From Roseivivax isoporae LMG 25204 (GTDB lineage: Bacteria > Pseudomonadota > Alphaproteobacteria > Rhodobacterales > Rhodobacteraceae), in assembly GCF_000521865.1 (NCBI RefSeq), contig NZ_JAME01000027.1:1-64000 (forward strand): a DNA stretch of 64,000 nucleotides, in the 5' to 3' direction. How positions within the stretch are numbered: position 1 is the stretch's first letter; each line of letters begins with the position of its first letter. This document shows positions 1 to 64,000 of the stretch, piece after piece. A program made the position numbers and the translations under genes. The notes under the pieces were generated by a model. The model was not told the DNA's origin. It saw nothing but the letters and a program-made list of their open reading frames with translations, and searched no databases.

Positions 1-129
1 GGCGCGACTGCGGCGCGCCGACGGCCTTCGGCTCCGACCCTAGCCCAGGACGGGCGCCGCCGACAGCACCGGGCGGATGGAATCGCGCCCCCGCCCGCGC
101 CACCCGGCCTCACCCGTTCGGGCGGGGCC

Positions 130-1269
130 TCAGCCCACCTGCCGGCCCTGCGCCCAGACCCCGCGCACCATCGGCGTGTCGTCGAGCCTGCCCACGCGCA
201 CCACGTCGGCGCGCGCGCCGGCGGCGATGGTGCCGCGATCCGTCAGGCCCGCCGCGGCTGCGGGCGCCGCGGTCACCGTGCGGATGCCGCGCGGCAGGTC
301 GCCCCAGAGCGCGCCCAGCCGGAACGCCCCCAGCATGAGCGAGGAGGGGATGTAGTCCGAGGACAGGATGTCGAGCCGGTCCGCCTTCGCCAGCGCCTCG
401 GCCGCCACGTTGCCGGAATGCGAGCCGCCGCGGATCAGGTTCGGCGCGCCCATCATCACCCGGATGCCGTTCTCGTGGCAGGCATGGGCGGCCTCCTCGG
501 TGGTCGGGAACTCGGCCAGCTGCACGCCGTAGCCCGCGCTGACCGCGACCTGTTCGGCGGTGGTGTCGTCGTGGCTCGCCAGCACCGCGCCGAGCCGGCC
601 CGCCGCCGCCACCGCGCCCGCCTCGTGCGCCTGCCCGAAGCGCGCCTGAAGCCCGCGGAGGGTCGCGAGGTGCACCTGGAACTCCTCCTCGCCGAGCCCC
701 TTCTTGCCCATCACGTAGGCGCGCAGCTGGTCCTCGTCGCGGAACTGCCGCTGGCCCGGGGTGTGGTCCATGAGCGACAGGATGCCGACACGGTCCTCGG
801 GGCCGAACTCGTCGAGCTCCTCGAGCAGTGTCTCGGAACAGATCTCCGCCCGCAGGTGCAGGAAGTGGCTGATGCGCAGGGCGCCGCGGTCGCGCAGGTC
901 GAGAAGCTCGCGCGAAACGGGGCGGGCGTACCTGCGGTAATCTGTCCGGTCGCCCGACACCACCGAGCCCACGCGCATGGCGTCGAACACGGTGGTGATG
1001 CCGGCGCTGGCGAGCTCGCCGTCATGGGCGAGGATCGCGGTCGCGTGCGGCCAGTCGACCTTGGGCCGCGGCTCGATGTGCCGCTCGAGATTGTCGGTGT
1101 GCAGCTCGATCAGGCCGGGAATCAGGTGGTCGCCGTCGCAATCGATCGCGCCCGCCACCGAGGAGGTGCCGCCGATCTCGGCGATGCGGCCGTCCTCGAG
1201 GCGCAGCGACCCGTGGATCACCTCGTCGTCCAGCACGATGCGCGCGTTGCTCAGAATGGTCTCGGTCAT
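130..1269 (-). CDS. phnM: PhnM, ribose 1-methylphosphonate 5-triphosphate diphosphatase
   Basis: This is a 379-residue amidohydrolase-family protein. PhnM removes pyrophosphate from alpha-D-ribose 1-methylphosphonate 5-triphosphate, making the substrate of C-P lyase. The metal-binding motif HTDNLERH is at residues 57-64, and a second histidine motif, ASHDDT, lies further on. I chose the ATG at 1269 (MTETILSNAR) because a GGAAAGAG stretch precedes it; the longer open frame to 1347 runs into the promoter region of the divergent neighbour. The gene is separated from phnN by an oppositely oriented 2H-phosphoesterase gene, so it must have its own promoter. Confidence 0.95.
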   Translation of the reverse strand: MTETILSNARIVLDDEVIHGSLRLEDGRIAEIGGTSSVAGAIDCDGDHLIPGLIELHTDNLERHIEPRPKVDWPHATAILAHDGELASAGITTVFDAMRVGSVVSGDRTDYRRYARPVSRELLDLRDRGALRISHFLHLRAEICSETLLEELDEFGPEDRVGILSLMDHTPGQRQFRDEDQLRAYVMGKKGLGEEEFQVHLATLRGLQARFGQAHEAGAVAAAGRLGAVLASHDDTTAEQVAVSAGYGVQLAEFPTTEEAAHACHENGIRVMMGAPNLIRGGSHSGNVAAEALAKADRLDILSSDYIPSSLMLGAFRLGALWGDLPRGIRTVTAAPAAAAGLTDRGTIAAGARADVVRVGRLDDTPMVRGVWAQGRQVG

Positions 1270-1299
1270 CTTGCTCTCTTTCCCGCGTCCTGCTTCATG

Positions 1300-1345
1300 G
1301 GACCCTGACACCGGAACGTGACAGAGGACCGTCAGTCTCGCCCCC
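1300..1345. promoter_or_regulatory. Divergent promoter region of phnM and the DUF1045 gene
   Basis: The 76-base gap between two divergent starts must hold both promoters. Two TGACA repeats (1306-1310 and 1319-1323) stand 13 bases apart and are followed by GTCAG. PhoB half-sites are similar (TGTCA on the other strand), but their usual spacing is 11, so a Pho box is only a possibility. No convincing -35/-10 pair was found. Confidence 0.3.
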
Positions 1346-2035
1346 ATGACAGGCTTCGAACGATACGCCCTCTACTATGCGCCCGAACCCGGCGCACTGG
1401 CCGATTTCGGCGCCTCCTGGCTCGGCTGGGACGCCGGCGCGGGCATGTCCCGTCCGCATCCCGACCTGCCCGCCCTGCCGGTGCCCGTGGCGGACCTGAC
1501 CGCCACGCCGCGCAAGTACGGCTTCCACGGCACGCTGAAACCGCCCTTCCGCCTCGCCCCCGGCAGCACGCCCGCGGCGCTGCACGCGGACGCCGCGGCG
1601 CTCTGCGCGACGCTCGCGCCGGTCACGCTCGGCGCCCTGCGGCTCGCGCGGATCGGCCGGTTCCTCGCCCTCGTCCCCGAGGGCGGGGAGGAGGGGCTCG
1701 CGGCGCTCGCAGCGGCGCTGGTGCGCGGGCTCGACGCCCATCGCGCGCCACCCACCGAGGCCGAGAGCGCCCGGCGCCGCGCCGCGCGCCTCTCGCCGCG
1801 GCAGGAGGCCCTCCTCGCGCGCTGGGGCTATCCCTACGTGATGGAGGAGTTCCGCTTCCACCTGACGCTGACCGGGCCGCTCGATCCTGCGACGCGCGAC
1901 GCGACCGAGGCGGCGCTCGGCCCGGTGCTCGCGCCGCTCCTGCCGCGCCCGTTCCGGATCGGGTCGGCCTGCCTCTTCGGAGAGGCGCCGGACGGCCGCT
2001 TCCACCTCGTGCATCGCTACGCGCTCACCGGCTGA
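1346..2035 (+). CDS. DUF1045 2H-family phosphoesterase of phosphonate operons
   Basis: This 229-residue protein belongs to the DUF1045 family that accompanies phn genes. It carries the two HxT motifs of the 2H phosphoesterase superfamily: H61-G-T63 (in YGFHGTLKPP) and H172-L-T174 (in FRFHLTLTGP). Enzymes of this superfamily open cyclic phosphodiesters. No phnP, the usual ribosyl cyclic phosphodiesterase of the C-P lyase pathway, is present in the window, so this enzyme may open 5-phosphoribosyl 1,2-cyclic phosphate; that role is inference. The gene diverges from phnM and its last 19 bases overlap the 3' end of phnN on the opposite strand. Confidence 0.88.
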   Translation: MTGFERYALYYAPEPGALADFGASWLGWDAGAGMSRPHPDLPALPVPVADLTATPRKYGFHGTLKPPFRLAPGSTPAALHADAAALCATLAPVTLGALRLARIGRFLALVPEGGEEGLAALAAALVRGLDAHRAPPTEAESARRRAARLSPRQEALLARWGYPYVMEEFRFHLTLTGPLDPATRDATEAALGPVLAPLLPRPFRIGSACLFGEAPDGRFHLVHRYALTG

Positions 2036-2559
2036 AGGGCGGCGAGGAAGGCCGCGATGCCCGCCTCGACCGATCCCGAATTGTCGACCACCGCCACCGG
2101 CAGCCCGGCCGGTAGCCCCGCATCCGCGCGGGCAAGCCGCGCCGCGATGTCCGCGGGGTCCTCGCGCCCGCGCGCCGCGAGCCGCGCCGCCAGCACCTCG
2201 GGCCGGGCGGTGACCAGCACGGCGCGGAGGCCCGGCAGGCGCTCCCGGGCCTCGCCCAGCGCCTGGCGCGAGCCGTTGAAGAGGACGAGCCGCCCCGCTC
2301 GCGCCGCGTCGAGCGGCGCGGCCGGGATGCCGTAGCGCAGCCCGTGCGCCCGCCAGTGGAGCGCGAAATCCCCCGCGCGCACCCGCGCCTCGAAGGCCTC
2401 GGGCGTCAGCGCCTCGATGTCCTCGCCGCCCGCGCCGGGCGCGCGGGTCACCACGCGGCGCACCAGCACGATGCCGGGCCGCCGCGCCGCGGCCGCCGCC
2501 ATCAGCGTGTCCTTGCCCGCGCCCGAGGGCCCGACGACGGCGATGACGCCCCCCCTCAT
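2017..2559 (-). CDS. phnN: PhnN, ribose 1,5-bisphosphate phosphokinase
   Basis: A 180-residue nucleoside-kinase-like protein with a P-loop GPSGAGKDT near the N-terminus. PhnN phosphorylates ribose 1,5-bisphosphate to PRPP, the salvage step at the end of the C-P lyase pathway. The chosen start MRGGVIAVVG overlaps the phnL stop by 4 bases (ATGA), indicating translational coupling. The longer open frame in the same phase is the shadow of phnL. The 3' end runs into the opposing DUF1045 gene. Confidence 0.93.
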   Translation of the reverse strand: MRGGVIAVVGPSGAGKDTLMAAAAARRPGIVLVRRVVTRAPGAGGEDIEALTPEAFEARVRAGDFALHWRAHGLRYGIPAAPLDAARAGRLVLFNGSRQALGEARERLPGLRAVLVTARPEVLAARLAARGREDPADIAARLARADAGLPAGLPVAVVDNSGSVEAGIAAFLAALQPVSA

Positions 2560-3239
2560 GCCGCGCGGGCCGGTGCGAAGGCGGTCACGTCGACCTCGCG
2601 GTCGGCCACGCGGGCCCGCGCCTCCGCGTCGTGGAAGATGCCGATGATGGCCGCGCCCGACGCCTTCGCCTCGTCGATCAGGTCGAGCACGACGGCGCGG
2701 TTCACCGGGTCGAGACTCGCGGTCGGCTCGTCGAGAAGGAGCGCGGGGCAGGTGCGCGCGAAGCCGCGCGCGATGTTGACCCGCTGCTGCTCGCCGCCCG
2801 AGAAGGTCGTGGGCGACAGCTGCCAGAGCGGCTCGGGCACGTTCAGCCGCGCCAGCAGCTCCTCGGCGCGCGCGAACGCGGCGGCGCGGTCCAGACCGGT
2901 GGCAAGGCAGGGCTCGGCCACCACCTCGCGCGTCGGCACCCGCGGCACCACCCGCAGGAACTGGCTCACGTAGCCGAGCGTCGCGCGCCGCAGCGCCAGC
3001 ACCTCGCGCGGCTCCGCCGAGGCGACGTCGACGCCGTCCACGAGGATCTGCCCCGACGCGGCGCGGTAATTGCCGTAGATCATGCGCATCAGCGTCGACT
3101 TGCCCGACCCCGAGGCGCCGGTCAGCGCCACGCACTCGCCGGGCGCCACGCTCAGGGTGGCTCCGCTCATCACCCGCAGCACCGCGCCGCCCTGGTTGTG
3201 CAGCGTGAAGGTTTTCGACACGTCCCGTAGCTCGATCAT
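2556..3239 (-). CDS. phnL: PhnL, C-P lyase ABC-type ATPase subunit
   Basis: A 227-residue ABC ATPase with Walker A GASGSGKST, signature SGGEQQR and Walker B ALLLDEPTASLD. PhnL works with PhnG, PhnH and PhnI in forming the ribose-triphosphate-phosphonate intermediate; it is not a transporter component. I place the start at MIELRDVSKT, internal to a longer frame whose extra residues come from a repeat element. It is separated from phnK by 91 bases holding that hairpin repeat and overlaps phnN by ATGA. Confidence 0.94.
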   Translation of the reverse strand: MIELRDVSKTFTLHNQGGAVLRVMSGATLSVAPGECVALTGASGSGKSTLMRMIYGNYRAASGQILVDGVDVASAEPREVLALRRATLGYVSQFLRVVPRVPTREVVAEPCLATGLDRAAAFARAEELLARLNVPEPLWQLSPTTFSGGEQQRVNIARGFARTCPALLLDEPTASLDPVNRAVVLDLIDEAKASGAAIIGIFHDAEARARVADREVDVTAFAPARAA

Positions 3240-3271
3240 CCCGGTTCCCTTCGCGGGGCGCCGCGGCCCCT

Positions 3272-3320
3272 GCTTCTTCTTGGCCAAAATATCCCGGGAG
3301 CGCGAGGGCAGCGCCCTCGC
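3272..3320 (-). repeat. Interspersed hairpin repeat, copy A
   Basis: Read on the minus strand, this is a perfect 8-bp stem (3302-3309 with 3313-3320, loop of 3) followed by CCCGGGATATTTTGGC and then CAAGAAGAAGC. Two further copies lie at 17322-17367 and 56283-56329. This copy sits inside the phn operon between phnK and phnL, in the direction of transcription. Confidence 0.85.
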
Positions 3321-3330
3321 TCCCCCGCTC

Positions 3331-4152
3331 TCAGACCTGCAGCACGCTCGAGACGAGGAGCTGCGTGTAGCCGTGCTGCGGGTCGTCCAGGACCTGGTCG
3401 GTCAGGCCCGCCTCGACCACGCGGCCGTCCTTCATCACCATGAGCCGGTCGGCAAGCAGCCGCACCACCGCGAGGTCATGGGTCACCACCAGCGCCGACA
3501 GGCCCATCTCGCGCACGAGGCCGCGCAGGAGGTCGAGGAGCCGCGCCTGCACGCTGACGTCGAGGCCCCCGGTCGGCTCGTCCATGAAGACGAGGCGCGG
3601 CCCGGTCACGAGGTTGCGCGCGATCTGCAGCCGCTGCTGCATGCCGCCCGAGAACGCGCGCGGACGGTCGTCGATGCGGTCCGCAGCGATCTCGACCCGG
3701 CCGAGCCAGTCGCTCGCCGTCTCGCGGATGCGCCCGTAATGCCGCGCGCCCACCGCCATCAGCCGTTCGCCCACGTTGCCGCCGGCGCTCACGCCCATGC
3801 GCAACCCGTCCCGCGGGTTCTGGTGCACGAAGGCCCAGTCGGTGCGGCCGAGCATGCGGCGCTCGGGTTCGGACAGGCGCAGGACGTCGACGGGCCCGCG
3901 GTCGCGGGTGTCGAAGATCACCTCGCCCGCATCGGGCACGAGGTGCCCCGCAAGGCAGTTCAGGAGCGTGGACTTGCCCGATCCGCTCTCGCCGACGATG
4001 CCCATGACCTCGCCCGGCCAGAGGTCGAAGCCCACGTCCGTGCAGCCGATCCGCGTGCCGTAGCGCCGCCCGAGGCCGCGCACGGAGAGGAGGGGGGCCG
4101 GCGCGGGCACGGCCGTGTCCGCGGGGATGCCGATGTCGGGATGTCCTGTCAT
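3331..4152 (-). CDS. phnK: PhnK, C-P lyase ABC-type ATPase subunit
   Basis: A 273-residue ABC ATPase with Walker A GESGSGKST, signature FSGGMQQR and Walker B VFMDEPTGGLD. In the known E. coli complex PhnK docks on the PhnGHIJ core near PhnJ and its ATPase activity is needed for phosphonate breakdown. It has about 20 extra residues at the N-terminus, rich in Pro and Ala, before the ABC domain. The start overlaps the phnJ stop by 4 bases (ATGA). Confidence 0.95.
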   Translation of the reverse strand: MTGHPDIGIPADTAVPAPAPLLSVRGLGRRYGTRIGCTDVGFDLWPGEVMGIVGESGSGKSTLLNCLAGHLVPDAGEVIFDTRDRGPVDVLRLSEPERRMLGRTDWAFVHQNPRDGLRMGVSAGGNVGERLMAVGARHYGRIRETASDWLGRVEIAADRIDDRPRAFSGGMQQRLQIARNLVTGPRLVFMDEPTGGLDVSVQARLLDLLRGLVREMGLSALVVTHDLAVVRLLADRLMVMKDGRVVEAGLTDQVLDDPQHGYTQLLVSSVLQV

Positions 4153-5027
4153 GCGCTGTCTCCCGTCTCGCTCGCCTCGCGGCGCGTGGCGCAGTAATCC
4201 GTGTCCGAGCAGACGAACATCCGCCCGCCGGTATCGTCGGTGACCACCTCGTCGAGGTAGCTGTCGGTCGCGCCGCAGAGCGCGCAGGCGGCGTCCGCCT
4301 TCGTCGCCTCGAACGGGTGGTCCTCGAAATCGAGGCTCACGACCCGCGTGTGGGGCGGGATCGCGTAGATGCGCTGCTCCCGGCCCGCGCCAAAGAGCTG
4401 CAGCGCGGCGGTCTCGAGCTTTGGATTGTCGAATTTCGGGATCGGCGAGGGATCCATCACGTAGCGGCCCTCGACCTTCACCGGGTAGGCGTAGGAGGTG
4501 GCGATGTGGCCGTGCCGCGCGATGTCCTCGTAGAGCTTCACGTGCATGAGCCCGTATTCCTCGAGCGCGTGCATGCGCCGCGTCTCGGTCTCGCGCGGCT
4601 CGAGGAACCGCAGCGGTTCCGGGATCGGCACCTGGTAGACGAGGATCTGCCCGTCGCGGAGCGGCGTCTCGGGAACGCGGTGCCGGGTCTGGATCACCGT
4701 CGCCTCGGTCGTGCGCTCGGTGGTCGCGACCCCGGCCATGCGGGCGAAGAAGCGGCGGATCGACACCGCGTTCGTGGTGTCGTCGGCGCCCTGGTCGATG
4801 ACCTTGAGCGTGTCGTCGGGCGTCAGGCAGGCGGCGGTCACCTGCACGCCGCCGGTGCCCCAGCCGTAGGGCATCGGCATCTCGCGGCTGGCGAAGGGCA
4901 CCTGATAGCCCGGGATCGCCACCGCCTTGAGCAGCGCGCGGCGGATCATCCGCTTGGTCTGCTCGTCGAGATAGGCGAAGTTGTAGCCCGCGCCGGAGCG
5001 GGCGTCGTCGTCCTGAAGGTCACGCAT
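4149..5027 (-). CDS. phnJ: PhnJ, radical-SAM C-P lyase
   Basis: A 292-residue protein that cleaves the carbon-phosphorus bond of ribose 1-phosphonate 5-phosphate to give the 1,2-cyclic phosphate and an alkane. The four cysteines are C248, C251, C273 and C279, with the same 3/22/6 spacing as in E. coli PhnJ. The glycine of the IPGY motif (G40) matches the radical-bearing glycine of the E. coli enzyme. The motifs GYNFAYLDEQTKRMIRR and YVMDPSPIPKFDNPK are intact, so the enzyme looks functional. It lies between phnI (33-base gap) and phnK (ATGA overlap). Confidence 0.98.
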   Translation of the reverse strand: MRDLQDDDARSGAGYNFAYLDEQTKRMIRRALLKAVAIPGYQVPFASREMPMPYGWGTGGVQVTAACLTPDDTLKVIDQGADDTTNAVSIRRFFARMAGVATTERTTEATVIQTRHRVPETPLRDGQILVYQVPIPEPLRFLEPRETETRRMHALEEYGLMHVKLYEDIARHGHIATSYAYPVKVEGRYVMDPSPIPKFDNPKLETAALQLFGAGREQRIYAIPPHTRVVSLDFEDHPFEATKADAACALCGATDSYLDEVVTDDTGGRMFVCSDTDYCATRREASETGDSA

Positions 5028-5060
5028 GGCGGCCCCCTTTCGCGGTGTCTCGGTTCCGGG

Positions 5061-6164
5061 TCATTCCGCGGCCTCCTGTCGGGCGGGGCCCGCCGCGGCC
5101 TCGGCCTCGCGGCGCAGCCGGCGCACCAGTTCCAGCTCGGACTGGAAATCGACGTAATGCGGCAGCTTGATGTGCTCGAGGAACCCCGTCGCCTGGATGT
5201 TGTCGGCATGGGCCAGCACGAATTCAGCGTCCTGCGCCGGCGCGCCCGTGTCCTCCTCGCCGAGTTCCTGCCAGCGCAGGGCGCGGTCGACGAGCGCCAT
5301 CGAGATCGCCTTGCGCTCGGTCTGCCCGAAGCTCAGCCCGTAGCCGCGGGTGAACTGCGCGGGCTCGGTGCGCGAGCCCGCGAACTGGTTCACGGTCTCG
5401 CATTCGGTGACGACGATCTCGCCGATCTCGACGGCGAAGCCCAGCTCGGGCAGCTCCATCTCGACCGCGACGGTGCCGATGCGCAATTCCCCCACGAAGG
5501 GATGGTTGCGCCCGTAGCCGCGCTGCGTCGAATAGGCCATGCCCAGCACGAACCCCTCGTCGCCGCGCGCCAGTGCCTGCAGCCGCAGGGCCCGGTCGGC
5601 GGGAAACTCCATCGGCGTGCGCGTCATGTCGGTCGGCGTTTCGTCCGAGGCCGGCTCCTGCTGGATCAGCCCGTCCCGGCCGAGCGTCGCGGTGATGCGG
5701 GGCATCGGCGTCCCGGAGGCCTGCGCGGTGGCGGCAGGCTCGGGCGGCGGGACATCCTCTGCCGCCAGCGCGAAATCGAGCAGCCGGTGCGTGTAGTCGA
5801 AGGTCGGCCCCAGCACCTGCCCGCCCGGCGCGTCCTTGAACGTCGCGCTGATGCGGCGGTCGCAGGCCATGGCGCCGGTATCGACGGGTTCGGACGCGCC
5901 GATGCGCGGCAAAGTGGTGCGGTAGGCCCGGACGAGGAAGATCGCCTCGATCAGGTCGCCCCGCGCCTGCTTGATCGCGAGCGCCGCGAGGTCGGGGTCG
6001 TAGAGCGATCCCTCCGCCATCACGCGGTTCACGGCGAGGCTCATCTGCTCGCGGATCTGCGCGACACCCAGCTCGGGCACCTCCGCGTCGCCGCGGCGTT
6101 CCTCCGCGAGCCAGCGATGGGCGTTGTCGATGGCGCGTTCGCCGCCTTTGACCGCCACGTACAT
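5061..6164 (-). CDS. phnI: PhnI, C-P lyase core subunit
   Basis: A 367-residue PhnI protein, of normal family length. With PhnG, PhnH and PhnL it catalyses transfer of the phosphonate onto the ribose of ATP with release of adenine. It begins MYVAVKGGERAIDNAHRW, a typical PhnI N-terminus. The start codon shares one base with the phnH stop (TGATG), which fixes the start against the much longer shadow frame upstream. Confidence 0.95.
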   Translation of the reverse strand: MYVAVKGGERAIDNAHRWLAEERRGDAEVPELGVAQIREQMSLAVNRVMAEGSLYDPDLAALAIKQARGDLIEAIFLVRAYRTTLPRIGASEPVDTGAMACDRRISATFKDAPGGQVLGPTFDYTHRLLDFALAAEDVPPPEPAATAQASGTPMPRITATLGRDGLIQQEPASDETPTDMTRTPMEFPADRALRLQALARGDEGFVLGMAYSTQRGYGRNHPFVGELRIGTVAVEMELPELGFAVEIGEIVVTECETVNQFAGSRTEPAQFTRGYGLSFGQTERKAISMALVDRALRWQELGEEDTGAPAQDAEFVLAHADNIQATGFLEHIKLPHYVDFQSELELVRRLRREAEAAAGPARQEAAE

Positions 6165-6733
6165 CAGGACACCTCCAGCCGGGTCGAACGGGGGAGCGCC
6201 GCGAGCCGGTCGCCCGCGGTCAGGAACAGGTCGACCCCGAGCGGGAAGCGCGCGGCATTGGCGGCGAGCGCCGCGGGGTCGGGCAGGTCGAGATGCGCGG
6301 CGCCGTCGATCCCCGGACCCGTCAGGCGGGTGCCCGAGGCCGAGAGGCCGTCGCGCTCGACGATCAGCGTCGCCGAACGGTCGGGATAGTCGGGCGTGCC
6401 GACAGGGAAGGCGTCGAGCGGGCCGAGCGCCTCCCACGTGCCGAGGGCGAAGTGCGCCTCGCCGCGCGGCACCAGCGGGCAGCCGAGGTGGAAGGCCACC
6501 CACCTTCGCAGCGCCGGCCCGTCATGGCCGGGCGCGAGGAAGAGCGGCGTCTCGGCGTCGCAGCAGGTCAGCATCAGCGCGGCGGCCGCCGGCGAGAGCG
6601 GCGCGGGCCCCCGGGCGCCGGTCACCTGCACGATGCGTCCGGGCCGCGACATGGCGTCGAGCGCGGCGCGGAAGACCAGCGCCGCCTCGCGCGGCGGATC
6701 GGCGAAACCGCCGGAAAGCGCGTCTTGCCGCAT
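6164..6733 (-). CDS. phnH: PhnH, C-P lyase subunit
   Basis: A 189-residue PhnH protein, part of the PhnGHIJ complex that builds the nucleoside phosphonate intermediate. PhnH has a PLP-transferase-like fold without cofactor. It starts MRQDALSGGFADPPREA and ends in ALPRSTRLEVS. One-base TGATG junctions at both ends (with phnG and phnI) place it firmly in the operon. Confidence 0.93.
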   Translation of the reverse strand: MRQDALSGGFADPPREAALVFRAALDAMSRPGRIVQVTGARGPAPLSPAAAALMLTCCDAETPLFLAPGHDGPALRRWVAFHLGCPLVPRGEAHFALGTWEALGPLDAFPVGTPDYPDRSATLIVERDGLSASGTRLTGPGIDGAAHLDLPDPAALAANAARFPLGVDLFLTAGDRLAALPRSTRLEVS

Positions 6734-7194
6734 CAGTCCTCTCCCCTCGCGAGCGTGAAGAAATCGACCTTGGTGGCCGCGGCCTTGCCGGCGCGGGAGG
6801 CGCGGCGGTCCGCTTCGGCCCCGGCCAGCGGGTCCAGCACGACGCGGCGCACCTCGTCGGCGCGGCCGCCCTGCAACAGCGCGTCGCACAGGGCCGCGCG
6901 CCGGGCATGGGCACGGTCGCGCCCCTGCACGCAGGCATGGCCCACCTCGCCGGTCGCGAGACGCAGCGCGCAACGCGTCACGGTCATCTCGCCGAGGTTG
7001 AAGGGCGCGCCGGTGCCGCCCATCCGGCCGCGCACCATGACGGCGCCGGTCTCGGGCGGGCGCAGCCAGTCGGCCTGCGGCATCTCGCCGAGCGCCGCCG
7101 CGCAGGCGGCAAGCGCGTCGGGCCGGGCGCGCGCAAGAAGGCCCATCCAGGCCCTGCGGTCCGCCGTCGCGGTGATGTCTTCGGTGCCGTCCAT
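6733..7194 (-). CDS. phnG: PhnG, C-P lyase subunit
   Basis: A 153-residue PhnG protein, first gene of the C-P lyase core operon. PhnG pairs with PhnI and PhnH in the complex. The C-terminal region AATKVDFFTLARGED is typical of the family. I use the ATG at 7194 (MDGTEDITAT), preceded by AAGGAG at a 5-base spacing, rather than the upstream in-frame start at 7230, which overlaps the operator-like repeats. Confidence 0.93.
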   Translation of the reverse strand: MDGTEDITATADRRAWMGLLARARPDALAACAAALGEMPQADWLRPPETGAVMVRGRMGGTGAPFNLGEMTVTRCALRLATGEVGHACVQGRDRAHARRAALCDALLQGGRADEVRRVVLDPLAGAEADRRASRAGKAAATKVDFFTLARGED

Positions 7195-7222
7195 GCCGCT
7201 CCTTGCCGTCCCTTGCGATTGC

Positions 7223-7238
7223 CTATACAACTAGACAA
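7223..7238. promoter_or_regulatory. Candidate PhnF operator: tandem CTATACAA / CTAGACAA
   Basis: Two 8-base near-identical repeats stand directly next to each other in the 96-base gap between phnF and phnG: CTATACAA (7223-7230) and CTAGACAA (7231-7238). TATAC/TAGAC half-sites resemble sites of HutC-subfamily GntR regulators, to which PhnF belongs. On the minus strand the TATAGG within this block could serve as the phnG -10 hexamer, so binding here would block the core operon. Confidence 0.5.
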
Positions 7239-7290
7239 GTCGATACGCCCGGGCACCGAGTCGGGCAAGCCCCTACCGCGTGAAGATTTC

Positions 7291-8037
7291 ATGACGACGC
7301 ACGACCAAGCGACGCCCGGCACGGCGCGGACACCGATCTGGAAGGCGATCGCCGACCGGCTCGAGGCCGAGATCGCGCAGGGGCTCTATCCCCCCGGCGC
7401 GCAGCTGCCGACCGAGGCGGTCCTGTCCGCGCGGTTCGGGGTCAACCGCCACACCGTGCGCCGCGCGCTCGGCGATCTCGGAACCCGCGGCATCGTGCGC
7501 TCGCGCCGCGGCGCGGGTGTATTCGTGGCGTCGGTGCCGACCGACTACCCGCTCGGGCGGCGGGTGCGCTTTCACCGCAGCCTCGCCGAGGGCGGACACC
7601 TGCCGGAACGCCGCGTGCTGCGCGTCGAGACACGGCCCGCGACGCCGCGCGAGGCCGAGGTGCTGCAGCTCGGCCCGGACGACCCGGTCGTGGTATACGA
7701 GGGGCTCTCGCTTTCCGACGGGCAGGTGATCGCGCTTTTCGAGACGGCCTTTCCCTCGGCCCGCCTGCCCGGCATCGCCGAGGCGCTGGCCCGGCACACC
7801 TCCGTCACCGAGGCGCTGCGCGCCGCGGGCGTCGACGATTACGTGCGCGCCGAGACCCGCATCACGGCCGAGCGGGCGAACGCCATGCAGGCGCTGCATC
7901 TCGGCCTCGACGAGGGCGACCCGATCCTCCGGACGGTGTCCCGCAATGACGACCTCGCGGGCGTTCCGGTCGAGCATGGCAATGCCTGGTTCGCGGGCGA
8001 CCGGATCGCGCTGACCCTCGCGGGCAGCGGCCCGTGA
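7291..8037 (+). CDS. phnF: PhnF, GntR/HutC-family regulator of the phn genes
   Basis: A 248-residue regulator with an N-terminal winged-helix domain (about residues 12-75, including QLPTEAVLSARFGVNRHTVR) and a C-terminal UTRA ligand-binding domain (about 90-240). HutC-type regulators usually repress and are released by a pathway metabolite. It diverges from phnG and converges on the acyltransferase gene with a gap of 7 bases, so it lies between the two phn blocks on the opposite strand. The shorter start MTTHDQATPG is used; the long frame upstream is a shadow of phnG. Confidence 0.92.
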   Translation: MTTHDQATPGTARTPIWKAIADRLEAEIAQGLYPPGAQLPTEAVLSARFGVNRHTVRRALGDLGTRGIVRSRRGAGVFVASVPTDYPLGRRVRFHRSLAEGGHLPERRVLRVETRPATPREAEVLQLGPDDPVVVYEGLSLSDGQVIALFETAFPSARLPGIAEALARHTSVTEALRAAGVDDYVRAETRITAERANAMQALHLGLDEGDPILRTVSRNDDLAGVPVEHGNAWFAGDRIALTLAGSGP

Positions 8038-8044
8038 CCGCCGA

Positions 8045-8662
8045 TCAGCCCCCGTAGCGCTCGAGGAAAGCCTCGGCCGACAGCTCGCGGAACTCGGGCA
8101 GGCGGGCCCGCAGGGTGTCGTGATCCCAGTCCCACCAGGCGAGGCGGCGCATCCGCTCTGCCACGTCCTGCGGAAAGCGTGCGCGCAGGGGCACCGCGGG
8201 CACACCCGCGACGATGGTGTAGGGCGCCACGTCCTTGGTCACCACGGCGCCCGCGGCGACCACCGCGCCGTCGCCCACGGTGATCTCGGGCCGCACCACC
8301 GCCCCGTGACCGATCCAGGTGTCGTGGCCGATCCAGGCCCGCCGCGACCGCCGCCGGTCGAAGAAGTCGGCATCGGCCTCCGCGTCGTCCCAGTAATCGC
8401 CCGAACGGTAGAGGAAGTGGTGCAGCGAGGCGCGGTCCATCGGGTGATCGGTCGGCCCGATCCGGGTGAAGCTCGCGATGTTGGCGAACTTGCCGACCCC
8501 GGTATTGGCGATGTCGGCGTAGCGGTCGCAATAGGAATAGTCGCCGATCGTCGAATGCGCCACGCGGCTGCCGCGGCCGATCTCGCAGAACCGGCCGAAC
8601 GTGGTGTCCGTGATCTCGCATTCGGGGTGGAGGAAGGGCGCGTCGGCCGTGAGCCGCGCCAT
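8045..8662 (-). CDS. Phosphonate-linked hexapeptide-repeat acyltransferase
   Basis: A 205-residue left-handed beta-helix acyltransferase of the xenobiotic/chloramphenicol acetyltransferase type, of the subfamily tied to phosphonate operons. Hexapeptide turns run through IGDYSYCDRYADIANTGVG and ITVGDGAVVAAGAVVTKDV; WIGHDTWIGHGAVV is a typical active-site region. It starts with a one-base TGATG overlap on the second phnE. PhnO, the GNAT-type aminoalkylphosphonate acetyltransferase of E. coli, is absent, and this enzyme may do the same job; that is inference. Confidence 0.88.
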   Translation of the reverse strand: MARLTADAPFLHPECEITDTTFGRFCEIGRGSRVAHSTIGDYSYCDRYADIANTGVGKFANIASFTRIGPTDHPMDRASLHHFLYRSGDYWDDAEADADFFDRRRSRRAWIGHDTWIGHGAVVRPEITVGDGAVVAAGAVVTKDVAPYTIVAGVPAVPLRARFPQDVAERMRRLAWWDWDHDTLRARLPEFRELSAEAFLERYGG

Positions 8663-9987
8663 CACGTCCCCCGGATCAGCCGGCTGCGCAGCCACCCCGA
8701 CACGGTGTCCATCACCATGACCATGAGCACGATCAGGACGATGTAGTAGGTGACCTCCTCCCAGTCCTTCTGGGTGATGATCGCCTGCGTCAGCAGGAGC
8801 CCGATGCCGCCGCCCGTGATCGCGCCGATGATCGTCGCCGAGCGCGTGTTCGATTCGAGGTAGTAGAGGATCTGCGAGATGAGCACCGGCGTGATCTGCG
8901 GGATGACGCCGAACCGCGAGCGCTGCAGCGCGTTGGCGCCGGTCGAGCGGACGCCCTCGATCTGGCGGCCGTCGACGTTCTCGAGCGATTCCGAGAAGAG
9001 CTTGCCGAAGGTGCCGGTGTCGGTGAGCAGGATCGCCAGCGTGCCGGTGAGCGGCCCCGGCCCGAAGGCGCGGGACAGAAGGATGGTCCAGATCAGCGCG
9101 TCGACCCCGCGGGCGAAGTCGAAGACGCGCCGCACCGCGAAGCGGAGCGCCACGAGCGGCGCGAAGTTGCGGGCGGCGGCAAAGGCCAGCGGCAGCGCCA
9201 CGAGCGCCGCGCCCATCGTGCCGAGGAAGGCCATCAGGATCGTCTCGCCCAGCGCCCAGACCACGTCCGCGTGCCGCCACATCGGGTTGCCCCAGAAATC
9301 CTGCCAGGCGCCGGCGATGTTCGACCGATCGGGGTCGATCCGGTCGCCGAAGAGGATCTCGAGCGGCCCGTGTCCGTGATAGGGTGAGGACAGCGTGAAG
9401 AAGAACAGCTCCCACCCCGCGAAGTAGCGGAAGACCTCGTTGCGGGTGCGGGTCAGCGACACGCGTCCGGCCTCGGTCGTGATGTCCACCCGCGCGTTCG
9501 AGGCGGAGATGAAGTCGGGCACGCTGCCGTCGGGGGTCTCGAGGACGATCCGCCGGCCGTCATGGCCCGCGGTCACGAGCCCGTAGCCCGGGATGTCGTA
9601 GCGCACGTCCGCCCCCTCGAAGACGACCACGTGGCCGTCGTCGAGAACGATCTCGGTCCGGTCGCTGCCGAGGCTCACCCAGTCGGGCGCCTCGCCCGCG
9701 GGATAGGTGCCCTGCCGTTCGCCCTCGATCGCCACCTCGACGTCGCCCGAGCGGTTGTCACGCGTCACGTGGGTCTTGTAGCTCCACGTGTCCGACAGGA
9801 GCGTCACCATGTTGTCGACGCGCAGCCGGTTCGCGAGGCCCGCGATGTCGAAGGCGAAGAAGATGTAGACCAGATAGGCGAGGATCGCCGCGGGGATCGC
9901 GAGGGCCACGAGCCGCTGGCGCGCGATCCGCGCCACAGCGAGCGCGCGCAGGTCGGGTCCGGTGGCGACGTCTGCGGAATGGGTCAT
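8662..9987 (-). CDS. phnE: PhnE2, phosphonate ABC transporter permease with periplasmic insertion
   Basis: A 441-residue permease, about 150 residues longer than its partner PhnE1. The first membrane segment (about residues 28-47) is followed by roughly 160 mostly hydrophilic residues (about 50-210), predicted periplasmic, before the usual permease membrane segments. The coupling motif region SLENVDGRQIEGVRSTGA is present. It overlaps phnE1 by ATGA and the acyltransferase by one base. The two permeases most likely form a heterodimer served by PhnC. Confidence 0.9.
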   Translation of the reverse strand: MTHSADVATGPDLRALAVARIARQRLVALAIPAAILAYLVYIFFAFDIAGLANRLRVDNMVTLLSDTWSYKTHVTRDNRSGDVEVAIEGERQGTYPAGEAPDWVSLGSDRTEIVLDDGHVVVFEGADVRYDIPGYGLVTAGHDGRRIVLETPDGSVPDFISASNARVDITTEAGRVSLTRTRNEVFRYFAGWELFFFTLSSPYHGHGPLEILFGDRIDPDRSNIAGAWQDFWGNPMWRHADVVWALGETILMAFLGTMGAALVALPLAFAAARNFAPLVALRFAVRRVFDFARGVDALIWTILLSRAFGPGPLTGTLAILLTDTGTFGKLFSESLENVDGRQIEGVRSTGANALQRSRFGVIPQITPVLISQILYYLESNTRSATIIGAITGGGIGLLLTQAIITQKDWEEVTYYIVLIVLMVMVMDTVSGWLRSRLIRGT

Positions 9988-10856
9988 GCCTTGCCTCCGT
10001 GCACGAGCCTGTGGCGCGCCATGCTCGACAGCTGGTCGAAGAGCACGATCGTCGCGAAGAGCATGAGGAAGATCGCGGCGCTTTCGGCGAACTGCCCCTG
10101 CCCCCAGGTGATGGCGTTCTTGAGCTCGTAGCCGATGCCGCCCGCGCCCACGAAGCCGAGGATCGCCGAGGCGCGCACGTTGATCTCGAAACGCAGAAGC
10201 GCGTAGCTCAGGAAGTTCGGCGCCACCTGCGGCAGGACGCCCAGATGCATCTGCTGGAGCCACCGCGCGCCGGTCGAGCGCAGGCCCTCCACGGGCTTGA
10301 GGTCCGCGTTCTCCGCCACCTCGGAAAAGAGCTTGCCCAGCGCGCCGGCGGTATGGATGGCGATGGCGAGCATGGCCGGGACGGGCCCGACCCCCATGAG
10401 GAAGATCAGCACCAGCGCGATGACGATGTCGGGGATCGCGCGCATGATGTCCATCAGGCGGCGGAAGACCGGGATCGCCCGGGGCCAGAGCGCGAGCCCC
10501 CGAGTGGACAGAAGCGCCAGCGCGATGGCGACCGACGCGCCGATCAGGGTCGAGACGGCGGCGATGTTGATGGTCTCGACGAGCGCCGGGAAGAAGTCGA
10601 CGAAATGGCCCGGAAGTTCCGACACGTTCTGCCATGCCTCGCCGACCACGTCGGCGGGAAAGTCGAGGATCTGCGGGAAGCCCTGGATGAAGCCGCCGGC
10701 GTTGCGATCGTTCGCGACGCTGAAGCCCGCGACCATGAGCGCGACGAACACGATCAGCAGCGCGAAGGAATAGGCACGCTTGCGCCGCACCATCGCCAGG
10801 TAGGTCTCGTGGATGTTCGCGGATGCCGGCGCACCGCGGTCGGCAATGTCAGCCAT
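9984..10856 (-). CDS. phnE: PhnE1, phosphonate ABC transporter permease
   Basis: A 290-residue inner-membrane permease of the PhnE family, of normal length, with the conserved loop region EVAENADLKPVEGLRSTGA that contacts the ATPase. It is the first permease after phnD and is translationally coupled to the longer second permease by an ATGA overlap. A GC-rich hairpin with a U run stands between phnD and this gene, so its level is probably lower than that of the binding protein. Confidence 0.93.
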   Translation of the reverse strand: MADIADRGAPASANIHETYLAMVRRKRAYSFALLIVFVALMVAGFSVANDRNAGGFIQGFPQILDFPADVVGEAWQNVSELPGHFVDFFPALVETINIAAVSTLIGASVAIALALLSTRGLALWPRAIPVFRRLMDIMRAIPDIVIALVLIFLMGVGPVPAMLAIAIHTAGALGKLFSEVAENADLKPVEGLRSTGARWLQQMHLGVLPQVAPNFLSYALLRFEINVRASAILGFVGAGGIGYELKNAITWGQGQFAESAAIFLMLFATIVLFDQLSSMARHRLVHGGKA

Positions 10857-10866
10857 GGTGGGTCCC

Positions 10867-10904
10867 GAAAAAAGGACGGCGGGCCCCGCGTCGCGGGACC
10901 CGCC
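10867..10904 (-). terminator. Attenuator-like hairpin between phnD and phnE1
   Basis: On the minus strand a 27-base GC-rich inverted repeat (10878-10904) with a 3-base loop and a single mismatch is followed by CC and a run of six U (10868-10873). It lies 15 bases after the phnD stop. Partial termination here would give excess binding protein over permease, which is common in ABC operons. Confidence 0.7.
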
Positions 10905-10919
10905 GAAAGGTTTCGTCGA

Positions 10920-11816
10920 TCAGTTGGACTCGGCCCGGCGGACCTCGATGATGGTCTCGTAGGCGTCGTGGCCGATCGGGGTGAAGCCCGCGGTCTCGCC
11001 CGCCGCCACGCCGTAGGCGCAGTCCGCGTCCGTCTCGTGCAGGTTCTGGACCAGCTCGATCATCGTGGTCTTCACGTCCTCGGGCAGCGCCTTGCGCAGC
11101 ACGACCGGGCCTTCCGGGATCGGCTTGGACTTCCAGATTTCCTGGATCGAGTTCATGTCGACGATGCCCGCGTCGGCCGCCTTGCGCAGCGCGCCGGAAT
11201 TGTAGCCGTCTTCCCACGCGCCGAGGCCGTCGGCCCAGGTCACGCCGGCGTCGATGTCGCCGTTGGCGACGGCGACGATGGTCTGCTCGTGGCCGCCGGT
11301 GAACTTCACCTCGCCGAAGTATTCCTCCATCGGCGCGCCCAGCTCCTGCGGGATCTCGACCTGCGGGATCAGGTAGCCCGAGGTGGAGTTCGGGTCACCG
11401 AAGCCGAACACCTTGTCCTTGGCGTCCGCGAGGCTCTCGATGCCGCTGTCGGTGCGGGCGAAGCCGATCGAATGGTAGGAATAGGAGCCGTCGAGGTTGG
11501 TCTTGACGAGCACCGGCTCGACCGCCTCGGGGTCCTGAACGTAGACGCCGGCATAGGCCGAGGCGCCGAGCCACGCCATGTCGATGGTGCCGCCGAGGAG
11601 GCCCTGCATCACGCCGTTGTAGTCGGCGGGCGCGAAGAGCTTGACCGGGACGCCCAGAGCCTCTTCGGCGTAGCCGCGCAGGCATTCGTTCGATGCGAGC
11701 CGGTCCTGGGCGTTCTCGCCGCCGAGCAGGCCGATGTTGAATTCCTGGACGTCCTGCGCGGCGACGGGCGCGGCGAGCGCGGTGCTGGCGAGGGCTGCTG
11801 CGATCAGATGCTTCAT
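10920..11816 (-). CDS. phnD: PhnD, phosphonate ABC transporter substrate-binding protein
   Basis: A 298-residue periplasmic binding protein. It has a clear signal peptide, MKHLIAAALASTALAAPVAA, with cleavage predicted before QDVQEF. The fold is that of the PhnD family (GLLGGENAQDRLASNECLRG; GTIDMAWLGASAYAGV). It delivers phosphonates to the PhnE permeases. It lies 67 bases after phnC and is followed by an attenuator-like hairpin. Confidence 0.95.
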   Translation of the reverse strand: MKHLIAAALASTALAAPVAAQDVQEFNIGLLGGENAQDRLASNECLRGYAEEALGVPVKLFAPADYNGVMQGLLGGTIDMAWLGASAYAGVYVQDPEAVEPVLVKTNLDGSYSYHSIGFARTDSGIESLADAKDKVFGFGDPNSTSGYLIPQVEIPQELGAPMEEYFGEVKFTGGHEQTIVAVANGDIDAGVTWADGLGAWEDGYNSGALRKAADAGIVDMNSIQEIWKSKPIPEGPVVLRKALPEDVKTTMIELVQNLHETDADCAYGVAAGETAGFTPIGHDAYETIIEVRRAESN

Positions 11817-11883
11817 GGATCACTCTCCGTTGGTTGCCGGCCCGGCCGATGCGGGTCCGGTCAGTGAAATCGGTTCGTAGGGT

Positions 11884-12702
11884 TCAGACCACGGCCGCGG
11901 CGTCGCGCATGGCGGCCTCGGCATAGGGGTCGCGGATCTCGGTCGAGGTCGCGGCCTCGGAGAAGTCCGCGCCGGCCCCGTAGATCTCGCGCGCGACGCT
12001 TGTGGTCAGCTGTTCGGGCACACCGTCGAAGACGATGCGGCCGAGGCGCATCCCGATCACGCGGTCGCAGTAGCGCCGCGCCGTGTCGAGCGTGTGCAGG
12101 TTGGCGATCACGGTGCGGCCGTCTTCCTCGTGGATCCGCCGCAGCGCTTCCATCACCGTCTGCGCGTTCATGGGGTCGAGCGAGGCGATCGGCTCGTCCG
12201 CAAGGATCATCCGCGGGTCCTGCATCAGCGCGCGGGCGATGGCGACGCGCTGCTGCTGGCCGCCCGACAGCGCCTCGGCCCGCTTCGGCGCATGCTCGGC
12301 GATGCCCAGCCGGTCGAGGATGTCGATGGCACGGTGGATGTCGGCGCGCGGGTACAGGTTGAACATCGTGGCGACGGTCGAGCGGCGGCCGAGAGTGCCG
12401 TGCAGCACGTTCGACACCACGTCCATGCGCGGCACGAGGTTGAACTGCTGGAAGATCATCGCGCAGTCGGACTGCCAGTCGCGGCGCTCGCGCCCCGTCA
12501 GGCGCAGAACGTCGCGGCCCTCGAACAGCACGCGGCCCTCGGTCGCGTCGGTCAGCCGGTTGAGCATCCGCAGAAGCGTGGACTTGCCGGCGCCGGACGC
12601 GCCGATCACGCCGATCATCATCGGCCGGTCGACCGTGAAGGTGGCAGCGTCCACGGCGGTTGCCGCGCCGAAGCGCTTCGTCAGATCGTGGACTTCAAGC
12701 AT
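11884..12702 (-). CDS. phnC: PhnC, phosphonate ABC transporter ATPase
   Basis: A 272-residue ABC ATPase with Walker [10 protein letters not shown], signature LSGGQQQR and Walker [12 protein letters not shown]. It is the first gene of the transporter operon phnC-phnD-phnE-phnE2-acyltransferase. It has a C-terminal tail of about 25 residues ([20 protein letters not shown]) beyond the usual family end. The promoter should lie in the 106-base gap upstream; no clear Pho box was found there. Confidence 0.95.
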
Positions 12703-12808
12703 GCATCCCCCGAGCGTTACGGGGGGCTTATGCGTCGGCGGCCATGAACCTCGTGTGTCGGTTGCTTGAACTTATTGTAACGGAAGGCCGCCGCCCGGAC
12801 GCGCCCGT

Positions 12809-13954
12809 TCAGGTGCGTGACAGCGTCTCGACGCTCAGGATCGTCGGCAGGTGGCGCGCGATCTCGGACCAGTTCTTGCCCGCGTCCAGGCTGGCGAAGA
12901 CCGATCCCGAATTCGTGCCGAAATAGACGCCGGCGGGCTCGGCGCGGTCCGTCGCCATCGCCTGCCGCAGCACGGTGAAGAAGCAGGACCGCTGCGGCAG
13001 GCCCGCGCGCTGGGCGGTCCAGCTGTCGCCGGCATCCTCGGACTTCCAGACCGCCGCGGCGGCGTCGGGCGGGTAGCGGCCGGCGGAGTCGCCGTTCAGC
13101 GGCAGCGTCCAGATCGTCCCGGGGCGCGCGGGATGCACCGCCACCGGAAAGCCGAAGGTCGAGGGCAGCCCGGGTGTCACGTCGTCCCAGCTGCGCCCGC
13201 CATCGCGCGAGCGGAACACGCCGTGGTGGTTCTGCTGGTAGAGCAGGTCGGTTTCGCCCGACGCCCGGACGATGTTGTGCACGCAATGCCCGATCTCGTG
13301 CCCATCGCCGCCGGCGGGATGGTCGGGGGGCGGCACCGCGTTCGAGCGACGGTTGCGACGCTCCCACGTGGCCCCGCCGTCCTCGCTGGCGAAGACGCCC
13401 GCGGCCGAGATGCCGAGCCAGATCCGCCCGGGCGCCTCGGGCGCGGTGACGATGGTGTGCAGGGTCAGGCCCGCCCCGCCCGGCTGCCATTCGGCGGCGG
13501 AGGGATGGTCGGTCAGCGCCTCCACCCGCTGCCAGCTGTCGCCGCGGTCGCGGCTGACGAAAAGCTGCGCGGGCCGCGCCCCGGCCCAGAGCGCGCCGTC
13601 GGCCCGCGCGAGCGACCAGATCGAATCGAGAAGCCCGCTGAACGGCGCCTCGGGCGCGGGCGTCATCCCGAAGGTCCTGGCCATCTCGGGATCCGCCGCG
13701 ATCCAGGCGTCCATCTTGCCGTCCGACAGCTTGGCGAGCGTCCACGACGCGCCGCCGTCGGTGGAGCGCCAGATGCCCGCCCCGGTCCAGTCGTTGCCGC
13801 CGCCCGCCCAGAGCGTGCCGCTGTCCGGATCGCCGATCACATGGTTGACGGACCAGCCGTCGCAGAACGGGCCGCGCACGGACCAGTCCGCCGCCCCGTC
13901 GATGAGGAACGCGCCCTTCGTGGTCCCGACGAGCACCGTCACGTCCCGCGCCAT
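12809..13954 (-). CDS. Asp-box (BNR) beta-propeller protein, sialidase/sortilin-like fold
   Basis: A 381-residue protein with at least six Asp-box motifs (SxDxGxxW type): STDGGASW, SRDRGDSW, SEDGGATW, SRDGGRSW, SEDAGDSW and SLDAGKNW. Such repeats mark a beta-propeller as in sialidases, sortilins and the plant photosystem assembly factor HCF136. No signal peptide is seen from the chosen start MARDVTVLVG, so it is probably cytoplasmic. Substrate and role are unknown. It stands alone, just upstream of the phn transporter block on the same strand. Confidence 0.75.
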   Translation of the reverse strand: MARDVTVLVGTTKGAFLIDGAADWSVRGPFCDGWSVNHVIGDPDSGTLWAGGGNDWTGAGIWRSTDGGASWTLAKLSDGKMDAWIAADPEMARTFGMTPAPEAPFSGLLDSIWSLARADGALWAGARPAQLFVSRDRGDSWQRVEALTDHPSAAEWQPGGAGLTLHTIVTAPEAPGRIWLGISAAGVFASEDGGATWERRNRRSNAVPPPDHPAGGDGHEIGHCVHNIVRASGETDLLYQQNHHGVFRSRDGGRSWDDVTPGLPSTFGFPVAVHPARPGTIWTLPLNGDSAGRYPPDAAAAVWKSEDAGDSWTAQRAGLPQRSCFFTVLRQAMATDRAEPAGVYFGTNSGSVFASLDAGKNWSEIARHLPTILSVETLSRT

Positions 13955-14033
13955 CGTCCCGCACTCCCGCTGCCGCGACGGCGAGCCTACCACGCGGAAG
14001 CGAGTCGCGGGCGCGCTAATGCGCCCTGCCTGG

Positions 14034-14408
14034 TCAGTCGCCGCGCGTGACGGGAAAGGCGCGCGTCGTCTCGTTCCAGCCGTCGACGCTGCAGCGGGCA
14101 CGCACGTGCAGCTCGCTCGTGCCGTCCGGCATCATCACCGAGGACAGCGAGCGGGTGAACGGCTGCTCCGTCAGGTGCGGGTGCAGAAGCTCGCGCGTGC
14201 CGAGCACGCGGCCTTCCGCGTCCTCGATGCGCCAGGCATCGGCGTAGTGGTCCCAGCCCGTGTCCGCGTGGCGCAGCGTCACCGACACCCGCCAGCCCAT
14301 CCCGGTCTTCTCGGCGGACATGGCCACCACCTCAACCGGGTCGGCCCCGGCACCGGTGCCGGCACCGAGCAGCGTCGCGAGCCCCGTCGCGATCAGCGCA
14401 AGTTTCAT
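14034..14408 (-). CDS. Small secreted protein of unknown function
   Basis: A 124-residue protein with a signal peptide (MKLALIATGLATLLGAGTGA, cleavage near GADP). The mature part looks beta-rich (MGWRVSVTLRHADTGWDHYADAW; DGTSELHVRARCSVDGWNET), with one cysteine. I do not recognise a family. It precedes the Asp-box gene and follows the DUF599 gene on the same strand with small gaps, so it may be cotranscribed with them. The start at MKLALI is supported by the signal peptide. Confidence 0.7.
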   Translation of the reverse strand: MKLALIATGLATLLGAGTGAGADPVEVVAMSAEKTGMGWRVSVTLRHADTGWDHYADAWRIEDAEGRVLGTRELLHPHLTEQPFTRSLSSVMMPDGTSELHVRARCSVDGWNETTRAFPVTRGD

Positions 14409-14436
14409 GGCCTTTCCCCCCGGCCTTGTTTCGTCG

Positions 14437-15186
14437 TCACTTAGCACCGCCTGCCGCGCCATGCCCGTCACCTTTGCGTGTCGCGTGCCGGGGCGCGCGG
14501 GCCAGCAGAACCTGCCGGGATTCCGACGCGAACTCGCGGCGCAGGATCACCGCGAGCGTGGCGACCGTGGCCGCCAGCAACGCCAGCGGCCCCAGAAGCC
14601 ATGCCGACGCGGCGATGCCGAAATAGACCGACCTCAGCCCGCGGTTGTAGCCCCGCGCGGCGGTGATGTTGATCTCGGCCGCCTGCGCGGCGCGCGGATA
14701 GGCGTCGGGATCGTCGGGATTGTTCGGCACCGCCGCCATCAGCACCGCGCAATATCCGAAGAGACGGTGCGCCCACACGAACTTGAGGAACGCGTTGGCG
14801 GCAAAGACCAGCATGAGGATCACCTTGACCTCCCACACGAAGGTCGGGTCGGTGGCGAGCCTCAGGTCCTCGGCCACCCCGCCGAGAAGGTCGGCATTGC
14901 CGATCAGGGCGAAGCCGCCGCCGATCGCGATCATCGAGGCCGAGGCGAAGAAGGCCGTGCCCTGCCGCAGGTTGGACACGATCTGGGAATCGAAGATCCG
15001 CGGCTGTCGCGTCACGAAATGCACCATCCATTCGCGCCGGAACGCCGCCATGAGCTGCGACACCGAGGGGCGCGCGGCGGGCGGATGCTCGATCACCCGC
15101 GTCACCGCCACCCAGGACACGAACAGGACCCCGAGCGCCACGAGGTCGAGGGTCGAGAAGATGTCGATGCGGTCCGCCAGTGTCAT
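14437..15186 (-). CDS. DUF599 family membrane protein
   Basis: A 249-residue inner-membrane protein of the DUF599 family. Membrane segments are seen near residues 12-30, 75-98, 115-135 and 190-215. The family motif around the second segment includes NLRQGTAFFASASMIAIGGG. No function is known for the family. It follows the HemJ-family gene by 16 bases and is probably in the same transcript. Confidence 0.8.
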   Translation of the reverse strand: MTLADRIDIFSTLDLVALGVLFVSWVAVTRVIEHPPAARPSVSQLMAAFRREWMVHFVTRQPRIFDSQIVSNLRQGTAFFASASMIAIGGGFALIGNADLLGGVAEDLRLATDPTFVWEVKVILMLVFAANAFLKFVWAHRLFGYCAVLMAAVPNNPDDPDAYPRAAQAAEINITAARGYNRGLRSVYFGIAASAWLLGPLALLAATVATLAVILRREFASESRQVLLARAPRHATRKGDGHGAAGGAK

Positions 15187-15202
15187 GCCGCCCCCTCGCG
15201 CC

Positions 15203-15613
15203 TCAGAACGGCTTGGCCACCACGACCCACAGGACCGCCACGACGCCCACCACGCTGACCTCGTTGAAGATGCGCAGGAAGCGGTCGCTTTCGCGGAACT
15301 CGCCGCGGCGGCCGCGCAGCACCATCACCCCGGTCCAGCCGTAATGCACGACAAGGAGCCCCACGAGACCGAGCTTGAGCCACGCCCAGCCCGGCATGCC
15401 GAGCAGGCCCGCGAGCCAGAGCCCGGTGACGAGCGCGATCACCCCGAGCCCGGCGGAAAAGCGGTAGAGCCGGATCGTCAGGTCGCCGAGCGGCCCGAAC
15501 TCGCCGAGCCGCGCCTGTTCGCGCTTCCAGTAGATGAGCGCGCGCGGCACCGCGAAGATGGAGGTCATCCATCCCATGACGCACAGAAGATGCACGATCT
15601 TGATCCAGGTCAT
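15203..15613 (-). CDS. hemJ: HemJ/CopD-like membrane protein
   Basis: A 136-residue four-helix membrane protein. It matches HemJ (UPF0093) features: KIVHLLCVMGWM with a histidine in the first helix, the following PRALIYW, GWAWLKLGLVGLLVVHYGW in the third helix, and a C-terminus FNEVSVVGVVAVLWVVVAKPF-like with NEV and KPF. HemJ converts protoporphyrinogen IX to protoporphyrin IX. Members of the related CopD group look similar, so the function is probable, not certain. The longer frame upstream is not used because its extra residues are Arg/Pro-rich noise. Confidence 0.7.
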   Translation of the reverse strand: MTWIKIVHLLCVMGWMTSIFAVPRALIYWKREQARLGEFGPLGDLTIRLYRFSAGLGVIALVTGLWLAGLLGMPGWAWLKLGLVGLLVVHYGWTGVMVLRGRRGEFRESDRFLRIFNEVSVVGVVAVLWVVVAKPF

Positions 15614-15831
15614 GGCGCTAGACGTGCGCGAAAGCGACAGGGGGCGCAAGAGGCAGGAGGGTGCCTCTGGCCGCCGGGGCGATCCGGCGGGGCGCGCGGC
15701 ACGGTGCGGGGGGCTCCGCGTCGCGCGCCACCGGGCGGCGCGCCTGTCCCCCCGGGTATCCCGCGGCGCCACAACGCGGTGGCCAACCCCGGGGTCGGGA
15801 GATACATTCGGCAGGCAGGGAGGGACCGCTG

Positions 15832-17286
15832 ATGCAGATGCCAGAGCCCGATGCCGCGATCCTGGCGCGCAAGGACGACATCGTCGCCAAGCTGTGCCGG
15901 ATCCTGCCGCCGGACGCCGTGATCTCGGACGAGGCGGAGACGCGCGCCTACGAGTGCGACGCGCTCACCGCCTATCGCTGCCCGCCGCTCGCCGCGGTGC
16001 TGCCGCGCACGACCGAGGAGGTCGCGGCGGTCCTGCGGCTCTGCCATGCCGAGGGCGTGCCGGTCGTGCCGCGCGGGTCGGGCACCTCGCTCGCCGGCGG
16101 CGCGCTGCCCACCGCGGATTGCGTGATCCTCGGGGTCGCGCGCATGACCGAGGTGCTCGAGACCGATTACGACAACCGCTTCATCCGGGTGCAGACCGGG
16201 CGCACCAACCTGTCGGTCACCGGCGCGGTCGAGGAGCGCGGCTTCTTCTACGCGCCCGACCCCTCCTCGCAGCTGGCCTGCGCCATCGCCGGCAACATCG
16301 CCATGAACTCGGGCGGCGCGCATTGCCTGAAATACGGCGTGACGACCAACAACCTCATGGGCGTGACGATGGTGCTGATGGACGGCACCGTCGTGGAGCT
16401 CGGCGGCGCGCATCTGGATGCGCCCGGGCTCGACCTTCTCGGCCTCGTCTGCGGCTCGGAGGGGCAGCTCGGCGTCGTCACCGAGGCGACGCTGCGCGTC
16501 CTGCCCAAGCCCGAGGGCGCGCGGCCGGTGCTGATCGGCTTCGCGTCGAACGAGGTGGCGGGCGCCTGCGTCTCGGACATCATCCGCGCGGGCGTGCTGC
16601 CGGTGGCGATCGAGTTCATGGACCGCCCCTGCATCCGCGCCTGCGAGGCCTTCGCCAAGGCGGGCTATCCCGACTGCGAGGCGCTGCTGATCGTCGAGGT
16701 CGAGGGCAGCCCGGCGGAGATCGACCACCAGCTCGGGCTCATCGCGGAGATCGCGCGCGGCCACGACCCGGTCGAGCTGCGCGAGGCGCAGGACGCCGAC
16801 GAGGCGGGCCGCATCTGGCTCGGGCGCAAGTCGGCCTTCGGCGCCATGGGCCAGATCAACGACTACATGTGCCTCGACGGCACGATCCCGGTCTCCGAGC
16901 TGCCGCACGTGCTGCGCCGCATCGGCGAGATGTCCCGCGCCGCGGGGCTCGACGTGGCGAACGTGTTCCACGCGGGCGACGGCAACATGCATCCGCTCAT
17001 TCTGTTCGACGCCAACCGGCCCGGCGACCTCGAACGCTGCGAGGCGCTCGGCGCCGACATCCTGCGGCTCTGCGTCGAGGTGGGCGGCTGCCTGACCGGC
17101 GAGCACGGCGTCGGCATCGAGAAGCGCGACCTCATGGGCGACCAGTACGCGCCCGCGGACCTCGAATGCCAGATGGCGGTGAAGGACGTGTTCGATCCGC
17201 GCTGGCTCCTGAACCCGGCGAAGGTGTTCCCGCTCGCGGTGTCGGGGACCCGGCGCACCGGCGCGGCGCGGATGGCGGCGGAGTGA
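15832..17286 (+). CDS. glcD: GlcD, glycolate oxidase FAD-binding subunit
   Basis: A 484-residue FAD-dependent oxidoreductase of the PCMH/FAD_binding_4 type with a C-terminal FAD-oxidase domain. The FAD motif VVPRGSGTSLAGGALP and the C-terminal HAGDGNMHPLILFD and GEHGVGIEKRDLM motifs are intact. GlcD oxidises glycolate to glyoxylate within GlcDEF. The ATG at 15832 follows GGCAGGGAGGGA; the longer frame upstream is unlikely to be translated. It is the first gene of glcDEF. Confidence 0.93.
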   Translation: MQMPEPDAAILARKDDIVAKLCRILPPDAVISDEAETRAYECDALTAYRCPPLAAVLPRTTEEVAAVLRLCHAEGVPVVPRGSGTSLAGGALPTADCVILGVARMTEVLETDYDNRFIRVQTGRTNLSVTGAVEERGFFYAPDPSSQLACAIAGNIAMNSGGAHCLKYGVTTNNLMGVTMVLMDGTVVELGGAHLDAPGLDLLGLVCGSEGQLGVVTEATLRVLPKPEGARPVLIGFASNEVAGACVSDIIRAGVLPVAIEFMDRPCIRACEAFAKAGYPDCEALLIVEVEGSPAEIDHQLGLIAEIARGHDPVELREAQDADEAGRIWLGRKSAFGAMGQINDYMCLDGTIPVSELPHVLRRIGEMSRAAGLDVANVFHAGDGNMHPLILFDANRPGDLERCEALGADILRLCVEVGGCLTGEHGVGIEKRDLMGDQYAPADLECQMAVKDVFDPRWLLNPAKVFPLAVSGTRRTGAARMAAE

Positions 17287-17321
17287 GCCGTCCCGACCGC
17301 TGCGCGCCCCGCGGCCGCCGA

Positions 17322-17367
17322 CCGGGGCGCTGCCCCGGACCCCGGGATATTTCGACCAAGAAGAAGC
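17322..17367 (+). repeat. Interspersed hairpin repeat, copy B
   Basis: A perfect 7-bp stem (17322-17328 with 17332-17338, loop GCT) followed two bases later by CCCGGGATATTTCGAC and then CAAGAAGAAGC. It fills the 133-base gap between glcD and glcE, in the direction of the operon. Copies A and C are at 3272-3320 and 56283-56329. Confidence 0.85.
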
Positions 17368-17419
17368 GGCGGGCCGGTCCTGCGGGGACCCGGTCCGCCG
17401 GCGAAGGGAGGGCAGCGGC

Positions 17420-18535
17420 ATGCGTCCGGAGAGCGAGGAAGAGCTGAGCGCGATCGTCGCCGGCGCGCGGGGACCGATCCGCGTGCGGGGCGGCGGGACG
17501 CGCGGTCCCGGCGAGACGGCACCGGGCGAGGTGCTGGAGACCGGCGGGCTGTCCGGCATCGTGCTGCACGAGCCGGGCGCTCTGACGCTGGTGGCACGGG
17601 CAGGCACGCCGCTCGCCGGGATCGAGGCGGCGCTTGCCGCCGAGGGGCAGCGGCTGGCCTTCGAGCCCCCGGATCTGCGCGGGCTCCTCGGCACCGCGGG
17701 AGAGCCCACGATCGGCGGCGCGGTCGCCACGAACGCCTCGGGGCCGCGGCGCATCCAGGCGGGCGCCTGCCGCGACTTCCTCCTCGGGGTGCGGTTCGTC
17801 GACGGCACCGGCGCGGTCGTGCGCAATGGCGGGCGGGTGATGAAGAACGTCACGGGCTACGACCTGGTGAAGCTCATGGCCGGGAGCCGCGGCACGCTCG
17901 GGGTGCTGACGGAGGTGGCGCTGAAGGTGCTGCCGGTGCCCGAGACCGAGGCGACGCTGGTGCTGCACGGTCTTCCGGATGCCGCGGCGGTCGCGGCGCT
18001 CGCCACCGGGCTCTCGGCGCCCTACGAGGTCACCGGCGCGGCGCACCTGCCCGGCGCGGGCCGCACGCTGCTGCGGATCGAGGGCTTCGCGGCCTCGGTC
18101 GCCTACCGGGCGGACCGGCTGCGGGCGCTCTTTCCCGAGACGGCGCAGGAGGTCGAGGCCGACCCCGGGGCGTCGCGCGCGCTCTGGGCCGGGGTGCGGG
18201 ACGTCGCGGCGTTCCACGGACGGGCGGGCGATGTCTGGCGGCTGTCGGTCAAGCCGTCGGACGCGCCGGCGCTCGCGGCGCGGCTCGGGGCCGAGGCTCT
18301 GGTCTACGACTGGGGCGGCGGGCTGGTCTGGGCGCTTCTGCCCGAAGGCACCGATGCGCGGGCGCGGCTCGGCGCGTTCGCGGGCCACGCGACGCTGGTG
18401 CGCGGCAGCGCGGCGACGCGCGCCGCCCTGCCGGCCTTCCATCCCGAGCCCGCGCCGGTGGCGGCGCTGTCGCGCGGCCTGCGGCAGCGGTTCGACCCGC
18501 GCGGCGTGCTCAATCCCGGGCTGATGGACGCCTGA
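17420..18535 (+). CDS. glcE: GlcE, glycolate oxidase FAD-binding subunit
   Basis: A 371-residue FAD-binding protein, shorter than GlcD, as normal for GlcE. It shows TIGGAVATNASGPRR and GRVMKNVTGYDLVKLMAGSRGTLG, both conserved in GlcE. It is needed for glycolate oxidase activity with GlcD and GlcF. It lies between glcD (133-base gap with a hairpin repeat) and glcF (42-base gap). Confidence 0.93.
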   Translation: MRPESEEELSAIVAGARGPIRVRGGGTRGPGETAPGEVLETGGLSGIVLHEPGALTLVARAGTPLAGIEAALAAEGQRLAFEPPDLRGLLGTAGEPTIGGAVATNASGPRRIQAGACRDFLLGVRFVDGTGAVVRNGGRVMKNVTGYDLVKLMAGSRGTLGVLTEVALKVLPVPETEATLVLHGLPDAAAVAALATGLSAPYEVTGAAHLPGAGRTLLRIEGFAASVAYRADRLRALFPETAQEVEADPGASRALWAGVRDVAAFHGRAGDVWRLSVKPSDAPALAARLGAEALVYDWGGGLVWALLPEGTDARARLGAFAGHATLVRGSAATRAALPAFHPEPAPVAALSRGLRQRFDPRGVLNPGLMDA

Positions 18536-18577
18536 GGCGCGCCGCGACCCCGAAAGCGATGAAGAAGACCTGACGAC

Positions 18578-19951
18578 ATGCAGACCACATTCACCAAAGA
18601 GCAGCTGGCCGATCCCGACACGCGCCGGTCGAACGAGATCCTGCGGGCCTGCGTGCATTGCGGGTTCTGCACCGCCACCTGCCCGACCTACCAGGTGCTG
18701 GGCGACGAGCTCGACAGCCCGCGCGGGCGCATCTACCTGATCAAGGACATGCTCGAGAACGCGCGGGTCCCGGACGAGAAGACCGTGCGCCACATCGACC
18801 GGTGCCTCTCGTGCCTCGCCTGCATGACCACCTGTCCCTCGGGCGTGCACTACATGCACCTCGTCGACCATGCCCGCGCCTATATCGAGGACCATCACCG
18901 GCGGCCCTGGCGGGACCGCGCGCTGCGCTGGGTGCTCGCGCGCATCCTGCCGCATCCGCGGCGCTTCCGGGTCGCGCTGCTGGCGGCCCGGATCGGCCGG
19001 CCGTTCCGGCGGCTGATGCCCGACGCGCGTCTGCGCGCGATGCTCGACATGGCGCCGGCGACAATCCCGCCGGTCAGCCGCAACGACGACCCGCAGACCT
19101 TTCCGGCGCAGGGCCCGCGGCGGATGCGGGTGGCGCTGATGACGGGCTGCGCGCAGCGCGCGCTCAACACCGACATCAACGACGCGACGATCCGGCTGCT
19201 GACGCGGCTCGGCTGCGAGGTGGTGATCGCGGACGGCATGGGCTGCTGCGGCGCCCTCACGCACCACATGGGCAAGACCGGCGAGAGCCACGCATCGGCG
19301 GCGCGCAACATCCGCGCCTGGACGCGCGAGATCGCGCGCGGCGGGCTCGACGCCATCGTCATCAACACCTCGGGCTGCGGCACGACGGTCAAGGATTACG
19401 GCCACATGTTCCGCACCGGGCCCCTGGCCGGGGACGCCGCCCGGGTCGCGGGACTGGCGCGGGACGTGAGCGAGGTGCTGGCAGAGCTGGTCGAGGCCCG
19501 CCCGGACGGCGCGGAGCAGCCCGCGCGCGCGGGCATCGCCGGGACCGACGCCGCGCCCGGGCGGGGCGTGTTCGGGCCCGAGGCGGCCGAGGGGCGCGGG
19601 CTGCGCGTGGCCTACCACGCCGCCTGCTCGCTGCAGCACGGCCAGAAGATCAAGACGCAGCCCAAGGACCTGTTGCGGCGCGCGGGCTTCGAGGTGGTGG
19701 AGCCCGCGGACAGCCATCTCTGCTGCGGCTCGGCGGGCACCTACAACCTGATGCAGCCCGAGATCTCGGCCAGGCTCGGGGCGCGCAAGGTGCGCACGCT
19801 CGAGGCCCGCGCGCCGCAGGTGATCGCCGCCGGCAACATCGGCTGCATGATGCAGATCGGCGGCGGCACCGACATCCCGGTCGTGCACACCGTCGAGCTG
19901 CTCGACTGGGCGACCGGCGGGCCGAAGCCTGCGGCCCTGACACGCGGCTGA
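18578..19951 (+). CDS. glcF: GlcF, glycolate oxidase iron-sulfur subunit
   Basis: A 457-residue protein with two 4Fe-4S motifs near the N-terminus (CVHCGFCTATCP from residue 25 and CLSCLACMTTCP near residue 80), followed by two cysteine-rich CCG domains (GCCGALTHHMG and CCGSAGTYN). GlcF passes electrons from the flavin subunits towards the membrane quinone pool. A Gly/Ala/Pro-rich linker near residues 310-340 separates the two CCG halves. No glcC or glcB is in the window. Confidence 0.94.
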   Translation: MQTTFTKEQLADPDTRRSNEILRACVHCGFCTATCPTYQVLGDELDSPRGRIYLIKDMLENARVPDEKTVRHIDRCLSCLACMTTCPSGVHYMHLVDHARAYIEDHHRRPWRDRALRWVLARILPHPRRFRVALLAARIGRPFRRLMPDARLRAMLDMAPATIPPVSRNDDPQTFPAQGPRRMRVALMTGCAQRALNTDINDATIRLLTRLGCEVVIADGMGCCGALTHHMGKTGESHASAARNIRAWTREIARGGLDAIVINTSGCGTTVKDYGHMFRTGPLAGDAARVAGLARDVSEVLAELVEARPDGAEQPARAGIAGTDAAPGRGVFGPEAAEGRGLRVAYHAACSLQHGQKIKTQPKDLLRRAGFEVVEPADSHLCCGSAGTYNLMQPEISARLGARKVRTLEARAPQVIAAGNIGCMMQIGGGTDIPVVHTVELLDWATGGPKPAALTRG

Positions 19952-19990
19952 GGGCCCCGCGGACGGGCCGGCGGAATGCCGCCGCCCGCC

Positions 19991-20016
19991 CCCGGCCGCG
20001 CCGCATTTTCGCCCAA
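19991..20016 (-). repeat. Possible degenerate relative of the hairpin repeat
   Basis: It shares the 14-mer GGCGAAAATGCGGC with 43851-43873 on the minus strand and lies between glcF and the secreted protease. It has no stem-loop and no CAAGAAGAAGC, so it may be chance. Confidence 0.25.
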
Positions 20017-20058
20017 GCGCCGGGATAGCCTAGGGGGAACAGGAAGAGAGGGACAGGC

Positions 20059-20859
20059 GTGCGGCGACTGGCGATGGGTCTGGGGTTGGCGATGGCGATG
20101 GCGACGGGCGCGAGCGCGGCGGGCCTGCTGTCGCTCGGGTCGTTCGAGAAGGGGCGCGCCTGGGACGCGGTGGGCCGGCTCGAGATCGGCGGCACGGCGT
20201 TCTGCACCGGCGCCCTCGTGGCACCCGACCTCGTCCTGACCGCCGCGCACTGCCTCTACGACCAGGCCACGGGGACCCGCGTGCCGCCCGAGGACATCCA
20301 GTTCCTCGCGGGCTGGCGGAACGGGCGCGCCTCGGCCTACCGGCACGTGCGCCACGCGGTGCACCTGCCGCAGTACCGCTACGACGCGCCCGCCGACGCG
20401 GCGCGGGTACGCAACGACGTGGCGCTGCTGCGCCTGCAGCACCCGATCCGCAACACCACGATCGAACCTTTCGGCACCGAGGCGCAGCCGGAGAGCGGTG
20501 CGGAGATCGGCGTCGTCTCCTACGCCCACGACCGCGCCGAGGCGCCGAGCCTGCAGGAACGTTGCGCCGTGCTGTCGCGGCAGGAGGGCGTCGTCGTCAT
20601 GTCCTGCAGCGTCGACTTCGGCTCGTCCGGCTCGCCCGTCTTCTCCTTCGCGAGCGGAACGCCGCGGATCGTGTCGGTGGTGTCGGCCAAGGCCGACGCG
20701 GAGGGCCGGCCGGTGTCGCTGGGCGTGGCGCTCGACGGGCCGCTCGACACGCTGGTGGACGAGCTCGACCAGCTGTCCGGCCTGACCGGCATCCCCGGCA
20801 CGCGCACGGTGACCGCGGGCAGCCGGACCGGCACCGCGGCCAAGGTCGTGCGCCCCTGA
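20059..20859 (+). CDS. Secreted trypsin-like serine protease
   Basis: A 266-residue protein with a signal peptide (cleavage near ASAAGL) and a chymotrypsin-fold catalytic triad: H64 in LTAAHC, D120 in RNDVALLRL and S190 in GSSGSP. It starts at GTG (20059), which follows AGGAAGAGAGGGA. It is probably periplasmic or secreted; the substrate is unknown. The small heat-shock gene follows in the same direction but has its own RpoH-like promoter starting 18 bases after this stop. Confidence 0.85.
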   Translation: MRRLAMGLGLAMAMATGASAAGLLSLGSFEKGRAWDAVGRLEIGGTAFCTGALVAPDLVLTAAHCLYDQATGTRVPPEDIQFLAGWRNGRASAYRHVRHAVHLPQYRYDAPADAARVRNDVALLRLQHPIRNTTIEPFGTEAQPESGAEIGVVSYAHDRAEAPSLQERCAVLSRQEGVVVMSCSVDFGSSGSPVFSFASGTPRIVSVVSAKADAEGRPVSLGVALDGPLDTLVDELDQLSGLTGIPGTRTVTAGSRTGTAAKVVRP

Positions 20860-20877
20860 CCGCGCGTCCGTCCCGCT

Positions 20878-20906
20878 CTTGACAGGCCGGGGCGCCGTTC
20901 CCACAT
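20878..20906 (+). promoter_or_regulatory. RpoH (sigma-32)-type promoter of the small heat-shock gene
   Basis: CTTGACA (20878-20884), a 15-base spacer and CCCACAT (20900-20906) resemble the sigma-32 pattern CTTGAAA - CCCCATNT. It starts 18 bases after the protease stop and would start transcription near 20912, giving a 5' leader of about 90 bases. Confidence 0.6.
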
Positions 20907-20910
20907 CGCC

Positions 20911-21000
20911 ACCGCGAGACGCCGCAAGGGTCTCGGACCACAGGGCGCCTGTCCCATCGCGGGAAGGCGCGTCACCATACGTTATCGCTCATCGGAGGAT
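20911..21000 (+). promoter_or_regulatory. ROSE-type RNA thermometer in the hsp20 leader
   Basis: The leader folds into successive hairpins: CGAGAC with GTCTCG (20915-20935); GCGCCT and TCCC with GGGA and AGGCGC (20945-20970); and a last hairpin in which TCGCTC (20985-20990) faces GAGGA (20995-20999) across a 4-base loop. UYGCU opposite the AGGA of the ribosome-binding site, with a G-G pair inside, is the hallmark of ROSE elements. The Shine-Dalgarno sequence GGAGG would be hidden at low temperature and freed on heating. Confidence 0.75.
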
Positions 21001-21004
21001 GACC

Positions 21005-21478
21005 ATGCGCAGCTTCGACTTCGCACCGCTCTATCGGGCCACCGTCGGTTTCGACCAGATCGCCGACCTCATGGACCGTGTCCTGGCCAACGACGTGGGC
21101 CAGCCCACCTACCCGCCCTACAACATCGAGAAGACCGCCGACGATGCCTACCGCATCTCGATCGCGGTGGCCGGCTTCTCGGAATCCGACCTCGGCGTCG
21201 AGGTGAAGGACCACGCGCTGGTCGTGTCCGCGCGCAAGGCCGAGGACGACCAGGACCGGACCTACCTGCACCGCGGCATCGCGACCCGCGCCTTCGAGCG
21301 CCGCTTCCACCTCGCCGACCACGTGCGCGTCACCGGGGCGAGCCATGTCGACGGCATGCTGCACATCGACCTCAAGCGCGAGATTCCCGAGGCGCTGAAA
21401 CCGCGCCGGATCGAGATCGCCAAGGCCGACACGGTCACGACCGGCAAGGACGTGGTGGACGCAGACACCGTCAACTGA
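21005..21478 (+). CDS. Small heat-shock protein (Hsp20/IbpA family)
   Basis: A 157-residue alpha-crystallin-domain chaperone beginning MRSFDFAPLYRATVGFDQI, typical of alphaproteobacterial class A IbpA-like proteins. The core domain (about residues 35-130) includes YRISIAVAGFSESDL and GMLHIDLKREIPE. It holds unfolding proteins for refolding. GGAGG at 20994-20998 fits the ATG at 21005 (6-base spacing) better than the ATG at 20999, which would touch it. Expression is probably controlled twice, by RpoH and by the RNA thermometer. Confidence 0.92.
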   Translation: MRSFDFAPLYRATVGFDQIADLMDRVLANDVGQPTYPPYNIEKTADDAYRISIAVAGFSESDLGVEVKDHALVVSARKAEDDQDRTYLHRGIATRAFERRFHLADHVRVTGASHVDGMLHIDLKREIPEALKPRRIEIAKADTVTTGKDVVDADTVN

Positions 21479-21504
21479 CGCGTCGCGCCCCGATCCGCAG
21501 ACGA

Positions 21505-21532
21505 AGCCCCGGCGGACGCGCCGGGGCTTTTC
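21505..21532 (+). terminator. Rho-independent terminator after hsp20
   Basis: A perfect 10-bp stem, AGCCCCGGCG / CGCCGGGGCT, with a GACG loop, ending in a run of four T. It lies 27 bases after the hsp20 stop, so the heat-shock gene forms a single-gene transcript. Confidence 0.85.
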
Positions 21533-21553
21533 CGTGTCGCAGGTCGCGCGGCG

Positions 21554-22621
21554 TCAGCCCGGCAGCTTCCAGACGTCGGCGAGGATCTTCTCGGGCTCGG
21601 GCAGGCGCGCCTCGGCCGGCGCGTCGTAGAGCACCAGCACGCCCTTGTCCTCCTCGGGCCAGTTCACGAGGCCCTCGGGATGGTCGACCGCACCGCGATA
21701 GGGCATCTCCATCACGTGGGTGACCCGCTCGGGCGGCACGCAGGCGGACCGGGTCTCACCCATGAAACCGTGCCAGCGCAGGATGTCTGACCGCCCGTCG
21801 CCGGCCCCCGTGGGCCCGGTCAGGATCAGCAGGTCGTCGCCGTCCACCTCGAGGTCGCGGATGCCCTCGCCCGCGGTCGGCACCAGGTGCTTTCGGTAGC
21901 GGCGATCGCCGTCGATGCGCCGCGGCTTGAGGAACCCGTCGCCGTCGACCTTCATCTCCAGCTCGAGGATGACCGCGTGGTCGCGCAGCACGGGCCCGCG
22001 CAGGCCCAGCCACACCCGCATGCCGCGCCCGACCATGCCTTCGATGTCGAAGCCGTATTCCTTGGACGGGATCGTCAGGCTCGGCCCGAGATGCGGGTCG
22101 TCCTCGAGCCAGCCGATCAGCTTCGACGACTTCTTCTTCAGCTCGATCCAGGTGGCGCGGCGCGCACCGTCCTCGCCCACGGGCGCGTAGCCGTCGGGGT
22201 TCGCCTTGAGCGGGATGCGCCCGAGGAAGTACCGGTTCGGGTCGCGCTTGATCTTCGCCATCTGGGCGAGCCCCTCGACGGGGTCGTGCTCGGCGGGCTT
22301 GAACTTGCCCCGCTTCAGCGAGTGCGAGCCGGTGATCCAGAGCCACTGGCCGTCGCAGTCCAGGCCCTCGATATCCATCTCGCCGCCCGGTCCGTCCGGC
22401 AGGTCGATGAAGTCGCCGAGGTTGAAATGCGTGTGGTTGCCCCAGCCGCCGTCGGGGGTCAGCCGGTCGACACCCGCGGTCTCGTCGCAGCAGACGAACA
22501 GGCTGTCGCCGCAGCGCGTGGCGGACGAGATGTCCTTGTGGATCGCGTCGTCGACATGCTCGATGTCGTCCATGTGCTGGAACGACAGCGTGATGGTGCG
22601 GTGCGGCTTGAGCTCTGCCAT
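21554..22621 (-). CDS. DUF3616 domain protein
   Basis: A 355-residue protein of the DUF3616 family, which is predicted to be beta-propeller-like and has no assigned activity. Characteristic stretches are EMDIEGLDCDGQWLWITGSH and YGFDIEGMVGRGMRVWLGLR. No signal peptide. The start MAELKPHRTI is preceded by GAGGGGG. It lies downstream of the phytase-like esterase gene on the same strand, with a strong hairpin between them, so it probably has its own promoter. Confidence 0.8.
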   Translation of the reverse strand: MAELKPHRTITLSFQHMDDIEHVDDAIHKDISSATRCGDSLFVCCDETAGVDRLTPDGGWGNHTHFNLGDFIDLPDGPGGEMDIEGLDCDGQWLWITGSHSLKRGKFKPAEHDPVEGLAQMAKIKRDPNRYFLGRIPLKANPDGYAPVGEDGARRATWIELKKKSSKLIGWLEDDPHLGPSLTIPSKEYGFDIEGMVGRGMRVWLGLRGPVLRDHAVILELEMKVDGDGFLKPRRIDGDRRYRKHLVPTAGEGIRDLEVDGDDLLILTGPTGAGDGRSDILRWHGFMGETRSACVPPERVTHVMEMPYRGAVDHPEGLVNWPEEDKGVLVLYDAPAEARLPEPEKILADVWKLPG

Positions 22622-22692
22622 GGCGATCCCCCTCGGTGCGCGTGCAGCCTTCTCAACGACCCCCGCCGCCGCGCGGTTCCGCGGGAAGGGCA

Positions 22693-22720
22693 GGGCGCCC
22701 GGCACGGGGGCCGGGCGCCC
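22693..22720 (-). terminator. GC-rich hairpin after the phytase-like gene
   Basis: A perfect 10-bp inverted repeat, GGGCGCCCGG / CCGGGCGCCC, with an 8-base loop, starting 9 bases after the stop of the minus-strand esterase gene. There is no U run, so termination is probable but not of the classic type. Confidence 0.5.
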
Positions 22721-22729
22721 GCGCGGGCG

Positions 22730-24895
22730 TCAGTCGAGCGCCACCGACCAGAGGAAGGTCTCGCCCGAGCTGTCGTCGACGCCGTCGTTGTCGGTCGAGA
22801 CCCACATGCGGCCGTCCCCGGTGAAGGCCAGGCCCTCGACCTTGTCGACGATGTAGCCGTTCCACGCGGCGAGATCGGGGACGAGGTCGCGCACCTCCTC
22901 CTTGCTCACCACAGGCAGGGCGCCGTCGAGCGGGGCCGCCTGCATCTCCGAGGCGGGGATGCGGTAGACCTTCTTGGTCACCGCCGCGGCGCCGATCTGG
23001 TTGTCGCGCTCGACGACGTAGACCCAATCGCCCTGCGCGACGATCTCGGAAAGACCGACCCAGCCCGTCTCGGGCGCGGCCTTCTCGTAGTGGACGCCGC
23101 CCCAGGTGCTGGTCGCGGTGTCGTAGGCCAGGAGCTTGACCATGTTCTCGGGGTCGTCCGCCCATTCGCGCTGCACGGCCATCCACAGGACGTCGCCGAT
23201 CCGCGTGATCCCCTCGAACCCGTAGCGGGTCTCGTGCGCGAGCAGCGAGGCGGGCAGCGCCACCTCTTCCACGATCTCGCCCTCGGCGTCGATGCGGTAG
23301 AGCGCGTGGGGCACGAGCCGGTCGGTGCGGCCCTCCGAGGCGACCCAGAAGCCGCCCGCGCCGTCATGGGTGATGCCTTCCATGTCGAGCTTCTGCGCCG
23401 GCATGCCCGCGCGGGTGACGTCGAGCGCGCCGGTGATGCGCGCGGGCGTCTCCGTCGTGTCGATGGTGAAGATGCGCGGCTGGTACCCGTAGAAGCTGTC
23501 GTTGACGGCATGGAGGATGCCGTCCTCGCCGCCCACCATGCCCGAGATCGCGCCCCAGCCGATCAGCGGGTCGCTGCCGGACGAGGTGAGCGTCGGGTAG
23601 TCGGCGGGGCCGTCGCCCAGCGCGTAGAGCATCACGTGCGCCCGGACGCCCCCGTCCTCCACGAGGTCGGTCTCGTTCGCCACGGCGAGGAGGTTCCGCC
23701 CGGGGATCGCGACCGCGCCTTCCGGCGAGATGCCCGCGGGCAGGAGCTGGCGCAGCACCGGGGCCGCGGGGTCGGACATGTCGTAGACGCCCACGACCGA
23801 GGCACGCTCGGACAGCAGGAACATCATCGGCGTGCCGTCGAAGGTGGCGATCTCCATGCCCTCGGGCTCGACGCCCTTGGCATCCGAGCGGCGGTCGGGA
23901 TAGTGACCGATCGCGGCGACCGCGTGCTCGAAGGACGCGCCGCTCTCGAACACGACCTGGCCCTCGCGGTCGAAGACGGTGAAGCCGCGGGCGCCGCCGT
24001 CCATGTCGCCCTCGTTGGCGGTCACGAGGTGCGTGTCGCCCAGCCATTGCACGGCGTCGGGCTCGCGCAGGCGGCCCTCCTGCGTGCCGTCGAAGACGAT
24101 CGCGGCGCGCTCGTCGACGACATCGATCCCCTCGAGGTCCACGGCGCCCGCGGCGAAATGCGACAGGACCGTGCCGTCGCGGCCGACGATGGCCAGGTGG
24201 TTGTTCTCCTGCAGCGTCACCGCGACCTCGCCCTGGCCGTTCACGTCGGTGAACTCGGGCTCGGGATCCTCCGCCGCGATGCCGGCGAGCCCCGTGAGGT
24301 CCGCGCGGCGCAGGCTCGCGCAGTCGGGCGTGCCCTCCGCGAGGTCGACCATCACCAGCGTGCCCGCGGGCATCTGCGGCACGCGGCCGTCGCCCGCCTC
24401 CTCGTCGCGCTCGTTCTCGATCGCCACCGCGAGGAAGCCCCCGTCGGGCGCGAGCGCGGTCGAATCCGGCTGGCCGCCCAGGTCGCAGCGCGCGAGCTCC
24501 TCGCCCGACGCGATGTCGATGGCGGCGAGATGGCCGGACGGCGCGGTGTAGCTTTCGGAGGTGTTCACCGCGACGAGCGCCGTGCCGCCGGCGATGCTGA
24601 CCGCGGTCGGCTCGCCGTCGAGCGCCACGTTGCCGAGCGGCCGGGGCGCCTCGGGATCGGTGATATCGACGCGGCCCAGCACGCCGAGCGGGCTGTCGGT
24701 GTAGACCAGCGTCATGCCGTCGGCGCTCGCGGCGATGATCTCGGCCGAGCTCACGCGCGCGGTGTCCTCGCCCTCCGCCATGTTGGCGACGGTCGGAAAG
24801 CTCGCGATGCGGTTGAAGACCTTCTGGGTGTCCGCGTGGCCTGTGCCCGCGGCGAGCGCCAGCGCCGAGGCGAGGCAGGTCAGTCGTGTCTGCAT
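22730..24895 (-). CDS. Secreted choice-of-anchor-I / phytase-like esterase, two-domain
   Basis: A 721-residue exported protein (signal peptide MQTRLTCLASALALAAGTGHA). The first 400 or so residues form a seven-blade-like propeller of the choice-of-anchor-I type (EPTAVSIAGGTALVAVNTSE; AVQWLGDTHLVTANEGDMDG; KGVEPEGMEIATF). The C-terminal 300 match the esterase-like phytase domain (HAVNDSFYGYQPRIFTID; LDMEGITHDGAGGFWVASEG; NGYIVDKVEGLAFTGDGRMWVSTDNDG). Such proteins are suspected phosphoesterases, which would fit the phosphorus genes nearby, but the substrate is unknown. Confidence 0.8.
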   Translation of the reverse strand: MQTRLTCLASALALAAGTGHADTQKVFNRIASFPTVANMAEGEDTARVSSAEIIAASADGMTLVYTDSPLGVLGRVDITDPEAPRPLGNVALDGEPTAVSIAGGTALVAVNTSESYTAPSGHLAAIDIASGEELARCDLGGQPDSTALAPDGGFLAVAIENERDEEAGDGRVPQMPAGTLVMVDLAEGTPDCASLRRADLTGLAGIAAEDPEPEFTDVNGQGEVAVTLQENNHLAIVGRDGTVLSHFAAGAVDLEGIDVVDERAAIVFDGTQEGRLREPDAVQWLGDTHLVTANEGDMDGGARGFTVFDREGQVVFESGASFEHAVAAIGHYPDRRSDAKGVEPEGMEIATFDGTPMMFLLSERASVVGVYDMSDPAAPVLRQLLPAGISPEGAVAIPGRNLLAVANETDLVEDGGVRAHVMLYALGDGPADYPTLTSSGSDPLIGWGAISGMVGGEDGILHAVNDSFYGYQPRIFTIDTTETPARITGALDVTRAGMPAQKLDMEGITHDGAGGFWVASEGRTDRLVPHALYRIDAEGEIVEEVALPASLLAHETRYGFEGITRIGDVLWMAVQREWADDPENMVKLLAYDTATSTWGGVHYEKAAPETGWVGLSEIVAQGDWVYVVERDNQIGAAAVTKKVYRIPASEMQAAPLDGALPVVSKEEVRDLVPDLAAWNGYIVDKVEGLAFTGDGRMWVSTDNDGVDDSSGETFLWSVALD

Positions 24896-25007
24896 GTCGT
24901 GTCCCCCATCTGTCGGAAAGAAGTCTGCCGGAGGGGACCTGCGCCCGTCGGATCACGGGCGCATGACGCTTTTGCGAAGGATCGGTGACGGCGTGGCGCC
25001 GGCCGAC

Positions 25008-25059
25008 GGGACGGCGGGCGGGGCGACGCTCCGGAGGAGCGAGCGGCGCCCGTCGTCCC
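25008..25059 (-). terminator. Long stem-loop after gabD
   Basis: A 13-bp outer stem (25008-25020 with 25047-25059, one G-U pair) encloses a second 6-bp stem CGCTCC / GGAGCG (25026-25040). It starts 11 bases after the gabD stop and lies before the phytase-like gene on the same strand. No U run; likely a termination or RNA-stability structure. Confidence 0.5.
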
Positions 25060-25070
25060 CGGCCCGGACG

Positions 25071-26549
25071 TCAGACCGTCAGGCAGACATACTTCATCTC
25101 GAGGTAGTCCTCGATGCCGTGGTGGCTGCCCTCGCGGCCGAGCCCAGACTGCTTGACGCCCCCGAAGGGCGCGAGCTCGGTGGAGATGAGGCCGGTGTTC
25201 ACGCCGACGATGCCGTATTCCAGCTCTTCGGCCACCTTCCACACGCGGCTCAGGTCCTTCGCGTAGAAATACGAGGCGAGACCGAAGATCGTGTCGTTCG
25301 CCATGGCGATCACGTCGTCCACGTCCTCGAACCGGAAGAGCGGCGCGAGCGGGCCGAACGTCTCCTCCTGCGCGAAGGCCATGTCCTGCGTGGCGCCCTT
25401 GACGATCGCAGGGCGGAAGAAGTTGCCGCCCGCCTCGTGCGCATCGCTGCCGAGGATCAGCTCCGCGCCCTTCGAGGTCGCGTCGCGGATGTGCTCCTGC
25501 ACCTTGTCGATCGCGTCCGCGGTGATCATCGGCCCGAGATCCACGTCCTCGTCCTCGAGCCCGTCGCCGACCTTGAGCTCGGACACGCGCTTGGCGAGCT
25601 TCTCGGCGAACTGGTCGTAGACGCCCGCCTGCACGTAGATGCGGTTCGCGCAGACGCAGGTCTGGCCGTTGTTGCGGAACTTGCAGACGATGGCGCCCTC
25701 GACCGCCGCGTCGATGTCGGCGTCGTCGAAGACGATGAAGGGCGCGTTGCCGCCCAGTTCCATCGAGCACTTCATCACCTGGTCGGCGGCCTGCTTGAGC
25801 AGGATGCGCCCGACCTCGGTCGATCCGGTGAAGGTGAGCTTGCGCACCTTCGGGTTCTCGCAGAACTCCTTGCCGACCTCGGAGGACGAGGACGAGGTGA
25901 CCACGTTGAAGACCCCCGCGGGAAGCCCGGCGCGTTCCGCGAGCACCGCGATGGCGGTCGCCGAGAGCGGCGTCTCCTTCGCGGGGCGCGCCACGAAGCT
26001 GCAGCCTGCCGCCAGCGCCGGACCGGCCTTGCGGGTGATCATGGCGTTGGGGAAGTTCCACGGCGTGATCGAGGCCGCGACGCCGATCGGCTGCTTCATC
26101 ACGAGGATGCGCTTGTCGCGGGCATGGCCCGGGATCTGCTCGCCGTAGACGCGCTTGGCCTCCTCGGCGAAGAACTCGATGAAGGACGCGCCGTAGGCCA
26201 CCTCGCCGCGGCTCTCGCGCAGCGGCTTGCCCTGCTCCGCGGTCATGATCTTGGCCAGGTCCTCCTGGTTCGCCATCATCAGGTCGAACCACTTGCGCAG
26301 GACCGCCGCGCGTTCCTTGCCGGTCCACGACGCCCATTCCTTCTGCGCGGCATAGGCCTTGGCGATGGCCTCCGCGACCTGCGCGCGCGAGAGGTCCTGG
26401 ACCTCGGCGATGACGTCGCCGCGGGCGGGGTTGTGCACCTCGAAGGTGCCGTCGTCGCCCTTGATCCACTCCCCGCCCACATAGGCGCGCGGCTCCAGCA
26501 GCGACGGGTCCTTCAGAAGCCCCGAGAGGTTGGTTGCCTGGTCGAGCAT
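25071..26549 (-). CDS. gabD: NAD(P)-dependent succinate-semialdehyde dehydrogenase
   Basis: A 492-residue aldehyde dehydrogenase of the GabD subfamily. Key parts are ITPWNFPNAMITRKAGPALA (cofactor), FTGSTEVGR, the catalytic glutamate in MELGGNAPF and the catalytic cysteine in NNGQTCVCANR. It oxidises succinate semialdehyde to succinate, the last step of GABA breakdown. It stands alone, with an alpha/beta hydrolase divergent from it. The substrate is inferred from family resemblance; related semialdehydes are possible. Confidence 0.88.
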   Translation of the reverse strand: MLDQATNLSGLLKDPSLLEPRAYVGGEWIKGDDGTFEVHNPARGDVIAEVQDLSRAQVAEAIAKAYAAQKEWASWTGKERAAVLRKWFDLMMANQEDLAKIMTAEQGKPLRESRGEVAYGASFIEFFAEEAKRVYGEQIPGHARDKRILVMKQPIGVAASITPWNFPNAMITRKAGPALAAGCSFVARPAKETPLSATAIAVLAERAGLPAGVFNVVTSSSSSEVGKEFCENPKVRKLTFTGSTEVGRILLKQAADQVMKCSMELGGNAPFIVFDDADIDAAVEGAIVCKFRNNGQTCVCANRIYVQAGVYDQFAEKLAKRVSELKVGDGLEDEDVDLGPMITADAIDKVQEHIRDATSKGAELILGSDAHEAGGNFFRPAIVKGATQDMAFAQEETFGPLAPLFRFEDVDDVIAMANDTIFGLASYFYAKDLSRVWKVAEELEYGIVGVNTGLISTELAPFGGVKQSGLGREGSHHGIEDYLEMKYVCLTV

Positions 26550-26632
26550 GTCATGAACCTTTCACGTTTTGGGGTGCCGCGCGGGCCGGATTTGCCTAAA
26601 GCTGTAGACCGAGGCACCCGAAGAGGAAAGCG

Positions 26633-27424
26633 ATGGATCCCGACGCCGCGTACGACAACCAGGCCCATGTTCCCGACTCCGACCGCTATCCCCCCGCATG
26701 GTCCGCGGAGGCCGAACGGTTCCGCAAGCGCATGGGTGCCTGCAACCGGGCGCGGCTCGGTCTGATGTACGGTCACGGAACGCGCCAGGCCATGGATTTG
26801 TTCACGCCGGTCGGGCGGCACGAGGGCCTCGCGGTCTTCGTGCACGGCGGCTACTGGCGGCGCTTCGGGCGCGAGCAGTTCTCGCACTTCGCCGACGGGC
26901 TGATCCTGAACCACTGGGCGGTGGCGATGCCGTCCTACGACCTCTGCCCGCGGGTCAGGGTGTCGGACATCACGCGGCAGGTGGCGGCGGCGGTGTCGGC
27001 GGCGGCGCGCGAGCTTCCCGACCTGCCGATCCGGCTCGTCGGGCATTCGGCCGGCGGGCACCTCGTGGCGCGCATGCTCTGCCCGGGCGTCCTGCCGGCG
27101 GACGTGGTGGCACGCATCGAGCATGTCATGCCGATCTCGCCGGTCAGCGACCTGCGCCCGCTCATGAAGACGCGCATCAACGACGACCTGAAACTCGTGC
27201 CCGAGGAGGCGGAGGCCGAGAGCCCCGCGCTCTGCCCGCCGCCGCGCACGCGGGTCACCGCCTGGGTCGGCGCCGAGGAACTGCCGGCCTTCGTCGAGCA
27301 GGCACGGGGACTGGCGCGGGCGTGGTCCTGCGACCTGACCGAGGCCCCCGGCCGGCATCATTTCGACGTCATCGACGACCTCCTCGACCCCGAGAGCCAG
27401 ATGGTCGGAACGCTGCTCTCCTGA
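26633..27424 (+). CDS. Alpha/beta hydrolase, kynurenine-formamidase-like
   Basis: A 263-residue alpha/beta hydrolase. It has the oxyanion motif HGGYW (71-75), the nucleophile S139 in GHSAGGH and a C-terminal histidine pair in GRHHFDVIDDL. HGGYW and this length are typical of arylformamidases and related carboxylesterases. No kyn gene is nearby, so the substrate remains open. It diverges from gabD with an 83-base gap and precedes creatinase by 187 bases. Confidence 0.8.
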   Translation: MDPDAAYDNQAHVPDSDRYPPAWSAEAERFRKRMGACNRARLGLMYGHGTRQAMDLFTPVGRHEGLAVFVHGGYWRRFGREQFSHFADGLILNHWAVAMPSYDLCPRVRVSDITRQVAAAVSAAARELPDLPIRLVGHSAGGHLVARMLCPGVLPADVVARIEHVMPISPVSDLRPLMKTRINDDLKLVPEEAEAESPALCPPPRTRVTAWVGAEELPAFVEQARGLARAWSCDLTEAPGRHHFDVIDDLLDPESQMVGTLLS

Positions 27425-27482
27425 CCGCCGCACGCGGCGCTTGCGCGGAACGCGGGCGCCGCGCTACTTTTGTCGCCGGGAA

Positions 27483-27575
27483 GGGCGATGGCGTCGCCCT
27501 GCCGTCTTCCGACATGTCGTCCTGTACGCCGGGACCTATCCTTGCCGCGACGCGCGCGGGGAAGGCAGGTCCTCC
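27483..27575 (+). other. Structured leader upstream of creatinase
   Basis: The 187-base gap before creatinase holds two hairpins: GGGCG / CGCCC (27483-27499, loop ATGGCGT) and a longer one pairing GGACC (27532-27536) with GGTCC (27568-27572) and TGCC with GGCA inside. The first hairpin and its GGCGATGG loop resemble the P1 stem of the fluoride riboswitch, but the downstream conserved part is only loosely matched. It may be a terminator for the hydrolase or a leader of creatinase. Confidence 0.3.
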
Positions 27576-27611
27576 CCCGGATTGCGTTCGCGGCCCCCTG
27601 GAGGGCCACCC

Positions 27612-28817
27612 ATGCACCGTCCCGTCACCTACCGGTTCCACAACGGCACCAAGGCGCCCCTGCCCTTCGCGGCAGGGGAATATGCCGCGCGGCTCGCCGG
27701 CCTGCGCGGCATCCTGTCCGAGGCCGGGCTCGACGCCTGCCTGCTCACCTCGATGCACAACGTCGCCTACTATTCCGGCTTTCTCTACTGCAGCTTCGGC
27801 CGGCCCTACGGGCTCGTCGTCACCGCGACCGACGCGGTGGTGATCGGCGCCGGCATCGACGCGGGCCAGCCGTGGCGGCGCAGTGCCGGCGACGCGCTGA
27901 CCTATACCGACTGGCAGCGCGACAATTACTGGCGCGCGGTGGCCGAGATCGCCGGCACCGGCGGCGCGATCGGCTACGAGGCGGACCACCTGAGCGTCGA
28001 GGGGCTGGGCAAGCTCGACACGTATCTCGCGCCGACACGCACATCGCCGGTGAACGCGGCGCTCATGGCCCAGCGCATGGTCAAGTCGCCGGCCGAGATC
28101 GCGCTGATCCGCGAGGGCGCGCGCGTCGCCGACGCGGGCGGGCACGCCATCCGCGAGGCGGTGCGGATCGGCGCGCGCGAGATCGACGTGGCGATGGCCG
28201 GGCGCGACGCCATGGAGGCCGAGATCGCCCGCGCCTTTCCCGACGCTGAGTACCGCGACACCTGGGTGTGGTTCCAGTCGGGGCCGAACACCGACGGCGC
28301 GCACAACCCCGTCACCGCCCGCGAGATCGCCCGCGGCGACATCCTGAGCCTGAACACGTTTCCAATGATCTCAGGCTATTACACGGCGCTCGAGCGCACG
28401 ATGTTCGCGGGCGAGGTGGATCCGGCGTCGCTGGCGCTCTGGCAGGCGAACGTCGCCGCGCACGAATACGGCATGGCGCTGCTGAAGCCCGGGGCGCGCT
28501 GCTCGGACGTGGCGCAGGCGATCAACGCCTTTCTCGCGGAGCGCGACCTGCTGCAGTACCGCACCTTCGGCTACGGCCATTCCTTCGGCATCCTGTCGCA
28601 TTACTACGGCCGCGAGGCGGGGCTCGAGCTGCGCGAGGACATCGTCACGGTACTCGAACCGGGCATGGTCGTGTCGATGGAGCCGATGCTGACCATTCCC
28701 GAGGGCCAGCCGGGCGCGGGCGGCTACCGCGAGCACGACATCCTCGTCATCACCGAAGACGGGGCCGAGAACATCACGGGCTATCCATACGGGCCCGAGT
28801 TCAACGTCGTGGGCTAG
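27612..28817 (+). CDS. Creatinase (creatine amidinohydrolase)
   Basis: A 401-residue pita-bread-fold (M24-like) hydrolase that closely resembles Pseudomonas creatinase over its full length. Diagnostic stretches are YYSGFLYCSFGRPYGLVV, FQSGPNTDGAHNPVT with the catalytic histidine H231, LQYRTFGYGHSFGILSHYYG and VVSMEPMLTIPEGQPGAGGY. It hydrolyses creatine to sarcosine and urea. The ATG at 27612 follows GGAGGG. No sarcosine oxidase or creatininase gene lies in the window. Confidence 0.93.
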   Translation: MHRPVTYRFHNGTKAPLPFAAGEYAARLAGLRGILSEAGLDACLLTSMHNVAYYSGFLYCSFGRPYGLVVTATDAVVIGAGIDAGQPWRRSAGDALTYTDWQRDNYWRAVAEIAGTGGAIGYEADHLSVEGLGKLDTYLAPTRTSPVNAALMAQRMVKSPAEIALIREGARVADAGGHAIREAVRIGAREIDVAMAGRDAMEAEIARAFPDAEYRDTWVWFQSGPNTDGAHNPVTAREIARGDILSLNTFPMISGYYTALERTMFAGEVDPASLALWQANVAAHEYGMALLKPGARCSDVAQAINAFLAERDLLQYRTFGYGHSFGILSHYYGREAGLELREDIVTVLEPGMVVSMEPMLTIPEGQPGAGGYREHDILVITEDGAENITGYPYGPEFNVVG

Positions 28818-28848
28818 GGCCGGCAGGCGTCTGGCTTGCGCATGGCAA

Positions 28849-28876
28849 CCGGGCGGGCCGCCTCGGATCCGCCCGG
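28849..28876. terminator. Bidirectional hairpin between converging genes
   Basis: CCGGGCGG (28849-28856) pairs with CCGCCCGG (28869-28876) in the 75-base gap between the converging creatinase gene and the 28893 gene. No U run on either strand, so function as a terminator is likely from position only. Confidence 0.5.
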
Positions 28877-28892
28877 CCTTCGCGTCACCGGG

Positions 28893-29450
28893 TCACTGGC
28901 CGAACGTCGCCAGCGCGTCGTAGTCGATCCGTTCGGCCACGGCGCGCATCGCCTCTGCGTCGGCGCCCTCGATCTGCACGAGGATCCGGTTGCCGACGAG
29001 CGCCATCATCTGGCCGTCCTGCACGGCGAAGCGCTGGCGGCCGATGCGCTCCACCTTCATGCCCATGGCCGAGGCGCCGGCGATCATCGCCGACATGCTC
29101 GCGACCATCGGGTTGTCCGCCATCAGCGTGACCTTGTAGCTGTCCCCGTCCGGGCCCGCATAGGAGGCCGCGGCGCCGACGCCGCCACCCATCATGGCGA
29201 GGCCCGCATTCATGTCGGTGTCGACCTCGCGGGTCCAGCCCTCGGGCGCCTCGGGCAGCCAGGCGCCCAGCGCGTCGGTCTTTCGCTCGAGGAGCTTCGC
29301 GCGGGCGAAGTCGAGCTCGTCGAGCGCGTACTGGATGTCGCCGTCGGCATAGGCCTCCTGCGCGGCGGTGAGCGCATCGGCGATCTCGTCCGCCAGAAGC
29401 GGCGCGGGCGCGAGCGCCAGAACGAGCGCGACTGTTGCTGCACGAACCAT
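28893..29450 (-). CDS. Secreted protein of unknown function
   Basis: A 185-residue protein with a signal peptide (cleavage after PAPLLA). The first mature part looks like a helical repeat (IADALTAAQEAYADGDIQYALDEL), followed by a mixed region rich in Met, Ala and Gly (GLAMMGGGVGAAASYAGP; ADNPMVASMSAMIAGASAMG). I do not recognise the family. It converges on creatinase and is divergent, across 273 bases, from the Thr-rich small gene. The start MVRAATVALV is chosen for the signal peptide. Confidence 0.7.
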   Translation of the reverse strand: MVRAATVALVLALAPAPLLADEIADALTAAQEAYADGDIQYALDELDFARAKLLERKTDALGAWLPEAPEGWTREVDTDMNAGLAMMGGGVGAAASYAGPDGDSYKVTLMADNPMVASMSAMIAGASAMGMKVERIGRQRFAVQDGQMMALVGNRILVQIEGADAEAMRAVAERIDYDALATFGQ

Positions 29451-29723
29451 GTGTGAACCCCTTATCTTCTGTCCCAAAGTGCGCGCATCCTGACCGCCGG
29501 CCCATGACCGGTAAAGGCAGGAATACCGGACGTGCCCGTCCGCGCGGGCCGCGCGCCGTATGCTACAGCGTTGAAACGATGCGTGAGGCGCCCCCGGGGC
29601 GCCTGCCGGAACCCGGTCACTGCAGGCGACGTTTGCCACGGGTAGACGCCGGACGCCGCTCCCGACGCCAGATGCGGGGTGCGATCGGCATTTGAAAACG
29701 TCAGACTGTTAAGGATTACTGCC

Positions 29724-30038
29724 ATGACCCGGACCACCCTGACCTTCGCCGCTGCCGCGCTTGCCTGCACTGCCGGTATCGCCGGTGCCCAGACCATGAC
29801 CACCACGACCACCACCACCACGACGCAGAACGTCGCGGTCGTGGAACCCACGTTCGACCCGCTGTCGCTGTCGTGCCTCGCCAGTGCCGAGGACCGGTTC
29901 GGCACCAATGCCGCGACCGTGATCGACCGGACGCCGATCCCCGGGGGCGTGCAGTTCACGCTGGACGTGCCGGGACAGGACGAGCCCTATGTCTGCGAGG
30001 CGCTGAACGGCGAATCCTACCTGCAGCGCGGCAACTGA
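29724..30038 (+). CDS. Small exported protein with a threonine run
   Basis: A 104-residue protein with a signal peptide (MTRTTLTFAAAALACTAGIA, cleavage near AGAQ). A run of threonines (TMTTTTTTTTTQ) follows immediately, then a short domain with two cysteines (LSCLASAEDRFG; YVCEALNGESYLQ). It may be periplasmic with a disulfide. AAGGA stands 9 bases before the ATG. Family not recognised. The 273-base gap upstream contains hairpin-prone sequence (29586-29604) but no clear gene. Confidence 0.65.
   Translation: MTRTTLTFAAAALACTAGIAGAQTMTTTTTTTTTQNVAVVEPTFDPLSLSCLASAEDRFGTNAATVIDRTPIPGGVQFTLDVPGQDEPYVCEALNGESYLQRGN
29793..29828 (+). repeat. ACC/ACG trinucleotide tract coding for Thr
   Basis: Codons ACC and ACG repeat in a near-uninterrupted row (one ATG near the start) just behind the signal peptide of the small gene at 29724. 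Such tracts can change length by slippage. Confidence 0.7.
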
Positions 30039-30117
30039 TCGCGCGCCGCCGGGCTTTGCGCCGGAGAGCCATCCGGGCTATGTCCCGGGACGACGCGATG
30101 CGAGCGAGGCCCCGGTA

Positions 30118-30762
30118 ATGCTGCGATACGTGAAATGGAGCGCCATCGTCCTGTTCTGGGCGGTGGCGCTTGCCGTCCTGCACTACACGCTGCCGCAGAA
30201 CGACGTGGTGCGGGTGACCGACACCTACGAGAAGCGCGAGGATTTCGGCCGGCTGAACCGGTTCTTCTGGACCCGCGCCGACGGATCGGTGACGGCGCAG
30301 TCGAACCGTGACGTGTTCTTCATCCAGACGCGGGAAGCGGGCGGCGACGTCATGGTCTACCGCAACGAGGACACGGGCTGGGGCTGGCCGCCCTACTTCA
30401 AGTTCGACAGCTCGAACCTGCAGGCGATCGCCGCCGACGCCCGGTCCTCGGCCGAGACGCCGCAATGGATGGCGATCACCCATTACGGCTGGCGGCTCGA
30501 ATACCTGTCGATCTTCCCGAACGCGCTGTCGATGCGGCCGGTCGAGGGGCCGGACGTGACGCTGGTGCCGTGGAAGGCGATCATCATCCTGGTCCTGCTC
30601 GCCGCCTTCGCCTGGGCGGTCTGGGTGCGCTGGCGGCGGTTCCGCGCGGCGCGCATCGATCCGGTGCTCGACGACGTGGGCGACAGCTTCGACGCGGCGG
30701 GGGACCGGCTGTCCGCGCGCCGGCGGCGGATCGGCGACTGGTGGCGGGGCCGGCGGGACTGA
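30118..30762 (+). CDS. DUF1523 family membrane protein
   Basis: A 214-residue protein of the DUF1523 family, common in Rhodobacterales. It has an N-terminal membrane segment (about 6-24) and a C-terminal one (about 150-172), with a conserved middle part (DVVRVTDTYEKREDFGR; VMVYRNEDTGWGWPPYFKFD; ITHYGWRLEYLSIFPNA). The C-terminal tail is Arg-rich. No function is known. It ends 166 bases before the exopolysaccharide cluster. Confidence 0.85.
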   Translation: MLRYVKWSAIVLFWAVALAVLHYTLPQNDVVRVTDTYEKREDFGRLNRFFWTRADGSVTAQSNRDVFFIQTREAGGDVMVYRNEDTGWGWPPYFKFDSSNLQAIAADARSSAETPQWMAITHYGWRLEYLSIFPNALSMRPVEGPDVTLVPWKAIIILVLLAAFAWAVWVRWRRFRAARIDPVLDDVGDSFDAAGDRLSARRRRIGDWWRGRRD

Positions 30763-30928
30763 GCCTGCGGCCCGCGCCGCCACAATTGTTTCCGGCTACG
30801 TCACATTCCCCCCCTTTTCCCGTGCCAATCCGCGGCACGGGGGCGGCGCGTCGCGCGCGACAGGCGCACGCCCGCCTGCTATGAGGCGGCGCGGCGCCTG
30901 CCGCGGACGTAACGAGTGCACGGGGACG

Positions 30929-32323
30929 ATGCCAAACCCTCTGGCCTACCTGATGCTGGCCGCGTGGCCTGTGGTGACGATCGTGCTGTTCCGGCGGCTT
31001 CCGCCGGCGCGGGCGATGATCGCCGCCATCCTCGGCGGCTACCTCGTGCTGCCGGAGCCGCCGGCGGTGTTCGACCTGCCGCTCTTTCCGCCCTTCACCA
31101 AGCACAACATCCCCGCGCTCTCGGCGCTTCTGACCTGTCTCTGGATGTACGGGCGCACCGGGCCGCTCCTGCCGCAGAATCTGCTCGCGCGGGGGCTGCT
31201 CGCGGTCTTCGTGCTGTCGCCGGTGCTGACCGTCTTCGCCAATCCCGAACCGCTGGTGTTCCAGGCGGCGTTCGTGCCGGGGCTCGGGGTCAAGGACGCG
31301 ATCGCCCTGCCGATCCAGCAGGTGCTGCTGGTGATCCCCTTCCTGCTGGCGCGGCTTCTCCTGAACGGGGCGGAGGCGCAGCGCGACCTGCTCGTGGCGC
31401 TGGTCTGGGGCGGGCTCGCCTATTCGGTGCTGATGCTGATCGAGGTGCGGCTGTCCCCGCAGCTCAACGCGTGGATCTACGGCTATTACCAGCACTCGTT
31501 CGCGCAATCGATCCGCGCCTCGGGATTCCGGCCTGTGGTGTTCCTCTACCACGGGCTGTGGGTCGCGTTCTTCTGCATGACGGCGATGGTCGCGGCCTTC
31601 GCGCTCTGGCGGCGGGACCGGGTCGGCAACCGGGCGGTGTGGCTGCTTGCGGCGCTCTACCTCGCGGCGGTTCTGGTGCTGGCGAAATCGCTGGGCGCGC
31701 TGGTCCTCGCGGTGGCGCTGGTGCCGCTCGTGGTGCTGCTGGGCCCGGTCATGCAGATCAACGTGGCGATCGTGGTGGCGTGCCTGTCGCTCGCCTACCC
31801 GCTGATGAAGGGCGCGCACGTGGTGCCCGAGGCGCGCATCCTGCAGCAGGCGGCGGCGATCGACCCCGAGCGGGCGCATTCGGTCGCCTTCCGATTCGAC
31901 AACGAGAACACGCTTCTCGACCGGGCGGCGGAAAAGCCGCTTTTCGGCTGGGGCAGCTGGGGGCGCAACCACGTGCACGACCAGGTGACCGGCACCATGC
32001 TGACCATCGCCGACGGGCGCTGGATCATCACCATCGGCGTCTTCGGCTGGATCGGGTTCCTCGCGGAGTTCGGCCTGATCGCGCTGCCGGTCTTCCTGCT
32101 CTGGCGCGAGACGGTGAAGCGGCGCGACGGCCGCGTCGCGGTCTCGATCGCGCCGCTGTCGCTGCTTCTCGCGTTCAACCTCTTCGACATGCTGCCGAAC
32201 GCGACGCTGACGCCGCTGACCTGGCTCATCGCGGGGGCGCTCACGGGCTATGCCGAGGTGCTGCGGGCCGAGCGTCTGCGGGCGGCGGACCGCACGCCGT
32301 TCACCTGGAAGCCGATCCTGTGA
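30929..32323 (+). CDS. O-antigen ligase/polymerase-like membrane protein
   Basis: A 464-residue protein with about ten or more membrane segments and a large loop with PLFGWGSWGRNHVHDQ, the pattern of Wzy/WaaL-type O-antigen polymerases and ligases. It probably polymerises or transfers the repeat unit of the polysaccharide made by the following genes. The ATG at 30929 (MPNPLAYLML) follows GGGGAC. Its stop overlaps the start of the next glycosyltransferase (GTGA), so the two are coupled. Confidence 0.8.
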   Translation: MPNPLAYLMLAAWPVVTIVLFRRLPPARAMIAAILGGYLVLPEPPAVFDLPLFPPFTKHNIPALSALLTCLWMYGRTGPLLPQNLLARGLLAVFVLSPVLTVFANPEPLVFQAAFVPGLGVKDAIALPIQQVLLVIPFLLARLLLNGAEAQRDLLVALVWGGLAYSVLMLIEVRLSPQLNAWIYGYYQHSFAQSIRASGFRPVVFLYHGLWVAFFCMTAMVAAFALWRRDRVGNRAVWLLAALYLAAVLVLAKSLGALVLAVALVPLVVLLGPVMQINVAIVVACLSLAYPLMKGAHVVPEARILQQAAAIDPERAHSVAFRFDNENTLLDRAAEKPLFGWGSWGRNHVHDQVTGTMLTIADGRWIITIGVFGWIGFLAEFGLIALPVFLLWRETVKRRDGRVAVSIAPLSLLLAFNLFDMLPNATLTPLTWLIAGALTGYAEVLRAERLRAADRTPFTWKPIL

Positions 32324-33609
32324 CCGGCCGGCCGCGCGTGCTCGTCATTGCCGAGGCGGCCAATCCCGAATGGGTGTCGGTGCCGCTGGTGGGCTGGTCG
32401 CTTGCCCGCGCGCTGGCGGCGGTGGCGGACACCCATCTCGTGACGCAGGTGCGCAACCGGGACGCCATCCTGCGCGCGGGACTGGTCGAGGGGCGGGATT
32501 TCACCGCCATCGACAGCGAGGTGCTGGCCGCGCCGGCGTGGAAGCTGGCGCAGGTCCTGAGGATGGGCGAGGGCAAGGGCTGGACCATGGTGCAGGCGCT
32601 GAACGCGCTGTCCTATCCGTGGTTCGAGCGTCTGGTCTGGCGCCGGTTCGGCGCCGGGATCGCGCGCGGCGACTGGGACGTGGTGCACCGCGTCACGCCG
32701 CTGTCGCCCACGGTGCCGTCGCCGCTGGCGGCGCGCGTCGCGGGCACGGGCGTGCCCTTCGTGCTGGGGCCGCTCAACGGCGGGGTGCCGTGGCCGGAGG
32801 GATTCGACGCCGAGCGGCGGCGCGAGCGGGAATGGCTGAGCTACCTGCGGGGCGCCTACAAGGCGCTGCCCGGGCGCGACGCGACGCTGCGCCACGCGGC
32901 GGTGATCCTTGCCGGGTCGCGCCACACGGCGTCGGAAATCCCCGCGCGCTACCGGGACAAGGTGATCTACCTGCCCGAGAACGGCATCGATCCGGCGCGG
33001 TTCTCGCGCGCCGCCTACGCGCCGGCGGAGGGACCGCTGCGCGCGGCCTTCGTCGGGCGGCTCGTGCCCTACAAGGGGGCCGACATGCTGATCGAGGCGG
33101 CGGCGCCGCTTCTCGCCGCGGGACGGATGCGGCTCGACATCGTGGGCGACGGGCCGATGGGGCACGCGCTGCGGGCGCAGGCGGGTCCCACGGGCGGCGT
33201 CACCTTCCACGGCTGGCTCGCGCATGGCGCGGTGCAGGACGTGCTGGCCGGGGCGCATCTCCTGGCCTTTCCGTCGATCCGCGAGTTCGGCGGTGGCGTG
33301 GTGCTCGAGGCGATGGCGCTGGGCGTGCCGCCGCTCGTGGTCGACTACGCGGGGCCCGGGGAACTGGTGGTGCCGGGCACGGGACTCACCGTTCCCTGCA
33401 GCACGCGGGCCGGCATCGTCGCGGCGCTGCGGGCGCAGCTGACCGGGCTTTGCGCGGACCGGAGCGGGCTTGCGGATCTGGGGCACGCGGCGCGGGCCCG
33501 GGTGGCCGGGCGGTTCACATGGGCACGGAAGGCGGCGCAGGTGGCCGAGATCTACGACTGGGTCCGGGGCGACCGGCGCGGGCCCGCGCCGCAGCCCATG
33601 GCAGAGTGA
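32320..33609 (+). CDS. Glycosyltransferase, GT4 family (GT-B fold)
   Basis: A 429-residue GT-B glycosyltransferase. The C-terminal half has AAFVGRLVPYKGADMLIEA, DIVGDGPMGHAL and the donor-binding region FGGGVVLEAMALGVPPLVVD. It starts at GTG in a GTGA overlap with the polymerase gene. It converges on the WecG-type gene with only 4 bases between the stops. The sugar donor cannot be told from sequence. Confidence 0.85.
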   Translation: MTGRPRVLVIAEAANPEWVSVPLVGWSLARALAAVADTHLVTQVRNRDAILRAGLVEGRDFTAIDSEVLAAPAWKLAQVLRMGEGKGWTMVQALNALSYPWFERLVWRRFGAGIARGDWDVVHRVTPLSPTVPSPLAARVAGTGVPFVLGPLNGGVPWPEGFDAERRREREWLSYLRGAYKALPGRDATLRHAAVILAGSRHTASEIPARYRDKVIYLPENGIDPARFSRAAYAPAEGPLRAAFVGRLVPYKGADMLIEAAAPLLAAGRMRLDIVGDGPMGHALRAQAGPTGGVTFHGWLAHGAVQDVLAGAHLLAFPSIREFGGGVVLEAMALGVPPLVVDYAGPGELVVPGTGLTVPCSTRAGIVAALRAQLTGLCADRSGLADLGHAARARVAGRFTWARKAAQVAEIYDWVRGDRRGPAPQPMAE

Positions 33610-33613
33610 CGGC

Positions 33614-34411
33614 TCAGGGCGCGTCCTGCCGGGCGGCGTCGTCGCGCCCCGCAGGCGCGCCGCGCCGGCGCAGCACCAGCGCGTGCAGGACGAGACCGGG
33701 CAGCGCCGCGATGCAGGCGCCGTAGCGGGGCCCCATGCGGCGCGGATCCCGGACGAGCCGCCAGACCCATTCGAGCGCCAGCGCCCGCACCGCCGCGGGT
33801 GCGCGGCGCTGCGCCCCGCCGAAGAAATCGAGCCCCGCCCCGATCGAGGCGAAGCCCACCGCCGGCGCCAGCGTCCGGCCGCGGATGGCGAGACGTTCCT
33901 GCCGCGGTGCGCCGAGGGCGAGGAAGCAGAGCCGCGCGCCGCTCGCCGCCACGCGGTCGAGGAGCGCCGCCGCCGCCGGCCCGTCCGGGTCGAAGCCCAT
34001 GGGCGGCGCCTCGCGCAGGGCGATGCGCAGGCCCGGCACCCGGGCGGCGAGGTGGTCGGCGGCGGCCTCGAGCGTCGCCGCGGTGCTGCCGACCAGCGCC
34101 ACCGGCACGCCCTCGCGCGCCGCGAGCGTGCAGAGCGGCAGGATGGAATCCGAGCCGGCCACCAGCCGCACGGGGCGGCCCGCGAGCCGCGACAGCCACA
34201 CGACCGGGTTGCCGTCGGCGGTGACGATGTCGTGCGCGGCGTAGGCCTTCCGGAAGGCCGGGTCGGCCCGCACCTTCACCAGGTGGTCGAGGTTCAGCGT
34301 GGCGAGCGCGAAGCCGCGTCCGGCGCGCCAGCGCTCGGTCACGGCGCGGGCGAGCGCCGGCCAGTCGGGTGCCGTCACGCGGATCGTGTCGCCCTCGGTC
34401 TGAAACTGCAT
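33614..34411 (-). CDS. WecG/TagA/CpsF-family glycosyltransferase (GT26)
   Basis: A 265-residue GT26 glycosyltransferase. Conserved parts are LATLNLDHLVKVRADPAFR, DIVTADGNPVVWLSR and FLALGAPRQERLA. Family members add N-acetylmannosamine-type or related sugars to a lipid-linked primer, usually as the second sugar. It is the only minus-strand gene inside the assembly cluster apart from the Wzz-type gene. The start at MQFQTEGDTIRVTAP is used; upstream residues in the frame look non-coding. Confidence 0.87.
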   Translation of the reverse strand: MQFQTEGDTIRVTAPDWPALARAVTERWRAGRGFALATLNLDHLVKVRADPAFRKAYAAHDIVTADGNPVVWLSRLAGRPVRLVAGSDSILPLCTLAAREGVPVALVGSTAATLEAAADHLAARVPGLRIALREAPPMGFDPDGPAAAALLDRVAASGARLCFLALGAPRQERLAIRGRTLAPAVGFASIGAGLDFFGGAQRRAPAAVRALALEWVWRLVRDPRRMGPRYGACIAALPGLVLHALVLRRRGAPAGRDDAARQDAP

Positions 34412-34689
34412 CGCGCGCCTGACACCTCGGTCGTCCCGTCCGGGCCGGGCTAGCACATCGCCGGCGCGCACGTCAGGTCCAAGCTGCGCGCGTCCGTGTT
34501 CCGGCTACAATAGCGCCGCGTCGCGGGGATCGTGGCGGGTTGCGGCGCCCCGCCGAAATGAGGCCATCATTGCGTGCGAGCGGGGCTCGCGCGGTCGGGA
34601 GTACCGCGAATCGGGGACAGGACGGGCATGGAACGAGCGAACCGGGCGGGCACCCGGCGGCCGCGCATCCGCGGCGGGCACGGGGCGGC

Positions 34690-35823
34690 ATGAACGGCGG
34701 CACGGTCTCGATCGTCGGCTGCGGCTTCGTCGCGGACCTCTACATGCGCTCGCTCGCCACCTTTCCGGGCATCGTCGTCCGCGGAGTCTGGGACCGCGAC
34801 CCCGCGAGGCTGGCGCAGTTCGCGGCGCACTGGAAGGTGCCGGCGGCAACGGGGCTCGCGGCACTGCTCGACTCGCACCCGGCGGACGGGCTGGTCCTGA
34901 ACCTGACGAACCCGGCCGCGCATCTCGAGGTGAACCGCGCCTGTCTCGAGGCCGGCGCGCATGTGTACTGCGAGAAGCCGCTCGCGCTCGACGCGGCGGA
35001 GGCCGAGGCGCTGGCGGCCGAGGCTTCGGCGCGGGGGCTGCAGCTCGGCTCCGCGCCCTGCTCGGTGCTGGGCGAGGCGGCGCAGACCCTGGGCCACGCC
35101 ATCCGCAGCGGCATTGGCGGGCGACCGGCGGCCATCTATGCCGAACTCGACGACGGCTACGTGGCGCAGGCGCCCTACCGCCGCTGGCGGACGGAAAGCG
35201 GGGCGCCCTGGCCCTGGGAGGACGAGTTCCGCACCGGCTGCACGCTGGAACATGCGGGCTACTACCTGAGCTGGCTCATCGCGTGGTTCGGCGGCGTGCG
35301 CAGCGTGGTCGCGGCCTCGGCCGAAGTCGTGCCGGACAAGGGCGGTCTCGACCGCCCGACCGCGCCGGATTTCTCGGTCGCGGCGCTATTCTTCCACGAC
35401 GGGCCGCCCGCGCGGCTGACCTGTTCCATCGTGGCGCCGCACGACCACCGGATCCGCGTGATCGGCGAGGCCGGCGTGCTGGAATGCGATGCCGCCTGGG
35501 ACAACGGCGCGCGGATCGGGCTGCGCCGGCGCAGGACCGTGCGGCGGCGGCTCGTGGAGGGTCCGTTCACCCGGCGCGTGCGGCTCGGGCGGCCGACCCA
35601 TCCCAAGGTCGGGCGCTGGGGCGCAGCGTCGATGAACTTTGCCCTCGGGCCGGCCGAGATGCTGGAGGCGATCCGCGAGGGCCGCGAGAGCCGGCTGGGT
35701 GGCGCCTACGCGGTGCACCTGACCGAGGTGACCCTGGCGATCCAGAACGCCGGAGAGGATGCGGGCGCGCAGCGGATGCGCACCACCTGCGCGCCGATGG
35801 AGCCGATGCCGTGGGCCCGCTAG
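34690..35823 (+). CDS. Gfo/Idh/MocA-family oxidoreductase
   Basis: A 377-residue NAD(P)-dependent sugar oxidoreductase. The Rossmann motif VSIVGCGFVADLYMRSLA is at the N-terminus and the family EKP motif (VYCEKPLALDAAEA) follows. The C-terminal domain contains FRTGCTLEHAGYYLSWLIAWFGG, around the expected active site. It overlaps the following epimerase gene by 13 bases. The same pair of families is fused in the 39020-41113 gene. Substrate presumably a nucleotide sugar of the polysaccharide. Confidence 0.85.
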   Translation: MNGGTVSIVGCGFVADLYMRSLATFPGIVVRGVWDRDPARLAQFAAHWKVPAATGLAALLDSHPADGLVLNLTNPAAHLEVNRACLEAGAHVYCEKPLALDAAEAEALAAEASARGLQLGSAPCSVLGEAAQTLGHAIRSGIGGRPAAIYAELDDGYVAQAPYRRWRTESGAPWPWEDEFRTGCTLEHAGYYLSWLIAWFGGVRSVVAASAEVVPDKGGLDRPTAPDFSVAALFFHDGPPARLTCSIVAPHDHRIRVIGEAGVLECDAAWDNGARIGLRRRRTVRRRLVEGPFTRRVRLGRPTHPKVGRWGAASMNFALGPAEMLEAIREGRESRLGGAYAVHLTEVTLAIQNAGEDAGAQRMRTTCAPMEPMPWAR

Positions 35824-36794
35824 GCCGCATCGTGGTCACCGGCGCCGCGGGCTTCGTCGGGCGCGCGGTGGTGGCCGAGGCGCGGCGGCGCGGGCATCCG
35901 GTCGTGGCCGTGGTGCGCGGCGCGCCGGTCGCGGACTGGTCGCGGGACGCGGGCATCGAGCCCTGCCGCTGCGATCTCGCCGATCCGGGCGCAGCGGCGG
36001 TGCTGGCGCGCGCCTGCCGGGGCGCCGACGCGGTGATCCATGCCGCGGCGCATCTCGATGCCGGCGTCGACGCCGCGCGCGAGACGGCCGCCGGGACCGC
36101 GCACCTCCTCGCGGCGATGGCGGAGGCGGGCACGCGGCGGCTGGTCCTCGTGAGCTCGATCGCCGTCTACGACACCGCGGCGCTGGCACCCGGCAGCGCC
36201 ATCACCGAGGCGACGCCGGTCGAGCGCGAAGGCGCCGCGCGGGACGGCTACGTGGCGCAGAAGCTCGCCCAGGAGCGGATGGCGCGCGCGGCCGCCGAGG
36301 CCGGCGGGCCGGGCGTCTGGATCCTGCGGGTCGGCGCGATCTACGGCGCGGGGCGGCTCTGGAACGCGCATCTGGGCGTCAGGGTCGGGCCGGTGCTGAT
36401 CCGCGTCGGCACCGGCGGCGAGGTGCCGGTGGCGCATCTCGCGCTGGTGGCGCGCGCGCTGGTCGACGCCAGCGCCCGCGATCCGGCCGGCGAGCGGGTG
36501 CTGAACGTGACCGACGACGTGCGACCCGATCGCGACGCCTACCTGCACGCGTTGCGGCGGTCTGGCTGGCCGTCGGTCGTGGTGCCCCTGCCCTGGACAT
36601 TGTGGCTCGCCGCGGCACGGCTGCTGCGCCCGCTCGAGCCACGGCTGCCGGGGCTTCTGCGCGCGCGCATCCTGCGGGCGCGCATGCTGCCCTTCCGCTA
36701 TCCCAACACCGCGCTGCGCCGCACCTTCGGCGGCGCGCAGGCCCGCGCCTTCGAGGACCGGTTCGCGCAGGCGATCGCGGAGGGCGGCGGATGA
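35811..36794 (+). CDS. NAD-dependent epimerase/dehydratase (extended SDR)
   Basis: A 327-residue extended SDR. The cofactor motif VVTGAAGFVGRAVVAEA and a YxxxK-type catalytic pair (GYVAQKLAQE) are present. The start is GTG at 35811, with GGAG 8 bases upstream, inside the end of the previous oxidoreductase gene. It overlaps the next glycosyltransferase by ATGA. The C-terminus carries a hydrophobic stretch (PWTLWLAAARLLRPLEPRLP) that may contact the membrane. Likely modifies a sugar nucleotide. Confidence 0.82.
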   Translation: MGPLGRIVVTGAAGFVGRAVVAEARRRGHPVVAVVRGAPVADWSRDAGIEPCRCDLADPGAAAVLARACRGADAVIHAAAHLDAGVDAARETAAGTAHLLAAMAEAGTRRLVLVSSIAVYDTAALAPGSAITEATPVEREGAARDGYVAQKLAQERMARAAAEAGGPGVWILRVGAIYGAGRLWNAHLGVRVGPVLIRVGTGGEVPVAHLALVARALVDASARDPAGERVLNVTDDVRPDRDAYLHALRRSGWPSVVVPLPWTLWLAAARLLRPLEPRLPGLLRARILRARMLPFRYPNTALRRTFGGAQARAFEDRFAQAIAEGGG

Positions 36795-38032
36795 GGCTCG
36801 GCTACCTGACCGGGGAATATCCGCGGGCCTCGGACACCTTCATCCAGCGCGAGGTCGCGGGCCTGCGCGCGCTCGGCCACGTGGTCGAGACCTGCACGGT
36901 CCGGCGCACCGGGCCCGAGCACCTGGTCGGGCCCGAGCAGCGGTCCGAGCAGGCGGGCACGTTCCACGTGCTCGAGGCCGCCCGGCGGCCCGCGCGGCTG
37001 GCCAGGGCGCATCTGCGGTGGATGCGCCGGCCGGGGCGCTACCTGCGGGCCCTGGCGCTCGCGTGGCGGACGGCGCCGGAGGGCTGGCGCGGCGCGCTCT
37101 GGCAGGCGTTCTACTTCGCCGAGGCGGGCGTGCTGGCCGATCACCTCGCGCGGCGGGGCGTGAGCCACCTGCACAACCACATCGCCGAGGCGTCGTGCAC
37201 GGTGGCGATGCTGGCCTCGGCGCTGTCGGGCATCCCCTACAGCTTCACCATCCACGGGCCCGGCATCTTCTTTGCGCCCGAGCGCTGGCGCATCGACGAG
37301 AAGGCGGCGCGCGCGGCCTTCGTGGCCTGCATCTCGGACTACGCGCGGGCGCAGCTCATGTGCTTTGCCGCGCCCGAGCACTGGGGCCGGCTGCATGTGG
37401 TCCATTGCGGGGTGACGCCGGACATCTATGCCGGCGGCCCGCGCGGCCGGGGCGCGGACCTGCTGTTCGTCGGGCGGCTTGCCCGGGTCAAGGGCGTGGC
37501 GCTGCTGCTCCGGGCCGTCGCGGCGCTGGCCGAACGGGTCCCGGACCTGCACCTGACGCTGATCGGCGACGGGCCCGATCGCGCGGGCCTCGAGGCAGAG
37601 GCGCGGGCGCTCGGGATCGCGGAGCGCTGCACCTTCCTCGGCTACCGTGGGCAGGCGGAGGTCGCCGAGGCGCTGGGCCATGCCGACCTATTCGTGCTGC
37701 CGAGCTTTGCCGAGGGCGTGCCGGTCGTGCTGATGGAGGCGATGGCGGCGGGGCTGCCGGTCGTGACCACGCGCATCGCGGGCGTGCCGGAACTGGTCGA
37801 GGACGGCGTGTCGGGGCTGCTGGTGGCGCCGGGGGACGCGGGCAGGCTGGCCGATGCGCTGGCGCGGCTCCTGGCCGATCCCGGGGAACGCGCCCGGATG
37901 GGCGCGGCCGGGCGCGCGCGCGTCGCGGCGGAACATGACGCAGCCATCGAGGCCGCGCGGCTCGCGGCGCTGTTCGAGGGCTATGCCGCAGGCCGGCGCG
38001 ACCTGCAGAAGCGGCCGGAGCCCGTGTCGTGA
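36791..38032 (+). CDS. Glycosyltransferase, GT4 family
   Basis: A 413-residue GT-B glycosyltransferase with LGYLTGEYPRASDTFIQREV at the N-terminus, a pattern of exopolysaccharide GT4 enzymes. The C-terminal half has LLFVGRLARVKGVALLLRA, LIGDGPDRAGLEAEA and the EX7E donor region FAEGVPVVLMEAMAAGLPVV. Coupled at both ends (ATGA with the epimerase, GTGA with the next GT2). Confidence 0.88.
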   Translation: MRLGYLTGEYPRASDTFIQREVAGLRALGHVVETCTVRRTGPEHLVGPEQRSEQAGTFHVLEAARRPARLARAHLRWMRRPGRYLRALALAWRTAPEGWRGALWQAFYFAEAGVLADHLARRGVSHLHNHIAEASCTVAMLASALSGIPYSFTIHGPGIFFAPERWRIDEKAARAAFVACISDYARAQLMCFAAPEHWGRLHVVHCGVTPDIYAGGPRGRGADLLFVGRLARVKGVALLLRAVAALAERVPDLHLTLIGDGPDRAGLEAEARALGIAERCTFLGYRGQAEVAEALGHADLFVLPSFAEGVPVVLMEAMAAGLPVVTTRIAGVPELVEDGVSGLLVAPGDAGRLADALARLLADPGERARMGAAGRARVAAEHDAAIEAARLAALFEGYAAGRRDLQKRPEPVS

Positions 38033-39009
38033 GCGGACCCGCGGACGTGGCGCTGGTGCTCATCGGGCGGAACGAGGGCGCGCGGCTCGTCGCGGCGCTC
38101 GAGGCGGCGCGGGGCCAGGCGGCCCGGCTCGTCTACGTCGATTCGGGGTCGACCGACGGCAGTATGGCGGCGGCCACGGCCGCGGGCGCGGAGGTCGTGA
38201 CGCTCGACGTCTCGGTGCCGTTCACGGCCGCGCGCGCGCGGAACGCCGGGTTCGCCCGGCTCGAGGAGACGGGCGGCGCGCCCGCCTGCGTGCAGTTCAT
38301 CGACGGCGACTGCGCCATCGTGCCGGGCTGGACCGGGATCGCGCGCGCCCGCCTCGCCGCCGATCCGGGGCTTGGCCTGGTGACCGGCTGGCGCGCCGAG
38401 GTCGCGCCCGAGGCGTCGGTCTACAACCGCCTCTGCCAGTGGGAATGGCGCCGCCCGGCAGGGCCCATCGCGGCCTGCGGCGGCGACATGATGGTGCGGG
38501 CCGAGGCATTCCGGTTGATTGGCGGCTTCGACCCGGCGGTGATCGCCGCCGAGGACGACGAGTTCTGCCAGCGACTCGCCAAGGCCGGCTGGCGGCTCGA
38601 GCGGCTCGCGGCGGAGATGACGCGCCACGATGCCGCCATGACGCGCCTCGGCCAGTGGTGGCGGCGGGCGGAACGGACCGGCCACGGCTTCGCGCAGGTC
38701 GGCCGGCTGCATCCCGGCTACTTCGCGACCGAGCGGCGGCGGGTGAAGGTCTACGCGCTGGCCCTGCCGGTGGCCATCCTCGGGTCGGTGGCGGTGTCGC
38801 CCTGGCTCGCGCTGCTGCCCGCGATGGCCTACCCGGCGAGCTGGGCCAGCGCCGCGCGGGGGCTGCGCCGCGACGGCGTTCCGCGCGGCGACGCCCGCGC
38901 CATGGCAGTGCTGCTGACCCTGTCCAAGTTTCCGAACCTCATCGGCATGGTGCGCTATCACCTGCGCCGGCTGCGCCGCGCGCCCATGCGCCTCATCGAG
39001 TACAAGTAG
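38029..39009 (+). CDS. Glycosyltransferase, GT2 family (GT-A fold)
   Basis: A 326-residue GT2 enzyme with VALVLIGRNEGARLVAALEA, YVDSGSTDGS and the metal-binding FIDGDCAIVPGW. A C-terminal region with hydrophobic segments (VKVYALALPVAILGSVAVSP) may anchor it in the membrane. It starts at GTG overlapping the previous stop. It ends 10 bases before the fused oxidoreductase-epimerase. Confidence 0.86.
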   Translation: MSGPADVALVLIGRNEGARLVAALEAARGQAARLVYVDSGSTDGSMAAATAAGAEVVTLDVSVPFTAARARNAGFARLEETGGAPACVQFIDGDCAIVPGWTGIARARLAADPGLGLVTGWRAEVAPEASVYNRLCQWEWRRPAGPIAACGGDMMVRAEAFRLIGGFDPAVIAAEDDEFCQRLAKAGWRLERLAAEMTRHDAAMTRLGQWWRRAERTGHGFAQVGRLHPGYFATERRRVKVYALALPVAILGSVAVSPWLALLPAMAYPASWASAARGLRRDGVPRGDARAMAVLLTLSKFPNLIGMVRYHLRRLRRAPMRLIEYK

Positions 39010-39019
39010 GAGGGCCCTC

Positions 39020-41113
39020 ATGCCCGCAGAGACCCGCATCGGTCTGATCGGCGCCGGCTACATCGCGCGCTGGCACGCGGAGGCCATCGCCGCCACCCGG
39101 GGCGCGCGCGTCGCGGCCGTCTGCGACACCCATCGCGGCGCCGCCGAGGCGCTGGCGCGGGCGTACGGCGTTCCGGCCCACGAGGACGTGGAGGCGCTGA
39201 TCGCCTCGGGCAGCTGCGACGCGGTGCACGTGCTGACGCCGCCCGGATCGCATGCGGCCCTCGCCATCCGCTGCCTCGAGGCGGGGCTCGACGTGCTGGT
39301 GGAAAAGCCGGTGGCGACCAGCGCGGAGGAGACGCGCGCCATCGCGGAAGCCGCGCGCGCCGCGGGGCGGCGGTTTGCGCCGGGCCACAATTTCCTCGGC
39401 CTGCCGTCCTGGGAGCGGCTGACGCGACATGTGGCGGCGGGCGCGCTCGGCCGCGTCTCGGGAATGGAGATCGTCTGGGCCCTGCCGCTCGCGCCGCTGC
39501 GCTCGGGGCCCTACGGGCTCTGGCTCATGCGCGAGGCGCGGAACCTGCTGCTCGAGATCGGGCCGCATCCCATGGCCTTTGCCGTCGATCTTTTCGGCGC
39601 GCCCGAGATCCACGCCACGCTGCTGTCGAAGCCCGTGGCGCTGCCCGGTGGCGACACCCGGCCGCAGGGCGTCCGCATCCTCGCCACGGCCGGCGGGGTC
39701 GACATCACGCTGACGATCAGCCTCGTCGAGACGGTGGACGACAGGTCGGTGACGCTGCGCGGCTCGTCGGGGCGGGCGCGGCTCGATTTCGCCGCCGACA
39801 CGCTGGTGGTCGAGCGCGAGAACGCGTCGGACCTGATCGTGAACCCGCTGCGCCGGCAGCTCGACATGGCGGGGCAGCACGCGCGGGAGGGACTGCGCAA
39901 CGCGGCGGTGCAGGTGCGGTCGCTCAACACCCGCAATCCCTACGGGCAGAGTTTCCGAGGCATGTGCGCGGAGCTCTACGGGCAGCGCGCGGCCGATCCG
40001 CGCTGGACCGCCGAGGCGGCGGTGACGGTGATGCAGGCGCTCGACGACGCGCTGGCGCTGGTCCCGGCGGAGCGTCTCGCACAGGCCGCGCCCGTCGCGC
40101 CGCGCCGCGCGCCGAACCCCAAGGCACTGGTGATCGGCGGCACGGGCTTCATCGGGCGCGCGCTGGTGCGCCGGCTGGTCGCGGGCGGCACCGACGTGCG
40201 GGTCCTGTCGCGCGGGCGGCATGGTCCCTTTCCCGACCTGCCCGACAGCGTCGAGACGGTGGGCGCGTCGCTGACCGACCGCGCGGCACTGGTCGCGGCG
40301 ATGGACGGGATCGACGAGGTCTACAACCTTGCCCGCGCGCTCGGGTCGAGCTGGGAGGAGTGCCTCGCCGAGGACGTGGCGCCCGCGGTCGCGGTCGCCG
40401 AGGCGGTGCTCGAGGCGGGCGTCGGGCGCCTTGTCTACACCGGGACGATCGCCAGCTACGACATGTCCGACCCCCGCACGCGCATCACCGAGGAGACGGG
40501 CTTTGCACCCGACATGTCCGACCGCAACCTCTACGCCCGGTCCAAGGCGGAATGCGAACGGCGGCTGATGGAGATGCACCGCAGCCGCGGCCTGCCCGTG
40601 ACCATCGCGCGGCCGGGCATCGTGATCGGCCCGGGCGGGCCGCTGCAGCACTGGGGCATCGGGCGCTGGCACGGCGCGGGAGCTGTGCGCATCTGGGGAC
40701 CGGGCACGAACGTCCTGCCCTTCGTGCTGAACGACGACGTGGCCGACGGGCTGATCCTCTGTGCCCGGGTGCCCGAGGCACTGGGCGAGGATTTCAACCT
40801 CGTGGGCGACCCGATGCTGACGGGGCGCGGCTATTTCGACGCGATCCGCCAGACGACCGGCGCGCGCATCCGCGTGTCGTCGGGCAACCTCACCGCGTTC
40901 TGGGCGGCGGACGCGCTGAAATACGTGCTGAAGCGCCACGCGCTCGGCCGGCGCGACGCGGTGCGGCCGTCGCGTGCCGACTGGCGGAGCCGGGCACATT
41001 TCGCACGATTCGTGAACGACAAGCCGAAGGCGGTGCTGGGCTGGACACCGGAGGCCGACCGCGACCGGCTGGTGGCGCGCGGCATCGCCGAGGCGAACCT
41101 CTTCGGGTTCTGA
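39020..41113 (+). CDS. Fused Gfo/Idh/MocA oxidoreductase and NAD-dependent epimerase
   Basis: A 697-residue two-enzyme fusion with no stop or frameshift. Residues 1 to about 350 are a Gfo/Idh/MocA oxidoreductase (IGLIGAGYIARWHAEAIA; VLVEKPVATSAEE; LLLEIGPHPMAFAVDLFG). A Pro/Ala/Arg linker (APVAPRRAPNPK) leads to an extended SDR from about residue 368 (ALVIGGTGFIGRALVRRL; YTGTIASYDMSD; catalytic YARSK near 503). Both halves keep their cofactor motifs. It probably carries out two successive steps on one sugar. A split pair of the same families lies at 34690-36794. Confidence 0.9.
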   Translation: MPAETRIGLIGAGYIARWHAEAIAATRGARVAAVCDTHRGAAEALARAYGVPAHEDVEALIASGSCDAVHVLTPPGSHAALAIRCLEAGLDVLVEKPVATSAEETRAIAEAARAAGRRFAPGHNFLGLPSWERLTRHVAAGALGRVSGMEIVWALPLAPLRSGPYGLWLMREARNLLLEIGPHPMAFAVDLFGAPEIHATLLSKPVALPGGDTRPQGVRILATAGGVDITLTISLVETVDDRSVTLRGSSGRARLDFAADTLVVERENASDLIVNPLRRQLDMAGQHAREGLRNAAVQVRSLNTRNPYGQSFRGMCAELYGQRAADPRWTAEAAVTVMQALDDALALVPAERLAQAAPVAPRRAPNPKALVIGGTGFIGRALVRRLVAGGTDVRVLSRGRHGPFPDLPDSVETVGASLTDRAALVAAMDGIDEVYNLARALGSSWEECLAEDVAPAVAVAEAVLEAGVGRLVYTGTIASYDMSDPRTRITEETGFAPDMSDRNLYARSKAECERRLMEMHRSRGLPVTIARPGIVIGPGGPLQHWGIGRWHGAGAVRIWGPGTNVLPFVLNDDVADGLILCARVPEALGEDFNLVGDPMLTGRGYFDAIRQTTGARIRVSSGNLTAFWAADALKYVLKRHALGRRDAVRPSRADWRSRAHFARFVNDKPKAVLGWTPEADRDRLVARGIAEANLFGF

Positions 41114-41284
41114 TGCGGCCCGCGCGTCGACAATCCCCGCCTTTCGACCGTATTCTTGACAGATTTTCGGGTATTCTCGTCGATCGAGCAGTCCAGGTTC
41201 CGCAAAAGGCCGTGCCGTGCCAGTGATCCAGTGGTCCCCCTTCCGTGCGCCCGTCGCGGCGCCCTGCCCCGCGGGATCCGCGTG

Positions 41285-42427
41285 ATGGCTGCCGGGCCGC
41301 GCTTTCGCCGCCGCAAGGGCCGTGCCGCGCCTGCGGAGGACGACCTGCGCCCGGTGCCGCCGCTCGCCAGCCGCGAGGAACGCCTGGCCCGCCGCGCCGA
41401 GGACATGTCGGCCACGGAGAGCCGCAGCGCCGCGGCCGAGGAGGCCCGCGCACGCGACGGGCAGGCCGCCGAGGCCGAACGCGCGCGGCACGCGGCCGAG
41501 GCCGAGGCAGAAACGGAACGGCTGCGCATCGAGCGGGACGCGGAGCGCGCCCGGATCGCGCGGGAGCTCGCCGAGGCGCGGGAGGCGGAGCGGGCGCGCG
41601 CCGCCGAGGCCGAACGGCCGCTGCTCCTGCGGGCGGCGGAGCCCGCGCGTGAACCGGCCCCGGCCCCCGAGGCGCCGCCGAGCGTCCCGGGCGACGGGTC
41701 CGCGGCGGCCTGGGAGCGGCTCGCGCGGTTTTCGGTCGACGAACGCGAGCTCGACCGGCACCGGGTCGTCACGGCCAGCCGTCACGACCCGGCGCACGTG
41801 GCCTTCGACGTCCTGCGCACGCGGCTTCTGCAGGCGCTGGCGGAACGGGGCTGGAGCCGCGTCGCCGTGACCTCGCCCACGCAGGGCTGCGGCAAGACCT
41901 TCACCGCCGCCAATCTCGGCATCTCGCTTGCCCGGCAGGAAAACGCCCGGACGGTGGTGCTGGACCTCGACCTGCGCCGGCCCACGCTGCACAAGGTGTT
42001 CGGCCTGCGCGAGGTCGGGAGCATGGGCGACGTTCTGCGCGGGCGGACACCGCCCGAGGCGCATCTGCGCCGGCTCGGGCCCAACACCTTTCACGCCGGC
42101 GGCTGCATCGCCTTCGGCTTCAACGACGCGCCCGAGACCTATGCCGCGGAGCTGCTGCAGGATCGGCGCAGCCGCGCGGCGCTCGACCTGCTCGAGGCTC
42201 GGTTCGCTCCCGACGTGGTGCTGATCGACCTGCCCCCGGCGCTGGCCTCGGACGACGTGCTGGCGCTGCGCCCGGCCTTCGACGCGGTTCTGCTGGTGGT
42301 GGGCGGCGGGCTGACCACGCAAGCGGAGATCCGCGAGGTGCAGAAGCGGTTGGGCGAGGACACGCCCCTGCTGGGCGTGGTCCTGAACCGCGCCGAGGGC
42401 GTGAACACCAGGAAATACGCCTACTGA
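41285..42427 (+). CDS. BY-kinase-like exopolysaccharide ATPase with coiled-coil N-terminus
   Basis: A 380-residue protein. Residues 30-115 are an Ala/Glu/Arg-rich predicted coiled coil. The rest is a CpsD/Wzc-type ATPase with Walker A TSPTQGCGKTF (GCGKT at 201-205), Walker A' VVLDLDLRRP and Walker B VVLIDLPPA. Such ATPases act with Wzz-type proteins in polysaccharide chain control. The C-terminus RKYAY has only two tyrosines instead of a cluster, so autophosphorylation is uncertain. The start at 41285 is chosen for its position after the promoter region; GTG at 41282 is also possible. Confidence 0.82.
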   Translation: MAAGPRFRRRKGRAAPAEDDLRPVPPLASREERLARRAEDMSATESRSAAAEEARARDGQAAEAERARHAAEAEAETERLRIERDAERARIARELAEAREAERARAAEAERPLLLRAAEPAREPAPAPEAPPSVPGDGSAAAWERLARFSVDERELDRHRVVTASRHDPAHVAFDVLRTRLLQALAERGWSRVAVTSPTQGCGKTFTAANLGISLARQENARTVVLDLDLRRPTLHKVFGLREVGSMGDVLRGRTPPEAHLRRLGPNTFHAGGCIAFGFNDAPETYAAELLQDRRSRAALDLLEARFAPDVVLIDLPPALASDDVLALRPAFDAVLLVVGGGLTTQAEIREVQKRLGEDTPLLGVVLNRAEGVNTRKYAY

Positions 42428-42442
42428 GGCGCGCGCCCCGGA

Positions 42443-43765
42443 TCAGGATTCGACGCGCCGAGGCAGCAGGCGGTCGAAGATGCCCGCATCGAGCAACGCC
42501 CCGCCGAAGGTGCGGAAAGCCGCCCATCCGAGGAGCGCGAGACCCGCGAGGCCGCCCAGCCAGATCAGCTTGCGCCGGCCGTTCCCGCGGCGGCTGCGCA
42601 CCGGCGGGATGGCGGCGACGGGGGTGATGCCGAGCTGCCGTTCGAGCTGCGCGGCGGTGCGGATCGCGGGGTTCATCACCTCGGCCAGGAAGGCCACGCC
42701 CACGGCGAGAAGCACGCTCGCCACCCCGCCGGCAAGTGCCACCTTCTTCTTCGAGCGCGAGATCGACGTCTCGGGCACGAGCGCGGTCTCGAGCACCTCG
42801 AACCGGTCGGCCTGTTCGCGGTCCTGCAGGATCTGGCCCATCTCGGCATCGGCCTTGCGGCGGGTGATGACGGCGTAGCGTTCCTGCAGCTGGGTCAGGT
42901 CGCGCTCGAGCGCGCCCAGGTCACGTTCCACGTCGGGCGCGCGGGCGAGGTCGGCCTCGATGGCCGCGATGCGCGCGCGGATCAGTGCCTGCTGGTCCTC
43001 GTAGAGCGCGACCTGCCGGGCAAGGTCGCCCTCGCGGATGCGCGCGGAATTGTTGCGCAGCGCGATGATCTCCTGCTCGAGCGACAGCGCGCTCTGGCGG
43101 TAGGTGTTGAGCTGGTCGCGCAGCGCCGCGAGGCCGCCGGGCAGGGCATCGGCGTTCGCGCGCTTGAACTCGGCGATGGCGGCCTCGGCCGCGGCGATGT
43201 CCTCGGACACGCGGGCGACCTCGGCATCGAAGAAGTCGAAGGTGGCCTGCGCGCGGGTCAGGCTGCGCTCGCGGGCCTGCTCGATGACCGAGGTCATGAG
43301 CTCGTTGGCGACGGCGGCGGCCTTCCCGGCGTCGTCGAGGCGCACCGAGATGCGCAGGCCCGAGGGCGCGATGCCGGTCTGCCACGGCTCGGCGTTGCCG
43401 CGGATTTCCTCGAGCGTGACCGCCTCGCGCAGCGCGGAGATGCGTTCGACCACCGATTCCTCCTCGGGGAAGAGCGCGTAGGCGTCCATGATGCCGAGGA
43501 GGTTGTCGCGTGCCATGAGGCGCTGCTCGATCAGCCGGACACGGCGGCCGGCATCGGGTTCGGGGGCCGCGGGCGTGGTCGCGGCGAAGGGATCGGGAAC
43601 GCGGGCATCCTCGATCTGAACGACGGCGGTCGCCTCGTAGAGCGGATCCTGCCGCAGCGCGACCTGCACCGACAGCAGGCAGCCCAGGAGCGTCAGCCCC
43701 AGGATCAGCCAGAAACGGCGGCGGACGGCGGCGAGCACCTCGTCGAAACTCTGGAACTGGTTCAT
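42443..43765 (-). CDS. Wzz/GumC-type polysaccharide chain-length determinant
   Basis: A 440-residue polysaccharide co-polymerase. It has an N-terminal membrane segment (about 17-37), a large periplasmic region with coiled coil (about 150-310), a second membrane segment (KKVALAGGVASVLLAVGVAF) and an extra third one near the C-terminus (IWLGGLAGLALLGWAAF). It lacks a kinase domain, which is supplied by the converging gene at 41285-42427, 15 bases away. The start MNQFQSFDEVLAAVRRRFW is used. It has its own promoter in the 192-base gap. Confidence 0.87.
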   Translation of the reverse strand: MNQFQSFDEVLAAVRRRFWLILGLTLLGCLLSVQVALRQDPLYEATAVVQIEDARVPDPFAATTPAAPEPDAGRRVRLIEQRLMARDNLLGIMDAYALFPEEESVVERISALREAVTLEEIRGNAEPWQTGIAPSGLRISVRLDDAGKAAAVANELMTSVIEQARERSLTRAQATFDFFDAEVARVSEDIAAAEAAIAEFKRANADALPGGLAALRDQLNTYRQSALSLEQEIIALRNNSARIREGDLARQVALYEDQQALIRARIAAIEADLARAPDVERDLGALERDLTQLQERYAVITRRKADAEMGQILQDREQADRFEVLETALVPETSISRSKKKVALAGGVASVLLAVGVAFLAEVMNPAIRTAAQLERQLGITPVAAIPPVRSRRGNGRRKLIWLGGLAGLALLGWAAFRTFGGALLDAGIFDRLLPRRVES

Positions 43766-43850
43766 GTCACTGATCCCGCAAAGGTGCCCCCGATGCGTGC
43801 AGACGGGGCAGAGCACGTGCCACGCCCCGGTCTTGCCTCAATCCAATACG

Positions 43851-43873
43851 CGCCGGGCCGCATTTTCGCCACA
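43851..43873 (-). repeat. Possible degenerate relative of the hairpin repeat
   Basis: This stretch and 19991-20016 share the exact 14-mer GGCGAAAATGCGGC on the minus strand, next to a CCGG-rich end. The layout recalls the repeat core but lacks CAAGAAGAAGC and the flanking stem. The relation is weak. Confidence 0.25.
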
Positions 43874-43892
43874 GATTTTCCGGGAGCTTTCT

Positions 43893-43933
43893 GGAAACAA
43901 CGCGTTTCCACCCGGGCCTGCGGGCGGCCCGGG
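43893..43933. other. Two adjacent inverted repeats upstream of the Wzz gene
   Basis: GGAAAC (43893-43898) pairs with GTTTCC (43904-43909), and CCCGGGC (43911-43917) pairs with GCCCGGG (43927-43933). They lie between the amidase stop and the Wzz start, on the minus strand. The second may end amidase transcription; the first is AT-richer and could be an operator. Confidence 0.35.
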
Positions 43934-43957
43934 CACCGGATCAGGGCGGTACCTGCC

Positions 43958-45292
43958 TCACTCCGACAGGGCGCGTTCGGCAGCAGCGGCGACGTGCAGG
44001 AGTCGCGCCTCGCCCAGGGGCGCCCCCATCAGCGAGAGCCCGCAGGACGGCGTGCCGGTGGGCAGGGTGATGGCGGAGAGGCCCATGAGGTTGCCGACGC
44101 GGGTGTTGCGCAGCGTCAGCAGGTTCTCGGTCACGTAGTAGGGGCCGTCCTCCATCAGCCGGTCGGCCTTGGGCGGCAGGTTCGGCACGGTCGGGCAGAG
44201 CACCGCGTCGAAGCCCGCGGTGCGCGCGACCCAGAGCCGGCGCACGTCCTCGAGGCGCCGCCACGCCGCGACATAGGCGCCGCCCGTGACCTCGGCGCCG
44301 CTCTCGAACCGTTCGCGGATGGGGCGGAACATGACGTCGGGATTGGCGCGGATCGCCTCGCCCCAGATCCCCCACGCCTCGGTCGTGTAGAGGATGCCGG
44401 CATCGGCCATGGGGCCCTGCAGCTCGGGCACCGCGAGCGGCTCGATCCGGGCGCCGGCGGCGCGCAGGCGGTCGAGCGACGCCTGCCACGCGGCGGCGGG
44501 CTCGGGGCGCAGGTCGTCGGTGACGATGGTGTCGAGGACGGCGAAGCGCATGCCGGCGACCGAGGGCGCGCCGCCCGTATCGGGAGCCCGGCGTCCCTCG
44601 AGTGCGGCGAGCATCAGCGCGGCGTCCTCGACCGTGCGGCAGAGCGGTCCGATCGTGTCGAATTTCTCGGCCAGCGGCACCGCCCCGTCGAGGGGGATGC
44701 GGCCCGCGGTGGTCTTGAGCCCGACGAGGTCGTTCCAGGCGGAGGGCACGCGCACCGACCCGCCGGTGTCCGAACCCACGGCGGCCGCGGCGAGGCCGAA
44801 GGCGACCGAGGCCGCGGCGCCCGAGGACGACCCGCCCGAGACCGCGTCCGGTTCGTTGACGCAGGGCGGCGTCGCCGTCACGGGATTGAGCCCGAGCCCC
44901 GAGAAGGCCAGTTCCGACATGTGCGTCTTGCCGAGGCAGACGAGCCCCATGGCGGTCGCGTCGCGCAGGACGCGCGCGTCACGGTCGGGCACGCGGTCCT
45001 TCAGCAGTGCGGTTCCCGCCTCGGTCGCGATGCCGGCGGTGTCGAAGAGGTCCTTCCAGCTGACCGGGACGCCGTCGAGGGGCGAGCGGCGGCTGCCGGC
45101 GCGGGCGCGGGCGGCGGCGGCGCGCGCCTCGGCCCGGGCACGTTCGGGGGTCAGCCGGGCGTAGATGCGCGGCGCGGCGGGATGCGCCTCGATCGCCGCC
45201 AGGAAATGCTCGGCGAGGTCCACGGGGTCGATGTCGCCGCGACCGATGCCCCGCCCCAGATCCGCCGCGCTCATCCGCTGCCAGTCGTCCAT
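43958..45292 (-). CDS. Amidase (amidase-signature family, GatA/AtzF-like)
   Basis: A 444-residue amidase-signature hydrolase. The Ser-cisSer-Lys triad is visible: lysine in VSWKDLFDTAG, GGSSSGAAASVAFG and DTGGSVRVPSAWND. The family includes amide hydrolases of many substrates and GatA. GatB and GatC are not nearby, so a free-standing amidase is likely. It diverges from the UbiH-family gene. Confidence 0.88.
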   Translation of the reverse strand: MDDWQRMSAADLGRGIGRGDIDPVDLAEHFLAAIEAHPAAPRIYARLTPERARAEARAAAARARAGSRRSPLDGVPVSWKDLFDTAGIATEAGTALLKDRVPDRDARVLRDATAMGLVCLGKTHMSELAFSGLGLNPVTATPPCVNEPDAVSGGSSSGAAASVAFGLAAAAVGSDTGGSVRVPSAWNDLVGLKTTAGRIPLDGAVPLAEKFDTIGPLCRTVEDAALMLAALEGRRAPDTGGAPSVAGMRFAVLDTIVTDDLRPEPAAAWQASLDRLRAAGARIEPLAVPELQGPMADAGILYTTEAWGIWGEAIRANPDVMFRPIRERFESGAEVTGGAYVAAWRRLEDVRRLWVARTAGFDAVLCPTVPNLPPKADRLMEDGPYYVTENLLTLRNTRVGNLMGLSAITLPTGTPSCGLSLMGAPLGEARLLHVAAAAERALSE

Positions 45293-45383
45293 GTCCGGTC
45301 CCCTCTGTCCTGTGCCCTTGGCCGATTGGTAGCGGCGGCGACGATTATGGACAATGGCGCGGCGCGAGCCATAGTGAGGAGCG

Positions 45384-46631
45384 ATGACGAACGCGACTCA
45401 AGAGACGGGCCCCGGGACGGCACACCGGACCGACGTGGCCATCGTGGGCGGCGGCCTGAACGGCCTCGGGCTGGCGCTGGCGCTGGCGCGCGCACCGCTC
45501 GACGTGACGGTGATCGACGCGCAGCCCGCCGAGACGCGCGCCTCCGACGGTTTCGACGGGCGGTCCTACGCGTTGGCGCTGTCGTCGGTGCGGCTCCTGA
45601 CCGCGCTCGGGCTGTGGGAGACGCTGGGCGACACCGCGCAGCCCATCCGCGAGATCAAGGTGAGCGACGGGCGGGTTCAGGACGGCGCGGCGGTGCTCGG
45701 GCTGCACTTCTCGTCGGCCGAGATCGAGGAAGGCCCGATGGGCCAGATGGTCGAGGACCGCCACCTGCGGCGCGCGCTGCTCGACGCGGTCGCCGCGCAT
45801 CCGCGCATCACGCACCGCGACAGCGCCACGGTCACGGCGCAGGAGAGCGGCCCCGCGGGCGCGGTCCTGACGCTTGCCGGCGGCGAGACGGTCGCGGCGC
45901 GGCTCGTGGTCGGCGCCGACGGGCGGCAGAGCGGCGTCGCAAGCCGCGCGGGCATCGGCCGGGTGGGCTGGCGCTACGGCCAGACGGCGCTCGTCTGCGC
46001 GATCGCGCACGAACGGCCGCACGGTGGCATCGCACACCAGCTTTTCCTGCCGGCGGGGCCGCTCGCCATCCTGCCGCTGACCGGCAACCGTTCCTCGATC
46101 GTCTGGACCGAGAAGACGGGGCTGGCCGAGGCGGTGAACACGCTGCCCGACGACGGCTACCTGCAGGTGCTGCGGCCGCGTTTCGGCGATTTCCTGGGCG
46201 ACATCGACCTTGCCGGCGCGCGCTACTGCTACCCGCTTGCGCTGTCGCTGGCCAAGGCCTTCACCGCGCCGCGCGTGGCGCTGGTGGGCGACGCGGCGCA
46301 CGGCGTGCACCCGATCGCCGGGCAGGGCCTGAACGCGGGGCTCCGCGACGTGGCGGCGCTGGCGCAGGTGGTAACGCAGGCCCGGGCGCGCGGCGAGGAC
46401 ATCGGCGCAGCGCAGGTGCTCGAGCGTTACGCGCGCTGGCGGCGCTTCGACACGGCGACGCTGGCGGCCGCGACGGACCTCTTCAACCGGCTCTTCTCGA
46501 ACGACGTGGCGGGGCTGCGGGTGCTGCGCGATCTCGGCATGGCGGCCGTGAACCGCGCGCCGGGCCTGCGCCGCGCCTTCATCCGCGAGGCCGCCGGCCT
46601 GACCGGCGACCTGCCCGAACTGATGCGCTAG
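45384..46631 (+). CDS. UbiH/UbiF/COQ6-family ubiquinone hydroxylase
   Basis: A 415-residue FAD-dependent monooxygenase of the ubiquinone-hydroxylase family. The FAD motifs are VAIVGGGLNGLGLALALA, RLVVGADGRQSGVAS and VALVGDAAHGVHPIAGQGLN. It probably hydroxylates the ubiquinone ring; which position cannot be told. Its start follows GAGGAG. It converges on the DUF2125 gene with 10 bases between stops. Confidence 0.87.
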   Translation: MTNATQETGPGTAHRTDVAIVGGGLNGLGLALALARAPLDVTVIDAQPAETRASDGFDGRSYALALSSVRLLTALGLWETLGDTAQPIREIKVSDGRVQDGAAVLGLHFSSAEIEEGPMGQMVEDRHLRRALLDAVAAHPRITHRDSATVTAQESGPAGAVLTLAGGETVAARLVVGADGRQSGVASRAGIGRVGWRYGQTALVCAIAHERPHGGIAHQLFLPAGPLAILPLTGNRSSIVWTEKTGLAEAVNTLPDDGYLQVLRPRFGDFLGDIDLAGARYCYPLALSLAKAFTAPRVALVGDAAHGVHPIAGQGLNAGLRDVAALAQVVTQARARGEDIGAAQVLERYARWRRFDTATLAAATDLFNRLFSNDVAGLRVLRDLGMAAVNRAPGLRRAFIREAAGLTGDLPELMR

Positions 46632-46641
46632 GCACGGACCG

Positions 46642-48198
46642 TCAGCGGATGCGCTGGCCGTTCGCGCGCACGTGGCCCTCAGGCGTCACCTCGATGGTCG
46701 ACCGCAGGCTGTCGGGGCCGTCGCCCGGCACCGCGAACATGGTCATCATCATGCGCGCGCCCATCGCCTCCTGCGGGCCGACGAAGCCCATCTCGACCAG
46801 CGTGTCGATGAGCGTGTCCGCGCCGCTGAGATCGAGCCGCAGCTCGCCCTCGGGGGCCGGCATGCCGTCGAAGCTTTCGGTGTCGGTGTTGTCGAAGGTG
46901 AACTCCCCCTCGCCCGTCAGCTCGGCGCCCACGGCACTGAGGCGCAGGTTCTCGACCGTCAGCGCGTTCAGCTCGCCCGGGGCGACGCCGGTGGCCTCGG
47001 CCTCGGCCACGGCGGCGGGGTCGAGGAAGTCGATGAAGGGCGTCGCCCTCCCGGCGAGGTCGATGACCAGCGTCGCGGGATCGCGCGGCAGGCGGCCCTC
47101 GGGGTCGAAGATTCCCCAGATCATGTCCGACACCGTGAGGTCCGAGAACGTGATGCCGAGCGCGAAGTCGCGGGGTTCCTCCGCCGCGGCCACCGGCACC
47201 TCGAGGTCGAAGGCCGCGCGGTCGATCTCGGCCGTGACCGGGAACGGCAGGTCGGGAACCGCCACCGCATAGGCGACGCCCTCGGTCGAGAGGTCGTAGG
47301 CCAGCGCCTCGGGCGACATCCGGACCGAGAGCACGCCCTCGCGCGACGCGCTCTGGCCCGACGTGCTTTCGCCGTCGGCCTCGGCGGTGAAGCTCGAGGC
47401 GCCGTCGCGCCACGAGATCGAGCCGCTGCCTGTCATCCCGGCGCGCAGCAGGGCGGCCATGTCAGTGCCGGCCTCGGCCTCGGGCAGCGTCGCCTCGGAC
47501 CGGACGCGCAGGCCCGCCATGGTGCCCGACAGCGTCACGCGGTCGGCCGTGGCATCGGCCGGCGCATCCTCGGGCAGCGGTTCGGCGAAGGCCGAGTCAT
47601 AGCTCACCTCCTCGGCGGTCACGTCCTGCATGTAGTCCGTCGTGCCGTCGCCCGAGAGCCGGGTGACCCCCTCGACCGCGCGCAGCACCATGTCGAAGGC
47701 GGCGTCGTCGCGCGGGATCACCTCGCCATCGACCACCATGCGGGCGAGGCTGAGCGACAGCCGGTCGGCGGTGTAGTCGAAGGTGATGTCCTCTGGATCG
47801 CCCGAGGCGGTCAGCGCGAAGTCGCCGAGCAGGTAGTCGATGCGCGCCTCGACGGGATCGCCGTCCGCGGGGGTGGCGTCGATCTCGATGGGCATCGAAT
47901 CGGACATGACGACGTCGACGCCGCCGCTGCCGTCGGGTTCGAGGCGCATGTCGCCGGCATCGATGCGCACCGTGCCGGAATCTTCGGGCAGCGTCATCAC
48001 CAGCGCGAGACCGAGGATCTCGAGCGTGTCGCCGGAGCGCGTCTCGCTGCCCTCGACGGCGTAGCCGAACCGCTCGAACCAGGCCGAGAGCGCCTGCCAG
48101 ACATCGTCCGGCGTCACGTCGGCGGAAACGGGCGCGGCGCCCGCGGAAAGCGCGATCGCGGCGGCCGCCGCGCGGATCGCATGCCGGTTCTGGAACAT
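46642..48198 (-). CDS. DUF2125 domain exported protein
   Basis: A 518-residue protein with a signal peptide (cleavage near APVSA). It matches the DUF2125 family of alphaproteobacteria: a long beta-rich, acidic protein with no known function. Repeating stretches of similar type (TRSGDTLEILGLALVMTLPE; AVGAELTGEGEFTFDNTD) suggest a beta-helix or lipid-carrier-like fold. The start MFQNRHAIRAAAAAIALS fits a signal peptide. The longer frame upstream overlaps the SDR promoter region. Confidence 0.82.
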   Translation of the reverse strand: MFQNRHAIRAAAAAIALSAGAAPVSADVTPDDVWQALSAWFERFGYAVEGSETRSGDTLEILGLALVMTLPEDSGTVRIDAGDMRLEPDGSGGVDVVMSDSMPIEIDATPADGDPVEARIDYLLGDFALTASGDPEDITFDYTADRLSLSLARMVVDGEVIPRDDAAFDMVLRAVEGVTRLSGDGTTDYMQDVTAEEVSYDSAFAEPLPEDAPADATADRVTLSGTMAGLRVRSEATLPEAEAGTDMAALLRAGMTGSGSISWRDGASSFTAEADGESTSGQSASREGVLSVRMSPEALAYDLSTEGVAYAVAVPDLPFPVTAEIDRAAFDLEVPVAAAEEPRDFALGITFSDLTVSDMIWGIFDPEGRLPRDPATLVIDLAGRATPFIDFLDPAAVAEAEATGVAPGELNALTVENLRLSAVGAELTGEGEFTFDNTDTESFDGMPAPEGELRLDLSGADTLIDTLVEMGFVGPQEAMGARMMMTMFAVPGDGPDSLRSTIEVTPEGHVRANGQRIR

Positions 48199-48353
48199 GG
48201 GAATCGGGTCCTTTCTGCCGGGCGGCCACCCCGTCCGGGCGGCCGTGCCGTTGCGCGAAGCTTCGGCCCGGACCGCGCGGGGGTCAAGGGTCTGGACCGG
48301 TGGCCGGCGCTTCGTTACCACCCTCGTGGAAAACCACAAAGGGATGGCCCGCC

Positions 48354-49103
48354 ATGGACATGACCGGACGCGCAGTGATGATTACCGGGGCAAGCCGCGG
48401 GATCGGCGCTGCGGCGGCGCGCGCCTTCGCCGCCGCGGGCGCGCAGGTGGCGCTGGTCGCGCGCAGCGCCGACCCGGTGGCCGAGCTCGCCGGCGAGATC
48501 GGCAGCCAGGCGGTCGCCATCCCCTGCGACATCTCGCGCTACTGGGAGGTCGACCAGGCGGTGCAGAACTGCCTGTCCGCCTTCGGGCGGCTCGACGTGC
48601 TGGTGAACAACGCCGGGGTGATCGAGCCCATCAGCCACCTGTCCGAGGCCGATCCCGGCGCCTGGGGCCAGGCGATCGACACGAACCTCAAGGGCGTCTT
48701 CCACGGCATGCGCGCGGCGCTGCCGGCCATGCTGGCGCGGGGCGGCGGCACCATCCTGACCATCGGGTCGGGCGCGGCGCACGGGCCGGTCGAGGGCTGG
48801 TCGCATTACTGCGCGTCGAAGGCGGGCGCACTGATGCTGACGCGCATGGCCGACAAGGAGAACCGCGCGGCGGGCATCCGCGCGCTGTCGCTGTCCCCCG
48901 GGACGGTGGCCACGCAGATGCAGAAGGAGATCAAGGCGTCGGGCATCAACCCGGTCAGCAAGCTCGACTGGTCGGACCACATCCCGCCCGAATGGGTGGC
49001 GCAGGCGCTTCTGTGGCTGTGCGGCCCCGAGGCCGACGCGCATCTCGGCGACGAGGTGTCGCTGCGCGATCCCGACATCCGCGCGAAGGTCGGCGTCGCG
49101 TGA
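48354..49103 (+). CDS. Short-chain dehydrogenase/reductase
   Basis: A 249-residue classical SDR. NAD(P)-binding TGASRGIGAAAARAF, NNAG (VLVNNAGVIEP), and the catalytic serine and YxxxK (SHYCASKAGALML) are all present. It may reduce a 3-oxoacyl or 2-oxo substrate; family members are too varied to be precise. The stop overlaps the next gene (GTGA), an enoyl-CoA hydratase, so the two probably act in one acyl-CoA pathway. Confidence 0.87.
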   Translation: MDMTGRAVMITGASRGIGAAAARAFAAAGAQVALVARSADPVAELAGEIGSQAVAIPCDISRYWEVDQAVQNCLSAFGRLDVLVNNAGVIEPISHLSEADPGAWGQAIDTNLKGVFHGMRAALPAMLARGGGTILTIGSGAAHGPVEGWSHYCASKAGALMLTRMADKENRAAGIRALSLSPGTVATQMQKEIKASGINPVSKLDWSDHIPPEWVAQALLWLCGPEADAHLGDEVSLRDPDIRAKVGVA

Positions 49104-49714
49104 TCCGCGCCGACGAGGCGGGCGGGCTGCTGACGCTGACGCTCGACCGGCCGGACAAGGCCAACGCCCTGACCGAGGAGATGCTGACCGCGCTTGCCGA
49201 CGCGGTGGACGGCGCGCACGCCGCGCGCACCGTCGTGCTGACCGGCACCGGCCGGGTGTTCTGCGCCGGTGCCGATCTCGAGGCGGCGCGCGCGGGCCTC
49301 GCCGTGTCGCCGGCCTGGGAACGGCTGTCGGCCGCGGTGGCGGCGCATCCGGGGCTGACGATCGCGGCGCTGAACGGCACCGTGGCGGGCGGCGCCATGG
49401 GCATGGTGCTGGCCTGCGACCTGCGCGTCGCCGTGCCCGAAACCAAGGTGTTCTACCCGGTGATGAAGCTCGGCTTCCTGCCGCAGCCCTCCGATCCCGG
49501 ACGCCTCTCGGCGCTGGTCGGGCCCGCGCGCGCCAAGATGATCCTGATGGCCGGCGCCCGCATCGGGGCGGAGGAGGCGCTCGCCTGGGGCCTGATCGAC
49601 CGGATCGTGCCGCCCGAGCGCCTGCGCGAGACTGTGGAGGCGCTGGCCGCCGATGCGGTCGGCGCCGCGCCCGAGCACGTGGCGGCGATCAAGGCGATGA
49701 TCGAGGCGCGCTGA
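49100..49714 (+). CDS. Enoyl-CoA hydratase/isomerase-family protein
   Basis: A 204-residue crotonase-fold protein starting at GTG in a GTGA overlap. It has FCAGADLEAARAG (acyl-CoA oxyanion hole) and GTVAGGAMGMVLACDLRVA. It is shorter than the usual 250-260 residues, and the C-terminal helical domain is reduced. The second catalytic glutamate of hydratases is not evident, so the reaction is uncertain. Confidence 0.8.
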   Translation: MIRADEAGGLLTLTLDRPDKANALTEEMLTALADAVDGAHAARTVVLTGTGRVFCAGADLEAARAGLAVSPAWERLSAAVAAHPGLTIAALNGTVAGGAMGMVLACDLRVAVPETKVFYPVMKLGFLPQPSDPGRLSALVGPARAKMILMAGARIGAEEALAWGLIDRIVPPERLRETVEALAADAVGAAPEHVAAIKAMIEAR

Positions 49715-49734
49715 GGGCTGGCTGCCCGGGGCCC

Positions 49735-49763
49735 TTGCAGACTCGGGCCGGGGAGCGTATATG
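49735..49763 (+). promoter_or_regulatory. Sigma-70-type promoter of the rimP-nusA-infB operon
   Basis: TTGCAG (49735-49740), a 17-base spacer and TATATG (49758-49763). Start of transcription would be near 49770, giving a leader of about 135 bases before rimP. It is the best promoter match in the window. Confidence 0.6.
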
Positions 49764-49815
49764 CCTGCCAACAGCGGCGCGTCGGGCACTGTTCCGAGGC
49801 ACCACCGGGAGTGAT

Positions 49816-49841
49816 CGACGGGCCGCGCGCCCGTTTTTTTG
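49816..49841 (+). terminator. Attenuator-like terminator in the rimP leader
   Basis: ACGGGC (49819-49824) pairs with GCCCGT (49830-49835), followed by seven T (49835-49841). It is 64 bases upstream of the rimP ATG and about 50 bases after the predicted transcription start. It could end the short hydratase transcript, or act as an attenuator for the operon. Confidence 0.75.
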
Positions 49842-49904
49842 TGCCCGCGCGGCCCGGCCCGCGCGAGCCCCCGCACCCGAGCTAGAGGATACCGCGAAAC
49901 CGCC

Positions 49905-50492
49905 ATGACCGACCTCGTCGCCAAGACCGCCATGGACAGCCGACTGGCCGAAATCGTGCGCCCCGTGATCGAGGACATGGGGTTCGAGCTCGTGCGCATC
50001 CGGCTGCAGGGCGGCAAGTCGCCGCTTCTGCAGATCATGGCCGAACGTCCCGAGGGCGGGATCGAGGTGGACGAATGCGCCGCGATCTCGACCGCGCTGT
50101 CGGCGGTGCTGGACGTTGAGGACCCGATCCTCGACGCCTACACGCTCGAGGTCGGGTCGCCCGGCATCGACCGGCCGCTGACCCGGCTCAAGGATTTCGA
50201 CACCTTCGAGGGCTACGAGGCCAAGCTCGAGACCCACGAGCTGATCGACGGGCGCAAGCGATTCAAGGGCATCCTGGCCGGCGTGGAGGGCACCGAGGTG
50301 CTCGTGAACGTCGAGGAGGGCACGATCGGGCTCGAGTTCGAGTGGCTGGCCGACGCCAAGCTCGTGCTGACCGACGAGCTGATCCGCGAGATGCTGAAGG
50401 CGCGCAAGGCGGCCGGCGTGGCCCCCAAGGACCTGGACGAGACCCAATTCGACGAGATCGCGGCGGACGACGACGCCGCGCAAGAGGAGTAA
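49905..50492 (+). CDS. rimP: RimP, 30S ribosome maturation factor
   Basis: A 195-residue RimP, needed for 30S subunit maturation. It has the N-terminal alpha/beta domain with the conserved [12 protein letters not shown] and a C-terminal SH3-like domain. A C-terminal acidic tail ([17 protein letters not shown]) extends past the domain. The start at [11 protein letters not shown] is used; upstream residues overlap the leader terminator. First gene of the operon with nusA, ylxR and infB. Confidence 0.94.
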
Positions 50493-50497
50493 CGAGA

Positions 50498-52276
50498 ATG
50501 GCCATCACCTCTGCCAACCAGCTCGAGCTGCTGCAAACCGCCGAGGCTGTCGCGCGCGAGAAGATGATCGACCCCGGCCTCGTGGTCGAGGCGATGGAGG
50601 AGAGCCTCGCCCGCGCCGCGAAGTCCCGCTACGGCGCCGAGATGGACATCCGCGTGAAGATCGACCGCAAGACCGGCCGGGCGACCTTTACCCGCGTGCG
50701 CACCGTCGTCGCCGAGGACGCCCTCGAGAACTTCCAGGCGCAGATGTCGGGCGCCGACGCCGCCGACGCGGTCAAGCACGCGCGTCCCGACCTGGTCGTG
50801 CTGTCCGGCGTGGCCGAGATCCCCGAGGAAGAGGGCGGCGGCACCCGCCGCATCCGCCGCTTCCTGATGCGCAAGCCCACCGAGCTCGACCGCCGCCTGA
50901 TGGAGGGCGTCGACCAGGACGCGCCCCCGGCGGAGTTCGACGAGCTGGTGGACGAGGTTCCGCCGGTCGAGATGGGCCGCATCGCCGCGCAATCTGCCAA
51001 GCAGGTGATCCTGCAGAAGGTCCGCGAGGCCGAGCGCGACCGCCAGTACGACGAGTTCAAGGACCGCGCGGGCACCATCATCAACGGCGTGGTGAAGCGC
51101 GAGGAATACGGCAACGTCATCGTCGACATCGGCCGCGGCGAGGGCATCCTGCGCCGCAACGAGAAGATCGGCCGCGAGGCGTACCGCCCGAACGACCGGA
51201 TCCGCTGCTACATCAAGGACGTGCGCCGCGAGACGCGCGGGCCGCAGATCTTCCTGTCGCGCACCGCGCCCGAGTTCATGGCCGAACTGTTCAAGATGGA
51301 AGTGCCCGAGATCTACGACGGCATCATCGAGATCAAGGCGGTGGCGCGCGACCCGGGCAGCCGGGCCAAGATCGCGGTCATCTCCTACGACAGCTCCATC
51401 GACCCGGTCGGCGCCTGCGTCGGCATGCGGGGCTCCCGCGTGCAGGCCGTGGTGAACGAGCTGCAGGGCGAGAAGATCGACATCATCCCGTGGAACGAGG
51501 ACGTGCCGACCTTCCTCGTGAACGCGCTCCAGCCGGCCGAGGTGTCGAAGGTCGTCCTCGACGAGGACGCCGAGCGAATCGAGGTCGTCGTGCCCGACGA
51601 GCAGCTGTCGCTGGCAATCGGCCGGCGCGGCCAGAACGTGCGTCTCGCCTCGCAGCTGACCGGCCTCGACATCGACATCATGACCGAGGAAGAGGAAAGC
51701 AAGCGCCGGCAGGCCGAGTTCGAGGAGCGCACGCGCCTGTTCATGGACGCGCTCGACCTCGACGAGTTCTTCGCGCAGCTGCTGGTGGCCGAGGGCTTCA
51801 CCAACCTCGAGGAGGTCGCCTATGTCGAGATCGACGAGCTGACGGTGATCGACGGCGTCGACGAGGACACCGCCGAGGAGCTGCAGGCGCGCGCCAAGGA
51901 CGTGCTCGAGGCCCAGGCGCAGGCGGCGCTCGACAATGCCCGCGCACTCGGCGCCGAGGACAGCCTCATTGACTTCGAGGGCCTGACACCCCAGATGGTG
52001 GAGGCGCTCGCGAAGGACGGCATCAAGACGCTCGAGGACTTCGCCACCTGTGCCGACTGGGAACTGGCCGGCGGCTGGACCACGGCGAACGGCGAACGCG
52101 TCAAGGACGACGGCCTGCTCGAACCCTTCGACGTCTCGCTCGAGGAAGCGCAAACCATGGTCATGACCGCGCGCGTCCTCCTGGGATGGGTCGATCCGAC
52201 CGAGGTCGAGGACGACGCCGACGCGGATGAAGATGCCGACGCCGACGGCGACCCGGAAGAATCCGAGGAGGCCTGA
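50498..52276 (+). CDS. nusA: NusA, transcription elongation/termination factor
   Basis: A 592-residue NusA. In order: an N-terminal RNA-polymerase-binding domain, an S1 domain (about 135-200, [20 protein letters not shown] region), two KH domains ([37 protein letters not shown]), then two acidic/HhH repeats and a very acidic tail ([18 protein letters not shown]). It follows rimP by 5 bases. A structure in the leader upstream could relate to feedback by NusA, as in other bacteria; that is inference. Confidence 0.97.
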
Positions 52277-52283
52277 GACAGGA

Positions 52284-52931
52284 ATGAGCCGCGGCGGAGC
52301 GATCAAGGAGCGGCCCGAGGGCCCGGAGCGCAAGTGCATCGCCACGGGCGAGGTGCAGCCCAAGCACGGGCTCGTCCGCTTCGTCGTGGGTCCCGAGGGC
52401 ACGCTGGCACCGGATCTCGCCGGCAAGCTGCCCGGTCGCGGCATATGGGTGGCGGCGGATCGCGCCGCCATCGACCGCGCGGCGGCGAAGAACCTCTTCG
52501 CCCGCGCGGCCCGCCAGCCGGTGACCGTGCCCGAGGACCTCGGCGAGGCGCTGGAACGGATGCTGGCGCGGCGTGTTACGGACCTCATCAGCCTGGCGCG
52601 CAAGTCCGGCGATGCGGTTGCGGGCTACGAGAAGGTGAAGGACTGGCTGCAGACCGAGCGCGCGCGGGTGCTGATCCAGGCCGAGGACGGATCGGCGCGT
52701 GGCAAGTCGAAATTGTCGACCCCGCACTTCGGGGACTATATCGGCTGGCTGACCGCGGACGAGCTCGGATTGGCGTTCGGGCGGGAAACTGTGATACACG
52801 CGGCGCTCGGCGCTGGCGGACTCACGAATCGTGTTGTAGACGAGGCCCGACGTCTGAAGGGCCTGCGCATCGGAACGGACAGGGGTCCGGCCGGTGCAGC
52901 GGACGGCGGCAACGGCCGCCGGAAAGGATAA
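52284..52931 (+). CDS. YlxR-family RNA-binding protein with L7Ae-like domain
   Basis: A 215-residue protein. The N-terminal DUF448/YlxR domain (about 15-95) contains [20 protein letters not shown] and the [12 protein letters not shown] motif. The C-terminal part resembles ribosomal L7Ae-type domains ([20 protein letters not shown]). It stands between nusA (7 bases) and infB (9 bases), its conserved position in alphaproteobacteria. It probably binds RNA during translation or transcription. Confidence 0.9.
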
Positions 52932-52940
52932 GAGAGCTTC

Positions 52941-55454
52941 ATGAGCGATAACGACGGCAAAAAGACTTTGGGTTTGCGTGGTGGCGGGTCCCGTTCGGGG
53001 AACGTGAAGCAGAGCTTCAGCCACGGCCGCACCAAGAACGTCGTGGTGGAGACGAAGCGCAAGCGCGTCGTGGTTCCCAAGGCCGGGACCGGCGGCGGCA
53101 AGGGCACGGGCGGACAGACCAGCATCCAGGCCGCGGCGGCCAGTGCCAAGCGGCCCGCCGGCATTTCCGACGCCGAGATGGAACGGCGCCTCCGGGCCCT
53201 GCAGGCCGCGAAGGCCCGCGAGGTCGAGGAAGCCGCGCAGCGCGAGGCCGAGGAGAAGGCCCGCGCCGAGGAGCGCGAGCGCCTGCGCGCCGAGAAGGAA
53301 CAGAAGGAGCGCGAACAGCGCGAGGCCGAGGAGCGCGCACGCGCCAAGGCCGAGGAAGAGGAGCGCCGGCAGCGCGAGGCCGCGGAAGCCGCACGGCGTC
53401 CCGCCGAGGCCCCCCCGGCCGAGACCACCCCGGACGCCGCGCGCAGCGCGCCGGCCAAGACCGGCGGCCCCGTGGCCAAGGAGCAGCCCCGCAAGGCGGA
53501 GCGCGAGCGCGAGGAGCGCGGGCGCTCGGCCAAGGGTCGCGACGGCGGTGGCCGCCGCACCGGCAAGCTGACCGTCAACCAGGCCCTGCAGGGCGGCGAA
53601 GGCGGCCGGCAGAAATCCATGGCCGCCATGAAGCGCAAGCAGGAGCGCGCCCGCCAGAAGGCGATGGGCGGTCCCGTCCAGCGCGAGAAGGTGACGCGCG
53701 ACGTGCAGCTGCCCGAGGCGATCACGGTCGCAGAGCTCGCCAACCGGATGGCCGAGCGGGTCGGTGACGTCATCAAGGCGCTGATGCAGAACGGCGTGAT
53801 GGCGACGCAGAACCAGTCGATCGACGCCGACACCGCCGAGCTCATCATCGAGGAATTCGGCCACAACGTGACCCGCGTTTCGGATGCGGACGTCGAGCAG
53901 GTCATCCACACCGTGGAGGACAAGCCCGAGGACCTGCAGTCGCGGGCGCCGATCGTGACGATCATGGGCCACGTCGACCACGGCAAGACCTCGCTCCTCG
54001 ACGCGATCCGCAAGACCAAGGTCGTGGCGGGCGAGGCCGGCGGCATCACGCAGCATATCGGCGCCTACCAGGTGACCACCGAGAGCGGCTCGACGCTGAC
54101 CTTCCTCGACACGCCGGGCCACGCGGCCTTCACCTCGATGCGCTCGCGGGGCGCGCAGGTGACGGACATCGTGGTGCTGGTGGTCGCGGCGGACGACGCG
54201 GTGATGCCGCAGACCGTCGAGGCGATCAACCACGCCAAGGCGGCGGGCGTTCCGATGATCGTGGCCATCAACAAGATCGACAAGCCGTCGGCGAACCCCA
54301 CCAAGGTGCGCACCGACCTGCTCCAGCACGAGGTCGTGGTGGAACAGATGTCGGGCGAGGTGCAGGACGTCGAGGTGTCGGCGATCAGCGGTCAGGGGCT
54401 CGACGAGCTGCTGGAGGCGATCGCGCTGCAGGCCGAGATTCTCGAGCTCAAGGCGAACCCCGGGCGGTCCGCCCAGGGCGCGGTGATCGAGGCGCAGCTC
54501 GACGTGGGCCGCGGCCCCGTGGCCACGGTCCTCGTGCAGAACGGCACGCTGCGGCAGGGCGACATCTTCGTCGTCGGCGAGCAGTGGGGCAAGGTCCGCG
54601 CCATGGAGAACGACCAGGGCCAGCGCGTGAAGGAAGCGGGCCCGTCGGTCCCGGTCGAGGTTCTGGGCCTGAACGGCACGCCCGAGGCGGGCGACGTGCT
54701 GAACGTCGTCGAGACCGAGGCGCAGGCACGCGAGATCGCCGAGTACCGCCAGCAGGTCGCCAAGGACAAGCGTGCCGCGGCCGGTGCCGCGACCACGCTC
54801 GAGGCGCTCATGCAGAAAGCCAAGGAAGACGAGAACGTCTCGGAGCTTCCGGTGCTGATCAAGGCGGACGTGCAGGGTTCGGCCGAGGCCATCGTCCAGG
54901 CGATGGAGAAGATCGGAAACGACGAGGTCCGGGTGCGCGTGCTGCACTACGGCGTCGGCGCCATCACCGAGACCGACGTGGGGCTCGCCGAGGCGTCCGG
55001 CGCGCCGATCCTGGGCTTCAACGTCCGCGCCAATGCGAGCGCGCGGAACTCGGCCAACCAGAAGGGCGTGGAAGTGCGCTATTACAGCGTGATCTACGAC
55101 CTCGTGGACGACGTGAAGGCCGCAGCCTCGGGCCTCCTGTCGAACGAGATCCGCGAGAAGTTCATCGGCTACGCCGAGATCCGCGAGACCTTCCGCGTCA
55201 CCGGCGTCGGCAACGTGGCGGGCTGCCTCGTGACCGAGGGCATCGCGCGCCGGTCGGCCGGCGTTCGGCTCCTGCGCGAGGACGTGGTGGTCCACGAGGG
55301 CACCCTGAAGACGCTCAAGCGCTTCAAGGACGAGGTCAGCGAGGTCCAGTCGGGCCAGGAATGCGGCATGGCCTTCGAGAACTACGACGACATCCGCAAG
55401 GGCGACGTCATCGAGATCTTCGAGCGCGAGGAGGTCGAGCGCAAGCTCGCCTGA
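52941..55454 (+). CDS. infB: InfB, translation initiation factor IF-2
   Basis: An 837-residue IF-2. The N-terminal third is a charged helical region rich in Glu, Arg and Ala. An IF-2 N domain lies near 255-310 and the G domain starts near 334 ([26 protein letters not shown]). Domains II-IV follow with the fMet-tRNA-binding C-terminal domain (ending [10 protein letters not shown]). It brings initiator tRNA to the ribosome. It closes the operon and is followed by a strong terminator. Confidence 0.97.
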
Positions 55455-55491
55455 CCCGCGCCGGGCTCCCGCCCGGCGCCCCGGAACGACG

Positions 55492-55530
55492 AAACCGCGC
55501 GCGTGGCGATACGCGCGCGGTTTTCTTTCC
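55492..55530 (+). terminator. Rho-independent terminator after infB
   Basis: A 13-bp stem (55492-55504 with 55511-55523) followed by a T-rich run TTTTCTTT. It lies 37 bases after the infB stop. The stem also reads as AAACCGCGCGCG in the other direction, so it may serve the converging micro-gene at 55551-55688. Confidence 0.9.
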
Positions 55531-55550
55531 TCAGGTGCGTCCCGCCCGGA

Positions 55551-55688
55551 TCAGACGGCGCGCGACACCACCGGAAGGCCCACGAAGAGCTTCTTGCCCA
55601 CGCGGATGGCGATCCGCCCGTCCGGCAGGGTCCGTTCGAGGATGCCCTGCACCGAGACGCAGGATCCCAGGATGATGGTCCGCAGCAT
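55551..55688 (-). CDS. 45-residue conserved-looking micro-protein
   Basis: A very small gene beginning MLRTIILGSCVSVQGILERT and ending PVVSRAV, with coding-like composition (a hydrophobic N-terminal strand, a Gly-rich turn and a basic GKK segment). It fits what I recall of a small Rhodobacterales protein; I could not check this. GGGGA stands 5 bases before the ATG. It converges on infB, and the infB terminator lies between the two stops. It looks like a folded beta-type mini-protein; function unknown. Confidence 0.65.
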   Translation of the reverse strand: MLRTIILGSCVSVQGILERTLPDGRIAIRVGKKLFVGLPVVSRAV

Positions 55689-55848
55689 GTTGTTCCCCAC
55701 TTGTACCGATGTCCCAGTCCAACACGGACAGGTTTAAGGAACTATGGTGCGACCCGCCAGCGGGACCATCGTCCATGAGATTTTTATTGCCGAAACTGCG
55801 GCAAATGCGAAACATCCTTTCGCACCTGCAGCATTTGCGCGGCGGCTT

Positions 55849-56247
55849 TCAGAGCCAGTCGCGCAGCACCGGGACCAGCGGCAGGTCCGCCTCGGGCATC
55901 GGGTAGGAGGCGAGGTCGCGGGCGTGCACCCATTTCAGCGCCTGCCCTTCCTGAGCCCGCGGCGTCCCCTCCCACTTGCGGCAGGCGAAGAGCGGCATCA
56001 GCAGGTGGAAGTCGGGATAGCTGTGCGAGGCGAAGGTGAGCGGCGCCAGGCAGGACGCCCATGTGTCGATGGCGAGTTCCTCGCGGAGCTCGCGGATCAG
56101 CGCCGCCTCGGGCGTCTCGCCGGCCTCGACCTTGCCGCCGGGAAATTCCCAGAGGCCCGCCATGGCCTTGCCCGCGGGGCGCTGCGCGAGCAGCACGCGG
56201 CCGTCCACGTCGACGAGGGCCACGGCGGAGACGAGGACGGTCTTCAC
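55849..56247 (-). CDS. mutT: MutT-type Nudix hydrolase (8-oxo-dGTPase)
   Basis: A 132-residue Nudix protein. The Nudix box runs from G38 to I60 (GGKVEAGETPEAALIREL then REELAI) with the REUxEE core intact; the usual Gly before the last residue is Ala. The family removes oxidised guanine nucleotides such as 8-oxo-dGTP. It starts at GTG (56247; 56250 is the alternative). It lies downstream of argJ on the same strand, with a hairpin repeat between them. Confidence 0.88.
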   Translation of the reverse strand: MKTVLVSAVALVDVDGRVLLAQRPAGKAMAGLWEFPGGKVEAGETPEAALIRELREELAIDTWASCLAPLTFASHSYPDFHLLMPLFACRKWEGTPRAQEGQALKWVHARDLASYPMPEADLPLVPVLRDWL

Positions 56248-56282
56248 CACCGGCGGCCCCCGGCCATGGGAATGCGGGCCGC

Positions 56283-56329
56283 GGGGGCGCCGCCCCCCCA
56301 CCCCCGGGATACTTTCGCCAAGAAGAAGC
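56283..56329 (+). repeat. Interspersed hairpin repeat, copy C
   Basis: A 6-bp stem (56283-56288 with 56292-56297, loop GCC) is followed by CCCGGGATACTTTCGC and then CAAGAAGAAGC. It fills the 101-base gap between argJ and mutT, but in the opposite direction to these genes, unlike copies A and B. Confidence 0.85.
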
Positions 56330-56348
56330 TGCGGACCATGGCGGAGGG

Positions 56349-57578
56349 TCAGGACCGGTAATCGGCGTTGATCGAGATGTAGCCGTGCGTCAGGTCGCAG
56401 GTCCAGATCGTGGCACGCCCGTCGCCGAGGCCCAGGTCGACGCCGATGGTGATCTCGGGGCGCTTCATCTGTGCCGCGCCCATCTCCTCGCGGTAGGTCT
56501 CGGCGACCCAGCCGCGTTCGGCCACCACCACGTCGCCGAAGCGGATGGTGAGGCGGTCGCGGTCGGCGGCGGCGCCGGACTTGCCGATCGCCATGACGAT
56601 GCGGCCCCAGTTCGGGTCCTCGCCGGCGATCGCGGTCTTCACCAGCGGCGAGTTGGCGATCGAGAGCGCGTGGGTGCGTGCGTCCGCGTCGGACGCGGCG
56701 CCGGTCACCGCGACGGTCACGAACTTGGTGGCGCCCTCGCCGTCCTTCACCACCTGCTGCGCGAGGTCGCGGAACACGTCCTCGAGCGCCTGCGCGAAGG
56801 CGGTGTCCTCGGGGCCCACCGCCACGCCGGAGGCGCCGGTCGCGCCCATGAGGAGCGTGTCCGAAGTCGAGGTGTCGCTGTCGACGGTGATGCAGTTGAA
56901 GGTGCGGTCGGTGGCGCGCGACACCATGGCCTGCAGGTCGGCGCGCGCGATCGCGGCGTCGGTGAAGACGTAGACGAGCATGGTCGCCATGTCGGGCGCG
57001 ATCATGCCGGACCCCTTGGCGATCCCGGCAATGGTCACGTCGCCGCCGTTCACGTGCACGGTCGCCGCCGCGCCCTTGGGGAAGGTGTCGGTGGTCATGA
57101 TCGCCTGCGCCGCGCCGTCGATCCCGCCCTCGTCGAGCGCGGCGGCGAGGTCGTCGATCCGGGCGACGATGCGCTGCCACGGCAGCGGCTCGCCGATCAC
57201 GCCGGTCGAGGAGGAGAACACCCGCGCCTCGGGCAGGCCAAGCGCCCGGGCCACCGCGCCGGTCACCGCCTGCGTGGCCTCGATGCCGCTGCGGCCGGTG
57301 AAGGCGTTGGAATTGCCCGAGTTCACGATGATCGCCGCGCCGTCGTCCGACTCGCCGCCGATCTTGGCCTCGCAGTCTAGGACCGGGGCCGAGCGCGTCG
57401 CCGAGCGGGTGAACGTGCCCGCCACCACCGAGCCCGGCGCGAGGTGCGCGAGCATCACGTCGGTGCGCCCGGCATAGCGGACGCCCGCCGCGGCGGAGGC
57501 GAAGCGCACGCCGCGGATCACCGGGAGGTCGGGAAAGGCCTCGGGCGCGAGCGGCGAGCGCGCGGTGATCTTCGCCAC
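56349..57578 (-). CDS. argJ: ArgJ, bifunctional ornithine acetyltransferase / N-acetylglutamate synthase
   Basis: A 409-residue ArgJ of the arginine pathway, moving the acetyl group between N-acetylornithine and glutamate. The autoproteolysis site KGSGMIAPDMATML has the cleavage A198-T199, with T199 as the nucleophile. FSSSTGVIGEPLP and NSGNSNAFTG are conserved. The start is GTG at 57578, with GGAG 8 bases upstream, overlapping nothing but lying 2 bases after the parvulin stop. Confidence 0.95.
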   Translation of the reverse strand: MAKITARSPLAPEAFPDLPVIRGVRFASAAAGVRYAGRTDVMLAHLAPGSVVAGTFTRSATRSAPVLDCEAKIGGESDDGAAIIVNSGNSNAFTGRSGIEATQAVTGAVARALGLPEARVFSSSTGVIGEPLPWQRIVARIDDLAAALDEGGIDGAAQAIMTTDTFPKGAAATVHVNGGDVTIAGIAKGSGMIAPDMATMLVYVFTDAAIARADLQAMVSRATDRTFNCITVDSDTSTSDTLLMGATGASGVAVGPEDTAFAQALEDVFRDLAQQVVKDGEGATKFVTVAVTGAASDADARTHALSIANSPLVKTAIAGEDPNWGRIVMAIGKSGAAADRDRLTIRFGDVVVAERGWVAETYREEMGAAQMKRPEITIGVDLGLGDGRATIWTCDLTHGYISINADYRS

Positions 57579-57580
57579 GA

Positions 57581-58477
57581 TCAGTTCTCCAGGAGACCGA
57601 GATTCGACAGGACCGACGGGTCGATCTCGGACGTGTCCGGGCGTTCGATCTCGGCCGCCTCGACCATCTCGCCGATGCGGGCCTCGATGCCCTGCTGGCG
57701 CAGCTGCGCCTCGATCTGCTCGCGCACCTCCTCGAGCGGCGGCGCGGATTTCTGGCGCGTCTCGTTGAGCTTGATCACGTGCCAGCCGAACTGCGTCTCG
57801 ACGGGGCCCGAGACCTCGCCCGCCTCGAGCGCCATGACCGCCTCCTCGAAGGGCGCGACCATCTGGCCGGCGCCGAACCATCCGAGCGCGCCGCCGTTCG
57901 GGCCCGAGGGACCGGTCGAGCGGGTGCGGGCGAGCTCGGCGAAATCGGCGCCGCCCTCGAGTTCGGTGGCGATCTCCTGCGCCTCCTCCTCGGTTTCCAC
58001 GAGGATGTGGGCGGCGTTGTATTCCTCGCCCTGCGCGTCGGCGGCGAACTGGGTGTCGTAGAATTCCTGCACCGCCTCCTCGGTGACGAGGTCGTCGCCC
58101 ATGGCGGCGACCGCCTCGGAGGCGACGAGCGCGCGGCGCTCGTTCTCGAGGGCGAGGGTCACGCGGCGCGTCTCCTCGGCCAGGTCGGATTGCGACAGGA
58201 CCTCCTGCTGCACCAGCTGGTCGAGGATGCCGTCCCACAGCACGGTGTCGGGAAGCTGCTGATACTGCTCGGGAAGACCGGCGCGGACCATCAGCATGTG
58301 GCCGAGCGTGATGTCGGTGCCGTTGACCGTCGCCACGACCATCCCGAGATCGGCCTCGGCGGCGGGCGCCGCGTCGGCCGGGGCCTCGGTGGTCCCGGGC
58401 GCGGCGGTGTCCTGCGCGGCGGCGGGCACGGCCATGACCAGCGCGAGGGTGGCGGCGAGTTTCGCGGCGTTGTGCAT
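57581..58477 (-). CDS. Exported parvulin-type peptidyl-prolyl isomerase
   Basis: A 298-residue PpiC/SurA-like protein. A signal peptide (cleavage near PAAAQ) is followed by a Pro/Ala/Thr linker, a SurA-N-like helical part and a parvulin domain (about 148-250: AAHILVETEEEAQEIATELEGG; SGPNGGALGWFGAGQMV; GPVETQFGWHVIKLNE). It probably folds proteins in the periplasm. It is the upstream neighbour of argJ and diverges from secA across 174 bases, a conserved arrangement in Rhodobacterales. Confidence 0.9.
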   Translation of the reverse strand: MHNAAKLAATLALVMAVPAAAQDTAAPGTTEAPADAAPAAEADLGMVVATVNGTDITLGHMLMVRAGLPEQYQQLPDTVLWDGILDQLVQQEVLSQSDLAEETRRVTLALENERRALVASEAVAAMGDDLVTEEAVQEFYDTQFAADAQGEEYNAAHILVETEEEAQEIATELEGGADFAELARTRSTGPSGPNGGALGWFGAGQMVAPFEEAVMALEAGEVSGPVETQFGWHVIKLNETRQKSAPPLEEVREQIEAQLRQQGIEARIGEMVEAAEIERPDTSEIDPSVLSNLGLLEN

Positions 58478-58651
58478 CGGTCTCTCCTCCTGCCGCGGCC
58501 CCCCGGGGCACGGCGTTGACTATTCGATGGGCGACCCTTACATGCGCAAATGCGGCGAAGGGCCGGTCTTTCCTCGTGTCTTATGGGCTGTGTGCGAGAC
58601 GGGCAAGCCGATGCCGCACACGAAACGGTCAGAGAGGCAAGGTGAAGCCCA

Positions 58652-61384
<2,733 letters not shown>

Positions 61385-61501
61385 CGCCGGCCGGGACGGC
61401 CCCGCCGCCCGAATGAGTCCCCGAGCGCGCCCCATGGGCGCCACCTTTCGCGTGCACAGACTGTGTCCGAGTTGGAAAGAGTCTGTGGTTCGGAGAGTCC
61501 C

Positions 61502-62506
61502 ATGCAACGCGCGACATCCAGGGCGCTGGCGGGCGGCACGCTGTTCGCGGCCATCGCCACCGGCTATCTCATGCAGTTCGGACTGGCACTGCCGGGCACC
61601 GCGCAGCCGACCCCCACGCCCGAGACCGTGACGGGCATCACCGACACCGCCTCGGTCCGCGCGACACCCGTCGACGTCGCGCCGGCGGCGCTGGAGATTG
61701 CCACGGCCCCGGTGGAGCCGCCCGCGCCCGCGACGCTCGGCATGCCGCCCGTCACGCCTGCCGCGTTCGAAAGCGCGCAGCCCACGCTGCCGGACCTGCC
61801 CGTCGAACCGGTGCCGACGGCCTTCGACTGCGCCGTGACGCTCGATGCCACACCGATCGCGGGCGCGCTGGTGCGGCTGTCGCTCGAGGCGCCCTGCCAC
61901 GCGGGCGAACGGCTGACGCTCCATCACAACGGCCTCAGGATCGCCGACACCGCCGACGGCGCGGGCCGGTTCGAGGTCGACATGCCGGCGCTGTCGGACC
62001 CCGCGCTGTTCATGGTGACCTTCGGCGCGCGGGGCGGCGCCTCGGCCGCCGTCGACGTCCCCTCCCTGCCCTTCTACGACCGGGTCGTGCTGCACTGGCA
62101 GGGCGCCGCGGGGCTCGAACTGCATGCGCGGGAATTCGGTGCCGACTACTTCGCCGAAGGCCATGTCTGGCGCGACGCCGCGGGGTCGCTCGAGGCCGCG
62201 GCGCGCGGCGAGGGCGGGTTCCTCGTGACGCTCGGCGACCCGGACCTCGAGGCGCCGCGCCTCGCGCAGGTCTATTCCTTCCCCGCGGGCACGTCCCGGC
62301 GCGGCGGCGACATCGCGATCAGCGTCGAGGCCGAGATCACGGCCAACAATTGCGGCCGCGACGTCGAGGCGCAGACGCTCGAGACGCGCGCGGGCGGCCG
62401 CATCGCCGTCAGCGACCTGACGCTCGCCATGCCGGACTGCGACGGGGCCGGAGACTTTCTGGTGTTGAAAAACCTGATCCAAGACCTGAAGATCGCCGCC
62501 AACTGA
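61502..62506 (+). CDS. Exported protein of unknown function downstream of secA
   Basis: A 334-residue protein with an N-terminal membrane anchor or signal (TLFAAIATGYLMQFGLALPG), a Pro/Thr/Ala-rich linker of about 80 residues, and a beta-rich domain (DCAVTLDATPIAGALVRLSLEA; GERLTLHHNGLRIADT). GGAGAG stands just before the ATG. No family recognised with certainty; I recall a similar gene after secA in other Rhodobacterales. It precedes the PstS-OmpA gene by 22 bases, so the two are probably cotranscribed. Confidence 0.75.
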   Translation: MQRATSRALAGGTLFAAIATGYLMQFGLALPGTAQPTPTPETVTGITDTASVRATPVDVAPAALEIATAPVEPPAPATLGMPPVTPAAFESAQPTLPDLPVEPVPTAFDCAVTLDATPIAGALVRLSLEAPCHAGERLTLHHNGLRIADTADGAGRFEVDMPALSDPALFMVTFGARGGASAAVDVPSLPFYDRVVLHWQGAAGLELHAREFGADYFAEGHVWRDAAGSLEAAARGEGGFLVTLGDPDLEAPRLAQVYSFPAGTSRRGGDIAISVEAEITANNCGRDVEAQTLETRAGGRIAVSDLTLAMPDCDGAGDFLVLKNLIQDLKIAAN

Positions 62507-62528
62507 GGCGGGGCGACAGGGACGACGC

Positions 62529-64000
62529 ATGAGACAGGCATGTGCGGCGATGTTCGCCGCACTTTTCTTTGTCACCGCCGCTCCCGCCGTCCTCGCGCAG
62601 GACGTCACGTTGCGATCCCGCGACGGGGCCATCGAACTGTCGGGCACGCTTCTGGGCTTCGACGGGGAATTCTACCGCATCGACACGCGGTACGGCGAGC
62701 TGACCGTCGACGGATCCGGCGTGCTGTGCGACGGGCCGGGCTGCCCTTCCCTCACCGATTTCGTGGCGGAGCTGGCGATCTCGGGATCGGCGACCGTCGG
62801 CACCGTGCTGATGCCGGCGCTGGTCGAGGCGTTCGCGCTGCGCGTCGGGCTCGACGCCGTGCGCGCGCCCGTAGAGGGCGGTTTCGTCTACGAGCTGCGC
62901 GAGGACAGGACCGGCGCCGACGACGGGACGGGCCGCGTGGTCGGCCGCTTCACCTTCCGCATCAGCGACACCGACCGGGGGTTCGCCGACCTTCTCGCGG
63001 ACGAGGCCGACATCGTGATGGCCCTGCGCGAGGTGCGCCCCGAAGAGGTCGCGGCGGCGCGAGAGGCGGGGCTCGGCACGCTCGACGACGCGAACCGCAG
63101 CCGGGTCGTCGCGCTCGACGCCATGGTGCCGGTGGTGGCACCGGGCAACCCGGTCACTCAGGTCTCGCTCGGCGACCTGGCGCGGGTGCTGGGCGGGCGG
63201 ATCACCAACTGGGCGCGGCTCGGCGGGCCCGACGCGCCGATCGTGCTGCACCTGCGCAACGAGGCGTCGGGGCTGAGCCAGGGCATCTCGGACCGCATCC
63301 TGGGCCCGGCGGGCCTCGACGTGCCGGGAACCGCGGTGCGGCACGCGTCGAACGAGGCGCTGGCGCGGGCGGTCGCGGCGGACCCGTTCGGCTTCGGCAT
63401 CGCGAGCTTCTCCGAGACCGGCAACACCCGCGCCCTCCGGATCGGCGGGCGCTGCGGGTTCGAGCTGTCGGCGACGCGGCGCAGCATCAAGACCGAGGAC
63501 TACCCGCTGACCGCCCCCATGTTCCTCTACCTGCCGGCACGGCGGCTGCCGGCGCTCGCGCGCGAGTTCCTGAGCTTCACGCGGTCGGACCCGGCGCAGA
63601 TCGTCATCCGGCGCGCGGGCTTCGTCGACCAGGCGCCCGAGGAGGTGCCGGTCGAGCTGCAGGGAGACCGGTTCGCGAACGCCATCGTGGTGGCCATGGG
63701 CGAGCCCGGCCTGGCCGAGCTCAAGCGGCTGGTGTCGACCCTCGGGCCGATGCAGCGGCTGACGACGTCGTTCCGGTTCGAACCGGGCTCGGCCCAGCTC
63801 GACGCGCAGTCGCGGTCGAACGTGCACCAGCTGGCGCGGTCGATCGAGGCCGGGCGCTACGACGCGCGGCGCCTGCTCTTCGCGGGGTTCTCTGACCGAC
63901 AGGGGCCGGCGGCATCGAACCTGAAGATCGCCCGCGACCGGGCGGTGGCGGTGCGCGACGCGGTGCTGCGGGCCGCCGAGGCCGCGGATTTCGACCGGCT
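62529..64000 (+). CDS. PstS-like substrate-binding protein fused to an OmpA domain (3' partial)
   Basis: An open frame of 490 codons running off the window edge, beginning MRQACAAMFAALFFVTAAPA (signal peptide, cleavage after VLA). Residues up to about 370 look like a periplasmic binding protein of the phosphate (PstS) superfamily (LGDLARVLGGRITNWARLGG; LRNEASGLSQGISDRILG). From about 415 an OmpA-like peptidoglycan-binding domain begins (FRFEPGSAQLDAQSRSN; FAGFSDRQGPAASNLKIARD). It may tether a ligand-binding lobe to the cell wall. The end is not seen. Confidence 0.85.
   Translation, partial: MRQACAAMFAALFFVTAAPAVLAQDVTLRSRDGAIELSGTLLGFDGEFYRIDTRYGELTVDGSGVLCDGPGCPSLTDFVAELAISGSATVGTVLMPALVEAFALRVGLDAVRAPVEGGFVYELREDRTGADDGTGRVVGRFTFRISDTDRGFADLLADEADIVMALREVRPEEVAAAREAGLGTLDDANRSRVVALDAMVPVVAPGNPVTQVSLGDLARVLGGRITNWARLGGPDAPIVLHLRNEASGLSQGISDRILGPAGLDVPGTAVRHASNEALARAVAADPFGFGIASFSETGNTRALRIGGRCGFELSATRRSIKTEDYPLTAPMFLYLPARRLPALAREFLSFTRSDPAQIVIRRAGFVDQAPEEVPVELQGDRFANAIVVAMGEPGLAELKRLVSTLGPMQRLTTSFRFEPGSAQLDAQSRSNVHQLARSIEAGRYDARRLLFAGFSDRQGPAASNLKIARDRAVAVRDAVLRAAEAADFDR

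Follow-up and report, generated by a model that had tools for sequence, protein, structure and literature searches.

Split and fused forms of a Gfo/Idh/MocA–SDR enzyme pair in one polysaccharide operon of Roseivivax isoporae

Introduction

Why should one polysaccharide operon carry the same two enzyme families twice, in the same order, once as overlapping genes and once as a single fused gene? In the window analysed here, a 64,000-nucleotide stretch of Roseivivax isoporae LMG 25204 (contig NZ_JAME01000027.1, positions 1 to 64,000), a Gfo/Idh/MocA oxidoreductase gene (OXR) overlaps an extended SDR gene (EPI), and a further gene (FUS) encodes both families in one polypeptide. A preliminary description of this DNA proposed that two activities are coupled here, and that the locus might have caught a gene-fusion event or a duplication. 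Because these two families turn up joined in more than one form, they are well suited to asking what keeps a pair of enzymes together; we approached this with family models, predicted structures, trees and the comparison of loci in other genomes.

Gene organization of the split and fused pairs

OXR (34690..35823, + strand; PF01408, 68.3 bits; model pLDDT 88.8) is followed by EPI (35811..36794, + strand; PF01370, 98.0 bits), which begins at a GTG within OXR, giving a 13-base overlap in the window sequence. FUS (39020..41113, + strand) encodes 697 residues, comprising a Gfo/Idh/MocA part (residues 1–352, 39020..40075; PF01408, 105.1 bits, extending over residues 6–123), a Pro/Ala/Arg-rich linker (residues 353–367, 40076..40120; AQAAPVAPRRAPNPK) and an extended SDR part (residues 368–697, 40121..41113; PF01370, 112.4 bits, extending over residues 369–593). 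These scores all exceed the Pfam gathering scores of 24 for PF01408 and 20.9 for PF01370. The coordinates, gene order, overlap, protein length, linker and presence of both families in both versions, as first described, were thus all borne out.

The predicted fold of FUS was confident (pLDDT 91). Its Gfo part was placed by VIA-align (Z 34.9, model residues 2–350) and its SDR part by Foldseek (3wj7 and 6wj9); VIA-align barely samples the SDR half, because Gfo chains take up its match list. The best structural matches of OXR include glucose–fructose oxidoreductase and 1,5-anhydrofructose reductase (Z 33.2–34.5, rmsd 2.4–3.0), tied with others. For both FUS and OXR, the leading Gfo matches differ by no more than about 1 Z unit, and the structural comparison singled out no substrate.

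Between the two pairs lie genes for a GT4 glycosyltransferase (36791..38032, + strand; PF00534, 156.5 bits) and a GT2 glycosyltransferase (38029..39009, + strand; PF00535 and PF13632 over cut-off), the latter a constant neighbour upstream of FUS, as described below. FUS is followed by genes for a tyrosine-kinase-like polysaccharide regulator (41156..42427, + strand; PF01656 over cut-off, with TIGR03018 at 87 bits, below its cut-off of 230.65) and a Wzz-type chain-length determinant (42443..43816, − strand; PF02706, 31.4 bits against a cut-off of 25.5). On the other side, a gene for a WecG/TagA/CpsF-family glycosyltransferase (U; 33614..34471, − strand; PF03808, 146.8 bits) is divergent from the operon.

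Motifs and the proposed reaction

Each half of FUS retains its cofactor and catalytic motifs, confirming what had been claimed for its cofactor motifs, and so do OXR and EPI. The EKP lysine is present in all 57 FUS and all 36 OXR rows, the Tyr and Lys of YxxxK in 56/56 FUS and 27/27 EPI rows, and the glycine motif in both SDRs. The Gfo beta-2 strand ends in Asp (57/57 FUS; 35/36 OXR, one being gapped) and the SDR beta-2 strand in Arg (56/56 FUS; 27/27 EPI); cofactor preference is read here from one residue per domain, and Arg also occupies this place in SDRs outside the two groups, in 8 of 25 from the same genome and in 7 of a further 12.

The name ‘epimerase’ used at first stands as a Pfam family name but not beyond it, since both SDRs lack the acidic residue of the genome’s own classical epimerases and carry Arg beside that place. 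We dropped classical epimerase naming, as OXR, EPI and FUS all score below every NCBIfam model cut-off: UDP-glucose 4-epimerase GalE (TIGR01179; FUS 28.7, EPI 33.2, cut-off 262.3), the hopanoid-associated epimerase HpnA (TIGR03466; FUS 78.2, EPI 58.5, cut-off 367.65), inositol 2-dehydrogenase IolG (TIGR04380; FUS 85.6, OXR 49.3, cut-off 355) and archaeal UDP-GlcNAc 3-dehydrogenase (NF040723; FUS 72.6, OXR 30.1, cut-off 450).

At roughly even odds (a probability of about 0.5), we read FUS as an enzyme that carries out two redox steps on a sugar, in which an NAD-linked dehydrogenase is followed by an NADPH-linked SDR reductase and the product feeds GT2, with OXR–EPI as a second pair working along the same lines. 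The Asp of the Gfo domain fits NAD(H), and this domain would convert one hydroxyl to a ketone on a sugar that is probably nucleotide-linked or lipid-linked. After a putative hand-over between domains, the SDR domain, with an Arg suited to NADP(H), would reduce the ketone from its opposite face or act next to it. Such a two-step redox epimerisation would yield a sugar with new stereochemistry, which the adjacent GT2 may transfer. OXR–EPI, combining a Gfo of another subfamily with a paralogous SDR, would probably serve a different residue of this surface polysaccharide, its product perhaps being used by GT4.

As GnnA, WlbA or KijD10 appear among the Foldseek and VIA-align matches of the Gfo domain, and UDP-GlcNAc C4-epimerase among the Foldseek matches of the SDR, the Gfo domain might instead be a 3-dehydrogenase on a nucleotide sugar (GnnA/WlbA-like), with the SDR as 4-epimerase or dehydratase on the same sugar and the keto product passing to an aminotransferase encoded elsewhere. 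We consider this unlikely, given the low scores against the UDP-GlcNAc 3-dehydrogenase and GalE models, the SDR without the acidic residue of classical epimerases, and the lack of any aminotransferase family among the scanned open frames of the cassette and its flanks (a part of all frames).

In deoxysugar pathways, KijD10-type 3-ketoreductases and a 4-ketoreductase reduce a diketo nucleotide sugar in succession. The high place of KijD10 in the Foldseek list for the FUS model, together with an SDR Arg that fits NADPH reduction, would agree with both domains being successive reductases of this kind, but the Asp of Gfo beta-2 fits NAD(H) and the scanned flanks hold no deoxysugar dehydratase beside the cassette, which makes that arrangement improbable.

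Pairing within the genome and across genomes

Both families are frequent in this genome (14 Gfo and 39 SDR matches), and the Gfo halves of the split and fused versions are not sisters, as would suit a coincidence of common families with no joint pathway. We judge such a coincidence distinctly improbable. In this genome 13 Gfo genes pass the Pfam cut-off, and of these only OXR and FUS have an adjoining same-strand SDR, as computed with the 30 strongest of the 39 SDR matches, the other nine lying near no Gfo gene by eye; one remaining Gfo gene has a same-strand SDR 1.8 kb off and one has opposite-strand SDRs. Conserved gene order also argues against coincidence, as does the fact that a single SDR clade is coupled to Gfo again and again, with fusions in both orders, and the Gfo–SDR pairing in the window is more than chance.

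The FUS fusion is old and widespread, so this locus does not catch a fusion event as had been suggested. A search for the fused protein elsewhere located it in Rhodobacteraceae, other Proteobacteria, one Myxococcales MAG and one planctomycete plasmid, and full-length matches in a single open frame with no stops were found in 9 and 10 genomes in two comparisons (own genome excluded). Five of seven plasmid records name the gene, and those five names cover the SDR half only, so FUS is easy to overlook.

GT2 lies 9–89 bp upstream of FUS in all 44 counted loci (FUS at least 39% identical, with loci counted as distinct by FUS sequence, not species). This count drops L124 and L128 as copies of L040 and L059, and omits L068, L072, L129 and L131, which fall below the single-segment score limit though other comparisons show the fusion. 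A match to U of at least 150 bits was present in 34 of the 44. GT2 is also directly upstream of FUS in Aquisphaera and in Paracoccus aminovorans, in the latter with no further polysaccharide-cluster genes adjoining, and a GT2 of this type was found in none of eight distant FUS loci with flank.

Across the compared loci, OXR–EPI is a variable add-on to GT2–FUS. Where flanks were sufficient, intact EPI was missing in 5 of 40 loci and both OXR and EPI in 9 of 40; in Ruegeria conchae, OXR is about 13 kb from EPI and on the opposite strand. FUS is itself absent in one genome (G026, L244) and, with the losses among the 40 loci, this means that neither pair is indispensable.

Of the 28 distinct loci that have OXR and EPI on one strand, 24 contain the candidate EPI start for a 13-base overlap, two others have one for a 10-base overlap, and the last two have no start near the stop. 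This is no proof of selection for coupling: the start sits in the codons of the OXR C-terminal Trp-Ala, which is invariant across the alignment (A5) even in four EPI-less loci (L038, L041, L043 and L054), and 15 of the 28 loci also offer a start with an overlap of 4 bases.

Origins of the two pairs

The SDR halves of EPI and FUS are paralogues within one subfamily (support 96/96; 47 representative rows). In that tree a far fused protein of 25% identity (L068) falls outside the SDR clade. In a second tree, also of 47 representative rows, the SDR clade (support 96/91) contains 25 placed rows, every one fused to or beside a Gfo, although FUS and EPI served as the queries that led to it, so that most rows were picked as coupled and only some search hits form a fairer sample. 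Outside it fall 14 lone SDRs from the same search (‘lone’ meaning no Gfo within about 1.5 kb of flank) and five own-genome SDRs. In that search 30 loci among the matches listed were classified, including 13 same-order fusions, of which four were placed in the second tree; a further SDR tree excluded two frame pieces of L027 and the truncated row of L060.

Coupling within the clade takes the form of same-order fusion, reverse-order fusion (L279, 8257–10434), an overlapping pair (G214, L156, lying downstream of a GT2 with 47% identity) and OXR–EPI with its other Gfo subfamily. The branching order among EPI with G214, the far FUS proteins (G271, G342 and G455) and the main FUS clade had support of 79/19, and FUS monophyly for the SDR half was compatible with the tree test (p-AU 0.363).

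The Gfo halves, by contrast, fall into separate clades, and a single joint clade was rejected (p-AU 0.031; 48 representative rows); the two versions also differ at one active-site position, His versus Tyr. Support for the FUS-type Gfo clade fell from 100/98 to 84/83 once G507 was added (37 representative rows); the Gfo half of its reverse fusion forms a long end branch, of 3.6, and could not be assigned a position.

A recent duplication with fusion or fission inside the lineage could explain why the two versions share order, families and operon and have paralogous SDR halves. It is nevertheless very improbable indeed, because the fusion spans many families and several phyla and because, with Gfo halves from different subfamilies, the tree and AU test refute it for that half and rule out that both genes were duplicated together. 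The initial caution was that placement in unrelated subfamilies would reduce the pairing to coincidence; such placement is seen for the Gfo half and not for the SDR half, which is one subfamily. The coupling of this SDR subfamily to Gfo looks real and recurrent, with another Gfo partner in the split pair, in line with the coupled activities first proposed. Between the two pairs, then, one half is anciently related and the other is not, which suggests that coupling is useful in itself and was made more than once.

Discussion

We saw no account of this Gfo–SDR fusion in the titles and abstract openings of the open-licence papers that our searches listed. More tentatively than for the reaction of FUS itself, GT2–FUS may be an undescribed two-gene unit that ranges from Alphaproteobacteria to a planctomycete plasmid. 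A single polypeptide would there oxidise a sugar with NAD+ and re-reduce it with NADPH, yielding a rare stereoisomer for the glycosyltransferase of the unit. Gfo enzymes would then be obligate partners of the SDR subfamily, their coupling having been built repeatedly as Gfo–SDR and SDR–Gfo fusions, as overlapping genes and with a changed Gfo partner. If the redox-epimerase reading is true, unusual sugars could be reached with FUS as the only protein, and the residues of Roseobacter surface polysaccharides would become easier to approach.

Among known enzymes, the N-terminal domain of FUS resembles the Gfo dehydrogenases levoglucosan dehydrogenase (6a3g), KijD10 (3rc2), GnnA (7bvj) and WlbA (3q2k) in predicted fold, EKP lysine and active-site His, but shares only about 17–23% identity with them, and those chains are of single-domain length (about 300–380 residues). 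The SDR part is like Gox2253 (3wj7) and UDP-GlcNAc C4-epimerase (6wjb) in predicted fold and YxxxK, at 23–24% identity; it differs in that an Arg takes the place of an acidic stretch of the epimerase, and curated epimerase models score below cut-off. The predicted OXR model likewise resembles glucose–fructose oxidoreductase and 1,5-anhydrofructose reductase in structure, at 17–21% identity, whereas OXR lies in a polysaccharide operon beside an SDR.

The two enzymes DprE1–DprE2 epimerise decaprenyl-phosphoryl ribose through a keto sugar followed by SDR-type reduction (PMC10307805). FUS was rejected as a member of that type, its first domain being Gfo/Idh/MocA by Pfam and predicted fold and not an FAD oxidase: DprE1 uses FAD for the first step, in place of the nicotinamide-type Gfo of FUS. 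As a working idea, the scheme proposed for FUS would still resemble DprE1–DprE2 in its order of events, oxidation and then SDR-type reduction.

Split and fused Gfo–SDR pairs in one gene run

Five genes are arranged consecutively on the plus strand, as in one operon: OXR, a Gfo/Idh/MocA oxidoreductase (34690-35823; 377 residues, Pfam PF01408); EPI, an extended SDR (35811-36794; GTG start, 327 residues, PF01370); the glycosyltransferases GT4 (36791-38032) and GT2 (38029-39009); and FUS (39020-41113; 697 residues), with PF01408 then PF01370 and a linker at residues 353-367. OXR/EPI overlap by 13 bases, and EPI/GT4 and GT4/GT2 by 4 each, with a 10-base gap from GT2 to FUS. The preliminary description, of OXR then EPI with a 13-base overlap and of FUS carrying both families in the same order, was borne out by coordinates and Pfam matches. 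Genes for a WecG-family glycosyltransferase (33614-34471, on the strand opposite to the OXR–FUS run), a tyrosine-kinase-like protein (41156-42427) and a Wzz-type chain-length protein (42443-43816) flank the run, which is therefore a surface-polysaccharide locus. The genome has 13 Gfo genes above the Pfam cut-off, and only the window's two have an adjoining same-strand SDR. A 480-residue open frame of coding-like base composition lies at 30881-32323 (plus strand); Pfam and NCBIfam scans gave no match for it, and related frames were found close to the cassette (the WecG-to-Wzz gene run) in several loci.

Gene order and spread of the fusion

We counted 53 distinct FUS loci, 44 of them close (FUS at least 39% identical to the window's) and nine more distant. 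GT2 was directly upstream of FUS in 44/44 close loci (gap 9-89 bp) and in 0/8 distant loci with enough flank. Upstream sequence of 5.5 kb or more was available for 40 close loci: OXR and EPI were found in 26, OXR without an intact EPI in five, and neither in nine. One of these five (G017, locus L027) had EPI matches spread over three frames (12940-13789, minus strand), reflecting either a decayed gene or sequencing errors. Genome G026 (L244) had WecG, OXR, EPI, GT4, GT2, kinase and Wzz genes; FUS was absent from its place between GT2 and the kinase gene.

The annotated OXR/EPI overlap in Shinella was 13 bases, as in the window. On a Ruegeria conchae plasmid (L284, 7741-22940), EPI, GT4, GT2 and FUS were consecutive, EPI first, and the OXR orthologue lay about 13 kb from EPI on the opposite strand of the same cluster; the OXR/EPI overlap is therefore not obligatory. 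On a Paracoccus aminovorans plasmid (L285, 9029-12085), GT2 and FUS stood by themselves as a pair, bordered by transport and urea-amidolyase-type genes, neighbours of other functions, with no adjoining polysaccharide cluster. Aquisphaera had GT2 (48%) then FUS (39%). From this survey, GT2–FUS is the constant unit and OXR–EPI a frequent add-on.

Of the 44 close loci, 34 had a WecG-family match beside the cassette or not far from it. WecG genes in the same score range as the cassette's were also present in relatives without FUS. In a published test, the wecG gene of Phaeobacter inhibens could stand in for hfsJ when Caulobacter made its holdfast (PMC11340318).

Full-length FUS matches at 60-74% identity were found in seven genomes besides its own among 61 searched as relatives, and matches at 33-35% in two genomes from other families; at E 1e-60 the FUS profile matched 11 of 398 genomes in a phylum sample, its own included. 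The proposed search for the fused protein elsewhere found it in several genera (named contigs include Ruegeria, Roseovarius, Paracoccus, Mameliella, Shimia and Cognatishimia), on MAGs labelled Ramlibacter, Magnetococcales, Myxococcales and Acetobacteraceae, and on seven plasmid records (98-100% of query covered), including Shinella, Ruegeria conchae and the planctomycete Aquisphaera. Five of the seven were annotated only as ‘NAD-dependent epimerase/dehydratase’, one record was unannotated and one had no feature there. Judging from this spread, the Gfo–SDR fusion in FUS is old.

Trees of the two halves and recurrent coupling

The two pairs had been described as split and fused versions of the same pair; domain trees upheld this for the SDR halves, which share a clade, but not for the Gfo halves, which fall in separate clades. 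EPI, the SDR of genome G214 and 14 of the 15 placed FUS domains formed one SDR clade (96/96), the exception being the far protein L068. A 48-row Gfo tree grouped the G214 Gfo with 14 FUS domains (100/98) and placed OXR in another clade, alongside six Gfo proteins that stand alone (100/96); forcing FUS, G214 and OXR together was 31.6 log units worse (p-AU 0.031). Support for the FUS Gfo clade fell to 84/83 in a 37-row tree that also took in the Gfo of G507, whose branch is very long. The active-site position is His in 57/57 FUS Gfo domains and Tyr in 36/36 OXR, a difference that accords with separate clades; the EKP lysine is retained in all 57 and 36. FUS residue 179 and the aligned OXR residue are Glu (53/57 and 36/36; other Gfo rows 1/66, own-genome 1/11), a possibly convergent feature.

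With EPI as query at E 1e-20, 398 phylum genomes yielded three matches beyond the cassette: the G214 SDR and, in G342 and in G455, the SDR part of a fused protein. In G214 (L156), the SDR (7962-8957) and a FUS-type Gfo (8954-10036) share a 4-base overlap. GT4 and a GT2 with 47% identity to the window's lie upstream of the two, and the same stretch holds genes for polysaccharide export and a Wzy-like protein as well as a WecG-like match (35%). In a class search of 385 genomes, 47 had a match to an EPI profile; the 28 loci returned besides its own genome and G126 comprised 13 same-order fusions, one reverse-order fusion and 14 lone SDRs (no Gfo within about 1.5 kb of flank). The reverse-order fusion, in G507 (L279, 8257-10434, minus strand), is one open frame that encodes the SDR first and the Gfo second; matches resembling glycosyltransferases lie close by.

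One clade (96/91) of 25 rows, most of them picked for being coupled, united the SDRs of fusions in either order, of overlapping genes and of the cassette; each of the 14 lone SDRs fell outside it, as did the five SDRs placed from the window's own genome. The fair part of this test is therefore the hits from the 398-genome EPI search and the class profile search. A far fused Gfo–SDR protein in a Desulfonauticus MAG (L068, 1058-2905) has its SDR half outside the 96/96 clade and may represent another fusion, made separately. The most economical interpretation is of an SDR subfamily that acts together with a Gfo partner and has been linked to it in more than one way, EPI now being placed beside a Gfo of another subfamily. 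The coupling of these two known enzyme families is real, old and recurrent.

Predicted folds, cofactors and chemistry

Structure prediction of the fusion, suggested in the preliminary description, gave a confident FUS model (pLDDT 91.1, pTM 0.85). Its N-domain matched Gfo sugar dehydrogenases, levoglucosan dehydrogenase being one of a tied set (Z 34.9, with an rmsd of 2.5 across 329 residues), and its C-domain matched Gox2253 and UDP-GlcNAc C4-epimerase; OXR was also modelled with a Gfo fold (pLDDT 88.8). The end of beta-2 carries Asp in the Gfo domains (FUS 57/57, OXR 35/36) and Arg in the SDRs (FUS 56/56, EPI 27/27). This Arg is not special to the FUS and EPI SDRs, being found in 8 of 25 own-genome SDRs; own-genome GalE-like SDRs have Asp one position before the Arg place. 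Asp here usually denotes NAD and Arg NADP, a rule by which the Gfo domain would use NAD and the SDR NADP.

By analogy, the Gfo–SDR pair may carry out a two-step redox epimerisation of a putative sugar substrate: the Gfo domain would perform an NAD-linked oxidation and the SDR domain an NADPH-linked reduction, the sum being epimerisation. DprE1–DprE2 performs a two-step epimerisation using FAD and NAD(P)H (PMC10307805); oxidation followed by reduction is common to that system and to the scheme proposed for FUS, whereas the cofactors differ, being FAD and NAD(P)H in the former and, by prediction, NAD and NADPH in the latter.
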